Origin: Geminicoccaceae bacterium
Lineage (GTDB): Bacteria; Pseudomonadota; Alphaproteobacteria; Geminicoccales; Geminicoccaceae
Length of the DNA stretch: 48,065 nt
Direction: 5' to 3'
NCBI GenBank assembly: GCA_023512415.1
Contig: JAILZQ010000003.1
Span: forward strand, 1 to 48,065
Position 1 is the first letter of the stretch; every line of letters begins with the position of its first letter. Position numbers and translations under genes: made by a program. Of this stretch, positions 1 to 48,065 are shown one piece after another. The notes beneath the pieces are model-generated. The model was given only the letters and a program-made list of their open reading frames with translations, was not told the DNA's origin and searched no databases.

Positions 1-1120
1 GGCGGGCACCGTCGCGCGGGCGACCGGGGCGCACGCCCACCGGCCGGCCGTGGCGCGGATCGCGGCGGAGTTGGGCGCTGCGCCCCCCTCCCCCGGCGCG
101 GCCGAGCCGTCCGGGCTCGACGAGCCGATCGAGCGTGTCGGGCGGCAGCGCCGCGCGGACCGCCTCCGCGAGGATCTCCTCGGGCAGCCGATCCTCGCGA
201 CCCGCTCGCGGCTCCTCGGCCTCGGGTTCGTTCGTCTCGTTTCGCGGCGCCTCCTCGGGTTGCGGCACGACCGGTAGGACCAGGGCACGCGGGGCCAGGA
301 CCAGCCGGGCGGCGACCGCCGCGTCGTCCTCGCCGATCGTGGTCCGGCCCCGAAGGGCGGCGTGCGCCCGGGCGGCGGCGAGGGCGAGCAGGGGGGCGCG
401 CAAGGAGCCGATGCCGGAAGCGGCGGCGACCGTGGTCAGGGCCTCGAGGATCGACTCGGGCGGGGCGAGGCGCGGCAGGAGCGTGCGGGCGGTGGCGATC
501 CGACCCGCATCGACCGGCGGTTCAGGTAGCCGGTGGCCGAGGAGCTCGTCGAGCCGCAGGTGGAAGGCGAGCCGGTCGGCGAGGGCCGGATCGGCTCCCT
601 CCTCGGGGTCGATCCCCTCGTCGAGGGCGAGCAGGGCGAAGCGGGCCGGAAGGGTTCGCTCGAGCCCGTCCCGGGCGAGCCGGAAGCATCCCGTGTCGAG
701 GGCGGCGGCGAGCCGGGCGGCGAGCCCCGGGCCGGCCCGCTCGGCCATGGTGAGCAGGAGGAAGCCGCCGTCCGCCTCGGCCAAGAGGCCGCGTTCGAGG
801 ACCGGGCGGCCGGCGGTGAGGGTGGCGGTCGGATCGAGCCCGCCCAACAGTCGATCGTCGGCGATCGCGGGCGGCAGCTTCCGCCAGGAGGTCCCGGCCG
901 GGAGGAGGCCGCGCAGATGCGCGAGCCAGCGGTCGCGGAGCGGGCCGGGCCGGCCGCGCAGGACGGCACCACCCAAGCCCATGGGGTCGACCGCGAGCAG
1001 GACCGCGGCGAGGGCCGCATCCGCCGCCGGGTCGCCCGGCGGGGGCTCGGGTTCGTTTCGGCGGATCGGCGCGGCCGGGGGTGGTGCCGGGCACCGGCTC
1101 GGGACGGTCGTGTCGATCAT
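1..1120 (-). CDS. bchD: Magnesium chelatase subunit D, BchD (3' end off the window)
   Basis: BchD is the D subunit of Mg-chelatase. With BchI it forms the AAA+ motor that drives insertion of Mg into protoporphyrin IX on BchH, the first committed step of bacteriochlorophyll synthesis. The frame is open from an ATG at 1120 to the left edge, about 373 codons, so the C-terminal integrin I (VWA) domain is outside. The visible part is the degenerate N-terminal AAA domain (for example AVDPMGLGGAVLRG and LPEEILAEAVRAALPP), followed by an acidic/proline linker rich in E and P around residues 295-320. The BchI stop and BchD start overlap as ATGA, so the two are translationally coupled. The call rests on its position behind BchI and on family-typical segments. 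Other long frames here are shadows caused by the high GC. Confidence 0.9.
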   Translation of the reverse strand, partial: MIDTTVPSRCPAPPPAAPIRRNEPEPPPGDPAADAALAAVLLAVDPMGLGGAVLRGRPGPLRDRWLAHLRGLLPAGTSWRKLPPAIADDRLLGGLDPTATLTAGRPVLERGLLAEADGGFLLLTMAERAGPGLAARLAAALDTGCFRLARDGLERTLPARFALLALDEGIDPEEGADPALADRLAFHLRLDELLGHRLPEPPVDAGRIATARTLLPRLAPPESILEALTTVAAASGIGSLRAPLLALAAARAHAALRGRTTIGEDDAAVAARLVLAPRALVLPVVPQPEEAPRNETNEPEAEEPRAGREDRLPEEILAEAVRAALPPDTLDRLVEPGRLGRAGGGGRSAQLRRDPRHGRPVGVRPGRPRDGAR

Positions 1121-2208
1121 CCGAGGACCTCGGCGATCGCCCGTTCGATCCGGGCGGTCGAGCCGGTCTCGTCCAAGGGATCGCGGCGCAGCCGGTGGCG
1201 GAGCGCCATCGGCGCCACCTCGCGGAGCTGCTCGGGGCCGACCGTGTCGGCACCCTCGAAGGCGGCCGAGGCGCGGGCGGCGCGGACCAGGGTGAGCTCG
1301 CCCCGCAACCCGTCGGTGCCGAGTGCCAGGCAGAGCCGGGCCGCCTGCTCGAGGATCGGATCGGGCGTGGCGAGGCTCTCGAGCCGCTTGCGGGCGGCCA
1401 GGATCCGCTTGCGCAGGGCGGCGGTCGAACGGCGCCAGGCGGCGGTGAAGCCCTCCGGGTCGCGCTCGAAGGCCTCGCGCCGTTTGATCACCTCGACCCG
1501 GGTCGCGAGGTCTTCGGGGCTTTTGACCTCGACCGCGAGGCCGAAGCGGTCGAGGAGCTGCGGGCGGAGCTCGCCCTCCTCCGGATTGCCCGAGCCCACG
1601 AGCACGAAGCGCGCGGGATGGCGGATCGAGAGGCCCTCCCGCTCGACCAGGTTCTCGCCCGAGGCGGCGACGTCCAAGAGCAGATCGACCAGATGGTCCT
1701 CGAGCAGGTTGACCTCGTCGATGTAGAGGAAGCCGCGATGGGCGCGGGCCAGGAGCCCGGGCTCGAAGGCCTTCTCGCCCTGGACCAGTGCCCGCTCGAG
1801 ATCGAGGGCCCCGACCACCCGGTCCTCGGTCGCACCCAACGGCAGGTCGACGACCGGGACCGGGACGGATCGGGTCCGGCCCGCCGCGGCCGCGGCCCGG
1901 GCCGGGCAGCCGGCCGGGCAGGCCGCGGGTGCGCGTGCCGGATCGCAATTGTAGGGGCAGCCCTCGACCACCTCGATCGGTGGCAGGAGCTCGGCCAAGG
2001 CGCGGATCGCCGTCGACTTGCCGGTGCCCCGCTCCCCCATGATCAAGACGCCACCGATGCCAGGGTCGACCGCGGCGATCAGGAGGGCGGTGCGCATCTC
2101 CTCTTGGCCGACCAGAGCCGCGAAGGGAAAAACGCGGCGCAACGGCGGGGATCCGCGCTCGGGCGATCGGCTCAATCGCGCTCGACCATGCCCTCGGCTT
2201 CGAGCCAC
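1117..2208 (-). CDS. bchI: Magnesium chelatase ATPase subunit I, BchI
   Basis: BchI is the active AAA+ ATPase of Mg-chelatase, working as a hexameric ring with BchD in the cytoplasm. The Walker A motif is GERGTGKST. Walker B is in FLYIDEVNLLEDHLVDLL, followed by the sensor segment GSGNPEEGELRPQLLDRFG and the arginine-rich helical domain. The core starts at FPFAALVGQEEM, about residue 27 of the longest reading. The ATG at 2208 gives 363 aa and overlaps the upstream small gene by 37 nt. A TTG at 2175 overlapping that gene's stop codon would give 352 aa, closer to the usual 340-350, so the start is uncertain. It is co-directional with bchD (ATGA overlap) and the small membrane protein upstream, which suggests one transcript. 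Confidence 0.95.
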   Translation of the reverse strand: MARSRGHGRARLSRSPERGSPPLRRVFPFAALVGQEEMRTALLIAAVDPGIGGVLIMGERGTGKSTAIRALAELLPPIEVVEGCPYNCDPARAPAACPAGCPARAAAAAGRTRSVPVPVVDLPLGATEDRVVGALDLERALVQGEKAFEPGLLARAHRGFLYIDEVNLLEDHLVDLLLDVAASGENLVEREGLSIRHPARFVLVGSGNPEEGELRPQLLDRFGLAVEVKSPEDLATRVEVIKRREAFERDPEGFTAAWRRSTAALRKRILAARKRLESLATPDPILEQAARLCLALGTDGLRGELTLVRAARASAAFEGADTVGPEQLREVAPMALRHRLRRDPLDETGSTARIERAIAEVLG

Positions 2209-2405
2209 ATGGTGAAATCGATGATCACCGCGGCCAGAAGCCCGAGCACGTAGACGCCGAGGCCGGCGCCCGGGCTCGTGAGGCCGGCCACGATCGTGGT
2301 GAGGGCCACGAGCACCCAGACCGTCGCCGGGACGGTCATCTGGCCGGCCGGCAGGCGTACCTTGCCGAGCGGCTCGGTGGGGAGATTCCTGCCGTCCCAG
2401 CTCAT
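2172..2405 (-). CDS. Small two-helix membrane protein upstream of bchI, function unknown
   Basis: A 77-aa protein with a good start: GAAGGAGG lies 7 nt upstream of the ATG at 2405. Two hydrophobic segments are visible, about residues 27-46 (VPATVWVLVALTTIVAGLTS) and 50-68, joined by a short Gly/Pro turn, with a charged C-terminus ending in ERD. There is no His in the hydrophobic helices, so it is not a light-harvesting polypeptide. It overlaps the N-terminal reading of bchI and is probably co-transcribed with bchID. I do not recognise the family. Its location suggests a role in pigment synthesis or photosystem assembly, but that is inference. Confidence 0.7.
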   Translation of the reverse strand: MSWDGRNLPTEPLGKVRLPAGQMTVPATVWVLVALTTIVAGLTSPGAGLGVYVLGLLAAVIIDFTMWLEAEGMVERD

Positions 2406-2478
2406 CCGTCAGCCTCCTTCGACAGCGCTGGTGTCAATCGAGGTAAACGAGTCGAGACATCCCGTCCACCGCGACGCA

Positions 2479-3627
2479 TCATCCCTTCTCCGATCGACCA
2501 CGCAAGGAGAGGTTGCGGCCATGGAGCCCGGCACCATCGTCCTGCTCGAGGGCCTGTTGGTCCTGGGCGGGGTGCTCGCCTTCGCGATCTGGCAGCTCCG
2601 CTCGGTGCGGCGACCGGCCGCCCCGCCGCGGCATGCGGAACGGCAAGAGGAGCTGGACCCAGGGCCGGGCGAAGCGGTCGAGCGAGAGGGTCTCGTGGAT
2701 CGCCGGCAGCGTGTGGCCGGCGAGCCGGGTCGCGAGCAGGGCGCGGGCGTAGAACGGCCCGTCCTCGAGGGCACGGACCAGCCGCGCCCGATGCCCGGGG
2801 TCGACCCGGGTCGATCGGGCGAGCCCCCAACGCGAGCGGGGTAGCGGCTGGCGCGGCGGCGGCGCGAACGGCTCGAGTCCGCCGTCACGGCCGGCACGGA
2901 GGGCGAGCGCGAGGGCGCTGCCGTCGCGCCGGGTGCCTTCGTAGAGGATCGAGGTCTCTCGGCCGTCGCCGGCCCGCGACCAGTCCCAGTTCCGGAAGCG
3001 GGCCTCGAGCGGCTCGAGCCCCTCGTTGGCGTCGAGATAGCCGGATCCCGTGAAGCGCAGCGCCGGCTCGTCGAACACGACCTCCACCCGGGCCCGGGGG
3101 GCGATCGGCCACCAGCGGTGCGAGCCCTCGGCCGCGAGCAGGGCGACCCGGCCGGGCAAGGCTGCCGGCCGGAGGCGGATCCGCCCGCGCAGGCGGCGGG
3201 GCCAGGGCGCGGTCCGTTCGTCGACCTCGAGCCGGAGATCGTCGCCTTCCCAGGCGAGCCGGCTCGGGCCGATGCGGAAGGAGGAAGCGTCGCGGGCGAT
3301 CGCCGGCAGCCCCCGCTCGGTCATCGCCCAATAGCTGCGGCCCGGGGCGTAGAGCGCGAGATTGACGGCACAGTGGCGCTCGGCCGGGGCGCTGCCGAGC
3401 CGCCGGGCGAGCGCGTAATAGGGTGAGAAGACCGAGCCCAGGAAGACGATCGCGACGAGGCCGAAGCGGCCGTCGCCGCTCAGCGCGTCGAGATACCACC
3501 AGCGATAGCCACCGGGTGGGAGAGGCGCGTCGAAGCGCGGTCCGCGAGCACCGCCCGGGCCGCCTGCCGGCCCGAGAGGATCGCCATCGGCACGCCCGGG
3601 CCCGGATGGACCGTCCCGCCCGCGCAA
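2479..3627 (-). CDS. crtC: Carotenoid 1,2-hydratase (hydroxyneurosporene synthase) CrtC; start uncertain
   Basis: CrtC adds water to the psi end of neurosporene or lycopene to give the 1-hydroxy carotenoid used by CrtD and CrtF. Conserved stretches are visible: LPPGGYRWWYLDALSGDGRF, FLGSVFSPYYALARR, HCAVNLALY, WAMTERG, and near the end HETLSLDRFARPWVQ and LLPFRMPRR. There is no in-frame ATG or GTG near the conserved N-terminus. The nearest accepted initiator is TTG at 3627, inside the end of crtD, so the true start may differ. Homologues usually stop just after the MPRR motif; here the frame runs about 50 codons further to a TGA at 2479, through the antisense of a small plus-strand gene. It lies immediately downstream of crtD and is surely co-transcribed with it. 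Confidence 0.85.
   Translation of the reverse strand: MRGRDGPSGPGRADGDPLGPAGGPGGARGPRFDAPLPPGGYRWWYLDALSGDGRFGLVAIVFLGSVFSPYYALARRLGSAPAERHCAVNLALYAPGRSYWAMTERGLPAIARDASSFRIGPSRLAWEGDDLRLEVDERTAPWPRRLRGRIRLRPAALPGRVALLAAEGSHRWWPIAPRARVEVVFDEPALRFTGSGYLDANEGLEPLEARFRNWDWSRAGDGRETSILYEGTRRDGSALALALRAGRDGGLEPFAPPPRQPLPRSRWGLARSTRVDPGHRARLVRALEDGPFYARALLATRLAGHTLPAIHETLSLDRFARPWVQLLLPFRMPRRGGRSPHRAELPDREGEHPAQDQQALEQDDGAGLHGRNLSLRGRSEKG
2521..2844 (+). CDS. Small single-span membrane protein, convergent with and overlapping crtC
   Basis: The ATG at 2521 follows a strong Shine-Dalgarno (AAGGAGAGG, about 8 nt away). The first 30 residues are a membrane-anchor segment (LLEGLLVLGGVLAFAIWQL, then RSVRR). 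A polar stretch with RHAERQEELDPG follows, a pattern seen in short hypothetical proteins of Rhodospirillales and Rhizobiales. The frame stays open to 2844 (107 aa), but the part after about residue 55 is arginine/glycine-rich and antisense to crtC, and may be fortuitous read-through. Function unknown. The odd feature is the tail-to-tail overlap with crtC on the other strand. Confidence 0.55.
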   Translation: MEPGTIVLLEGLLVLGGVLAFAIWQLRSVRRPAAPPRHAERQEELDPGPGEAVEREGLVDRRQRVAGEPGREQGAGVERPVLEGTDQPRPMPGVDPGRSGEPPTRAG

Positions 3628-5021
3628 TAGAGGCCCGGCAGTCGGGTCCGGACCCCCTGACGGGCGAACGCCGCCCGCCAGCCGTGCGGCGCCGGACCGT
3701 AGAGGGCTCCCCCGCTCGCCGGGAACGCCCGGGCGAACGTCGCGGGTGTCGTGACCCGCATCGCCCGCACCTCGATCGTCAGGCCCGCGCGCTCGAGCTT
3801 CCGACCCACGCATTCCCAGCATGCCGCGATCTCCGCTTCGGGAAAAGGTCGACGATCGCCCGTGGCCGGGGCGTTGACGAGCAGCAGGAACCGCTCCTCG
3901 CCTGCGGGCGGAGGGGCTTCGGCGGCCGGTCGATCCTGGGCGCAGAGATAGACGGTCGGATCCGAGGGCAGCCGCTGTCGCGCGAGGATCTCGGCGAACT
4001 CGCCCGGATAATCGGCCGAGAAGAGGACGTCGTGGTGGACGAGCGGCCCACCCGCGGCGCGGCCGACCACGCTCCAGACCACGGCCGAGAGCGAGCGGCC
4101 ACCGGGGGCTCCGGCGTCGACCGCGCGGGCCGTGGCGGGTCCGAACAGGCCGGCCGCGAGGGCGGCGACGTCGGCGTTCACGATCACCGCTTCGGCCGGC
4201 AGGCGCTCGCCCGAGGCGAGCCGCACGCCCCGGGCGCGGCCGCCTTCGACCAGGATCTCGGCGACCTCGGTGTCGAAGCGGAAGGTCGCACCGCGCGCCT
4301 CGGCGAGCCGCGCGAGGGTGCGGGCGAGTGCTGCGAGGCCGCCCTCGACGAGCCACACGCCTTCGAGTTCGGCGTGGACCACGAGCATCAGTGTGGCGGG
4401 GGCGAGGAAGGGCGAGCCGCCGCAATAGGTCGCGTAGCGGGCGAAGAGCTGGCGCAGCCGATGGTCGTGGAAATGCTCGCCCAGCACCTTCCACATCGAT
4501 TCGAACGGGCGGATGCGCGGCAGCTCGGCGAGACCCCGCAGCCCCACCCCGCCCAGAAGGCCCGGCAGGCTCGGCTCGATCGCGCGCAGGAACGGCCGTT
4601 CGAGGATCGCCCAGATCCGCGCCGCCTCGGCGCGGAAGGCGCGGAACCGACGGGCTTCGGCAGGCCCGGCGAAGGCGGCGATGGCCGCCTCGCTGCGCGC
4701 CGGATCGGCGAACAGATCGAGCTTCGAGCCGTCCGGCCACCAATGCCGGGCGAGGATCTCGGCGCGGCGCGTGGGCAGTTCGGCTTCGAGCCGGGTTCCG
4801 GCGGTGGCCAGGAGCTCGTCGAGGAAGACGCGCAAGGTGAGCACGGTCGGGCCGGCTGCGACCTCGCGGCCGCCGACCTCGAGGGCGCGCATCTTGCCGC
4901 CCGGGCCGCTCGCCCGCTCGAGGACGGTGACCGCGCAGCCGCGGCAGGCGAGCTCGAGGGCGGCGGCGAGGCCGCCCGCGCCGGCGCCGACGACGAGGAT
5001 GTCGGGTTTCCCCGCGGGCAT
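3480..5021 (-). CDS. crtD: CrtD, C-3,4 desaturase (hydroxyneurosporene/methoxyneurosporene desaturase)
   Basis: CrtD is a 513-aa FAD-dependent carotenoid desaturase of the CrtI/CrtD family that introduces the 3,4 double bond after CrtC hydration. The N-terminal dinucleotide fold is DILVVGAGAGGLAAALELA, then ERASGPGGKMR. The C-terminal family signature is LPGLYCAGGTVHPGPGVPMA. The start at 5021 has GAGGAG six nt upstream. The choice of CrtD over CrtI comes from pairing with crtC and from the crtC-crtD/crtE-crtF arrangement typical of purple bacteria. It is divergent from crtE across an 89-bp promoter region. The same frame stays open far upstream, but that part is the antisense of crtE and crtF and is not coding. 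Confidence 0.92.
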   Translation of the reverse strand: MPAGKPDILVVGAGAGGLAAALELACRGCAVTVLERASGPGGKMRALEVGGREVAAGPTVLTLRVFLDELLATAGTRLEAELPTRRAEILARHWWPDGSKLDLFADPARSEAAIAAFAGPAEARRFRAFRAEAARIWAILERPFLRAIEPSLPGLLGGVGLRGLAELPRIRPFESMWKVLGEHFHDHRLRQLFARYATYCGGSPFLAPATLMLVVHAELEGVWLVEGGLAALARTLARLAEARGATFRFDTEVAEILVEGGRARGVRLASGERLPAEAVIVNADVAALAAGLFGPATARAVDAGAPGGRSLSAVVWSVVGRAAGGPLVHHDVLFSADYPGEFAEILARQRLPSDPTVYLCAQDRPAAEAPPPAGEERFLLLVNAPATGDRRPFPEAEIAACWECVGRKLERAGLTIEVRAMRVTTPATFARAFPASGGALYGPAPHGWRAAFARQGVRTRLPGLYCAGGTVHPGPGVPMAILSGRQAARAVLADRASTRLSHPVAIAGGISTR

Positions 5022-5040
5022 GGGTTTCTCCTCGTCGCCG

Positions 5041-5070
5041 TCTATAGAAAATGACACACACTTGTGACAA
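5041..5070 (-). promoter_or_regulatory. Candidate crtDC promoter with an imperfect CrtJ/PpsR box in the spacer
   Basis: Read on the minus strand, TTGTCA (5070-5065) and TATAGA (5046-5041) form a sigma-70-like pair with an 18-bp spacer, just upstream of crtD. Within the spacer, 5052-5069 reads TGAC-N10-GACA, one mismatch from the CrtJ/PpsR consensus TGTC-N10-GACA. A TTGACA at 5077-5082 on the plus strand could be a -35 for crtE, but no good -10 follows it. Promoter and operator are inferred from the sequence only. Confidence 0.5.
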
Positions 5071-5110
5071 GTTGGGTTGACAGATCGGCCGGGACCGAAG
5101 GGAGGCGCCG

Positions 5111-5980
5111 ATGGATCCTCTGCTCCGCATCGACCGGGCGCTCGAGACGGCGCTCGCCCGCGCCGCCGGCCGCGGCTGCCCGAACGGGCTCGCCGCGGCC
5201 CTGCGCTACGCGGTCTTCCCGGGTGGAGCGCGGCTGCGGCCGCGGCTCTGCCTGGCCGTCGCCCGGGCTTGCGGCGAGGACGACCCGATCCTCGCCGAGG
5301 CGGCGGCTTCGGCGGTCGAGCTCTTGCATTGCGCCTCCCTCGTCCACGACGATCTCCCCTGCTTCGACGACGCCGCGACCCGCCGCGGCAAGCCGTCCCT
5401 GCATCGGGCGATGGGCGAGCGGCTCGCGGTCTTGGCGGGCGACGCCTTGATCGTGCTCGCCTTCGAGGTCCTGGGCGAGGCCGGGGCACGCCGGCCGAAC
5501 CGGCTCGCCCCGCTCCTGGCGGCCCTCGCCGGCGCGGTCGGTGCGCCCGCCGGCATCGTCGCGGGCCAGGCTTGGGAGTGCGAGCCGCGGCTCGATCGGG
5601 TCGAATATCACCGCCAGAAGACCGGGGCGCTGTTCGCCGGGGCGGCGATGCTCGGGGCGCTCGCCGGCGGCGCCGAGGCCGAGCCTTGGCGGGCCTTCGG
5701 CGAGCGGCTCGGCCTCGCCTACCAGGTCGCCGACGACATCCGCGACGTGGCCGCCGACCCGACCGAGCTCGGCAAGCCCACCGGCCGCGACGCCGCGCTC
5801 GGCCGGGCGAGCGCGGTGCGCGAGCTCGGTCTCGACGGTGCCCTCCTGCGGCTCGAGGAGCTCGTCGCCGGGGCCGTGGCGGCGATCCCACCCTGCCCCG
5901 GGGCCGCCGATCTGCGCGCGCTCGTCGAGCACGAGGCCCGCCGCTTCTTGCCGAAGAGCCTCGTGCGCGCGGCCGCCTGA
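5111..5980 (+). CDS. crtE: Geranylgeranyl diphosphate synthase CrtE
   Basis: A 289-aa trans-isoprenyl diphosphate synthase that makes GGPP, the precursor of phytoene and of the bacteriochlorophyll tail. The first Asp-rich motif is DDLPCFDD (residues 80-87) and the second is DDIRD (208-212). KPT follows the second motif as is usual for the family. The start at 5111 has GGGAGG six nt upstream. The gene is divergent from crtD and is followed after 16 bp by crtF. The first gene of a crtEF unit just upstream of bchC matches the conserved crtEF-bchCXYZ-puf superoperon, where transcription can read through into the bch and puf genes. Confidence 0.95.
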   Translation: MDPLLRIDRALETALARAAGRGCPNGLAAALRYAVFPGGARLRPRLCLAVARACGEDDPILAEAAASAVELLHCASLVHDDLPCFDDAATRRGKPSLHRAMGERLAVLAGDALIVLAFEVLGEAGARRPNRLAPLLAALAGAVGAPAGIVAGQAWECEPRLDRVEYHRQKTGALFAGAAMLGALAGGAEAEPWRAFGERLGLAYQVADDIRDVAADPTELGKPTGRDAALGRASAVRELGLDGALLRLEELVAGAVAAIPPCPGAADLRALVEHEARRFLPKSLVRAAA

Positions 5981-5996
5981 GCGCCGATCGAGGTCC

Positions 5997-7127
5997 GTGG
6001 CGGCGGTCGCGGCGAAGCTCCGGGAGGCGCTCCTCGCCCGGCGCGACCGGCTCCTGGCGAGCCCGCGCTTCCACCGCCTGGCGAGCGCCTTCTGGCCGAC
6101 CCGGCCGGTCGCGCGGCGGCGGGCCGCGGCACTCTTCGATCTCTGCGCCGGCTTCGTCTACAGCCAGGTCCTGGCCGCGGTCGTCCGGCTGCGCCTCCTG
6201 GAACGGCTGGCCAGGGAGCCGGCCGAGGCCGGAGCCCTCGCCGCCGCCCACGGGCTCCCGGTCGAGGCGGTCGAGCGGCTCCTGCTCGCGGCTGCCGGCC
6301 TCGGCCTGGTCGAGCGCCGTACCGCCGGCCGCTGGGGGCTCGGGGCGAGGGGGGCCGAGCTCCTCGCCACCCCCGGCCTTGCGGCGATGATCGAGCACCA
6401 CGCGGTCCTTTACGGCGATCTCGCCGACCCCCTGGAGCTCCTGCGCCGACCGCCCGGCGAGACGCGGCTCGCCGGCTATTGGCCCTATGCTTCGGCCGAG
6501 GACGCGGCGGCGCTGCCCGCCGACCGGGTGGTGCCCTATTCCGCGCTGATGGCCGCCACCCAGCCGATGGTCACGGCCGAGATCTTGGCGCTCCGGCCGT
6601 TCCGCGGGGTCCGGCGGCTCGTGGACGTGGGTGGCGGTGAGGGCGCGTTCCTCGAGGCCGTGGCGGCCCGTTGCCCGCGGCTCGAGCTCGTCCTGTTCGA
6701 CCTGCCGGCGGTCGCCGAGCGGGCCCGCGCGCGGCTCGCCGCGGCCGGCCTCGCCGAACGGATCCGGGTCGTGGGCGGTGATTTCCGCCGCGATCCGCTG
6801 CCCGCGGGCTGCGACGCGGCGAGCCTCGTGCGGGTCCTGCACGACCACGACGACACGACCGTGCTCGAGCTGTTGCGCGCGGTGCGGGCGGCGCTGCTGC
6901 CGGGAGGGACGGTCCTGATCGCCGAGCCCTTGGCCGAGACGCCCGGCGCCGAGCGGGTCGGGACCTATTTCGCCCTCTATCTCGCGGCGATGGGCCGTGG
7001 CCGGCCGCGGCGGGTGGACGAGCTCGTGGCGCTTTTGCGGCGGGCCGGGTTCGTCCGGCCGCGCCTGCATCGCACGCGCCTGCCGTTGATCGCGAGTGTC
7101 GTGTCCGCCCGGCGCGACGCGCCGTGA
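5997..7127 (+). CDS. crtF: Hydroxyneurosporene O-methyltransferase CrtF
   Basis: CrtF transfers a methyl group from SAM to the 1-hydroxyl created by CrtC, giving the methoxy groups of spheroidene/spirilloxanthin-type carotenoids. The N-terminal part is a winged-helix dimerisation region (residues about 40-105). The C-terminal part is a class I methyltransferase fold with the SAM motif VDVGGGEGAFL, then LFDLPAV and GDFRRDPLP, typical of the plant-type O-methyltransferase family. The start is a GTG at 5997 (376 aa), 16 bp after crtE. It ends 104 bp before the bchC start. No crtA is present in the window, so the end product is probably spirilloxanthin-like rather than spheroidenone; this is inference. 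Confidence 0.93.
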   Translation: MAAVAAKLREALLARRDRLLASPRFHRLASAFWPTRPVARRRAAALFDLCAGFVYSQVLAAVVRLRLLERLAREPAEAGALAAAHGLPVEAVERLLLAAAGLGLVERRTAGRWGLGARGAELLATPGLAAMIEHHAVLYGDLADPLELLRRPPGETRLAGYWPYASAEDAAALPADRVVPYSALMAATQPMVTAEILALRPFRGVRRLVDVGGGEGAFLEAVAARCPRLELVLFDLPAVAERARARLAAAGLAERIRVVGGDFRRDPLPAGCDAASLVRVLHDHDDTTVLELLRAVRAALLPGGTVLIAEPLAETPGAERVGTYFALYLAAMGRGRPRRVDELVALLRRAGFVRPRLHRTRLPLIASVVSARRDAP

Positions 7128-7136
7128 CGACGGCCT

Positions 7137-7176
7137 TGTAAATGTAGCTTGACACGCTGAGGAGTCAGGCTAGCTT
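7137..7176 (+). promoter_or_regulatory. bchC promoter with CrtJ/PpsR operator
   Basis: A perfect TGT-N12-ACA box lies at 7137-7154, the consensus for the redox/light repressor CrtJ/PpsR. Its right half overlaps the -35 hexamer TTGACA (7149-7154). A -10-like TAGCTT follows at 7171-7176 with a 16-bp spacer. Repression by CrtJ at bchC is well established in Rhodobacter capsulatus, where two boxes are present; here I see only one clear box. Confidence 0.75.
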
Positions 7177-7231
7177 GACGCTGGCGACGGAGGCAACCGT
7201 CGCCGGCAGCAGTCGGGAGGCGGCCGGTCGG

Positions 7232-8179
7232 ATGGATACGCTCGCCGTGGTGCTCGAGGCGCCCGAGCGTCTCGTGCTCGACCGGGTCGAACTCGCCCCG
7301 CCCAAGGCCGAGGACGTCCTGGTCGCGGTCGAGTGGAGCGGGATCAGCGCCGGTACCGAACGACTCCTCTGGAGCGGCCGCATGCCCCCGTTCCCGGGCA
7401 TGGGCTATCCGCTGGTCCCCGGCTACGAGACCGTGGGCACGATCCTCACGGCCGGCCCGGCCGCCGGCCGCCGGCCGGGTGAGCGGGTCTTCGTTCCCGG
7501 CGCGCGCTGCTTCCCCGAGCTCAAGGCCCTCTTCGGTGGCGCCGCGGCCCGCCTCGTCGTGCCCGGCAGTCGGGTGGTCCCGATCGACGGCGCGCTCGAT
7601 CCGCCCGAGACCGCGGTCCTCCTGGCGCTCGCCGCGACCGCCCGGCACGTGCTCGCCGGTGCGGCCGACGGCGTTCTGCCCGAGCTGATCGTCGGCCACG
7701 GCGTGCTCGGCCGGCTGCTGGCTCGCCTGGTCCTGGCGGAAGGCGGGGCGCCCGTGGTCTGGGAGCGCGACCCACGCCGGGCCGACGGCGCGCGCGGCTA
7801 TGCCGTCCTCGATCCCGAGGCCGATCCGCGGCGCGACTATCGCCGCATCGTCGACGTGAGCGGCGATCCGAGCATCCTCGACCGGCTCGTGGCCCGGCTC
7901 GCCCCGGGCGGCGAGATCGTCCTCGCCGGGTTCTACGCCGCCCCACTCGCCTTCGCCTTCGCCCCGGCCTTCCTCAAGGAGGCGCGGATCCGGATCGCCG
8001 CGGAGTGGCGGCCGGACGACCTCGAGGCGGTGGCAGCACTGGTCCGTGCGGGCAGGCTCGCCCTCGACGGGCTCGTCACCCATCGCCGTCCGGCCGCGGC
8101 CGCCGAAGCGGCCTATCGCGAGGCCTTCGGCGATCCTGCCTGCCTCAAGATGGTACTCGATTGGAGGGGATGCGCATGA
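7232..8179 (+). CDS. bchC: BchC, 3-hydroxyethyl-bacteriochlorophyllide dehydrogenase
   Basis: BchC oxidises the 3-hydroxyethyl group of 3-hydroxyethyl bacteriochlorophyllide a to acetyl, giving bacteriochlorophyllide a. It is a 315-aa member of the medium-chain dehydrogenase family: a GroES-like part ([15 protein letters not shown], then [11 protein letters not shown]) followed by a nucleotide-binding half ([17 protein letters not shown]). I start it at the ATG at 7232 ([14 protein letters not shown]), which matches the family length; in-frame codons further upstream overlap the promoter. The stop overlaps the bchX start (ATGA at 8176-8179). Confidence 0.94.
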
Positions 8180-9186
8180 GCCTCGACCTCGGCGCCGCCC
8201 ATGCGCTCGCCGCCCGCGACGCGGCCTTGCGCGCCGAAGCCGCGCACGAGCCCGATCCGGTCCCGACCGGTCCGGTGAAGAAGCCGACCCAGATCGTCGC
8301 GATCTACGGCAAGGGCGGGATCGGCAAGAGCTTCACCCTCGCCAATCTGAGCTACATGCTGGCCCAGCAGGGCAAGCGTGTCCTCTTGATCGGCTGCGAT
8401 CCCAAGAGCGACACGACCTCGCTGTTGTTCGCCGGTCGCAGCTGCCCCACGATCATCGAGACGAGCGCGCGCAAAAAGGCGGCCGGCGAGCAGGTCCGGA
8501 TCGGCGACGTCTGCTTCAGGCGCGACGGTGTGTTCGCGATGGAGCTGGGTGGCCCCGAGGTCGGCCGCGGCTGCGGCGGCCGGGGCATCATCCACGGCTT
8601 CGAGCTCCTCGAGAAGCTCGGCTTCCACGACTGGGGCTTCGACTTCGTCCTCTTGGATTTCCTGGGCGACGTGGTGTGCGGCGGTTTCGGCCTGCCGATC
8701 GCCCGCGACCTCTGCCAGAAGGTGATCGTGGTCGGCTCGAACGATCTGCAGTCGCTCTACGTCGCCAACAATGTCTGCTCGGCGGTCGAATATTTCCGCA
8801 CCCTCGGCGGCAACGTCGGCGTGGCCGGCCTGGTCGTGAACAAGGACGACGGCACCGGCGAGGCGCAGGCCTTCGCCCGGGCGGTCGGCATCCCGGTGCT
8901 GGCCGCGATCCCCGCCGACGAGGACATCCGCCGCAAGAGCGCGGCCTACGAAATCGTCGCCCGGCCGGGTGGCCGTTGGGCGCCGCTCTTCGCCGAGCTC
9001 GCCCGGGCCGTGGCCGAAGCGCCGCCGCTGCGGCCGAAGCCGCTCGGCCACGAGCAGCTCCTCGATCTCTTCAAGAGCGAGGCCGTGGGCCGCGACGTGG
9101 TCCTCGAGCCCGCGAGCGAGGCCGACATGTGCGGCGGTGTGGTGCCCGAGCGCCGCTCACTCGAGGTGGTCTACGACGATGTCTGA
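8176..9186 (+). CDS. bchX: Chlorophyllide a reductase iron protein BchX
   Basis: BchX is the nitrogenase-iron-protein-like ATPase that passes electrons to BchYZ for reduction of ring B of chlorophyllide a. The P-loop is [15 protein letters not shown], followed by CDPKSDTT. The [4Fe-4S]-ligand cysteines are in GRGCGGRGI and [11 protein letters not shown], bridging a homodimer. Of two nearby ATGs, the one at 8176 has GGAGGGG at proper spacing, while 8170 has none. The gene is 336 aa. It overlaps bchC by 4 nt and bchY by 8 nt, so translation of the three is coupled. Confidence 0.97.
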
Positions 9187-10768
9187 GCGGGACGGCCTCG
9201 CGCCCGAGCCGGCGGGCGAGCTGGTCTACGACGAGGTGGCGCCGGTCACCGTGCTCGGCAGCACGGCCGAGGCGGAGGCCGCACCGACCGGCGGCGAGGG
9301 GCTCGGCTGCCACGCCGGTGCCGAGCAGCTGCGGGCCCGGGCGATCGCCGCCGGCAACCGCGAGCTCCTGGAGCGCTACGCCCGCGACTATCCGAAGGGC
9401 CCGCACGACAAGCCGCAGAGCATGTGCCCGGCCTTCGGCAGCCTGCGGGTGGGCCTGCGGATGCGGCGGACCGCGACCGTCCTCACCGGCTCGGCCTGCT
9501 GCGTCTACGGCCTGACCTTCACCTCCCACTTCTACGGGGCTCGCCGGACCGTCGGCTACGTGCCGTTCAATTCCGAAACACTCGTCACCGGCAAGCTGTT
9601 CGAGGACGTCCGCGCGGCGGTCTTCGAGCTCGCCGACCCCGAACGCTACGACGCGATCGTGGTCACCAATCTCTGCGTGCCCACGGCCTCGGGCGTGCCG
9701 CTCCAGCTCCTGCCGAAGACGATCGAGGGGGTGCGGATCATCGGCATCGACGTGCCGGGCTTCGGCGTGCCGACCCATGCCGAGGCCAAGGACGTGTTGG
9801 CCGGGGCGATGCTCCGCTACGCCCGGCTCGAGGCCGAGCAGGGTCCGGTCGCGGCACCTTCGGGTCCGCGCGCCGAGCGGCCGACCGTGACCTTGCTCGG
9901 TGAGATGTTCCCGGCCGATCCGGTGACGATCGGCGAGCTGCTCGAGCCCTTGGGTCTGGCCTGCGGCCCGGTCGTGCCGACCCGCGAATGGCGTGAACTC
10001 TACGCCGCCCTCGCGAGCCCGGTGGTGGCGGCGATCCACCCCTTCTACACCGCCGCGATCCGCGAGTTCGAGACCGCCGGCCGGACGATCCTGGGCTCGG
10101 CTCCGGTCGGGGTCGAGGGCACGGCGGCTTGGCTCGAGGCGGTGGGCCGGGCCTTCGATCTGCCGGCGTCCCGGATCGACGCCGCCAAGGCCGCGGCGTT
10201 GCCGAAAATCCGCGCCGCCCTCGAGGCCGCCCCGATCCGCGGCCGGATCACGGTCTCGGGCTACGAGGGATCCGAGCTCCTGGTCGCCCGGCTCCTGGTC
10301 GAGAGCGGGGCGGAGGTTCCGTACGTCGGCACCGCCTGCCCGCGCACGCCCTGGTCGGATCCCGACCGCGAATGGCTCGAGGCCAAGGGCGCGATGGTCC
10401 GCTACCGCGCCTCGCTCGAGGACGATCTCGCGGCGGTCGAGGCGGTGAAGCCCGATCTCGCGATCGGCACCACGCCCGTGGTCCAGAAGGCCAAGGAACG
10501 GGCGATCCCCGCCCTCTACTTCACCAACCTGATCTCCGCCCGGCCGCTCATGGGGGCCGCGGGCGCCGGCTCGCTCGCCCGGGTGGTCGAGGGGGCGATC
10601 GCCCGGCGCGAGCGGTTCCTCGGGATGCGGGCTTTCTTCGAGGGCGTCGGAGCGGGCGAGACGGCCGGCATCTGGCCCGACAAGCCCGAGCCGAAGCCGG
10701 TCCGCAAAGGGGCGATCCGGGTGGTCGATCGTCGGCGCGAGGCTGCCCTGGAGCCGAGCCCGTGCTGA
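9179..10768 (+). CDS. bchY: Chlorophyllide a reductase subunit BchY
   Basis: BchY, with BchZ, forms the NifDK-like catalytic component of chlorophyllide a reductase (COR). Cysteines expected to hold the shared [4Fe-4S] cluster are in [20 protein letters not shown] and GSACCVYGL. Further family marks are [18 protein letters not shown] and, near the C-terminus, [11 protein letters not shown]. The ATG at 9179 overlaps the bchX stop by 8 nt; the product is 529 aa, in the normal range. The C-terminal tail is basic ([16 protein letters not shown]). Confidence 0.96.
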
Positions 10769-12207
10769 TCCTCGACCACGACCGGGCCGGCGGTTACTGG
10801 GGCGCGGTCTACGTCTTCACCGCGATCAAGGGGCTGCAGGTCGTCATCGACGGGCCGGTCGGCTGCGAGAACCTGCCGGTGACCTCGGTGCTCCATTACA
10901 CCGACGCCCTGCCGCCGCACGAATTGCCGATCGTGGTGACCGGGCTCGGCGAGGAGGAGCTCGGCAAGCTCGGCACCGAGTCGGCGATGAAACGGGCCCG
11001 CTCGGTGCTCGACCCGGATCGGCCGGCCGTGGCGGTCACGGGCTCGATCGCCGAGATGATCGGCGGCGGGCTCACCGTGGAGGGCGCCGATCTGCGCCGC
11101 TTCCTGCCGCGGACGATCGACGAGGATCAATGGCAAGCGGCCGATCGGGCGCTCTATTGGCTGTGGAGCGAGTTCGGCCCGAAGGGCGGCAAGGTCCGCG
11201 CGCGCGAGCGGGCGCCGGGCGAGAAGCCCAAGGTCAACATCGTCGGGGCGGCCTACGGCACCTTCAACCTGCCCTCGGATCTGGCCGAGATCCGGCGGCT
11301 GGTCGAGGGCATCGGCGCCGAGGTCAACTTGGTCTTCCCGCTCGGGAGCCATCTGCGGGAGGTGCCCGAGCTCGCCCGGGCGGACGTCAACATCTGTCTC
11401 TATCGCGAGTTCGGCCGCACCTTGTGCGAGGCGCTCGGCCGGCCGTGGCTCGTGGCCCCCTTCGGTCTGTTCGGCACGACCAAGTTCCTGCGCGCGCTCG
11501 GCGCGCTCCTGGGGCTCGACCCCGAGCCGTTCATCGAGCGCGAGCGACACACGACCTTGAAGCCTCTGTGGGATCTGTGGCGGTCGGTCACCCAGGATTT
11601 CTTCGCGACCGCCACGTTCGGGATCGTCGCCGGGGCGACCTATGCCCGCGGGGTGCGCCGCTATCTCGAGGACGAGCTCGGCTTGCCCTGCAGCTTCGCG
11701 GTGCAGCGGATCCCGGGCGGCAAGACCGACAACGCGGCGATCCGCGAGCTCGTCCAGAAGAAGACACCGCTCGTCCTGTTCGGCAGCTGGAACGAGCGGA
11801 TGTACCTGGCCGAGATCGGCGGCCGGGCGATCTGGATCCCGGCCTCCTTCCCGGGACCGATCGTCCGCCGGCACACCGGCACGCCGTTCATGGGCTATGC
11901 CGGGGCCACCTATCTCCTGCAGGAGGTGTGCAACGCGCTGTTCGACGCGCTGTTCCACATCCTCCCGCTCGGCAGCGCGCTCGATCGGGTCGAGCCCACT
12001 CCGTCCCGCCTCGCCGCACCCCTGCCCTGGGACGAGGCGGCACGCCGCGCGCTCGATGCGCTGGTCGAGCGCGAGCCGATCTTGACCCGGATCTCGGCCG
12101 CCAAGCGGCTCCGCGATGCCGCCGAGCAGCGGGCGCGCGCCGCGGGTGAGACGCGGGTCACGGTCGCGCGCGTGCGGGCGGACGACCGGCTGGAGCCGGT
12201 CGCATGA
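10762..12207 (+). CDS. bchZ: Chlorophyllide a reductase subunit BchZ
   Basis: BchZ is the second NifDK-like subunit of COR, 481 aa. Key stretches are [20 protein letters not shown], with the single cluster-ligand Cys, then [14 protein letters not shown] and [20 protein letters not shown], and near the end [15 protein letters not shown]. It begins at a GTG at 10762, seven nt inside the end of bchY, and there is no better ATG. The C-terminal 50 residues are the light-independent reductase-type helical region. It is the last bch gene before the puf genes; a stable hairpin lies just after its stop. Confidence 0.96.
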
Positions 12208-12232
12208 CGGTCCTTCCCCTCCCCCACCCGAT

Positions 12233-12264
12233 CCGACCGCGGCCGCCTGCCGGCGGCCGGTCGG
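12233..12264 (+). other. Stable RNA hairpin in the bchZ-pufQ gap
   Basis: An inverted repeat has 13 base pairs broken by one 2-nt bulge: CCGACC (12233-12238), bulge GC, GGCCGCC (12241-12247), loop TGCC, GGCGGCC (12252-12258), GGTCGG (12259-12264). No T-run follows, so it is not a simple intrinsic terminator. It ends 21 nt before pufQ. In other purple bacteria the bchZ-pufQ junction is where puf mRNA initiation or processing occurs; this hairpin may mark or protect the puf 5' end. Confidence 0.6.
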
Positions 12265-12285
12265 TGGCCACGAGCCGGAGGTCGC

Positions 12286-12516
12286 ATGGCTCAGCTCGTC
12301 CAGCATGGGCTCGGCGTGCCGCGTGGGTCGCGGTCGCGCAGCCTCGAGTTCCGCTTGATCTTCGGGGTCAGCTTCTTGGTGTTCCTGGTGGCGGCGGTGG
12401 CCGGCCGGCTGCTGCCCGGTCAGGCGGTCAAGGAGTCACGGCAGGCGTCGCGCTCGGTGCTCGCCGAGGCGCGGGCGGCGGCGCACACCTTCGTGCCGAT
12501 GGTCTTCATGGGGTGA
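12286..12516 (+). CDS. pufQ: PufQ, puf operon regulatory/assembly protein
   Basis: PufQ is a small membrane protein needed for normal bacteriochlorophyll flow into the photosystem in Rhodobacter. The 76-aa product has the family pattern: a basic N-terminus (RGSRSRSLEFRLIF), one hydrophobic span (about residues 22-40, GVSFLVFLVAAVAGRLLP), and the conserved tail SVLAEARAAAHTFVPMVFMG. GGAGG lies four nt before the ATG at 12286. It is located between bchZ and pufB, its diagnostic place in alphaproteobacteria. Confidence 0.9.
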   Translation: MAQLVQHGLGVPRGSRSRSLEFRLIFGVSFLVFLVAAVAGRLLPGQAVKESRQASRSVLAEARAAAHTFVPMVFMG

Positions 12517-12561
12517 GCAGGCGAGCCGTAAGCTCGCGCTCGCTCCGAGCAAGGAGTTCGT

Positions 12562-12579
12562 CGCGGCGACCTCGCCGCG
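12562..12579 (+). other. Hairpin upstream of pufB
   Basis: A 7-bp perfect inverted repeat CGCGGCG (12562-12568) and CGCCGCG (12573-12579) with loop ACCT lies in the 111-nt pufQ-pufB gap, about 50 nt before the pufB start. A 5' stem-loop here could stabilise the pufBA mRNA after endonucleolytic processing, as known for puf messages; function inferred. Confidence 0.45.
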
Positions 12580-12627
12580 TCGGGCGCGACCGCGCGAGAG
12601 CGCGCGGGCACTCTGTCGGAGGATGGC

Positions 12628-12858
12628 ATGGCTACGAATCTGGATAAGCCCGGCGGTTCGCTGACGGGCCTGTCGGAAGGCGAGGCGCGGGAGTTCCACC
12701 GGATCTTCATGCAGAGCTTCATCGCCTTCGTCGTGGTGGCGATCATCGCCCACTTCCTCGCCTGGGCCTGGCGGCCCTGGCTGCCCGGTCCGAAGGGCTA
12801 CGCGTTGCTCGACGGGGCGCGCGATACCTTCGCCACCCTGCTCACCACGCTCGTCTAG
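12628..12858 (+). CDS. pufB: LH1 antenna beta subunit PufB
   Basis: The LH1 beta polypeptide binds BChl a in the ring around the reaction centre. The N-terminal [17 protein letters not shown], the membrane span [20 protein letters not shown], and His24 and His42 (18 residues apart; His42 ligates BChl) are diagnostic. CGGAGG sits five nt before the ATG at 12628. At 76 aa it is longer than most LH1 beta chains (about 47-55 aa) because of a tail after PGPKGYA. pufA follows after 11 nt. Confidence 0.96.
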
Positions 12859-12869
12859 GAGGATCGACG

Positions 12870-13043
12870 ATGTGGCGTATCTGGCTCCTGTTCGATCCGC
12901 GGCGGACGCTGATCGCGCTGTTCACCTTCCTGTTCGCGCTGGCGTTGCTCATCCACTTCATCCTGTTGAGCACCGACCGCTTCAACTGGCTCGAGGGGCC
13001 GCGCCGGGCAGCAGCGCTCGCGATCCGCACGCTGCTCGCCTGA
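12870..13043 (+). CDS. pufA: LH1 antenna alpha subunit PufA
   Basis: A 57-aa LH1 alpha chain, short enough to be missed by length-limited gene calling. The N-terminal [18 protein letters not shown], the span [21 protein letters not shown] and the ligand His29 are typical. AGGAGG is seven nt before the ATG at 12870. The C-terminal part after NWLEG is basic and amphipathic. It pairs with PufB in the LH1 ring; the message is followed by a strong hairpin at 13066-13093 that probably sets the excess of pufBA over pufLM mRNA. Confidence 0.96.
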
Positions 13044-13065
13044 GAGGCGGCGCGGATCGGAGGTC

Positions 13066-13093
13066 GGGCGGGGCCGCTCGGGCGGTCCCGCCC
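13066..13093 (+). other. pufA-pufL intercistronic stabilising hairpin
   Basis: A 12-bp stem: left arm GGGCGGGGCCGC (13066-13077), tetraloop TCGG, right arm GCGGTCCCGCCC (13082-13093), with one G-U pair. It lies 22 nt after the pufA stop and 38 nt before the pufL start, without a T-run. A hairpin at this place is known in Rhodobacter capsulatus to block 3'-exonuclease decay and keep pufBA RNA more abundant than pufLM. Confidence 0.8.
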
Positions 13094-13131
13094 GTCCCCT
13101 TCGTCGAGCCGCGCAAGAGGAGGATCGGGCC

Positions 13132-13956
13132 ATGGCCATGCTCAGCTTCGAGCGCAAATATCGGGTCCGCGGTGGTACCCTGATCGGCGGTGACCTGTTC
13201 GATTTCTGGGTCGGACCGTTCTACGTCGGCTTCTTCGGTGTCACGACGATCTTCTTCACCGTCCTGGGCACGGGCCTGATCGTCTACGGTGCGGCGATCG
13301 GCCCGACCTGGAACATCTGGCAGATCAACATCGCACCGCCGGACATCTCCTACGGGCTCGCCCTGGCGCCGCTCAAAGAAGGGGGCTTGTGGCAGCTGAT
13401 CACGATCTGCGCGATCGGCGCCTTCGTCTCCTGGGCGCTGCGCGAGGTCGAGATCTGTCGTAAGCTCGGGATCGGCTACCACGTGCCGATCGCCTTCGGC
13501 TTCGCGATCTTCGCCTATGTCACGCTGGTCGTGATCCGACCGTTGCTGATGGGGGCCTGGGGGCACGGGTTCCCCTACGGCATCTTCAGCCATCTCGATT
13601 GGGTGTCGAACACGGGATACCAGTACCTCCATTTCCACTACAATCCGGCACACATGCTCGCCGTGACCTTCTTCTTCACGACGACGCTGGCGTTGGCGCT
13701 GCACGGCTCGCTCGTGCTGTCGGCTGCCAACCCGCCCGAAGGCGAGCCGGTCAAGGCCGCCGACCACGAGAACACCTTCTTCCGCGACTTCATCGGCTAC
13801 TCGATCGGCACGCTCGGCATCCATCGGCTCGGTCTGTTCCTCGCCCTCAACGCCGGGTTCTGGAGTGCCGTGTGCATCGTCATCAGCGGCCCGTTCTGGA
13901 CCCGCGGCTGGCCGGAATGGTGGGGCTGGTGGCTCGATCTGCCGATCTGGCGCTGA
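13132..13956 (+). CDS. pufL: Photosynthetic reaction centre L subunit
   Basis: PufL is one of the two five-helix subunits that hold the special pair, accessory BChl, bacteriopheophytin and quinones. The 274-aa product begins [16 protein letters not shown], as L chains do. The helix C-D region contains [20 protein letters not shown] with the His ligands of the special pair and accessory BChl. [20 protein letters not shown] and the later [10 protein letters not shown] give further chromophore and iron ligands. AGGAGG lies about eight nt upstream of the ATG at 13132. pufM follows after 16 bp. Confidence 0.97.
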
Positions 13957-13972
13957 AGGTCGGGAGACCGCC

Positions 13973-14944
13973 ATGGCCGAGTATCAGAGCCTCTTCACCC
14001 AAGTGCAGGTCCGCACGCCGGCGCATGCGGGTGTGCCCCTGCCCCGAGGGACCTGGATCCGCCAGGGAACCCCCCGCTTCTCCTACCTTTTGGGGAAGAT
14101 CGGCGACGCACAGATCGGGCCCATCTATCTCGGCTGGCTCGGGGTGGCCTCGATCGTCTCGGGGATCGTCGCGATCGAGATCATCGGCCTCAACATGTGG
14201 GCCTCGGTCAACTGGGATCCGGTCCAGTTCGTCCGCCAGTTCTTCTGGCTCGCCCTCGAACCACCACCGCCGAAGTACGGGCTCTCGATCCCGCCCTTGA
14301 ACGAGGGCGGCTGGTGGCTGATGGCCGGCTTCTTCTTGACCCTTTCGATCCTCCTCTGGTGGGTGCGGACCTATCGCCGGGCCCGGGCGCTCGGCATGGG
14401 CACGCACGTCGCCTGGGCGTTCGCCGCGGCGATCTGGCTCTATCTCGTGCTGGGCTTCATCCGGCCGATCTTGATGGGGAGCTGGTCCGAGGCGGTGCCG
14501 TTCGGCATCTTCCCGCATCTCGATTGGACCGCGGCCTTCTCGATCCGCTACGGCAACCTGTTCTACAACCCCTTCCACTGCCTCTCGATCGTCTTCCTCT
14601 ACGGCTCGGTGCTGCTGTTCGCCATGCACGGCGCGACGATCCTCGCCGTGAGCCGGTTCGGCGGCGACCGCGAGGTCGAGCAGATCCTCGACCGCGGCAC
14701 CGCGGCCGAGCGCGCGGCCCTTTTCTGGCGGTGGACCATGGGCTTCAACGCGACGATGGAGTCGATCCACCGTTGGGCCTGGTGGTTCGCGGTCCTCACC
14801 CCGCTCACCGGCGGCATCGGGATCCTGCTGACCGGGACGGTGGTCGACAATTGGTACCTCTGGGCGGTCAAGCACGGTGTGGCCCCGGCCTATCCCGAGG
14901 TCTTCCCACCCGTGGTCGATCCCGCCGCCGCGGCAGCGAGGTGA
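13973..14944 (+). CDS. pufM: Photosynthetic reaction centre M subunit
   Basis: PufM is the partner of PufL, 323 aa. The N-terminal [11 protein letters not shown] is typical, the central segment [18 protein letters not shown] and [14 protein letters not shown] carry chromophore ligands, and [18 protein letters not shown] contains the Glu and His that bind the non-heme iron near QA. The start at 13973 has GGGAG seven nt upstream. The extended C-terminus after [11 protein letters not shown] is the part expected to contact the cytochrome subunit, consistent with pufC just downstream. Confidence 0.97.
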
Positions 14945-14947
14945 GCC

Positions 14948-15997
14948 ATGCAGCCTCCGAGTGGATACCGGACACCTCCGGTCCTGATCGGCCTCGGCGT
15001 GGGCGCGGCCGTGATCGCGGTGGGGCTCGCCCTCACCTACGAGGCGCCGCCGATCCAGACCAGCCAGACCGGGTTCCGGGGCCTCGCCATGGCCGACGTC
15101 CAGAACCCGCGCCGGGTGGCCGACCGGGTCGTCGCCAACCGGGTGCCGGAGCCGCAACCCGCCGTACAGCCGGCCGGCCAGAAGGCCGCGGAGCTCTACG
15201 AGAACGTCCCGGTCCTGGGCGACCTCGACGTCGAAGAGTTCAACCGGCTGATGGCGGCGATCACCGAATGGGTCTCGCCCGAGCAAGGCTGCGGCTATTG
15301 CCACGCCGAGGGCGAGCCGTTGAGCTCGGACAAGCTCTACACCAAGGTCGTCGCGCGGAAGATGTTGCAGATGGTCGGCACCATCAACGCCGACTGGCAG
15401 GCGCATGTCGGAGCGACCGGCGTCACCTGCTGGACCTGCCACCGCGGCCAGCCGGTGCCCGTGGGGACCTGGTTCACCGAGCCGAACCCGATGCAGGCGG
15501 GGGGCGGCGCACAGGGCCCGACCGGGCAGAACCGGCCCGCCCCGCTCGCCACCTTGGCCTCGCTGCCGGCGGATCCCCTGACCCCGCTCTTGTCGGGTCC
15601 GGAGGCACCGATCCGGGTGATCGACAACCGGGTGCTGCCGCTGCGCGGCCAGCAGGGCGCCTCGATCCAGGCGACCGAGCTCACCTATTCGCTCATGCAC
15701 TATGTGAGCGATTCGTTGGGCGTGAACTGCACCTATTGCCACAACAGCCGCTCGTTCTTCTCCTGGGACCAGAGCACGCCGCAACGGACCACGGCGTGGC
15801 ACGGCATCCGGATGGTACGGTCGCTCAATCAGAATTATCTGCTGCCCCTCGAGGGCGTCTTCCCGAAGGAACGGCTCGGGCCGCTCGGCGATGTGCCGAA
15901 GCTCGCTTGTGCGACCTGCCATCAAGGAGCCGCCAAGCCGCTCCTGGGTGTCTCGATGTTGAAGGATTATCCGGAGCTCGCCGCGATCAAGCGCTGA
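14948..15997 (+). CDS. pufC: Tetraheme cytochrome subunit PufC
   Basis: PufC is a periplasmic cytochrome docked on the reaction centre that re-reduces the special pair. Four heme c motifs are present: CGYCH, CWTCH, CTYCH and CATCH. An N-terminal hydrophobic segment (about residues 11-32, LIGLGVGAAVIAVGLALTY) is followed directly by the mature-like TSQTGFRGLAM. No lipobox Cys is visible, so it is probably held by an uncleaved anchor instead of a lipid. GAGGTGAG at the end of pufM serves as ribosome-binding site. The stop overlaps the 3' end of bchJ on the other strand by 11 bp. Confidence 0.97.
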   Translation: MQPPSGYRTPPVLIGLGVGAAVIAVGLALTYEAPPIQTSQTGFRGLAMADVQNPRRVADRVVANRVPEPQPAVQPAGQKAAELYENVPVLGDLDVEEFNRLMAAITEWVSPEQGCGYCHAEGEPLSSDKLYTKVVARKMLQMVGTINADWQAHVGATGVTCWTCHRGQPVPVGTWFTEPNPMQAGGGAQGPTGQNRPAPLATLASLPADPLTPLLSGPEAPIRVIDNRVLPLRGQQGASIQATELTYSLMHYVSDSLGVNCTYCHNSRSFFSWDQSTPQRTTAWHGIRMVRSLNQNYLLPLEGVFPKERLGPLGDVPKLACATCHQGAAKPLLGVSMLKDYPELAAIKR

Positions 15998-16598
15998 GCC
16001 GCAGGATCCGGAGCTCGCAACGGCGCGAGCCGGCCGCCCGGCAGACGGCCGGCTCGACGCGGCTTCGGGGGTCGACGAGATCGCGCAGCAGGGCTTCGAA
16101 GGTCGCGGCGTAATAGACGCAGCCGAGACCGTGCCGGCCGGAAGCCGGACAGAGCGGGCAGGGCTCGATCGACAGACGCGGTGGCGAGCCCCGGAGGACC
16201 GCGAAGCGGCCGCCGCCCGTGAAGGTCCAGGCGTGGCGACCGATCGCGGCGAGCAAGAGCGGCTGCCGCAGCCGGGTCGGCAGACGAGCGAGAAGCCGTC
16301 GGAAGAGACCCGGGATCCGGTGGCCGAGGAGATAGGCGGCGGTCCGCCGGCCGGCCTCGGCGGCGAGGCTCCGCGCGGTCGCGGGGTCGACCACCTCCTG
16401 CAGCGCGGTATGAAGGGCCCGGACCTCGGCGACCGGGACCAGGCCCCCGACCGGCCTGGCCAGTCGCTCGGTGAGCCCGGCCCGATGCAACACGGCCGCG
16501 GCCGTCCCCTCCCCTTCCCGTTCGCGCAGGGCGGCCACGAGCTGGAGGATCGCGTTCGGGCCGATCCGGCCGGCGCGGTCCGAGCCGGCGGCGCTCAC
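15987..16598 (-). CDS. bchJ: BchJ, 4-vinyl reductase (V4R) domain protein
   Basis: A 203-aa V4R-family protein. BchJ was proposed to assist 8-vinyl reduction or porphyrin handling in bacteriochlorophyll synthesis; it is not the main 8-vinyl reductase in all species. The sequence shows an N-terminal helical part ([17 protein letters not shown]) and the C-terminal V4R core with [24 protein letters not shown] and [14 protein letters not shown]. It starts at a GTG at 16598 that overlaps the bchE stop (GTGA). It converges with pufC, overlapping by 11 bp. Confidence 0.88.
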
Positions 16599-18220
16599 GC
16601 GGCGGGCGGGCCCGGCTCGGCGGCCTCCGGCAACTGCTCGGCGCCGCCGCCACAGGCCATCACGCGCCGGGGCGCCGCCTCGGCGCGCGCTTTCTTCTCG
16701 AGCCGCCGCTCGCCGACCGCTTTCCAATCGCCGATCCGGGCGCGCTCGAGGGTGCGGGCGCGGTCGAAGCCGAAATCGACCTTGCCCTTGGATTGCGGGC
16801 CCCAATAGCCGACCCGGCCGAGATCGTAGAACTGGCGCTTGAACCCGGCGCGTAAATAGGCCTCGAGGCAGCCGCGCAGATAGCGGCGACGCACCGGATC
16901 GCGCTGCCACGGATAGGAGAAGAAGGCTTTGCGCATGTAGAAGCGACGGTAATTGTGCATGACGCGGTCGAGCAGCTCGGCACGATCCATGGCGTCCGGC
17001 TTCACGATCGGCGTCACGAAATTGTACTTTTCGAAATCGAAGATCTCGACCTTGTCCTCGAGCTCGTGGAACAAGTCGGTGAACGGCCAGGGCGTGTACA
17101 TCGACCAGTTGGCCATGTCGGGGTCCCAGTCCCGGCACATGGCGTAAGTCTCCTCGAGCGTCTCGGTGGTCTCGTTCTCGAGGCCGACGATGAACTGCGC
17201 CTCGGTGACGATGCCGTGCCGGCGGAGGAGCTGGATGGCCTTCTTGTTCTGGGCGATCGTCGTCTCTTTGCGGAAGCGGTCGAGCTTGAGCTGAGCCGCG
17301 GCCTCGGTGCCGAGCGAGACGTGGACCAGGCCGGCCTTGCGGTAGAGCGGCAAGAGCGCCTCGTCGCGCAGGATGTCGGTGACCCGGGTGTTGATGCCCC
17401 AGAGCACGCCGAGGTCGCGGCGAACCAACTCCTCGCAGAAGGCGATGAACTTCTTGCGGTGGATGGTCGGCTCCTCGTCGGCGAGGATGAAAAAGCCGAC
17501 CTGGTGCTCGCGGACCAGCGTCTCGATCTCGTCGACGACCTTGATCGGGTCGCGGACACGATAGTCGCGCCAGAACTTCCACTGCGAGCAGAAGCTGCAG
17601 GTGAACGGGCAGCCGCGGGCGAAGTTCGGCACCGCGACCCGGGTCTTGAGCGGGATGTAGAGGTGCTTCGACCAGTCGAGGATGCTCCAGTCGGCGACGA
17701 TCGTGTCGACGTCCGCGATCGGCGGGGCCGCCGGCGTGGCCACGACCTGCCCGTCGATCCGGGTGGCGATCCCGCGGACCGACCGGCGATCGCGAGCCCA
17801 GCGGCCGTCCTCGAGGGCGCGGACGAGGTCGAGGAGCACCGCCTCCCCTTCCCCACGGACGACGACGTCGATCCAGGGCGCTTCGCCGAGCACCTGGCGA
17901 TAGAGGAAGGTCCCGTGCACGCCACCCAGCACGGTGAGCGCGTGCGGGCATTCCTCGCGGGCGAGCTCCAGCACCCGCTCGGCCTTGTAGATCGCCGGGG
18001 TGATCGCGGTCGTGCCGACGAGGTCGGGGGCGTAAGCGCGGATCCGTTCCCGAAGCGCATCGTCGTCGAGGTGATCGGTCATCGCATCGATGAACGCGAT
18101 CTCGGTGTAGCCCGCCGCCTTCAAGTAGCCCGTGAGGTACGCGACCCAGGAAGGGGGCCAGTTGCCGGCGATCTCCGCGCCACCGGAATGGTAGTTCGGA
18201 TGGACGAAGAGGATCCGCAT
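16595..18220 (-). CDS. bchE: BchE, oxygen-independent Mg-protoporphyrin IX monomethyl ester cyclase
   Basis: BchE is a cobalamin-dependent radical SAM enzyme that builds ring E of bacteriochlorophyll using water as the oxygen source. The N-terminal half is a B12-binding-like domain (residues 1-150, [25 protein letters not shown]). The radical SAM cluster motif is CPFTCSFC (Cys204, 208, 211). The C-terminal region ([18 protein letters not shown]) is typical of the family. Length 541 aa is near normal. It forms an operon with bchJ. A perfect FNR box lies 66-79 bp upstream of the start, matching expression under low oxygen. The aerobic cyclase gene acsF is not in this window. Confidence 0.95.
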
Positions 18221-18257
18221 GGAAAGCCTCCCGGTTTGTCCTCGACGGCCCTCGGGA

Positions 18258-18299
18258 AGACTAGAAGAGATCGGAGGAAGAGGACTTGATCTCGATCAA
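18258..18299 (-). promoter_or_regulatory. FNR/FnrL box and candidate class II promoter of bchE
   Basis: TTGATCTCGATCAA at 18286-18299 is a perfect match to the FNR consensus TTGAT-N4-ATCAA. On the minus strand a -10-like TAGTCT lies at 18263-18258. This puts the box centre (18292.5) about 41.5 bp before a transcription start near 18251, the classic position of an FNR-activated class II promoter, with about 30 nt of leader before the bchE ATG. Confidence 0.85.
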
Positions 18300-18811
18300 A
18301 TCCCATCGAAAAAGCCGGCGCCGGATGAGGGTTCGGGGTCGGGGCGAGACCGTCCGGGGATCGATACGATCGACCCTGTCGGTCGCCCACCGCACGCGGC
18401 GCGTCGAGGCCAGGGCAAGGGACCGCGAAGCACGGCCGGGTCCCCGCCGATCCGGGATCTCGGGCCGGTGCATCGCGGGAAACACTCCCCGGGAGGCTGC
18501 CCGCGGTCGGGGAGTCCCCACGGGCCGAGGGCAAGCCCCCTCCCCTCGAGCGGCCGGACGCGCCCTGTGAAGAGCCGGGCCGTCGTCGTCCGGAGGGCGA
18601 TCGGCCGGTGATCCGCCTTCGGCTCCGCCGCCGGCTCGGGCGGCGGGAGCCACCGAGCTCGTCGCGACCGGAGGGGAAGGGGGACCGGCGCGAGACTCGA
18701 GGCGCCTCGTCGGGCGATCGAGGCGGCGAGGCTCGTCTCGGCGCGGCCGGGCGCGCGCCGGGGGCTCACCGTCGAGGTCGTCCGTTCCGGGCGGAGGCGG
18801 GCGCCGAGGGT

Positions 18812-18827
18812 CATCAGTGCACCGATA
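18812..18827. repeat. 16-bp palindromic site, copy 1
   Basis: CATCAGTGCACCGATA, a variant of the palindrome TATCAGTGCACTGATA, followed by G as in all four copies. Candidate centromere (parS-like) site for the downstream ParAB pair. Confidence 0.6.
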
Positions 18828-19562
18828 GCGAGGATCGGGGCTCGTCTCGAGCAGGGGGCGGTTCTCGAGGCCTCGGGCATCGCCGTTCGAACGGTCGCCG
18901 CCCTGCCCCCTTCTCTCCGCGCGGACGATCGCGTCGGTCTCCTCGACCTCGTGACGGGAGGGTGGTTCATTCCGTGGGCCCGAGGGACCGGCGGGGAGGC
19001 TCCGGGGGCGACGGGTGCCGTCGGCTCCCGATCGGGGCTTGCCGGGGTGTGGTGCCCCACCTCGGCGGGCCGCCCTCACCCACCGGGGCCGGCTCGGGCG
19101 TCGCGATCGGCGAGGAGCGGCCCTCGGCGTGAAGGGCTCGCGGAAGCGTGCGCGTCTTCGGCAAGGCGGGCCCTCGCGCGAAGGGGGTAGAGGTGACGGG
19201 CGACGGGGGCGCCCCCGCTTCGCTGTCGGTCATCCGAGGCTCGGGGGTGGGCGCGAGGAGAAAGGCTCCTTGGGAGAGCACTCGGCTGTCGCCGCGGCGG
19301 AAGGAGGAAGAGGTCGCGTCGCTTGCTGCTGGGCCCGGACCCGGTTCGTGCCGGGTGGGGGATTCGCGTGATCGGGTCGATGAATGGAAGCCGGCGAACG
19401 GCTCGCCGCTCCGTCCTTCCGCCGCCGATGGCGACCATGCAGGCCCGAGAAGGCGGGGGCCTTGCGGGTGAGGGGCCGAGGCGATGCCGGTCCCTGACCC
19501 GGGTCGCTGGCGCGGGGCGGTGCAGTCGATCGAGGGAAGGGGTCGGGCCGAGGGCAGGGGGT

Positions 19563-19578
19563 TATCAGTGCACTGATA
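19563..19578. repeat. 16-bp palindromic site, copy 2 (perfect palindrome)
   Basis: TATCAGTGCACTGATA, perfectly self-complementary over 16 bp. It lies 53 bp before copy 3, so the two may be bound cooperatively. Confidence 0.7.
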
Positions 19579-19631
19579 GGGGAGCCGCGACGGCCCTCCG
19601 AGCCGGACGATCGGTCGTCCCGGATCCGGAG

Positions 19632-19647
19632 CATCGGTGCACCGATA
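19632..19647. repeat. 16-bp palindromic site, copy 3
   Basis: CATCGGTGCACCGATA. The inner 14 bp form a perfect palindrome in which both arms changed together (A to G on the left, T to C on the right relative to copy 2). Such matched changes argue for binding by a symmetric dimer. Confidence 0.65.
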
Positions 19648-20455
19648 GGGTCCGGACCGGCGAACGGGGCGGTATCGTGAGCGATCGATCGAGTCCCCGC
19701 TGCCGGCCCGCGTCGCTCCACGAAGAGAAGAGAAAGGAGTGGGCGACGGCGCTCGAAGGGCGGGGGCGAAGGCCATGCGAAATCTTCCCTCCTGGCAGAC
19801 CATGCGCGGCGATTCCGCCCGCGCCCGGGATCACGAAGGCTGCGGAGGCCGAAGCGCGTTGAACAAGGGAGGGGCGATGGGAATTGCGAATGTCGCGCGG
19901 GCAGCCGGCCCGGACGTTCGACCCGACACGGCCGATCGCAAAGGGTCGGGAGTGAGCACGAGGAGGCGGACTCGCAAAGAGGCGGAGGGGGCGCGCTGGG
20001 GCGAGCCCCCGCATCGGGGAAGCTCGAGCGAAACGGTCGCGGCGAGCGAAGCGAGTGGTGGTGACGCGGCAGGGGCTGAATGGCGTCTCCGAGCGGGGAA
20101 GAGAACGGAAACCCGAGCGCCCCCGATCCGCACGCAAGCACGCAGACGGAGCGTGGAGACTGGCTCTCGCGGAGACGGTCGCTTCTCTTTAAGAGATGGG
20201 GGTGCAGGGGAGGGTCAGGCTCGAGGAGAGGAAGCGCGGCCACGGTCGGTGTCCCGAGCACGGGCGGTCGGGGGCCGGGACGCGGGGACCACCACCGGCC
20301 GGGAGGAACGCCCCGAGCTGGCACAGGGACAGACCGCGAGGCGGTGCCAGCTCGGCTTTCACGGCGCTCCCGAGCCGTCCGCCGGCACCGAGCGCGGACC
20401 GTCCAGTCGATCCGGGGGGCGATCGGCGTCCGGAGGGCGGAAGGGTCGGACGGGT

Positions 20456-20471
20456 TATCAATGCACTGATA
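20456..20471. repeat. 16-bp palindromic site, copy 4
   Basis: TATCAATGCACTGATA, one base from the perfect palindrome of copy 2. It is the copy nearest to parA, 214 bp upstream of its start. Confidence 0.65.
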
Positions 20472-20584
20472 GCCGCGAGGAGGCGACGGGACCACGGTAA
20501 CCGAAGCCGGCCCCACGAGGAAGATGCGGACGGGAGGCGAGCGGAAGCCGTGAGCAGCGTCGAGGACGTGAGGATCGTGCCATC

Positions 20585-20650
20585 TCGGCGACGATCGCCG
20601 AAAGTTCGCGGCAACAGCGCTGATCGACGCTGGCGAGGGTGGATCAGCGC
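20585..20650. promoter_or_regulatory. Two inverted repeats upstream of parA, candidate operator
   Basis: First repeat: TCGGCGA-CGA-TCGCCGA at 20585-20601. Second repeat: GCGCTGATC (20617-20625) and GATCAGCGC (20642-20650), perfect 9-bp arms separated by 16 bp. Both lie within 100 bp before parA. RepABC-type and P1-type ParA proteins with an N-terminal HTH repress their own operon, so these are reasonable operator candidates. No clear -35/-10 pair was found. Confidence 0.45.
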
Positions 20651-20685
20651 GCGTAGACATCGCGCGGAGAACGAGGCGCGAGGCC

Positions 20686-21864
20686 ATGGAGGACATCGCG
20701 GTCCGCTTCGAACGCTTCGCCGAGCTGTGCCGGGCGGTCCAGCGCAAGGCGGTCGAGCTCGAGAACCATCCGGAAAAGCGCAAACGGTTGCGCCGCTTCG
20801 GCCCCGGCGAGGTGGCGTCGGTGCTCGGGATCTCACCGGGCCATCTGCGCAACCTCGTGCGCGAGCCCGGCTTCCCCGCAGGTGAAACGCAGGCGGGCGG
20901 AAGGCGCAGCTTCTCGATCGAGGAGATCCACCGGGCGCGTACCTGGCTGCACCGGACCACGGGTCATCCCCGCTACGCGCCGGGACGCCGCGCGGAGGTG
21001 GGCGAGCGGCTGCAGATCGTCACCTTCGTGAACTTCAAGGGCGGCAGCGGGAAGACGACGACCGCCGTGCACTTCGCCCAATATTTGGCGCTCCGCGGTT
21101 ATCGCGTCCTGCTCGTCGACCTCGACCCGCAAGCCTCGGCCACCGCCTTGTTCGGTCTCGATCCGGACACGGAAATCGGCGAGAGCGGTACCTTCGCGAG
21201 CTGGCTTTCCGGAACGCGGCAGGTGGGCGAGCTCGTCCGCCCGACCTATTGGGCCGGCCTCGACCTCCTGCCCGCGAGCATCGCCCTGCAGCACGCCGAG
21301 TACGAGCTGGTCGGTCGGCTGCTCGAGCGGCGCGACTTCGCGTTCTACGGCCAGCTCGGCGAACTCTTGGGAGCGATCGGCGCGCGCTACGATGTCGTGG
21401 TGTGCGACTGCCGGCCGGATGTCGGCATGCTCACCTTGAACGCGCTCTGGGCGGCCACCGGACTGGTCGTACCGATTCCTCCGTCGATGCTCGACTTCGC
21501 GAGCTCGGGCGAGTTCTTCCGCTTCCTGGCCGGGGTCGCACGCGATTTCCGCACCACACTCCGGTCGGATGCGCTCGACTACGACTTCGTGCGGATCGTC
21601 ACCACGCGCTTCAAGGCCGCCGACCGCAACCAGGCCGAGATCGTGCGTTGGAAGCGGGCCCTCTTCCAGGAAGCCGTGCTGGGCGAGGCGATGCTCGACA
21701 CGGCGCTGATCGATGCCGCCGGAATCCTCAAAGAGACGCTCTACGAGTACGAGCCGAGCGGCAACCGCCGCACCTACGAGCGCGGACTCGAGGCGATGGA
21801 ACGGGTCAATCGAGCGCTCGAGCAGGAGATCCTGCGGGCGTGGGGACGGCCGACCGAAAGCTGA
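20686..21864 (+). CDS. parA: ParA/RepA partition ATPase, RepABC type with N-terminal HTH
   Basis: A 392-aa type Ia partition ATPase. Residues about 37-90 form a MerR-like helix-turn-helix (FGPGEVASVLGISPGHLRNL, then GGRRSFSIEEIHRAR), the arrangement of RepA in repABC plasmids and of P1 ParA, used for operon autoregulation. The deviant Walker A is NFKGGSGKTTT (about 116-126), followed by LLVDLDPQASATALFGLD and VVVCDCRPDVGMLTLNAL. The C-terminal part continues normally. parB follows after 16 nt. It acts on the nucleoid to separate sister replicons with ParB bound to a centromere; the four palindromes upstream are the likely centromere. No repC initiator follows the pair. Confidence 0.92.
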   Translation: MEDIAVRFERFAELCRAVQRKAVELENHPEKRKRLRRFGPGEVASVLGISPGHLRNLVREPGFPAGETQAGGRRSFSIEEIHRARTWLHRTTGHPRYAPGRRAEVGERLQIVTFVNFKGGSGKTTTAVHFAQYLALRGYRVLLVDLDPQASATALFGLDPDTEIGESGTFASWLSGTRQVGELVRPTYWAGLDLLPASIALQHAEYELVGRLLERRDFAFYGQLGELLGAIGARYDVVVCDCRPDVGMLTLNALWAATGLVVPIPPSMLDFASSGEFFRFLAGVARDFRTTLRSDALDYDFVRIVTTRFKAADRNQAEIVRWKRALFQEAVLGEAMLDTALIDAAGILKETLYEYEPSGNRRTYERGLEAMERVNRALEQEILRAWGRPTES

Positions 21865-21880
21865 GGGGAAGGGGACCGCG

Positions 21881-22915
21881 ATGCGGCAGACGGACAAGCG
21901 GGCTGCGCTCGCCGCCTCGATCGAAAGCCTGCAACAGGATGTCGGGGGAACGACGGCCCCGCCACCGCGGGGAATCGTCGGTCGGGCGCTCGAGGTCCAC
22001 AAGGAGGGGCTCCTCGAGCGGCTGCGTGCCCTCGAGGAGGCACGCGCCGAGCCGCTACCCGCGGCCGACCGGCTGGTCCGCCTCGATCCGGCGCTGATCG
22101 ACGAGCCGCTGCCGGCCGACCGCGACCCGCGGGCCTTCGCCGATGCGGCCTTCGAGGCCCTCAAGGCGAGCATCGCCGAACGCGGCCAGGACGTGCCGGT
22201 CACCGTGCGACCGCGGGGCGAGCGGTTCGAACTCGCCGCCGGCCGTCGCCGGCTCGCCGCCTGTCGGGCACTCGGTCGGCCGGTCCTCGCGCGGGTCCTG
22301 CCGCTCGACGACGAGGCGATGCTGGCCCTCCAATACCGAGAGAATGTCGAGCGCAGCGACGTCACCCCTTACGAGCGCGGCCGCTGGCTCGCGACCCTCG
22401 CCGAACGGGGTTGGAGCACGACCCGGCTCGCGGCGCTGACCGGTCTCTCCCAGCCCTCGATCGTCGATTATCTGCGCCTCGGCCGGTTGCCCGGAGCGCT
22501 CGTCGACCGGCTCGGCGATCCGCGCGTTCTCACTTTGGCCGACGGCCGCCGCTTGCAAGCGGCACTCGATGCCGATCCCGGAGCCTTGGATCGGATGGTC
22601 GAGGCCCTCGAGGCGGAGGTCGGTCGATCGCCCCGCGAGCGGCTCGGGCGGGCGCTCGAGGCGGCGCGTCGGCGGCCGACGCCGAGCCGACCCGCGCTGC
22701 GCGGCCGGATCGTCCTCGACCCCGAGGGCCACAAGCTCGTCACCATCACCCGCAGCGGCAATCAGTGGCTCTATCGCTGGGCACCCGAAGTGGACGAGGC
22801 GGCGATCGCTTGGGTCGCCGACCGGCTGGCCGATTTGCTCGCCGAATGGGTCCGAGAGCAGGCCTATCGGCGCACCGACAAGTCGGCGCCGGCGACCGGT
22901 TCGCCGAGCACGTAG
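21881..22915 (+). CDS. parB: ParB/RepB partition protein
   Basis: A 344-aa ParB-family DNA-binding (and presumably CTP-binding) protein. The N-terminal acidic/helical region contacts ParA. The ParB N domain includes ELAAGRRRLAACRALG and ALQYRENVERSDVTPYERGR; the HTH is in TTRLAALTGLSQPSIVDYLRLG. GGGGAAGGGG lies upstream of the ATG at 21881. Homologues in repABC operons are followed by repC, but here the next gene is guaD on the opposite strand, whose 3' end overlaps parB by 52 bp. Confidence 0.9.
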   Translation: MRQTDKRAALAASIESLQQDVGGTTAPPPRGIVGRALEVHKEGLLERLRALEEARAEPLPAADRLVRLDPALIDEPLPADRDPRAFADAAFEALKASIAERGQDVPVTVRPRGERFELAAGRRRLAACRALGRPVLARVLPLDDEAMLALQYRENVERSDVTPYERGRWLATLAERGWSTTRLAALTGLSQPSIVDYLRLGRLPGALVDRLGDPRVLTLADGRRLQAALDADPGALDRMVEALEAEVGRSPRERLGRALEAARRRPTPSRPALRGRIVLDPEGHKLVTITRSGNQWLYRWAPEVDEAAIAWVADRLADLLAEWVREQAYRRTDKSAPATGSPST

Positions 22916-24183
22916 ACGCAGCGGACCGCGCGGTCGTCGCCGAGCCGGAGCAGCACGGCGAGCTCGTCCTCGAGCCCGTGGGCGCGTTCGAGTCGATGCG
23001 CCATGGCCGGCGTCGCGGCCGGATCGAGCACGACGAGGTCGGCCTCGAACCCGGGCTCGAGGCGGCCGATCCGATCGGCCAGGCCGAGTGCTGCGGCGTT
23101 GTCGATCGTCATCAGACGAAAAGCGTCGACCGGTGACCAGCCTCGGCCCAGGAGCCGCGCGACGTCGCAAAGCGTCGCGGCGGTCCGCAGCATCGACCAG
23201 GAGCTGCCGCCGCCCACGTCGGTCCCGAGGGCGAGACGGACCGGCCGGCGCCGATCGGCGAGCGCGCCGAGGTCGACGAGGCCGGAGCCCAAGAACAGGT
23301 TCGAGGTGGGGCAGAGGACGGCGACCGAGCCGGTCTCGGCGAGCCGGGCCTGCTCCTCTTCACGAAGATGGACGCAATGGCCCAAGAGGGTCCGCGGCCC
23401 CAACAGGCCGAACCGATCGTAAACCGCGGTATAGTGGGGAGCCCAGGGGAAGCGTGCGCGGACCGCCTCGATCTCGCCCGGGCTCTCGGCCAAATGGGTC
23501 TGCAGCCAACAGCTCGGATGGGCGGCCAGGAGTTCGCCCGCAGCCGCGAGCTGGGCCTCGCTCGAGGTCAAGGCGAAGCGCGGGCTGATCACGTAGCCCA
23601 GGCGGTCGACGCCGTGCCAGCGGGCGATGAGCTCGGCGCTCTCCCGCACCCCCTCTTCGACCGTGTCGCGGAGCCCCTCGGGTCCCCGGTCCATCATCAC
23701 TTTGCCGGCCAGGAGCCGCAGCCGCCGGACCCGCGCCTCGGTCAGGACCGCCTCAATCGAGGCGGCGTGCACCGAGCCGTAGACCACGGCCGTGGTCGTG
23801 CCCTGGCGCAAGAGCTCGTCGAGGAAGAAGCTCGCCATGCGGGCGGCGTGCGCCGGGTCCCCGAAGGCCCGCTCGGCCGGGAAGGTGTGGCGTTCGAGCC
23901 AGTCGAGCAGGTCCTCGGCCGGCGAGGCGATCACCTGGCTCTGCGGAAAATGGATGTGGGCGTCGATCAGCCCGGGCAGGACGAGGCGGTCGCCGTGCGC
24001 GTCGACCGGCGTGTCCGGTGGCAGGGTCGGAAGGAGCTCGGCGGCCGGCCCCAGCCGGGCGATCCGCCCGTCCTCGACGAGGACCAGATGATCGGCGCGG
24101 AGCCGGTGCCCACCCTCGGGCGGGAAATCGAGGAGCCGTCCGCGGATCGCGCGGCGCCGGGGCGCCGGACCCGTCCCGCTCAT
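22864..24183 (-). CDS. guaD: Guanine deaminase
   Basis: A 439-aa amidohydrolase that converts guanine to xanthine and ammonia, feeding xanthine to the Xdh enzyme encoded nearby. Metal-binding and active-site motifs are DAHIHFPQ, QTHLAESP, LLGHCVHL and GTDVGGGSSWSML. The C-terminal beta-sandwich segment GRLEPGFEADLVVLDP is present. The ATG at 24183 overlaps the puuD stop (ATGA), so the two are coupled. The 3' end overlaps parB on the other strand by 52 bp. Confidence 0.92.
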   Translation of the reverse strand: MSGTGPAPRRRAIRGRLLDFPPEGGHRLRADHLVLVEDGRIARLGPAAELLPTLPPDTPVDAHGDRLVLPGLIDAHIHFPQSQVIASPAEDLLDWLERHTFPAERAFGDPAHAARMASFFLDELLRQGTTTAVVYGSVHAASIEAVLTEARVRRLRLLAGKVMMDRGPEGLRDTVEEGVRESAELIARWHGVDRLGYVISPRFALTSSEAQLAAAGELLAAHPSCWLQTHLAESPGEIEAVRARFPWAPHYTAVYDRFGLLGPRTLLGHCVHLREEEQARLAETGSVAVLCPTSNLFLGSGLVDLGALADRRRPVRLALGTDVGGGSSWSMLRTAATLCDVARLLGRGWSPVDAFRLMTIDNAAALGLADRIGRLEPGFEADLVVLDPAATPAMAHRLERAHGLEDELAVLLRLGDDRAVRCVYVLGEPVAGADLSVRR

Positions 24184-25376
24184 CCGCCCGGCGCCCCGGC
24201 CTCGAGCCAGCGGGCGAGCCGCGCCCGCTCCTCGGCCTCGAGCCCGGAGAGATTGCCCGGCGGCATGGCCCGGCTGTGGACCGATTGCCGCGCGATCAGC
24301 GGGGCCCAGCGGCGGATCGCCTCGGGCGTGTCGAGCCGAACACCCTTGGGCGCGGCCGCGAGCCCGGGCCAGACCGGGTGCTCGGCGTGGCACATGGCGC
24401 AGCGGCTCGCGACGATCGCCTCGATCTCGGCGAAGGCCGGTGGCGGCGAGGCGGTCGCAGCGCCGGTCGGCGCGGCCGGCGGGCGGGCGAGCCCGAGGGC
24501 CGCGGCAGCGGCCGCGGCCGCGACCCCCCAACTCCACCAGGGCGAGGGACGACCTGCGTGCCGTTCGTTGAAGAAATGCCGAACGGCGAAGCCGATCAGC
24601 AAGACGAGCGCCAGGATCAGCCAGTTCCAGCGATTGTCGAACACCAGCGGGTAGTGGCCGGCGATCATCGTGAAGACGACCGGCAGGGTAAGATAGTTGT
24701 TGTGCAGCGAGCGTTGCTTGGCGCGGCGGCCGAGCTCCGGGTCGGGGGTCCGGCCGACGAGCAGGGCGGCTACCGCCTTGCGCTGGTTCGGGATGATGAC
24801 GTGGGCGACCGAGGCGACCATGCAGGTGCCGAGAAGGGCTCCGGTTTGGATCACGGCACCACGGCCGGAGAAGATCCGGGTCATCGCGAAGGCGAAAAGC
24901 AGGAGGAGCGCGCTGCCGACGATCGCGAGCAGCCGGTCGTCACGGCCCAGGGGCGAGCGGCAGAGGATCTCGTAGACCAAGTAGCCCAACAAGATCGAGC
25001 TCACGCCCACGACCACGGCGCGCCACGGCTCCAACGGTCGAACCGCCGGATCGATCAGGTAGAGCTCGGGCTTCGCGTAGTAGAGGGCGACGAGCAGGGC
25101 GAAGCCGGACAGCCAGGTCGTGTAGGCTTCCCATTTGAACCAGGTGAGCTTCTCGGGAAGCTCGGGCGGGGCGATCGTGTATTTCCGCATCCGATAGAAG
25201 CCGCCACCGTGCACCTGCCAAGCCTCGCCGGCGACACCCGTGGGCAGGCCGGGCCGTTTCTCGAGGGAGGCGTCCAGGTGGATGAAGTAGAAGGAGCTGC
25301 CGATCCAGGCGATCGCGGCGATCACGTGCAACCAGCGCAAGGCCAGCTCGATCCCATCGGCGAAGGCCGCGTCCAT
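24180..25376 (-). CDS. puuD: Membrane urate oxidase (urate hydroxylase) with cytochrome c domain, PuuD
   Basis: PuuD oxidises urate to 5-hydroxyisourate and, unlike soluble uricase, passes electrons to the respiratory chain through a fused cytochrome c. The 398-aa product has an N-terminal integral membrane domain with several hydrophobic helices (LRWLHVIAAIAWIGSSFYFI, then KLTWFKWEAYTTWLSG). Conserved IIPNQRK and HNNYLTLPVVFTMIAGHYP follow. A C-terminal heme c domain has CAMCH and a distal MPPGN. It is first in a two-gene unit with guaD. Its product is the substrate of the UraH encoded at 33918-34298. Confidence 0.92.
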   Translation of the reverse strand: MDAAFADGIELALRWLHVIAAIAWIGSSFYFIHLDASLEKRPGLPTGVAGEAWQVHGGGFYRMRKYTIAPPELPEKLTWFKWEAYTTWLSGFALLVALYYAKPELYLIDPAVRPLEPWRAVVVGVSSILLGYLVYEILCRSPLGRDDRLLAIVGSALLLLFAFAMTRIFSGRGAVIQTGALLGTCMVASVAHVIIPNQRKAVAALLVGRTPDPELGRRAKQRSLHNNYLTLPVVFTMIAGHYPLVFDNRWNWLILALVLLIGFAVRHFFNERHAGRPSPWWSWGVAAAAAAAALGLARPPAAPTGAATASPPPAFAEIEAIVASRCAMCHAEHPVWPGLAAAPKGVRLDTPEAIRRWAPLIARQSVHSRAMPPGNLSGLEAEERARLARWLEAGAPGG

Positions 25377-25531
25377 CCGTTCCCTCTCCGGCTCGTCCCC
25401 GGCGAGTTGAGCCCGCCGCCGGCCGGATCGGCAAGCGGCTCTCCGGGTGGATGGACCGAGCCGCGGGCTTCGGGCATGCTCGCTCGATCGGCGCCCGGAG
25501 CGCCGGGGCCGTGGGGAAGGGGAAGTGGACC

Positions 25532-25741
25532 GTGCCGGAGAGCGTCTACAAGGTCATCGAGATCATCGGCACGAGCAGCGAATCCTGGGAGCGGGCGGCG
25601 GCGGTGGCGGTCGAGCGGGCGGCGCAGACCCTGCGCGATCTGCGCATCGCCGAGGTGGTCGAGCAGGATGTGGTGGTCGAGGACGGCAGGATCCGCTCCT
25701 ACCGCACCAAGCTCAAGCTGTCCTTCAAGTACGAAGGCTGA
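25532..25741 (+). CDS. Dodecin-family protein
   Basis: A 69-aa protein starting at a GTG at 25532 preceded by GGGGAAGGGGAAG. The sequence MPESVYKVIEIIGTSSESW, then AAQTLRDLRIAEVVEQDVVV and RTKLKLSFKYEG, is the dodecin pattern of one helix packed on a three-stranded sheet. Dodecins form 12-mers that bind flavin or other small molecules. The Trp that stacks on flavin in archaeal and Thermus dodecins (in a D-W-F-E-V context) is replaced here by Ile in LRIAEV, so flavin binding is uncertain. It lies alone on the plus strand between the two minus-strand purine operons. Confidence 0.85.
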   Translation: MPESVYKVIEIIGTSSESWERAAAVAVERAAQTLRDLRIAEVVEQDVVVEDGRIRSYRTKLKLSFKYEG

Positions 25742-25771
25742 GCGGGTACGGCCGCACGGCCTGCGCGCAGC

Positions 25772-26692
25772 TCAGCGGGGCGGCAGGAACGGCCGGCCGA
25801 GCGCCGCCGGGGCGGCCGTCTGCCGCCCGCCGGCCACCAGGGCCAGAACGAGGACGGTCGCGAGATAGGGCAGCATCGAAAGGAGCTGGGCCGGGACCGG
25901 CAGAAGGCCCAGGCTCTGGGCGTGCAGCTGGAGGATCGCCACGCCGCCGAAGAGATAGGCGCCGAGCAGCAGCCGAGCCGGCCGCCAAGCCGCGAAGACG
26001 ACGAGGGCCAAGGCGATCCAGCCACGGCCGGCGGTCATCTCCTCGATCCAGAAGGGGGTGTAGGCGAGCGAGAGGAAGGCACCGCCGAGCCCGGCCATGG
26101 CCCCGCCGAAGAGTACGGCGAGGGTACGGACCAGCCGAACCCGGTAGCCCATGGCGTGCGCCGCCTCGGGGTTCTCGCCGCAGGCGCGCAAGACCCTGCC
26201 GGCACGGCTCGCCCGCAGGAACCAGGCGACCGTCGGGAGGGCGAGATGCGCCAGATAGACGAGCGCGTCCTGGCCGAACAGCAACGGCCCCAAAAGCGGC
26301 AGGTCGGAGAGCCCGGGCAGATCGAGGCGCGGGAGCCGCTCGACCGGGGTGCCGACGAGCCCGGCGCCGGCCAGCGCCGAAAGGCCCACGGCGAAGATCG
26401 TGAGCGCCAGGCCGCTCACCACCTGGTCGGCGAGGAGGACGAGCACCAGGAGGGCGAAGAGCGCGGCGAGGCCGGCCCCGGCGAGGGCCGCGGCGAGCAG
26501 GGCCAGGGGCGCGTTGCCGGTCCCGAGCGCGGTGGCGAAGCCGGCCACCGCGCCCACGAGCATCATGCCCTCGACGCCGAGATTGAGGACCCCGGCCCGC
26601 TCGGCGACCAGCTCGCCCGTGGCGGCGAGCAGGAGCGGGGTGGCGGCGGTCACCACGGTCGCGAGAACCGCCACGAAGAGCTCGGGGCTCAC
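25772..26692 (-). CDS. ABC transporter permease, nucleoside/purine (BMP-associated) type, second subunit
   Basis: A 306-aa inner-membrane permease of the BPD_transp_2 family found with BMP-type nucleoside importers. The hallmark ERAGVLNLGVEGMMLVGAV is close to the N-terminus, and ACGENPEAAHAMGYRV is the ATPase-coupling loop. FLSLAYTPFWIEEMTAGRGW is also typical. It starts at a GTG at 26692 overlapping the stop of the first permease (GTGA). Given the xanthine dehydrogenase and guanine deaminase genes around it, the substrate is probably a purine base or nucleoside. Confidence 0.88.
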   Translation of the reverse strand: MSPELFVAVLATVVTAATPLLLAATGELVAERAGVLNLGVEGMMLVGAVAGFATALGTGNAPLALLAAALAGAGLAALFALLVLVLLADQVVSGLALTIFAVGLSALAGAGLVGTPVERLPRLDLPGLSDLPLLGPLLFGQDALVYLAHLALPTVAWFLRASRAGRVLRACGENPEAAHAMGYRVRLVRTLAVLFGGAMAGLGGAFLSLAYTPFWIEEMTAGRGWIALALVVFAAWRPARLLLGAYLFGGVAILQLHAQSLGLLPVPAQLLSMLPYLATVLVLALVAGGRQTAAPAALGRPFLPPR

Positions 26693-27751
26693 GGGACGCC
26701 GGCCTCGGCGGGATGTCGCCAGCGGATCCGGTAGCACACGAGGACCTCGCTGCCGAGCAGGAAGAACAGCAACAGACCCTGGAAGAGGCCGGTCACCGCC
26801 TGCGGCAGACCGGCTTCGATCTGCGCGGTCTCGCCGCCCAGATAGGCGAGGGCCACGACGAGGGCCGCCGGCAGGATGCCGAGCGGGTGGAGCCGGCCGA
26901 GGAACGCCACGATGATGGCGGTGAAGCCGTAGCCCGGGGTCAAGGTGGGGACGAGCTGGCCGATCGGCCCCGTGGCCTCGAGGATGCCGGCGAGCCCGGC
27001 GAGCGCACCGGCGACGAGCAGGCAGCCTCGGACGATGCGCGGGCGATCGAAGCCGGCATGCGCGGCAGCGGCCGGGGCTCGGCCGGTCACCGACAGGGCG
27101 AGGCCGAGGAGCGTGCGACCCGAAAGGAACCAGGCCAGGACGGCCAGGAGCGGGGCCAAGAGCACGCCCGGATGCAGCCGGGTTCCCTCGACCAGGACCG
27201 GCAGGCCGGCCTGGAACAGACGGGTCTGCGGGAAGTTGAAGCCCTCGGGGTCGCGCCAGGGCCCGTAGACCAGGGTGGAAAGGAGGAGCTGGGCCACGTA
27301 AGCGAGCATCAAGCTCACGAGGATCTCGCTCGCCCCGCGGCGGATCCGCAGCACGGCCGGGATCCAGGCCCAAGCCGCACCGCCCAGGATCCCGGCGAGC
27401 AGGGCCGTGGGCAGGACCCATGGCGCATCCGACGGCCAAAGGGCGAGCAGCACCCCGGCACCCGCGACGGCGCCGATCGTGAGCTGACCCTCGGCGCCGA
27501 TGTTCCAGACGCCGGCGCGGAAGCCCGGCGCCAGGCCGAGGGCGATCAGCGCCAGGGGTGCTGCCTTCACGAGCAGCTCGCTCACCCCCCAGAGGCTGGT
27601 GAGCGGGGCGAGGAAGAACGCCCACAGCGCCCGGCCCGGCTCCACCCCCAGGATCGAGAACGAGACGAGGCCGGCGAGGGCCGTGAGCGCCACGGCCAGG
27701 ACCGGTGCCAGGACCCGCCAGAGCCCGGAGGGTAGCGGGCGCGGCTCGAGT

Positions 27752-27762
<11 letters not shown>
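26689..27762 (-). CDS. ABC transporter permease, nucleoside/purine type, first subunit
   Basis: A 357-aa permease partner of the protein encoded at 25772-26692. Family segments are [37 protein letters not shown] and [20 protein letters not shown]; about nine hydrophobic spans are visible. The start at 27762 overlaps the ATPase gene by 11 bp. The set ATPase, permease, permease is the usual order of purine/nucleoside importers of this type. The BMP-family substrate-binding protein is not in the window. Confidence 0.88.
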
Positions 27763-29283
<1,521 letters not shown>

Positions 29284-29287
<4 letters not shown>

Positions 29288-30111
29288 GCAGCCTTCCGGC
29301 TTCCGGCGCCGATGGCCAGGGCCCGCCAGAGCTCGGCCGCCGCCAGGAGCGCGATCACCTCGGGGCGCTTGTCGGCGGTCGTGCCACCGAGCGGGCAGAC
29401 GAGCCGGGCGATCCGCGTCTCGGGCAGCCCCAGGGCGCGCAGGCCGCTCACGAAGCGGGCCCGCTTGCTGGCCGAACCGATCAGCCCGACATGGACCGGA
29501 TCGTCGCGGGCGAGGGCTGCGGCCACGAGCGCGAAGTCGAGCGCGTGGCTGTGGGTCAGGACGAGCACGCCCGCCACCTCCGGGGTCTCTTCGAGGAGGC
29601 GGGCCGGCTGCTCGCTGCACAGGCGTTCGATCCCGGGCGGCGGGTCGGGCGGGAAGGCGTCGGGGCGCGGATCGATCCAGCCGAGCCGCAAGGGGAGGGG
29701 GGCCAGGACCCGGGCGAGCGCCCGGCCGACATGGCCAGCGCCGAAGAGGAGCACGCGCGGCCGGGCCGCTCGCTCGGCCGCCTCCTCGGAAGCGAGCCGG
29801 TCGAGTGTGGCGGCATCGGCACGGGTGAGCCGAAGGGTCGCTCGGCCACCGCAGCACTGGCCGAACTCCGGGCCGAGGACGAGCTCGAGCAGCGCCTCGC
29901 GCTCGCCCGATTCGAGCATCGCCCGGGCCCGGGCGATCGCTTGCCATTCGAGCACGCCACCCCCGACCGTGCCGGCGGTACCCTCGGCGTGGACGAGCAT
30001 GCGGGCCCCGACCTCGCGCGGCACCGAACCTTTGGCGGCGACGATCGTCACGAGCACGGCCGGACGGCCGGCAGCCGAGAGCCCGGCCAGGATCGTGGCG
30101 AGCTCGCTCAT
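29284..30111 (-). CDS. xdhC: XdhC, molybdenum cofactor sulfuration/insertion factor
   Basis: XdhC binds Moco, promotes its sulfuration and inserts it into XdhB. The 275-aa product has the N-terminal XdhC domain ([29 protein letters not shown] and a Cys pair in [10 protein letters not shown]) and a C-terminal Rossmann domain ([17 protein letters not shown], then [23 protein letters not shown] and CPLGG). It is coupled by ATGA overlaps to xdhB upstream and to the ABC ATPase downstream. Confidence 0.93.
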
Positions 30112-32471
30112 GCCGCGCCGGTTCCGGGCGGGTCGCCCGCGGCTCGGGCTCGGACCCGCTCGACCGCCGCGAGTACCGCTTCGGGCGTGGCGGGCGGGTC
30201 GAGCTTCGGGCAGATGCGGTGGCCGGCGAGGCTCGCCACGGCATCCGAGATCGCGTGCAGCACGGCGGTCGCGAGCATCAAGGGTGGCTCGCCCACCGCC
30301 CGGCTGCGGTGGATCGTGGGCTTGCGGTTGGGGGCCCCCTCGAAGAGGGCGATGTTCGCCACCCGCGGCCGGTCGCCCGCGGTCGGGATCTTGTAGGTGG
30401 AGGGGCCGTGGGTGCGCAGCCGGCCTTCCTCGTCCCACACGAGCTCCTCGCTCGTGAGCCAGCCGATCCCCTGGACGAGCCCGCCTTCGATCTGCCCGAG
30501 ATCGACCGCCGGGTTGAGCGAGCGGCCGCAATCGTGCAGCACGTCGACCCGATCGATCCGATGCGCACCCGTGAGCGTGTCGACGGTCACCTCGGCGCAG
30601 GCCGCGCCGCAGGCGAAGTAGTAGAAGGGCCGGCCGCGCCCGGCCTTGCGGTCCCAGTGGATCTCGGGCGTGCGGTAGAAACCCGAGGCCCAGAGCTGGA
30701 CGCGGGCCCGATAGGCCTCGGCGACGAGCTCCTCCCAAGCGATCTCCTGGTTGCCGACGCGCAGCCGGCCGGGCAGCCAGGCGAGCTGCTCGGCCGGCAC
30801 CGACCAACGCTCGGCGGCGAAGGCGGCAAGCCGCTCCTTGAGCGTGCGGGCCGCCGCCTGTGCCGCCATGCCGTTCAAATCGCTGCCCGAGGAGGCGGCG
30901 GTGGCCGAGGTGTTCGGGACCTTGCCGGTGTCGGTGGTGCCGAGCCGGATCCGCTCGAGGTCGAGGGCGAGCTCGTGCGCCACCACTTGCGCCACCTTGA
31001 CGAACAGGCCCTGGCCCATCTCCACGCCGCCGTGCGCCAACAGCACGCTGCCGTCGCGGTAGACGTGCAAGAGTGCCCCTGCCTGGTTGTACCAGGTCGC
31101 GGTGAAGGAGATGCCGAACTTCACCGGGGTCAGCGCGATCCCCTTCTTGAGCACCGGGCTCTCGGCATTGAAGGCGGCGATCGCCCGGCGTCGCTCGCGA
31201 TAGGCGGCGCGGCGCTCGAGCTCGTCGAGGATCGCTTCGAGCGGGACGTCCTCGATCGGCTGATGGTAGGGAGTGAGATCGCCCTCGCGGTAGAGATTGC
31301 GCCGGCGCACCTCGAGCGGGTCGAGGCCCGTGGCGAAGGCCACTTCCTCGACGATCCGCTCGGCCACGAGCACGCCCTGCGGCCCGCCGAAGCCGCGGAA
31401 GGCGGTATTGGAGCAGGTGTTCGTGCGCCACGGCTCGGAGACCAGTCGTACCGCCGGGTAATGGTAGGCATTGTCGGCGTGGAACAGGGCGCGGTCGGTG
31501 ACCGGGCCCGAAAGATCGGCCGAGAAGCCGCAGCGCGCGGCCAAAGTGGCGCGCACGGCGTGGATCCGCCCGTCCGGGCCGAAGCCCACCTCGTAATCGA
31601 CGAGGAAATCGTGCCGCTTGCCGGTGACGATCATGTCCTCGTCGCGGTCGGGACGGAGCTTCGCCGGCCGTCCGGTGCGCCGGGCGACGAGGGCCGCGAG
31701 CACGGCGAACAGATTGGCCTGGGTCTCCTTGCCACCGAAGCCGCCGCCCAGCCGCCGGCAGCGGACGGTCACCGCCGCCATCGGCAGGTCGAGCGCTCGG
31801 GCGACCAGGAGCTGGGTCTCGGTCGGGTGTTGAGTGGAGGACCAGACGAGCATCTCACCTTCCACACCGGGCACGGCGAGCGCCACCTGGCCCTCGAGGT
31901 AGAAATGCTCCTGGCCACCGATTCGCATCCGCCCGGCGAGCCGACGGGGGGCTGTGGCGAGGGCCGGGTCGACCGCACCCCGCTCGAGCCGCAAAGGCTC
32001 GCACACGAAGCCGCGGCCGGCGGTGCGCGCCTCCTCGATCCCGAGGACGGCGGGGAGGTCCTCGTAGACGACCCGGGCGAGCCGGGCGGCGCGTCGGGCC
32101 TGCTCGCGCGTCTCGGCGGCGACCACGAAGATCGGCTGGCCGCAATAGACGACCTCGTCCGTGGGAAGCACGGGTTCGTCGCCGGCGTGGACCGGCGAGA
32201 TGTCGGCCGAAGCGCCCGGATCGCGACCGGTCAGCACGAGCACCACGCCCGGTGCCGCGCGCACCGTATCCAGCTCGAGCGCGACGATCCGGGCCCGGGC
32301 CCGCTCCGAAAGGCCGAGGGCCAGGTGCAGGCAGCCTTTGGGCTCGACCAGATCGTCGACGTAGAGGGCCCGGCCGGTGACGTGGGCCTCGGCCGAATCG
32401 TGGGCGATCGCCGCGTGCAGGTCGCCGCGGATGCGCTCGATCGGCTCAGCCAAGCGCGGGCTCCGCGGCAT
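30108..32471 (-). CDS. xdhB: Xanthine dehydrogenase molybdenum-binding subunit XdhB
   Basis: The 787-aa large subunit oxidises hypoxanthine and xanthine to urate at a Mo-pterin. Visible marks are the N-terminal [11 protein letters not shown], the glycine-rich [41 protein letters not shown] and [13 protein letters not shown], whose Glu is the expected catalytic base. The ATG at 32471 overlaps xdhA by 26 nt; a TTG at 32453 is an alternative. The two-subunit form (XdhA carries FeS plus FAD, XdhB carries Mo) is that of Rhodobacter-type enzymes. Confidence 0.95.
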
Positions 32472-33918
32472 GCAGGCGGACCGGCACGCCCCGGCTCTCG
32501 AGCCACGCCCGCCACAAGAGGTTGGCGGCGACCGTCCGACGGTAGGCAGCCGAGCCACGATGATCGGAGATCGGCTCGAAATCGCGATCGAGGGCGGCCA
32601 CGGCGCGTTCGAGCGCGGCCTCGTCCCAAGCCGCGCCCTCGAGCGCCGCTTCTGCGGCCCGCGCCCGGGCGGGGATCGCCGCCATGCCGCCGAACGCCAA
32701 GCGGACGTGGCGCACCCGCCCGTCCTCGATCGCCAAGGCGATTCCGGCGCTCACCGTGGCGATGTCCTGCTCGCGCCGCTTGCTCACCTTCTCGAACAGC
32801 AAGCGGGTTCCGGCCGAAGGCCGCGGCAAGAAGACCGCCTCGACGAACTCGCCCGGTTCGAGGGCGGTCCGTCGATAGGCTCGGAAGAACTCGGCGAGCG
32901 GCAGCTCGCGGCGGCGATCGCCGCGGCGCAGCTCGAGCCGGGCGTCGAGGGCGAGGAAGGCCGGGGCTCCGTCGCCCACGGGCGAAGCGTTGGCGAGGTT
33001 GCCCACGACCGTGGCGGTGGCGCGGATCTGCTCGCCGGCGAAGCGGTCGACGAGCTCGCCCAGCCCCGGAGCGAGCCGGCGCAAGGCCGAAGCGGCCTCG
33101 CGCCAGGTCACGGCGGCACCGATCCGCAGCCCCTCCGCCGTCTCTTCGAGACGGTGCAGCTCGGCCACCCGGCCGAGCCAGACGATCAGCGGGGGGCGGT
33201 CGAGGTCTTTGGTGATCCGGAGGCCGACATCCGTACCCCCGGCGAGCAGGAGGGCGTCGGGACGGGCGGCGAGCAGGTCCGAGAGCTCCTCGAGGCGCAC
33301 GGGAGCGACCAGCCGGGTACCGTCCGGGCCGTCGAGGAGGAGAGGCTCCGCCGTGTCGCGTTCGGCGAGCCGGGTGTGCCAGAGCTCGGCCGCGGCCAGG
33401 AGCGGATCGACCGCGGGAGCCGGCTCGAGCGCGTACATCGCCCGGGCGGCCCGGACGATCGGTCCGTAGCCCGTGCAACGGCAGAGATTGCCGGCGAGCC
33501 GGGCCTCGATCTCCGCCTCGTCGGGTGGCTCCGGGTGGTCGAGCCGCAGGGCCCAGAGGCTCGTGACGATGCCGGGCGTGCAAAAACCGCACTGGCTCGC
33601 GTGCTGCTCGACCATGGCCCGCTGCACGGGATGGAGCGTGCCGTCGGCGGCGGCGAGATCCTCGACCGTCGCCACCCGACAGCCGTCGACCGTGGCGAGC
33701 AGCCGGATGCAGGCGCAGACCGGCTCGTGCACGACCCGACCGTCGCGCAGCCGCGTGAGCAGCACGGTGCAGGCACCACAATCGCCCTCGTTGCAGCCCT
33801 CCTTGGTGCCGGTCCGGCCTTCCACCCCGCGCAGCCAATCGAGCAGCGTGGTGGTGGGTGCGGCCCCGGCCACGTCGCGGGGCTCGTCGCCGAGCCAGAA
33901 GCGGACGACCCGCCGCAT
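32446..33918 (-). CDS. xdhA: Xanthine dehydrogenase FeS/FAD subunit XdhA
   Basis: The 490-aa small subunit passes electrons from Mo to NAD. The N-terminal [2Fe-2S] domain has CNEGDCGACTVLL with a downstream Cys in VCACIRLL. The second [2Fe-2S] domain has CGFCTPGIV and CRCTGYGPIV. The FAD domain (from about residue 200) has LLLAGGTDVGLRITKDL and TVVGNLANASPVGD. The start at 33918 shares one base with the uraH stop (TGATG). Gene order uraH-xdhA-xdhB-xdhC-ABC importer makes a coherent purine operon. Confidence 0.95.
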   Translation of the reverse strand: MRRVVRFWLGDEPRDVAGAAPTTTLLDWLRGVEGRTGTKEGCNEGDCGACTVLLTRLRDGRVVHEPVCACIRLLATVDGCRVATVEDLAAADGTLHPVQRAMVEQHASQCGFCTPGIVTSLWALRLDHPEPPDEAEIEARLAGNLCRCTGYGPIVRAARAMYALEPAPAVDPLLAAAELWHTRLAERDTAEPLLLDGPDGTRLVAPVRLEELSDLLAARPDALLLAGGTDVGLRITKDLDRPPLIVWLGRVAELHRLEETAEGLRIGAAVTWREAASALRRLAPGLGELVDRFAGEQIRATATVVGNLANASPVGDGAPAFLALDARLELRRGDRRRELPLAEFFRAYRRTALEPGEFVEAVFLPRPSAGTRLLFEKVSKRREQDIATVSAGIALAIEDGRVRHVRLAFGGMAAIPARARAAEAALEGAAWDEAALERAVAALDRDFEPISDHRGSAAYRRTVAANLLWRAWLESRGVPVRLHAAEPALG

Positions 33919-34298
33919 CAGCTCCCCCGATAGGTCGTGTAGCCGTAGGGGCTCACGAGCAGCGGAACATGGTAGTGCGCATCCGCGTCGGCGATCCCGA
34001 AGCGGATCGGCACCGTCTCGAGGAAGGGGGGCTCCGGGAGGGCCAAACCCCGGGCGCGGAAATAGGCCGCCACCTCGAAGACGAGCTCGAAGCGGCCGGC
34101 TCGGATCGTCCCGGGACCGAGGAGCGGTGCGTCGAGTCGACCGTCGGCGTTGGTCGTGGCCCGACCGACCAGGGTTCGTCGGCCGTCCGCTTCGAGCGCG
34201 AAGAGGGCGACGGCGAGGCCGGCCGCCGGCCGTCCCGCCGCGGTGTCGAGCACGTGGGTGGTGAGCCGCCCACTTCCGCCCTTCGTCCCTTCCGCCAT
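33918..34298 (-). CDS. uraH: 5-hydroxyisourate hydrolase UraH (transthyretin-like)
   Basis: A 126-aa transthyretin-related enzyme that opens 5-hydroxyisourate to OHCU. Family motifs are TTHVLDTAAGRPAAGLAVAL at the N-terminus, HYHVPLLVSPYGYTTY and the diagnostic C-terminal YRGS. The catalytic His and Arg positions appear intact. It begins the minus-strand purine operon. The enzyme for the next step, OHCU decarboxylase, is not in the window. Confidence 0.95.
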   Translation of the reverse strand: MAEGTKGGSGRLTTHVLDTAAGRPAAGLAVALFALEADGRRTLVGRATTNADGRLDAPLLGPGTIRAGRFELVFEVAAYFRARGLALPEPPFLETVPIRFGIADADAHYHVPLLVSPYGYTTYRGS

Positions 34299-34457
34299 CC
34301 GCTCCCGTCCCGCTTCTCGTCCCGTCGCCGAGCGAACCCCGTTCCACCGCGCCGCACAAGGGCCTAAGGCTGGGCCGCCCGGCCGCTCGCGGAGGATCCG
34401 CCGATCGCCTCGCCCGCCCTCGACCGACTGCTCGCCCGCCTCGACCGGCTCGCCACG

Positions 34458-35639
34458 GTGAGCGACGAGCCCGGCCGGCTCACCCGCCTCACTTGGGGAC
34501 CAGCTTGGTGCGAAGCCGTCGGCCTCGTGCGCGGCTGGATGGAGGAGGCGGGGCTCGCGACGCGGCTCGACGCGGTGGGCAATCTCGTGGGGCGTCGGGA
34601 AGGCCGGCGACCCGGCGCGCCGGCGCTGCTCGTGGGCTCGCATCTCGACACGGTGATCGACGCCGGTCGCTTCGACGGGGTGCTCGGGGTTCTCCTCGCT
34701 CTGGCGGCGGTCGAGGAGCTCGCGGTGCGCGAAAAGCGCCCGGCCTTCGCGCTCGAGGTCGTGGCCTTCGCCGACGAGGAGGGGGTGCGCTTCCCCTGCG
34801 CGCTGACCGGCTCCCGGGCGATGGCCGGCACGCTCGACCCGGCGGTCCTGGGGCTCACCGACCGCGACGGGACGACCCTCGCCGAGGCCTTGCGGGCGAG
34901 CGGGCTCGATCCCGACGGGCTCACGGGCTGCGCGCGCAAGCCCGGCGAGATCCTGGGCTTCCTCGAAGCCCACATCGAGCAGGGACCGGTGCTCGAGCAC
35001 GAAGGGGTGGCCCTCGGGCTCGTGCGCGCGATCGCCGGTGCTACCCGGCTCGAGGTCCTGGTCGAGGGCCGGGCGGGCCACGCCGGAACCGTGCCGATGC
35101 GGCTGCGCCGGGATGCCCTCGCCGGGGCAGCCGAGATGGTCCTCGCGGTCGAGCGGTCGGCGCGAGGCGAGGCCGAGCTGGTCGCCACGGTCGGCCGGCT
35201 CGAGGTCCTGCCCGGCGCGGTCAACACGATCCCCGGTCGGGTACGGTTCACGATCGACCTGCGCAGCCCCGAGGACCGTGAGCGGACCCGTGCCCTGGCC
35301 GATCTGCGCTCGGACCTCGAAGAGATCGCCCGCCGGCGCAGGCTCGGGTTGCGCCTCGTCCCGATCCACGAGGCGCCGGCCGTGGCTTGCGATCCGGCCC
35401 TGCTCGATGCGCTCGCCCGGGCTCGCGTGCGGCTCGGCCTTCCCGACCGACGGCTCGTGAGCGGGGCCGGCCACGATGCCATGGCGATCGCCGCGATCGC
35501 GCCCGTGGCCATGCTCTTCGTACGCTGTCGCGGCGGGATCAGCCACGATCCGGCCGAACATGCCGCGCCGGCCGACATCGAGGCGGCGCTCGCCGTCCTG
35601 GTCGAGACGATCGTCCTCCTGTCCGAGGAGTTCCGATGA
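34458..35639 (+). CDS. Allantoate amidohydrolase / N-carbamoyl amino-acid hydrolase family (M20)
   Basis: A Zn-dependent amidohydrolase of the AllC/HyuC family that most likely releases ammonia from allantoate at the end of purine degradation. Metal ligand and family motifs are GSHLDTVIDAGRFDGVLGV, FADEEGVRFPCALTGSRAM, HIEQGPVLE, GRAGHAGTVPMRLR and RCRGGISHDPAEH. The GTG at 34458 has no Shine-Dalgarno. Family-like sequence (ALDRLLARLDRLATVSDEPG) continues upstream in frame to about 34404, where GGAGG precedes an ATC, so the protein may be about 18 aa longer. A carbamoyl amino-acid substrate is the main alternative. The stop overlaps the next gene (ATGA). Confidence 0.85.
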   Translation: MSDEPGRLTRLTWGPAWCEAVGLVRGWMEEAGLATRLDAVGNLVGRREGRRPGAPALLVGSHLDTVIDAGRFDGVLGVLLALAAVEELAVREKRPAFALEVVAFADEEGVRFPCALTGSRAMAGTLDPAVLGLTDRDGTTLAEALRASGLDPDGLTGCARKPGEILGFLEAHIEQGPVLEHEGVALGLVRAIAGATRLEVLVEGRAGHAGTVPMRLRRDALAGAAEMVLAVERSARGEAELVATVGRLEVLPGAVNTIPGRVRFTIDLRSPEDRERTRALADLRSDLEEIARRRRLGLRLVPIHEAPAVACDPALLDALARARVRLGLPDRRLVSGAGHDAMAIAAIAPVAMLFVRCRGGISHDPAEHAAPADIEAALAVLVETIVLLSEEFR

Positions 35640-36883
35640 GCCCACCGTTCGACCGTCTCGCTCGGCTCGTCCACGAGCGTTTTCCCGAAGAGGTCGCCTT
35701 CCTGGCCGAGCTCGTGCGGATCCCGACCGACAATCCGCCGGGCGATCTGGCCGCGGCGGGCGAGCGGGTGGCGGGGCTGCTCGAGGGCCTGGGCTTCCTC
35801 GTCGAACGCCATCCGGTCCCGGCCGAGGCGGTGCGGGTGGTGGGCATGCGGAGTGCCACCAATCTCGTGGTCCGCCGCCGGTTCGGCGAGCGGCCGGTGA
35901 TCGCCCTCAACGCCCACGGCGACGTCGTCCCTCCCGGGGAGGGATGGAGCGTCGATCCCTACGCCGGGGTGATCCGCGACGGCTGGATGTACGGTCGCGG
36001 CGTGGCGGTCTCGAAATCCGACATCGCCTCTTACGCCTTCGCGCTGCTCGCCCTCGAAGCCCTCGCCCGCGAGGGGACGGCCCTGCACGGCACGGTCGAG
36101 CTGCACGTGACCTTCGACGAGGAGGCGGGCGGCGAGATCGGGCCCCGATATTTGCTCGAGTGCGGGATCTCGCGCCCCGATCTCGCGATCGGCGCGGGCT
36201 TCTCCTACGCCGTCGTGACCGCGCACGATGGCTGCCTGCACCTCGAGGTCACGGTCGAGGGCCGCTCGGCGCACGCCGCCTTGCCGCACACGGGGGTGGA
36301 CGCGCTCGAGGCGGCGACGCATCTGCTCGCGACCCTCTACGCCTTCCGCCGGGAGCTCGCCCGGCGGGTGAGCGCGGTCCCGGGGATCGGCTCGGCGCAG
36401 CTCACGGTCGGGCTGATCGCGGGCGGGATCAACACCAACGTCGTGCCCGACCGGATCGCCTTCCGGCTCGATCGACGGATCCTCCCGGAGGAGGATCCGG
36501 AGGCGGCCGAGGCGGAGCTGCGCGCCCTGCTCGAGGGAGCGATCCGGGCGTTCCCGCGAGCCCGGCTCGAGGTTCGGCGGATCCTGCTCGCCCGACCCCT
36601 CGTCCCCTCGCCCGGTCAAGAGCGGCTCGTGGCCGCGCTCGCCCGCCGGGCCGAGCGGGTCTTGGGCGAGACGGTTCCGAGCAAGGGGGTGCCGCTCTAC
36701 ACCGATGCTCGGCACTATGCCGAGGCGGGCGTGCCGATCGTGCTCTACGGCGCCGGACCGCGCAGCCTCGAGGAGGCGAATGCGCACCGCGCCGACGAGC
36801 GGCTGGCGCTTTCCGATCTCGAAAAGGCGACCGAGATCGTGGCGGGCGCGCTGCTCGAGCTTTTGGGGACCGATCGCGCCTAG
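35636..36883 (+). CDS. M20 family metallopeptidase (ArgE/DapE-like)
   Basis: A 415-aa two-domain Zn hydrolase. Motifs: LVRIPTDNPPGD, NAHGDVVPPGEGW, the second metal site TFDEEAGGEIGP, dimerisation-domain GRSAHAALPHTGVDALEA and INTNVVPDRIAFRLDRRI. Coupled by ATGA to the amidohydrolase before it and last in the pair. The exact substrate is unknown; it may act in the same ureide pathway (for example on a carbamoylated or acylated intermediate) or be a general deacylase. Confidence 0.85.
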   Translation: MSPPFDRLARLVHERFPEEVAFLAELVRIPTDNPPGDLAAAGERVAGLLEGLGFLVERHPVPAEAVRVVGMRSATNLVVRRRFGERPVIALNAHGDVVPPGEGWSVDPYAGVIRDGWMYGRGVAVSKSDIASYAFALLALEALAREGTALHGTVELHVTFDEEAGGEIGPRYLLECGISRPDLAIGAGFSYAVVTAHDGCLHLEVTVEGRSAHAALPHTGVDALEAATHLLATLYAFRRELARRVSAVPGIGSAQLTVGLIAGGINTNVVPDRIAFRLDRRILPEEDPEAAEAELRALLEGAIRAFPRARLEVRRILLARPLVPSPGQERLVAALARRAERVLGETVPSKGVPLYTDARHYAEAGVPIVLYGAGPRSLEEANAHRADERLALSDLEKATEIVAGALLELLGTDRA

Positions 36884-36916
36884 GCGCCGAGGCAGGAGGG
36901 GAGGGGCTCGCCCCGC

Positions 36917-37783
36917 TCAACCGCGCGCCTCGAGGGCCTCGAGCAGGCAGGCGCGCAGCGCCTCGTCGACCGTGGGTTCGCAGCCGCCCCAGTGGCGGAA
37001 GCCGGGGACGGCCTGGTGGAGGAGCATCCCGAGACCGTCGACCACCGGATTGCCGCGCGCCCGGGCGGCGGCGAGCAGCGGGGTTTCGAGCGGCACGTAG
37101 ACGAGGTCGGTGACCAGCGCCGTCCGCGGCAGGAGCGCGAGGTCGAGGGGCAGAGGCGGCTGGCCCTTCATGCCGAGGCTCGTGGCGTTCACGAGCAGCG
37201 CGAGATCGGCCAGGGCCTCGGTCGGTACGGGCCAAGGGACCGTCGCGAGGCGCCCCGGGAACGTGGCCTCGAGCTCCCGGGCGAGCCGTTCCGCCCGCTC
37301 GGGCGTGCGGTTGGCGAGGCGCAGCTCCGGTGTGCCCGATTCGAGGAGCGCCCAGGCGACCGCTCGGGCAGCACCACCGGCGCCAAGGAGGAGCGCCGGC
37401 CCGCTCGTCCTCCGGAAGTCCGGAACGGCGGCCGCGAGGCTCGCGAGGAACCCCGCACCGTCGGTGTTGCGGCCCTCGAGCGTCCCGTCGGGATGGACGA
37501 GGACGGTGTTGACCGCCCCCATCCGCTCGGCCGCGCCGTCGCGCCGGTCGACCAGGGCGAAAGCCCGCTCCTTGTGCGGGATGGTCACGTTCCAGCCGAG
37601 AAAGCCGAGCCGCGGCAGGGCGTGGAAGGCGAGCTCCAGGTCCTCCGGGCGGACCGGCAGCGGCACGTAGGCGCCGTCGATCCGGTAGCGCTCGAACCAG
37701 TGACCGTGCAGTCGGGGCGAGAGGGAATGGGCGACCGGCCAGCCCACGACACCGGCCAGCCGCGCCTTGCCGGAAAGCAGCAT
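36917..37783 (-). CDS. aroE: Shikimate dehydrogenase AroE
   Basis: A 288-aa NADPH-dependent enzyme that reduces 3-dehydroshikimate to shikimate in aromatic amino-acid synthesis. The substrate-binding half shows HSLSPRLHGHWF, NVTIPHKE with the catalytic Lys, and NTDGAGF. The NADP half shows LLLGAGGAARAVAWAL and LANRTPERAE, with the C-terminal DGLGMLLHQAVPGFRHWGG. It converges with the M20 gene (33-bp gap) and is divergent from the Nudix gene. It is a housekeeping gene, informative about the type of replicon. Confidence 0.93.
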   Translation of the reverse strand: MLLSGKARLAGVVGWPVAHSLSPRLHGHWFERYRIDGAYVPLPVRPEDLELAFHALPRLGFLGWNVTIPHKERAFALVDRRDGAAERMGAVNTVLVHPDGTLEGRNTDGAGFLASLAAAVPDFRRTSGPALLLGAGGAARAVAWALLESGTPELRLANRTPERAERLARELEATFPGRLATVPWPVPTEALADLALLVNATSLGMKGQPPLPLDLALLPRTALVTDLVYVPLETPLLAAARARGNPVVDGLGMLLHQAVPGFRHWGGCEPTVDEALRACLLEALEARG

Positions 37784-37892
37784 GCGGGGATCCCGTGAGG
37801 CGGAGCGCGCGGCCGGGCGAGCTAGGCGGCCGCGAGGGCGAGCGTCAAGCGGCCGGCTTGCCCGGTCGAGATGCCGGCCGGATGCTGGACCC

Positions 37893-38489
37893 ATGGACTT
37901 GCTCTGGCGCCTCGCCTACCGGCTCGCGCATGCCGCGCTCCGCCTGTGGTGGGCGGTCCGTCGGCCGAGTGCCCGGGGCGCGGCGGTCGCGGTCTGGTCC
38001 GAGGGGCGGCTCTTGGTGGTCGAGACCTCCTACCGCCCGGGTCTGATCGACCTGCCGGGGGGTGCGGTCGAGCGGGGCGAGCGGCCGATCGCAGCCGCCC
38101 TGCGCGAGCTCGCCGAAGAGACCGGCATCGAGGCGCCGGAGACGGCGCTCGAACCGCCCGTCGCGCTCGCCTTCACCTTCGAACGACGGCGGATCGAGAG
38201 CGAGGTCTTCGCCTGGCGGCCGAGCCGACGGCCGACGGTCCGGGTCGATGGGCGCGAGGTGGTGCGGGCCACGTGGCTGGCGCCGGAAGAGGCGGCGCGA
38301 CAACGCCCGGCGCCCGGCTTGGCGCTCTACCTCGCGCGGATCGGGGACCCCTGGCCGCCCTGTCCGGGGATGGGCGCGCCGCCGGCGGGGCGGCCCTCGG
38401 GTGCCGAGAAGCGAGCGAACCGTCAGGGCTCGACCGCGGGGGGCGCGGAGAGCGGCGGCAGGACACCGCCGCAGACGAGCCCGACATAA
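37893..38489 (+). CDS. Nudix hydrolase
   Basis: A 198-aa protein with a perfect Nudix box, GAVERGERPIAAALRELAEE then TGI (about residues 56-78), for pyrophosphate hydrolysis of a nucleoside diphosphate derivative or similar substrate. The N-terminal 30 residues are basic and amphipathic (DLLWRLAYRLAHAALRLWWA), suggesting membrane association. The last 40 residues are low-complexity, and the 3' end overlaps the lipoprotein gene on the other strand by 67 bp, so the true function probably resides in residues 25-160. Substrate unknown. Confidence 0.85.
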   Translation: MDLLWRLAYRLAHAALRLWWAVRRPSARGAAVAVWSEGRLLVVETSYRPGLIDLPGGAVERGERPIAAALRELAEETGIEAPETALEPPVALAFTFERRRIESEVFAWRPSRRPTVRVDGREVVRATWLAPEEAARQRPAPGLALYLARIGDPWPPCPGMGAPPAGRPSGAEKRANRQGSTAGGAESGGRTPPQTSPT

Positions 38490-38686
38490 TGCCGCTCGAG
38501 CTCCGAGAGCTCGCGGAAATAGGAGCCGAGCGAGATGTCGCAGGTGGCGGCCATGGTGAGGCGCGCCTGGAGATCGTTCATCGTCCGCCGCTGCTGGATC
38601 GCGCCGGTGCCGAAGGCCTGGACCTCGGCGCAGGCGGCGAGGGCGAGCGGGGCGAGGAGCGCGGCGAGACGGGTCGGGCGGTTCAC
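38423..38686 (-). CDS. Small putative lipoprotein
   Basis: An 87-aa protein from a GTG at 38686. The N-terminus RPTRLAALLAPLALAACAEV is a lipoprotein signal with the lipobox LAAC, so the mature chain would be anchored at Cys19. The mature part is mostly helical (QQRRTMNDLQARLTMAATCD, then FRELSELERHYVGLVCGG) with two further Cys. Function unknown; short proteins of this look are seen in Rhodospirillales as hypotheticals. A near-consensus promoter is directly upstream. It converges with and overlaps the Nudix gene. Confidence 0.75.
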   Translation of the reverse strand: MNRPTRLAALLAPLALAACAEVQAFGTGAIQQRRTMNDLQARLTMAATCDISLGSYFRELSELERHYVGLVCGGVLPPLSAPPAVEP

Positions 38687-38714
38687 GGCGAGGCTCCCGG
38701 AACGTAGCGATGAG

Positions 38715-38743
38715 CTTATAAACCTGCATTATAGGAATGTCAA
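38715..38743 (-). promoter_or_regulatory. Sigma-70-type promoter of the small lipoprotein gene
   Basis: On the minus strand: -35 TTGACA (38743-38738), 17-bp spacer, -10 TATAAG (38720-38715). This would start transcription near 38708, about 22 nt before the GTG start. It is the best promoter match in the window and stands out as an AT-rich patch in GC-rich DNA. Confidence 0.8.
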
Positions 38744-38814
38744 CCTCTATCTGCCGAGCTTCCTTTCTTCCCCTCGCGCCGCTAGCCTCCACCCCGAGCG
38801 AAGGGGGAGGAACG

Positions 38815-39534
38815 ATGCGGTTCGAGCGGGTCGCGGTCTTGAGCTTCGATTGCTACGGAACCCTGATCGACTGGGAGCGCGGTCTACTCGGGGCCCTCGC
38901 GCCGTGGCGTGAGCGCGCGCGGCTCGCCCTCGACGACGAGACGCTGCTCGCCGCGTTCGCCGAGGAGGAATCGTCCCAGCAGGTGGCGACCCCGAGGCTG
39001 CGCTACGATCGGCTCCTCGCCCGCGTCCTGGAGCGGCTCGGTCGGCGCTTCGCGGCTCCGCCGACGGCGGCCGAGACCGAGGCGTTCGGCGCTTCGGTCG
39101 GTGATTGGCCGCCCTTTCCGGACAGTGCCGAAGCCCTCGCCCGATTGGCCCGCCGGGTGCCGCTGATCGTGCTCTCGAACGTCGACGAAGGGAGCGTCCG
39201 TCGCTCGGCCGCTCGGCTCGGCGATCCCTTCGCCGCGATCCTGACCGCCGAGGCGATCGGCTCGTACAAGCCCGACCTCAGGAATTTCGCCTATCTCTTG
39301 GGGTTCCTCGCCGGTCGTGGGTTACCGCGGGAGGGGCTCGTGCACGTCGCCCAGAGCCTCTTCCACGACCACGCGCCGGCGGCCGCCATGGGTATCCCCT
39401 CGGTGTGGATCGACCGGCGCGCCGGCCGGCCGGGCGGGGCGACCAAGCCGCCCCCCGCCGGCACGGCTCCGGCCGCGCGCTTCACGTCCCTCGAGGCCTT
39501 CGCCGACGCTTTCGAGCGGGTCCGGTCGGGCTGA
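38815..39534 (+). CDS. HAD-superfamily hydrolase, haloacid dehalogenase type II-like
   Basis: A 239-aa HAD hydrolase. Motif I is LSFDCYGTLIDWE with the nucleophile Asp, motif II is VLSNVDEGSV, motif III has GSYKPDLRNF with the Lys, and motif IV appears as SLFHDHAPAAAMG. These features match the haloacid dehalogenase type II subgroup, though phosphatase activity cannot be excluded. AAGGGGGAGG precedes the ATG at 38815. It converges with cysNC; a weak 6-bp hairpin GAGCCG-TTG-CGGCTC (39588-39602) lies between. Confidence 0.85.
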   Translation: MRFERVAVLSFDCYGTLIDWERGLLGALAPWRERARLALDDETLLAAFAEEESSQQVATPRLRYDRLLARVLERLGRRFAAPPTAAETEAFGASVGDWPPFPDSAEALARLARRVPLIVLSNVDEGSVRRSAARLGDPFAAILTAEAIGSYKPDLRNFAYLLGFLAGRGLPREGLVHVAQSLFHDHAPAAAMGIPSVWIDRRAGRPGGATKPPPAGTAPAARFTSLEAFADAFERVRSG

Positions 39535-39616
39535 GGGGCCGATCCGCTCGCCGCGCGACGCTCGGCGCGGCCGTGGCGCGCAGCGGCGAGCCGTTGCGGC
39601 TCCGCCCCCTCGGCCT

Positions 39617-41491
39617 TCAGACCCGGAAGTGCTCCTCGACGTAGCGCAGCAGGAGGGCCACGCAGTCCTCGACGCCGAGCGCGTCGGTCGCCACCACGAG
39701 TTCGGGGTTCTCGGGCGGCTCGTAGGGGCTCGAGATGCCGGTGAACTCCTTGATCTCGCCTTTGCGCGCGCGCTTGTAGAGACCTTTGGGGTCGCGCCGC
39801 TCGCACACCTCGAGCGCGGCCTTGACGTAGATTTCGTGGAAGGCTTCCCCCGCTGCCTCGCGGGCCCGTTGCCGGTCCGCCCGGTAGGGCGAGATGAAGC
39901 TCGAGACGACGAGGAAGCCGGCATCGGCGAACAGCGCGGCGACCTCGCCCACCCGGCGGATGTTCTCGGCCCGATCCTCGGGGCCGAAGCCGAGGTCGCG
40001 GCAGAGCCCACTGCGGATGTTGTCGCCGTCGAGCACGTAGACCTGCCATCCCCGGGCGAACAGCTCGCGCTCGAGGGCGAGCGCCAAGGTCGACTTGCCG
40101 GCGCCGCTGAGCCCGGTGAACCACAGGACGCCGCCTTTGTGGCCGTTGCGCGCGGCGCGCGCCGCCCGGCTCACCGCGTGGCCGACCTGGGTGATGTTGG
40201 TGGCCCGCACGGTCACGAGCTGGCGCTGGTCGGGATAGCCCTCCATCGAGACGATCCCGCCGCCCACCGGCAGATGGTCTTCGACCAGCACGAACCGGCC
40301 GGTTCGCGGGTTGGCGGTGTACTCGTCGAGGGCCAGCATGCGCTTGGTCCGCAAGACGACCTCGCCGGCGCCGTTGCGCTCGATCCGGTCGGGCGGTAGG
40401 CTCGCGAGCTCGGCCGTGTCGATCGACCGCTCGATCGCCTCGACCACCGCCGTGGCCTCGGTCGTGGCGAGCTTGAGCTTGTAGGTGGAGCCGATCCGTA
40501 GCGGCGTGGCGCCCAGCCAGAAGAGCCGGGCCTTGAAGACGGTGGTGAGCACCGGAGGGTTCTCGACGTGGCTCATGATCTCGCCGCGCTCGACGAAGAT
40601 CGGCTCGTCGAGGGTCACACCGATGCTCTGCCCGGCATACGCTTCCCGAGGCGGCGCCGGCACGTGCCAGGCCTCGATCGAACGGATCTTCGCGGTCTTG
40701 TTGGAAGGTGAGAAGAGCACCGTGTCGCCGACCGCGAGCCGGCCGGCCTCGATCCGCCCGGCCACGATCCGCCGCTCGTCGAACTTGTAGACGTCTTGGA
40801 CCGGCATCCGCAGCGGCCGGTCGACCGGCAGGCTCGTGTAGGCGAAGGAGTCGAGTGCTTGGACGACCGAGGGCCCCTGGTACCAGGGCATCCGCGGGCT
40901 GTGCCGGACGAGATTGTCGCCCTCGCGGGCGGAGATCGGCACGATGCAGGTCGGCTGCACCCCGAGCTCGGCGAGATAGGCCCGAAAATCTTCCGCGACG
41001 TTGCCGAACCGGTCGGCCGAGAAGCCCACGAGGTCCATCTTGTTGACGAGCACCGCCACCTGACGGATGCCGAGGAGATGGAGGAGATAGCCGTGCCGGC
41101 GCGACTGTTCCTGGATCCCTTCGGCAGCGTCGATGACGAGGAGGGCCGCCTCGGCCTGGGCGGCACCCGTCACCATGTTCTTCAAGAACTCCTTGTGGCC
41201 CGGAGCGTCGATCACGAGATAGGGCCGCGCTGCCGTCTTGAAGCGGATCTGGGTCGTGTCGATCGTGACGCCCTGGTCGCGCTCGCTCTGCATCGCATCG
41301 AGCACGAAGGCCCATTCGAAAGGCATACCGCGGCGCGCCGACATGGCCTCGACCGCCTCGAGCTTGCCCTCGGGCAAGGAACCGGTCTCGTGGAGGAGCC
41401 GACCCACGAAGGTCGACTTGCCGTGATCGACGTGGCCGACGATGACGATCCGAAGCGGCCGCGCCTCGGCGGCCCCGCTCGTGTGCGGCAT
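39617..41491 (-). CDS. cysNC: Bifunctional sulfate adenylyltransferase large subunit / APS kinase (CysN-CysC fusion)
   Basis: A 624-aa fusion. The N-terminal CysN GTPase (residues 1-430) has IVGHVDHGKSTFVGRLL, DAPGHKEFLKNMVTGAAQA and VNKMDLVGF; it stimulates ATP sulfurylation by CysD. The C-terminal CysC kinase (from about residue 455) has the P-loop GLSGAGKSTLALALE, then LDGDNIRSGL and SFISPYRADR, and converts APS to PAPS. It follows cysD with a 35-bp gap. No cysH or sulfite reductase is near, so PAPS may serve sulfation as well as assimilation. Confidence 0.94.
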   Translation of the reverse strand: MPHTSGAAEARPLRIVIVGHVDHGKSTFVGRLLHETGSLPEGKLEAVEAMSARRGMPFEWAFVLDAMQSERDQGVTIDTTQIRFKTAARPYLVIDAPGHKEFLKNMVTGAAQAEAALLVIDAAEGIQEQSRRHGYLLHLLGIRQVAVLVNKMDLVGFSADRFGNVAEDFRAYLAELGVQPTCIVPISAREGDNLVRHSPRMPWYQGPSVVQALDSFAYTSLPVDRPLRMPVQDVYKFDERRIVAGRIEAGRLAVGDTVLFSPSNKTAKIRSIEAWHVPAPPREAYAGQSIGVTLDEPIFVERGEIMSHVENPPVLTTVFKARLFWLGATPLRIGSTYKLKLATTEATAVVEAIERSIDTAELASLPPDRIERNGAGEVVLRTKRMLALDEYTANPRTGRFVLVEDHLPVGGGIVSMEGYPDQRQLVTVRATNITQVGHAVSRAARAARNGHKGGVLWFTGLSGAGKSTLALALERELFARGWQVYVLDGDNIRSGLCRDLGFGPEDRAENIRRVGEVAALFADAGFLVVSSFISPYRADRQRAREAAGEAFHEIYVKAALEVCERRDPKGLYKRARKGEIKEFTGISSPYEPPENPELVVATDALGVEDCVALLLRYVEEHFRV

Positions 41492-41526
41492 GGTGGTCCC
41501 GTCCGTCGGGAGGGCGTGGATCGCCC

Positions 41527-42321
41527 TCACATGTAGCCCGCGGCCCGCAGGCGTTCGAAGCTGTCCTCGGCCTCGTGGTCCATCGCCCGGCCGACGCGCT
41601 CGGGGGTCCGCGTGGTCTCGAGCTCGGCGATGATCGCATCGAGCGTGTCGGCCCGACTCGGCACCGGGAAGGTGATGTCCTGGTCGCCGAGCGAGCGGTA
41701 GCGCTTGCCGTCCTTGGCGAAATAGAGCTCGATGACCGGGATCCCCTCGCGCCGGGTGTATTTCCAGATGTCGAGCTCGGTCCAGTGCAGGATCGGATGG
41801 ACCCGCACGTGCGTACCCTGCGGGAAGCTCGTCATGTACTGGCCCCAGAACTCGGGGGGCTGGTCCTTGAGCTGCCATTGCCCGGTCTCGTCGCGCGGGC
41901 TGAAGTAGCGCTCCTTGGCGCGGATCGCCTCCTCGTCGCGGCGGATGCCGAGGATCAGACCCTCGAAACCGTGCTTCTGGATCGCCGCCTTGAGCCCGAG
42001 GGTCTTGCGCGCCGCCGAACGGGCGGCCGGTGGCAGGGTCGGGTCGGTCGCCTCGAGCGGCGGGCATTCCTCTCGGAGGAAGTTGAGGCCCCATTCCTTC
42101 GCGTAGCGGTCGCGGAAGGCGTACATCTCGGGAAACTTCTTGCCGGTGTCGATGTGCATCACCGGGAACGGCACGTGGCCGAAGAAGGCTTTGCGGCAGA
42201 GCCAGATGACGACGTTCGAATCCTTGCCCAACGACCAGAGGATCGCGAGCTTGTCGAGCTTGGCCTTGGCCTCGCGCAGGATGAAGATGCTCTCGGCCTC
42301 GAGCTCGTCGAGATGATCCAT
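41527..42321 (-). CDS. cysD: Sulfate adenylyltransferase small subunit CysD
   Basis: A 264-aa PP-loop ATP sulfurylase subunit that makes APS from sulfate with CysN. The PP-loop is LWSLGKDSNVV, a variant of the usual SGGKDS seen in one CysD/NodP lineage. Other marks are FFGHVPFPVMHIDTGKKFPE, GIRRDEEAIRAKERYFSPRD and HPILHWTELDIWKYTRREG. A candidate promoter lies at 42384-42412 on the minus strand. First gene of the cysD-cysNC unit. Confidence 0.94.
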   Translation of the reverse strand: MDHLDELEAESIFILREAKAKLDKLAILWSLGKDSNVVIWLCRKAFFGHVPFPVMHIDTGKKFPEMYAFRDRYAKEWGLNFLREECPPLEATDPTLPPAARSAARKTLGLKAAIQKHGFEGLILGIRRDEEAIRAKERYFSPRDETGQWQLKDQPPEFWGQYMTSFPQGTHVRVHPILHWTELDIWKYTRREGIPVIELYFAKDGKRYRSLGDQDITFPVPSRADTLDAIIAELETTRTPERVGRAMDHEAEDSFERLRAAGYM

Positions 42322-42383
42322 GAGCGCTGCCCGTCTCCGACCTCGGCCGACCGGCCCCATACGGACGGTCGAGAGGCGGCGCC

Positions 42384-42412
42384 GCTTAACCGTGCCCGGA
42401 GCGGCTTGTCAA
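42384..42412 (-). promoter_or_regulatory. Candidate promoter upstream of cysD
   Basis: On the minus strand a TTGACA (42412-42407) is followed after 17 bp by a weak -10, TTAAGC (42389-42384). The leader to the cysD ATG would be about 55 nt. Only the -35 is convincing. Confidence 0.4.
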
Positions 42413-42447
42413 CGCGACGCCACCGTCGCTCGGGAGCGGATCCCGCT

Positions 42448-43122
42448 TCAGCGGCGGGCGGCCTGGAGCCGACTCTTGAGTCGGGCCAGCCGGTTGCGCC
42501 GCGCCTGGGCGCGCCGGCTCGAGGCGAAGCCGCGCGGCACGCCGCCGTCGCGACCACTCTGCACCCGGCCGAGCTGGGTCCAGGAGCGCACCGGTCCGCT
42601 GTCGAGGTGGATGAATTCGGCCCCCGGATAGTAGCCGACGCCGCCCGCCTGCAGCGCCAATGCCGCCCGGTGCGCGCGCTCGAGCGGCACGCCGGGGAAG
42701 CGCAGGTCGACAGCCATGCCGTACATGTGCAGGCTGTTGCGCGCCACCGCGCGCGAGCGCCGGCGCAACATGGCGTTGGTCTCGGGCGAGCGATAACCCG
42801 AGAGGACCTCGAGGGGGCCGTTCAACTCGAGCTGCTGCTGCAGGACATAGGCGATGTCGAGGACCTGCGGGTCGATCTCGACGATCTCGTCGGTCCGCCA
42901 GTCGCGCAGGAGCCGGTTGATCGAGCGCAAGCCCTCGTCGAGATAGCGGCCGTCGGCGAAGTAGACGGTCCGCACGGCCTCGCCGGTGTGCCGGTGATGC
43001 AGGGCGATCTGCCGAACCGGGACCGTGGCGAACGCGGCCCGCCAGCCGAGGCCCGAGATCGGCAGACCCGCCGCCAGCCCCAGAAGGAAGCGGCGACGCG
43101 AGCTCACGGGCAGCTCCGGCAT
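42448..43122 (-). CDS. Tat-exported DUF882 (peptidase M15-like) protein
   Basis: A 224-aa protein with a twin-arginine signal SRRRFLLGLAAGLPISGLG. The mature domain has the DUF882/M15A pattern: LEVLSGYRSPETNAMLRRRS, NSLHMYGMAVDLRFPGV and VGYYPGAEFIHLDSGPVRSW, with His/Asp/His positions like those of Zn D-Ala-D-Ala peptidases. It probably acts in the periplasm on the cell wall. GGAGGAG lies seven nt before the ATG at 43122. The C-terminal 30 residues are very basic. Confidence 0.85.
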   Translation of the reverse strand: MPELPVSSRRRFLLGLAAGLPISGLGWRAAFATVPVRQIALHHRHTGEAVRTVYFADGRYLDEGLRSINRLLRDWRTDEIVEIDPQVLDIAYVLQQQLELNGPLEVLSGYRSPETNAMLRRRSRAVARNSLHMYGMAVDLRFPGVPLERAHRAALALQAGGVGYYPGAEFIHLDSGPVRSWTQLGRVQSGRDGGVPRGFASSRRAQARRNRLARLKSRLQAARR

Positions 43123-43540
43123 GTCGTTCTCCTCCTTCTTCTCGACCGACCCGGGCGGGCAAGCCCCGGACCGCGGCGACAATCTCGTACCGGCGCGAGC
43201 TGACGGGAGTGGCACTAAGCGATTCGGCGAAGATCCGCAACAGTCCGATGCTCGTTGTTCGAATGCGTATCCGACGGTGTCTACGCTCGGTTGACAGCGA
43301 TCGTATCGTGACTTTGGCGCAACCACACTTGTTGCGAGCGAGACACGGGATCTTCGATACAGGCCTCGGTGAGACGATCCGCCGATCGCTGCGCGTCCTC
43401 GGCCGCCGAATCGCGGCGGCCGAAGTGCGCCCGGTTGCCGCGTCGTCCGCGTCACGTGGCAGCGCAATCGCATCGACGTACGGCATCAGCGAGGATGCCG
43501 GCCTTTTCGGCGGCGCCCGATTCGTGGATCCTGGTGGGCG
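43123..43540. other. 418-bp divergent intergenic region
   Basis: This gap lies between the Tat-exported DUF882 gene (minus) and the first glycosyltransferase gene (plus), and must hold both promoters. It is less GC-rich than its surroundings, particularly 43200-43350. A TTGACA at 43291-43296 (plus) is present but no convincing -10 follows, and no gene or RNA structure was recognised. Confidence 0.5.
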
Positions 43541-44485
43541 ATGAGTCCGGACCTCTCGATCATCGTTCCCCTCTACAACGAGGAGGACAATGTTCGCCCG
43601 TTGTTCGAGGCGATCGCCGCCGCGCTCGCGCCGCTGCCTTTGACGGTCGAGCTGCTCCTGGTCGACGACGGCTCGCGCGATGCCACCTTCACCCGCGCCC
43701 TCGAGCTGCCGCGCGACGGCAAACCCAGGCTCCGCCTCGTCAAGCTGCGGCGGAACTACGGCCAGACCGCGGCCATGGCCGCCGGGATCGAGCACGCCCG
43801 CGGGCGCATCCTCGTCACCCTGGACGGCGACCTGCAGAACGATCCCCGGGACATCCCGCGCTTCTTGGCCGAGATCGAAAAGGGCTTCGATCTCGTGGTC
43901 GGCTGGCGCAAAGCGCGCAAGGACCACTGGTCGCGGGTTCTGCCCTCGAAGGTGGCCAACCGCCTCATCGGGTGGATCACGGGCGTGCCGATCAAGGACA
44001 ATGGCTGCTCGCTCAAAGCCTACCGCGCCGAGCTCATCAAAGAGATCCCGCTCTACGCCGAGATGCATCGCTTCATCCCGGCCATGGCGAGCCTCGCCGG
44101 CGCGCGGATCGCGGAAATCGAGGTGCGGCACCATCCGCGTCGCTTCGGCCGCTCGAAATACGGGTTCTCGCGGATATACAAGGTGCTCGTCGACCTGGTC
44201 GTGGTCGCGACCATCCTCGATTTCACCCGGCGCCCCATGCGCTGGCTTTTGGGGACCGGCGGAGTGGCCGCGCTGGTCGGCTGTTCGGCCGCCACCCTCT
44301 TCCTCCTGACGCGCGCCGAGCCCGGGGTCGCCTTCCAGGGCGTGGTCATGCTGTCGGGCGCGCTCGCCGCTTTTCTCCTGTTTCTCGCCTTCTTGAGCTA
44401 TCTCCTGCACAGCGTCCGCACGTCGCGGCTCGAGCTGTTCCGTTTGCTCGCCGCCCGCCCGGCCGACGCTTCTCCTTCACCGTGA
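43541..44485 (+). CDS. Family 2 glycosyltransferase (GtrB/DPM1-like) with two C-terminal membrane spans
   Basis: A 314-aa polyprenyl-phosphate glycosyltransferase-like protein. The GT-A domain has IIVPLYNEEDNVRPLFEAI, LLVDDGSRDAT, LRRNYGQTAAMAAGIEHARG and the metal-binding DGDLQNDPRDIP. The region KDNGCSLKAYR and RHHPRRFGRSKYG is characteristic of GtrB/DPM1 enzymes that charge a lipid carrier with a sugar. Two hydrophobic spans follow (about residues 243-260 and 270-290). It is followed after 30 bp by a second, degenerate GT2 gene. Confidence 0.9.
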   Translation: MSPDLSIIVPLYNEEDNVRPLFEAIAAALAPLPLTVELLLVDDGSRDATFTRALELPRDGKPRLRLVKLRRNYGQTAAMAAGIEHARGRILVTLDGDLQNDPRDIPRFLAEIEKGFDLVVGWRKARKDHWSRVLPSKVANRLIGWITGVPIKDNGCSLKAYRAELIKEIPLYAEMHRFIPAMASLAGARIAEIEVRHHPRRFGRSKYGFSRIYKVLVDLVVVATILDFTRRPMRWLLGTGGVAALVGCSAATLFLLTRAEPGVAFQGVVMLSGALAAFLLFLAFLSYLLHSVRTSRLELFRLLAARPADASPSP

Positions 44486-44515
44486 ATCCTTCACCTCGAA
44501 AGCGGGATCCGATCG

Positions 44516-45472
44516 ATGACCGCCGAGCTCGGGATCGCCCCCATGGCCGCCGCCGCGGCCGAGCTGTCCGTGGTCGTGCCGGTTCTCCGTGAGCAGCCGC
44601 GGATCGCCGAGTTGCACGCGCAGCTGTGTCGTGGGCTGGCCCCGCTCGGTCGTCGCTTCGAAGTGATCTACGTGATCGATGGACCGCAGCGCGCCACGCT
44701 CGAGACGCTCAAGGCGATCCGTCGGCAGGGCGGCGGGATCGAGATCTTGACCTTCGCCCGTCCGATGGGGGAAGCGGCGGCGCTCACCGTCGGCCTGCGT
44801 CACGCGAGCGGGGCGATCGTGCTCACCGTCGCGACCGAACTCGAGGTCGATCCGGCCGAGCTGCCGCGGCTGGTCCGCACCCTCGAGACGGGTGACGCGG
44901 ACATCGTCACCCTGGCCCGCCGGCCGCCGGGGCAGGTCGGTAAAGGCAAGCTCGAGCGGCTGCTCGACCTCCTCCTGCAGAGCCGGCTCGAGGATGTCCG
45001 CAGCCCGATCCGGGCGATGCGCGCGCGGGTCGCCGCCGAGCTCAGCCTCTACGGCAACCAGCATCGTTTCCTTCCCCTGATCGCCCAGGCACAGGGCTTC
45101 ACCGTCGAGGAATTGCCGGCTCCGGCACCCGGCCGCGCCGGCCCCGGCCTCGGCCGCGCCGGCTCCTGGCCGAGCCTCCTCCTCGACGTGGTGACCCTCT
45201 ACTTCCTCTTGAAATTCCTCAAAAAGCCGTTCCGGTTCTTCGGTGGCTTCGGCTTCTTGATCCTGGCATGCGGCACGCTCGCCACCGCCTGGCTGGTCTT
45301 CGAGCGACTGGCGTTGGGTGTGCCTTTGGGCGATCGGCCGGCGCTGATCCTTTCGACGTTGATGGTCGTGCTCGGCATCCAGATCCTCGCCGTGGGGCTG
45401 ATCGGCGAGCTTGTGACCTTCGCCTGGGCGCGCGAGGCCAAGGACTACAAGGTCGACCGCATCGTCGAGTAG
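44516..45472 (+). CDS. Family 2 glycosyltransferase-like protein with degraded catalytic motifs
   Basis: A 318-aa protein with the same layout as the gene before it: GT-A-like domain (LSVVVPVLREQPRIAELHAQ, FARPMGEAAALTVGLRHASG), then two membrane spans near the C-terminus (FLILACGTLATAWLVFERLAL and LIGELVTFAW). The nucleotide-binding DDGS is IDGPQ here, and the metal-binding D-G-D position reads VATELEVDP, so the first two acidic ligands are gone. It may be an inactive partner, a scaffold, or a transferase with changed chemistry. SD is weak; the gene lies 30 bp after the first GT. Confidence 0.85.
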   Translation: MTAELGIAPMAAAAAELSVVVPVLREQPRIAELHAQLCRGLAPLGRRFEVIYVIDGPQRATLETLKAIRRQGGGIEILTFARPMGEAAALTVGLRHASGAIVLTVATELEVDPAELPRLVRTLETGDADIVTLARRPPGQVGKGKLERLLDLLLQSRLEDVRSPIRAMRARVAAELSLYGNQHRFLPLIAQAQGFTVEELPAPAPGRAGPGLGRAGSWPSLLLDVVTLYFLLKFLKKPFRFFGGFGFLILACGTLATAWLVFERLALGVPLGDRPALILSTLMVVLGIQILAVGLIGELVTFAWAREAKDYKVDRIVE

Positions 45473-45484
45473 CCGGCCGGGCCG

Positions 45485-45505
45485 CGTGCCCCTCGGGGGC
45501 GCACG
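45485..45505. terminator. Hairpin between convergent genes, possible bidirectional terminator
   Basis: CGTGC CCC (45485-45492), loop TCGG, GGG C GCACG (45497-45505) form an 8-bp stem with one bulged C at 45500. It lies in the 51-bp gap between two convergent genes. There is no T-run, so intrinsic termination is only plausible. Confidence 0.4.
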
Positions 45506-45523
45506 ACCCGGACCGGCTCGTGC

Positions 45524-46747
45524 TCAGCGCGGCGGGCGGACCGCGACCGGCTCGCCCAGCCGTCGGACCAGGCGTCCCTCGTAATCGTAGATGTAATTGG
45601 CGCTCTCGAAGAAGGCGATCGGGATGTCGAGGCCGATTTGTCGCGCCCGCCGAAAGTTGATCGCGATGTCCGGTGGCGAGACGATCCCGACCTTGAGCCG
45701 GCCCGGCACGGCTCGACCGGTGAGGATGTCGACGGCGTAGAGGGCAGCCAGGTTGGCGTTGCTCTCGAAACTGATGCCGATCGAGAGGACCGCGCTGTCG
45801 TCACCTTCCTGAACGACCTCCGGAACGGCGCTGACCACCGGGACCCGGCCGGCATGGGCGTTGATCGTCGCGATCTCCTTGAACACGGCGGTGCTGCCGG
45901 TGATCCAGAACAGGCTGCGGTCGAGCGCCGGATCGCTCGCGCGCATCTGACCGACCGCTTCGGAGACCAACTTGGCGAGCTCTTCCTTGGCTTTGGCGGG
46001 ATTCTGCACGGACAGGTACTGGACCGCGATACCTTGGGCAGCTGCCGCCTGCTGCATCGGCTTGGCCTGGGTGCGCACGGCGCTGATGTTCTTGCCGTCC
46101 ACGAGGATACCGAGGTTGCGCAGGCCCGGCTTGAAGTCCAGGAGATAAGCGAGCTGCACCTCGATCGGCATGTTGAGGGAGGTGAAGGCGAAGTTGGTCC
46201 CGCTGCCTTCATCGTAGCTCGGGATCTGGCCGAGTGCCACGGGGTCTTTCGCGCAGATCGTGACGACGGGTACCACTCCTCTACGATAGTACTGATGAAG
46301 CCAGGCGGTCGACTCCGAGCCCATTGCGAAGACGAGGTCGATGCCTCCGTCCTCCACCATCTGCAGCGCGGCTGCGCCACGGCCATCGTCATTCTGGAAG
46401 TTGAACGCCAGAAACTCGGCATTGAGACCTTTGTTTACGAACACTTCGAGGACCTTGCTGATCGCGATGTCGTAAGCGGGCGAAGGGCGAGGATAGAGAA
46501 CCAGGACGCGACGCAGCGGGCCGGCGGCCGGGACGACCCGGCGAACGACCGCCTGCAGCGGGTCTCCCTCGACCGGCTCGACCCGCCAGTCGGAGGCCCG
46601 GGCCGGGTCGACCTTGAACCAGCTCGCGAGCCCGACCGCCGGGACCGCCGGGAAAGCGGTGGGCGGCACGACGAGCAGGCCGAATGCGCCCACTGCGAGG
46701 GCGGCGAGACGACGACGCTGCAGCGAGAGCGAGCGAGTGTCCGACAT
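45524..46747 (-). CDS. ABC-type substrate-binding protein (TrpX/PF04392-like), orphan
   Basis: A 407-aa exported protein: the N-terminus (RRRLAALAVGAFGLLVVPPT) is a signal or anchor, followed by a two-lobed periplasmic-binding fold with VLVLYPRPSPAYDIAISKVL, DLVFAMGSESTAWLHQYY, VPVVTICAKDPVALGQ, LGILVDGKNISAVR and RLKVGIVSPPDIAINFRRAR. This is the pattern of the family that includes TrpX-like proteins. The start at 46747 has GAGGAG about ten nt upstream. No ABC permease or ATPase of this type is adjacent; instead the upstream neighbour is an MFS protein, so it may work as a sensor or with distant transporter genes. Confidence 0.85.
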   Translation of the reverse strand: MSDTRSLSLQRRRLAALAVGAFGLLVVPPTAFPAVPAVGLASWFKVDPARASDWRVEPVEGDPLQAVVRRVVPAAGPLRRVLVLYPRPSPAYDIAISKVLEVFVNKGLNAEFLAFNFQNDDGRGAAALQMVEDGGIDLVFAMGSESTAWLHQYYRRGVVPVVTICAKDPVALGQIPSYDEGSGTNFAFTSLNMPIEVQLAYLLDFKPGLRNLGILVDGKNISAVRTQAKPMQQAAAAQGIAVQYLSVQNPAKAKEELAKLVSEAVGQMRASDPALDRSLFWITGSTAVFKEIATINAHAGRVPVVSAVPEVVQEGDDSAVLSIGISFESNANLAALYAVDILTGRAVPGRLKVGIVSPPDIAINFRRARQIGLDIPIAFFESANYIYDYEGRLVRRLGEPVAVRPPR

Positions 46748-46794
46748 CGTGGCAAAGCTCCTCGGAGGTGGCACCGGAGTGTGCCGAGTGACGA

Positions 46795-48065
46795 TCAGGC
46801 GGACACGACGGGCTCCACCGCGTGCCGCCGCTGGATGAGCGTCGGCCGGACCCAGACGAACGGGCGCCGGGCCCGCCGCGCGCCGTGGCCGTGCGCGGCC
46901 AGAGCCCTGGCCAGGCTTCCGGCCGGCTCTCGAGACCCGGAAGCCCTTTCGGCTTCCCGGCCGAGAAAGACGCGCAGCTCCTCGAGCCAAGAGGCCGGAT
47001 CCGCCGCCAAGTGCAACTCGACCATCGGCATCCGACGGATCGCGGCCCGATAGGAAGCGGCATCGCCACAGCCGACGAGCCGCAGCGCGCTGCCGGCCGG
47101 AAGATCCGCGAGGATCGGCGCGAGGAACGCCACGAGGCGACGCACTTCCTCCGGATCCGCAGGATCGGGTTCTGCCGGTACCACGGCGCGCAATCTGCGG
47201 CCGGGCCGGTCGACGGGCGGGAGCCCCTCGCTGTCGATCGCGAGGAGGAACGTGAGGTTGGGCGGGTCGAGATGGAGCCCGAGCAACCGGCCGGATGGCG
47301 AGCCGGTATGCTCCCGACCCACCGTTCGGCGCTGCGTCGCCAGGAAGAGGAGGCCGAGGATCGCGACGACGAGCGCGATCCCTTGCAGGGCGGGGCCGAT
47401 CTGGCCCGTCAACATCAAGAGCTGACCGACGAGCACCGGACCCGCGACGTGACCGATCCGCTCGAGGAAGCGGTAAGCCGCGGTCGCACCACCCGCACCG
47501 ATCCGCCGGGCCAGATCGAGATCGGCCACGTGCGTGACGATCGGCGCATTGATCAGCCCGTGCGCCCCACCCACGACGAGAATACCGATCGCCAGCATGG
47601 TGGTCTGGAGAATTCCGGCGTAGCTGCCGTGGCCGAGCAAAGCCGTATCGGCCAGGGCGATCGCCGAAAGACCCAGGCCACTGACCAGCCCGCCGATCCC
47701 GAGGACCAGGACGGTCCGGCCACGACGATCGACGAGCCGGGCTACGGCACTGCTCGCGGCGATCACGCTGCCGGCGTAGATCATCAGCATCTGACCGATG
47801 TCCTCGTGCCGATAGCCCTGCTCGGTCATGAGCAGCGGCAGCGCGAAGACGACCACGCCGGTCAGCACGGCCTTGGCCGGGATCCCGACGAAACCCATCG
47901 TCGCGAGCAGGCTGCGGCTGCGCAGCGCTTGGCCGAGCTCCCAAGCGAGCCGCTCGAGGGCGACCGACAGCCCGTCTTCCTCGCGGCTTCTGCCGGTCTG
48001 GGCCGGGATCCTGGCGTAGAGCGCGGTCAGCGCCGCGGCGACGGCACCGAGCGCGAACACGCCGC
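46795..48065 (-). CDS. MFS transporter with C-terminal soluble domain (5' end off the window)
   Basis: The frame is open to the right edge, so the N-terminal membrane half is missing. The visible part has the second set of MFS helices (for example FVGIPAKAVLTGVVVFALPL, LMIYAGSVIAASSAVARLVD with the loop VDRRGRTVLVLG, and GPALQGIALVVAILGLLFLA). After these comes a soluble region of about 150 residues with VVPAEPDPADPEEVRRLVAF and GSALRLVGCGDAASYRAAIR, which I do not recognise. It is 47 bp upstream of the orphan binding-protein gene and co-directional. Substrate unknown. Confidence 0.8.
   Translation of the reverse strand, partial: GVFALGAVAAALTALYARIPAQTGRSREEDGLSVALERLAWELGQALRSRSLLATMGFVGIPAKAVLTGVVVFALPLLMTEQGYRHEDIGQMLMIYAGSVIAASSAVARLVDRRGRTVLVLGIGGLVSGLGLSAIALADTALLGHGSYAGILQTTMLAIGILVVGGAHGLINAPIVTHVADLDLARRIGAGGATAAYRFLERIGHVAGPVLVGQLLMLTGQIGPALQGIALVVAILGLLFLATQRRTVGREHTGSPSGRLLGLHLDPPNLTFLLAIDSEGLPPVDRPGRRLRAVVPAEPDPADPEEVRRLVAFLAPILADLPAGSALRLVGCGDAASYRAAIRRMPMVELHLAADPASWLEELRVFLGREAERASGSREPAGSLARALAAHGHGARRARRPFVWVRPTLIQRRHAVEPVVSA

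Follow-up and report, generated by a model that had tools for sequence, protein, structure and literature searches.

The window analysed here, a stretch of 48,065 nucleotides from a draft genome (G000, 263 contigs) of an uncultured Geminicoccaceae bacterium, carries a parA-parB pair located between photosynthesis genes and purine genes, which raises the question of what kind of molecule holds the photosynthesis genes. An earlier note on this DNA had proposed a plasmid-style partition locus, described as an orphan repAB without repC, belonging to a chromid, to a plasmid or to a chromosome that had captured it. We find it likely, at a probability of roughly 0.87, that the window belongs to a photosynthesis-cluster-bearing, circular and extrachromosomal replicon of ~138.5 kb, of which it makes up roughly a third, a reading built on contig sequences.

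The partition locus

18221-20685, no strand: region of 2.4 kb without a convincing gene (codon-position G+C), containing four palindromes
18812-18827, no strand: candidate parS palindrome CATCAGTGCACCGATA
19563-19578, no strand: candidate parS palindrome TATCAGTGCACTGATA (perfect)
19632-19647, no strand: candidate parS palindrome CATCGGTGCACCGATA
20456-20471, no strand: candidate parS palindrome TATCAATGCACTGATA
20686-21864, plus strand: parA, type Ia-like partition ATPase with an N-terminal extension (AAA_31, TIGR03453, amino acid identities)
21881-22915, plus strand: parB, predicted centromere-binding protein of 344 amino acids (ParB_N, parB_part)
22864-24537, minus strand: guaD, guanine deaminase, match beginning at residue 129 (NF006679 536 bits, TIGR02967 487.9 bits, over cut-off)

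In the domain scan the ParA reading frame was matched by Pfam AAA_31 (E 3e-33), and its alignment with NCBIfam partition_RepA (TIGR03453) covers residues 24-388, N-terminal region included; the earlier note had described an N-terminal HTH of RepABC/P1-type proteins in ParA. For parB, the ATG at 21881 is the most likely start, the longest reading frame beginning at 21713, and the product was matched by ParB_N (E 4e-6) and, above its cut-off, by parB_part (87.9 bits); parB and guaD lie on opposite strands with overlapping 3' ends. These plasmid-type matches of ParA and ParB bear out the proposed plasmid-style partition locus. Nor is this the only parAB of the genome, placed on its main chromosome, which is the situation the earlier note had named as refuting its proposal, since a second ParB of chromosomal type (E 1e-53) is found on contig C64, with a score similar to that of the single ParB of congeners.

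The region ahead of parA holds just two weak candidate reading frames, whose codon-position G+C is nearly flat. Within it lie four near-identical palindromes of the TATCAGTGCACTGATA type, against none when the window was shuffled 100 times, and a search of the draft genome found the pattern confined to these four places. The TGCA-centred palindromes are probably parS sites, and the locus thus has the ParA ATPase, the ParB and the candidate cognate centromere repeats of a ParABS system with a Walker-type ATPase. It should also be mentioned that palindrome families did not rise above shuffles in seven of 15 regions tested, one region being unusable owing to N.

A replication initiator and sister replicons

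C97 58361-59410: RepA_C gene (RepA_C E 4e-20)

The earlier note had advised looking for a replication initiator elsewhere on the same molecule, and a RepA_C gene is indeed present on C97, the contig adjoining the right end of the window. Its product is 89-91% identical in amino acids to RepA of two sister species, G001 and G003, where the same parAB follows the RepA_C gene with repA directly before parA; the ParA of the window is 79% identical to that of G003 and its ParB 65% identical to that of G001. In the sister species these genes lie on contigs of ~66 kb (G001:C54 and G003:C54) that are collinear and circularly permuted. The other sister contig and C97 both reach across the ends of each, leaving as much as ~2.7 kb unaligned in places, and both sister contigs therefore look circular. 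The G001 contig contains three runs of N, one of them within parA, and one tRNA-like gene was called on it; no tRNA genes were found in the window or in C97. The backbone of the window and C97 is common to both sister replicons, which carry no photosynthesis cluster. The purine block next to parAB is partly matched in them, guaD being without a DNA match.

A related parAB with an adjoining RepA_C gene also occurs in Pseudoroseomonas cervicalis pL11-C, a circular plasmid record of 194,559 bases. In plasmid p1 of Geminicoccaceae bacterium SCSIO 64248 (CP122394.1) a homologous parA-parB (63% identity for ParA, 48% for ParB) opens the record and RepA_C closes it; p1 is listed as linear, and its repA adjoins parA only on the assumption of a circular molecule. 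An unannotated gap of p1 likewise holds an array of TGCA-centred palindromes (seven copies of TATCGATGCATCGATA or near variants, against at most one in 40 shuffles), but these are found 3' of parB, whereas those of the window lie upstream of parA. Further differences are the size of p1, 342 kb, its annotated conjugation and CRISPR genes, and the finding of no puf or bch match in the SCSIO 64248 genome.

Joining the window and C97

47989-48065, no strand: end overlap of 77 bases, repeated exactly at the start of C97
1-1120, minus strand: bchD, N-terminal part, 373 amino acids running into the contig end (the C-terminal part closes C97)

A control on 1100 directed end pairs of sampled contigs turned up a single further overlap, again of exactly 77 bases, and the joint is therefore taken to mark neighbours in the assembly graph. 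The gene order of both sister contigs continues collinear on either side of it, with ~2.6 kb and ~1.8 kb right at the joint lacking a match to them. The remaining ends share bchD: the last reading frame of C97 corresponds to the C-terminal portion of magnesium chelatase subunit D, and in a comparison with BchD of a relative, G007, the alignment of the window's 373 residues stops at base 6064, while that of the C97 part starts at 6057. This second joint is not seen as sequence, since the final ~75 bases of C97 have no match to BchD and the window half aligned with G014 only to residue 282; furthermore the end of C97 has no direct overlap with the start of the window, and no contig joining the bchD ends was found for either end. 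The two ends of the window likewise show no exact overlap with each other, and GC skew of the reconstructed circle gave no clear origin. From the 77-base overlap and the split of bchD between the remaining ends, the window and C97 nonetheless appear to form a circle of ~138.5 kb, the evidence on physical separation from the chromosome being contig ends of a draft assembly. This reconstruction supports the proposal that the photosynthesis cluster is carried on an extrachromosomal replicon.

Such a replicon would replicate autonomously, with RepA of the RepA_C family starting replication. The TGCA-centred palindromes ahead of parA would be the binding sites of ParB, and the ParA ATPase would separate the copies loaded with ParB, thereby ensuring stable inheritance of the molecule by both daughter cells. 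As the cluster sits between repA and parS-parAB, retaining the replicon would mean retaining phototrophy.

The photosynthesis gene cluster

1117-2208, minus strand: bchI, magnesium chelatase subunit (Mg_chelatase 6e-17)
3480-5003, minus strand: phytoene-desaturase-like carotenoid gene, start approximate and name inferred (Amino_oxidase 2e-22 in ORF 3480-7070)
5111-5980, plus strand: polyprenyl synthase, crtE-like (polyprenyl_synt 3e-47)
5541-7127, plus strand: O-methyltransferase, crtF-like (Methyltransf_2 1e-41, matched part residues 196-504 of the ORF)
7175-8179, plus strand: bchC (TIGR01202 442 bits)
8005-9186, plus strand: bchX, ORF, match beginning at residue 96 (TIGR02016 425 bits)
8969-12207, plus strand: two nitrogenase-component-1 family genes, named bchY/bchZ by order (Oxidored_nitro 3e-52, 8e-38)
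13132-13956, plus strand: pufL (Photo_RC 2e-100)
13865-14944, plus strand: pufM, ORF with the true start inside (81-83% amino acid identity to PufM of G014 and G007)
14948-15997, plus strand: pufC (NF040706 463 bits)
16595-18220, minus strand: bchE (TIGR02026 794 bits)

C97 adds bchG, bchF, bchH, puhA, acsF, bchO, bchN, bchB, bchL, bchM and two ppsR genes, and the bacteriochlorophyll and reaction-centre gene set listed here is thereby found across the window and C97. The cluster, of ~49 kb, is apparently complete. In G007 bphP and pufC are neighbours; here they mark opposite flanks of the cluster, bphP being outermost on one side, while on the other side only bchE lies beyond pufC. G007 was also nearest to the window in a PufLM comparison of nine rows (84%), and a PufLM tree of these rows did not fix the position of the window.

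Housekeeping genes and the chromid question

36917-37894, minus strand: aroE, present twice in the genome (NF001312 349 bits), 14.0 kb beyond the parB stop
39617-42094, minus strand: cysNC, sulfate activation (APS_kinase 7e-67), the only strong APS kinase match in the genome

The earlier note had taken aroE as a housekeeping gene pointing to a chromid, but this argument fails, since a second Shikimate_dh_N gene is present on contig C91, with a score similar to that of the only one in the single-contig congener G005, and aroE was dropped as a marker. Nor does cysNC seem to be needed throughout the genus, since the APS kinase match of G005 amounts to 22 bits only. The replicon is perhaps chromid-like all the same, as plasmid-type replication and partition genes (RepA_C, ParAB) go together with a composition near that of the chromosome: G+C is 71.1% for the window and C97, compared with 71.4% over 332 kb sampled as 21 stretches from other contigs, and their tetranucleotide distances are not above the largest in that sample.

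Alternative explanations

The term repAB invites the view that the locus stems from a degraded RepABC plasmid or is a repAB locus captured by the chromosome. ParA comes close to this, its 345.5 bits to partition_RepA falling narrowly short of the 348.45 required, with 40-44% identity to the plasmid RepA proteins listed, but ParB reaches 113.7 bits to partition_RepB (TIGR03454), far under the cut-off of 201.5, and PF07506 (RepB) has no match in the draft genome. Downstream of parB there is guaD and not repC, no repC-like gene was seen among the window reading frames covered by domain scans (part of all ORFs), and the nearest relatives come with RepA_C. A RepABC replicon was accordingly rejected, and with it the term repAB in its strict sense; of the orphan repAB without repC, the lack of repC agrees with the reading frames scanned, but the locus is no orphan given the RepA_C initiator on C97. 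The RPA-type initiator PF10134 was likewise rejected for this replicon, being found in seven of 17 genomes and in none of G000-G008. A captured locus is furthermore made unlikely by the reconstructed circle, and we give this view hardly any credence.

Somewhat less improbable, yet still unlikely, is that a replicon with repA and parAB has been integrated and that the photosynthesis cluster is chromosomal today. The assembly is fragmented, no match accounts for the last bases of C97, and reintegration of plasmid-borne photosynthesis clusters has been proposed for Rhodobacteraceae (PMC6052148). However, no chromosomal joint is seen across 138 kb, both pairs of ends of the window and C97 fit each other, repA, parAB and the palindromes appear intact, and the same replicon type exists as circle-like contigs in both sister species. 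A slightly smaller chance is left to a real plasmid binned into the wrong genome, which may then come from another Geminicoccaceae in the same sample. Assigning plasmids to genome bins is generally unreliable, and puf and bch genes were shown in none of the five congeners searched, but the backbone has counterparts in the replicons of two congeners, the G+C content is near that of the other contigs sampled, and the tetranucleotide distances do not go beyond the largest among them. The extrachromosomal circle is therefore preferred.

Origin and comparison with known photosynthesis plasmids

How phototrophy has spread among Proteobacteria is debated. With regard to the extrachromosomal circle, we infer that the cluster was gained by the replicon and not lost by its relatives. 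A tentative scenario, which we regard as possible but rather less than probable, is that an already existing ~66 kb Geminicoccaceae accessory replicon, with genes of the tetrahydromethanopterin one-carbon pathway, acquired an entire photosynthesis cluster, placed between the genes for its replication and those for its partition, the cluster having opened near bphP and pufC as if via a circular form, since these are neighbours in G007 but lie at opposite outer ends here. One replicon could in that case make a heterotroph a phototroph, independently of Rhodobacterales and with a different replication system. No report of a photosynthesis plasmid in Geminicoccaceae was found in a literature search of titles and abstract openings, with thin coverage of subscription journals.

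The RepABC plasmids of Alphaproteobacteria resemble the replicon in having a ParA with a RepA-type N-terminal region followed by ParB, and differ in the RepB-family match, the RepC and the scores above cut-off that are not seen here. Photosynthesis genes are found on plasmids outside Rhodobacterales also in Methylobacterium aquaticum (1.57 Mb), Novosphingobium capsulatum (611 kb) and Candidatus Thiodictyon syntrophicum (485 kb), all larger replicons, and none of 11 pufL plasmids was among the best 40 of 42 ParB-related records. Plasmid carriage of phototrophy is documented mainly in Rhodobacterales, where PMC6739100 and PMC6052148 describe photosynthesis plasmids or chromids in Roseobacter litoralis (pRLO149_94), Sulfitobacter, Tateyamaria and others. 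As here, the cluster is on an extrachromosomal replicon of host-like G+C, with the replication module mostly within the cluster, but according to the same papers replication there relies on DnaA-like I modules, with a RepB-III module in S. guttiformis. The replicon of the window combines a similar architecture with RepA_C and a RepAB-like ParABS in another lineage, the Geminicoccaceae, and its two sister forms without the cluster allow the states with and without it to be compared directly.

A probable circular replicon assembled from two contigs

Judged by its sequence, the window, which is one entire contig of the draft genome (3.58 Mb, 263 contigs, 95% complete), very likely forms a circle with contig C97 of the same draft, the two comprising 138,478 bases when joined. 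The window ends and C97 begins with the same 77 bases, and among 1100 directed pairs of contig ends tested only two overlap by at least 12 bases, namely this pair and one other, each by exactly 77. The other pair is C138 and C9, which means that more of the draft could be linked by such overlaps. Synteny with the sister species G001 and G003 runs on both sides of the joint; right at it, the window has approximately 2.6 kb and C97 approximately 1.8 kb without a match. At the opposite ends, the first ~1.1 kb of the window encodes BchD residues 1-373 and the end of C97 the C-terminal part of BchD, and when both halves are aligned to genome G007 two codons lie between them. At the very end of C97, ~25 codons depart from BchD and are possibly an assembly tip. 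The replicons of the sister species, G001:C54 (66,001 bases with three runs of N) and G003:C54 (66,242 bases without N), align collinearly along most of the sequence, with blocks of 66-84% identity, and have different start points. The ends of each are spanned by the other, and both by C97, with stretches of up to ~2.7 kb unaligned, which gives them the appearance of circular molecules cut at different places.

Partition genes and replication initiator

The genes relevant to maintenance are the following:

Window 20686-21864, parA (domain and family scans)
Window 21881-22915, parB (domain and family scans)
C97 58361-59410, repA open reading frame (RepA_C, E 4e-20)

The earlier note had placed the partition genes between photosynthesis and purine genes with aroE 14 kb further on, and this holds: the scans back both ParA and ParB, the upstream photosynthesis genes reach bchE (18220), and guaD follows parB. 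The genes parB and guaD are convergent, their 3' ends sharing about 50 bases (22864-22915). The locus can however no longer be considered an orphan, since the single RepA_C match of the genome lies on C97 (58727-59179) and the protein is 89-91% identical to RepA of G001 and G003, in which the gene immediately precedes parA on the same contig. RepA_C (PF04796) is matched in 10 of 19 genomes; in G015:C53 and G018:C5 it lies near parA on the opposite strand, in plasmid p1 of Geminicoccaceae bacterium SCSIO 64248 (CP122394.1, listed as linear) parA is at the start of the record and RepA_C at the end, and in a circular Pseudoroseomonas cervicalis plasmid it is found about 170 bases from parB. The closest named ParA relatives include Marinimicrococcus, Arboricoccus and p1, in line with the organism's place in Geminicoccaceae, and a ParB search of 60 genomes, the present one included, gave E < 1e-80 in this genome, G001, G003, G015, G008 and G018, two of the five congeners being among them. 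Another initiator family, PF10134 (RPA), is absent from genomes G000 (the present one) to G008. It is found together with the same type of aroE and cysNC on one contig of 129-323 kb in four other genera (G015:C106, G017:C5, G018:C12 and G022:C1), about 1 kb from aroE in three of these, and the three genes thus seem to travel together on a second kind of replicon.

Palindromes near parA

The 2.4 kb between bchE and parA hold just two weak candidate reading frames, with nearly flat codon-position G+C, and four palindromes, starting at 18812, 19563, 19632 and 20456, which are candidate parS sites. None of 100 shuffles of the window contained such palindromes, and in the whole draft genome the pattern ATCRRTGCAYYGAT is confined to these four places, its reversed control giving no match. 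Allowing up to 3 mismatches to the window consensus, C97 has no site, G001:C54 has one and G003:C54 and G015:C53 two each, all near homologous parAB; the two of G003 have CGCG instead of TGCA. In p1, seven copies or near variants of TATCGATGCATCGATA lie 3' of parB; in this part of the record (2476-15781) the array is followed by a gene for a recombinase and by a CRISPR-Cas operon of type I-C. A search without preset motif compared 15 regions with 40 shuffles each, that of G001 being unusable because of its runs of N. In seven regions (p1, two of the window that overlap each other, two of Arboricoccus and two of Pseudoroseomonas cervicalis) the largest family of palindromes was bigger than in any shuffle, every one with a TGCA centre; in another seven it was not (G003, G015, Skermanella, G012, Roseomonas marmotae, another Pseudoroseomonas and Beijerinckia).

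Gene content and the nature of the replicon

Round the circle the order is:

Window, from parS-parAB: purine genes (guaD, urate oxidase, ABC transporter, xanthine dehydrogenase genes), aroE, HAD hydrolase, cysNC, glycosyltransferases
C97, first part: DNA ligase, folK, pabB- and pabA-type genes, beta-RFAP synthase, fhcA and fhcD (both scoring above a cut-off), FwdB-like gene (scoring under its cut-off), exopolysaccharide-type genes, repA
C97, after repA: bphP-like gene (scoring under its cut-off), ppsR, bchG, ppsR, bchF, N, B, H, L, M, puhA, acsF, bchO
Closure: bchD-bchI, then the crt, bch and puf genes of the window

The sister replicons gave no blastn match to guaD, the transporter or the xanthine dehydrogenase genes; the urate oxidase gene is matched in part by G003 and the M20 peptidase region (34.4-35.6 kb) by G001. 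The backbone common to the ~66 kb replicons (C97 1-40000) carries tetrahydromethanopterin one-carbon genes and genes for folate and p-aminobenzoate synthesis, a supply route of which aroE may be part.

As a housekeeping gene, aroE had been taken as a sign of a chromid or of a chromosome with a retained par locus, but it is duplicated, and the second copy, on C91, scores like the sole aroE of the single-contig congener G005. In this genome, G001 and G003, no APS kinase other than cysNC gives a strong match, while G002, G004 and G005 have matches of only 22-29 bits, just above the family cut-off of 21.1; the replicon may therefore be the sole carrier of some functions, but the genus can live without it. 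Its composition resembles that of 21 stretches of other contigs of the genome, a non-random set from contigs with earlier matches that are presumed chromosomal. We call the replicon a plasmid with chromid-like traits.

The photosynthesis cluster and known photosynthesis plasmids

Whereas repA and parA are ~310 bases apart in G003, the distance is ~52 kb here, ~49 kb of it photosynthesis cluster and the remainder mainly the palindrome region. Among 15 further genomes, two (G007 and G014) have matches over the puf and bch genes, and two of the G014 contigs concerned carry five and two tRNA genes, suggesting a chromosomal cluster in that genome. In G007, ppsR-bphP adjoin pufC on one contig; here the cluster is bounded on one side by bphP and on the other by pufC followed by bchE. 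One end of the cluster (C97 60110-69514) has two ppsR genes along with a bacteriophytochrome-like gene, which suggests that light and redox control travels with the cluster. The replicon has two cyclases, the oxygen-independent bchE (window 16595-18220) and the oxygen-dependent acsF (3107-4186 of C97 stretch L142).

The literature searched, as far as it was accessible, yielded no report of a photosynthesis replicon in Geminicoccaceae. In PLSDB, PufL is matched by 11 plasmids, eight from Rhodobacterales and the others from Methylobacterium, Novosphingobium and Candidatus Thiodictyon. According to the Roseobacter papers (PMC6739100, PMC6052148), photosynthesis plasmids of that group have DnaA-like I modules, or RepB-III in S. 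guttiformis, and their replication modules are mostly inserted inside the photosynthesis cluster.
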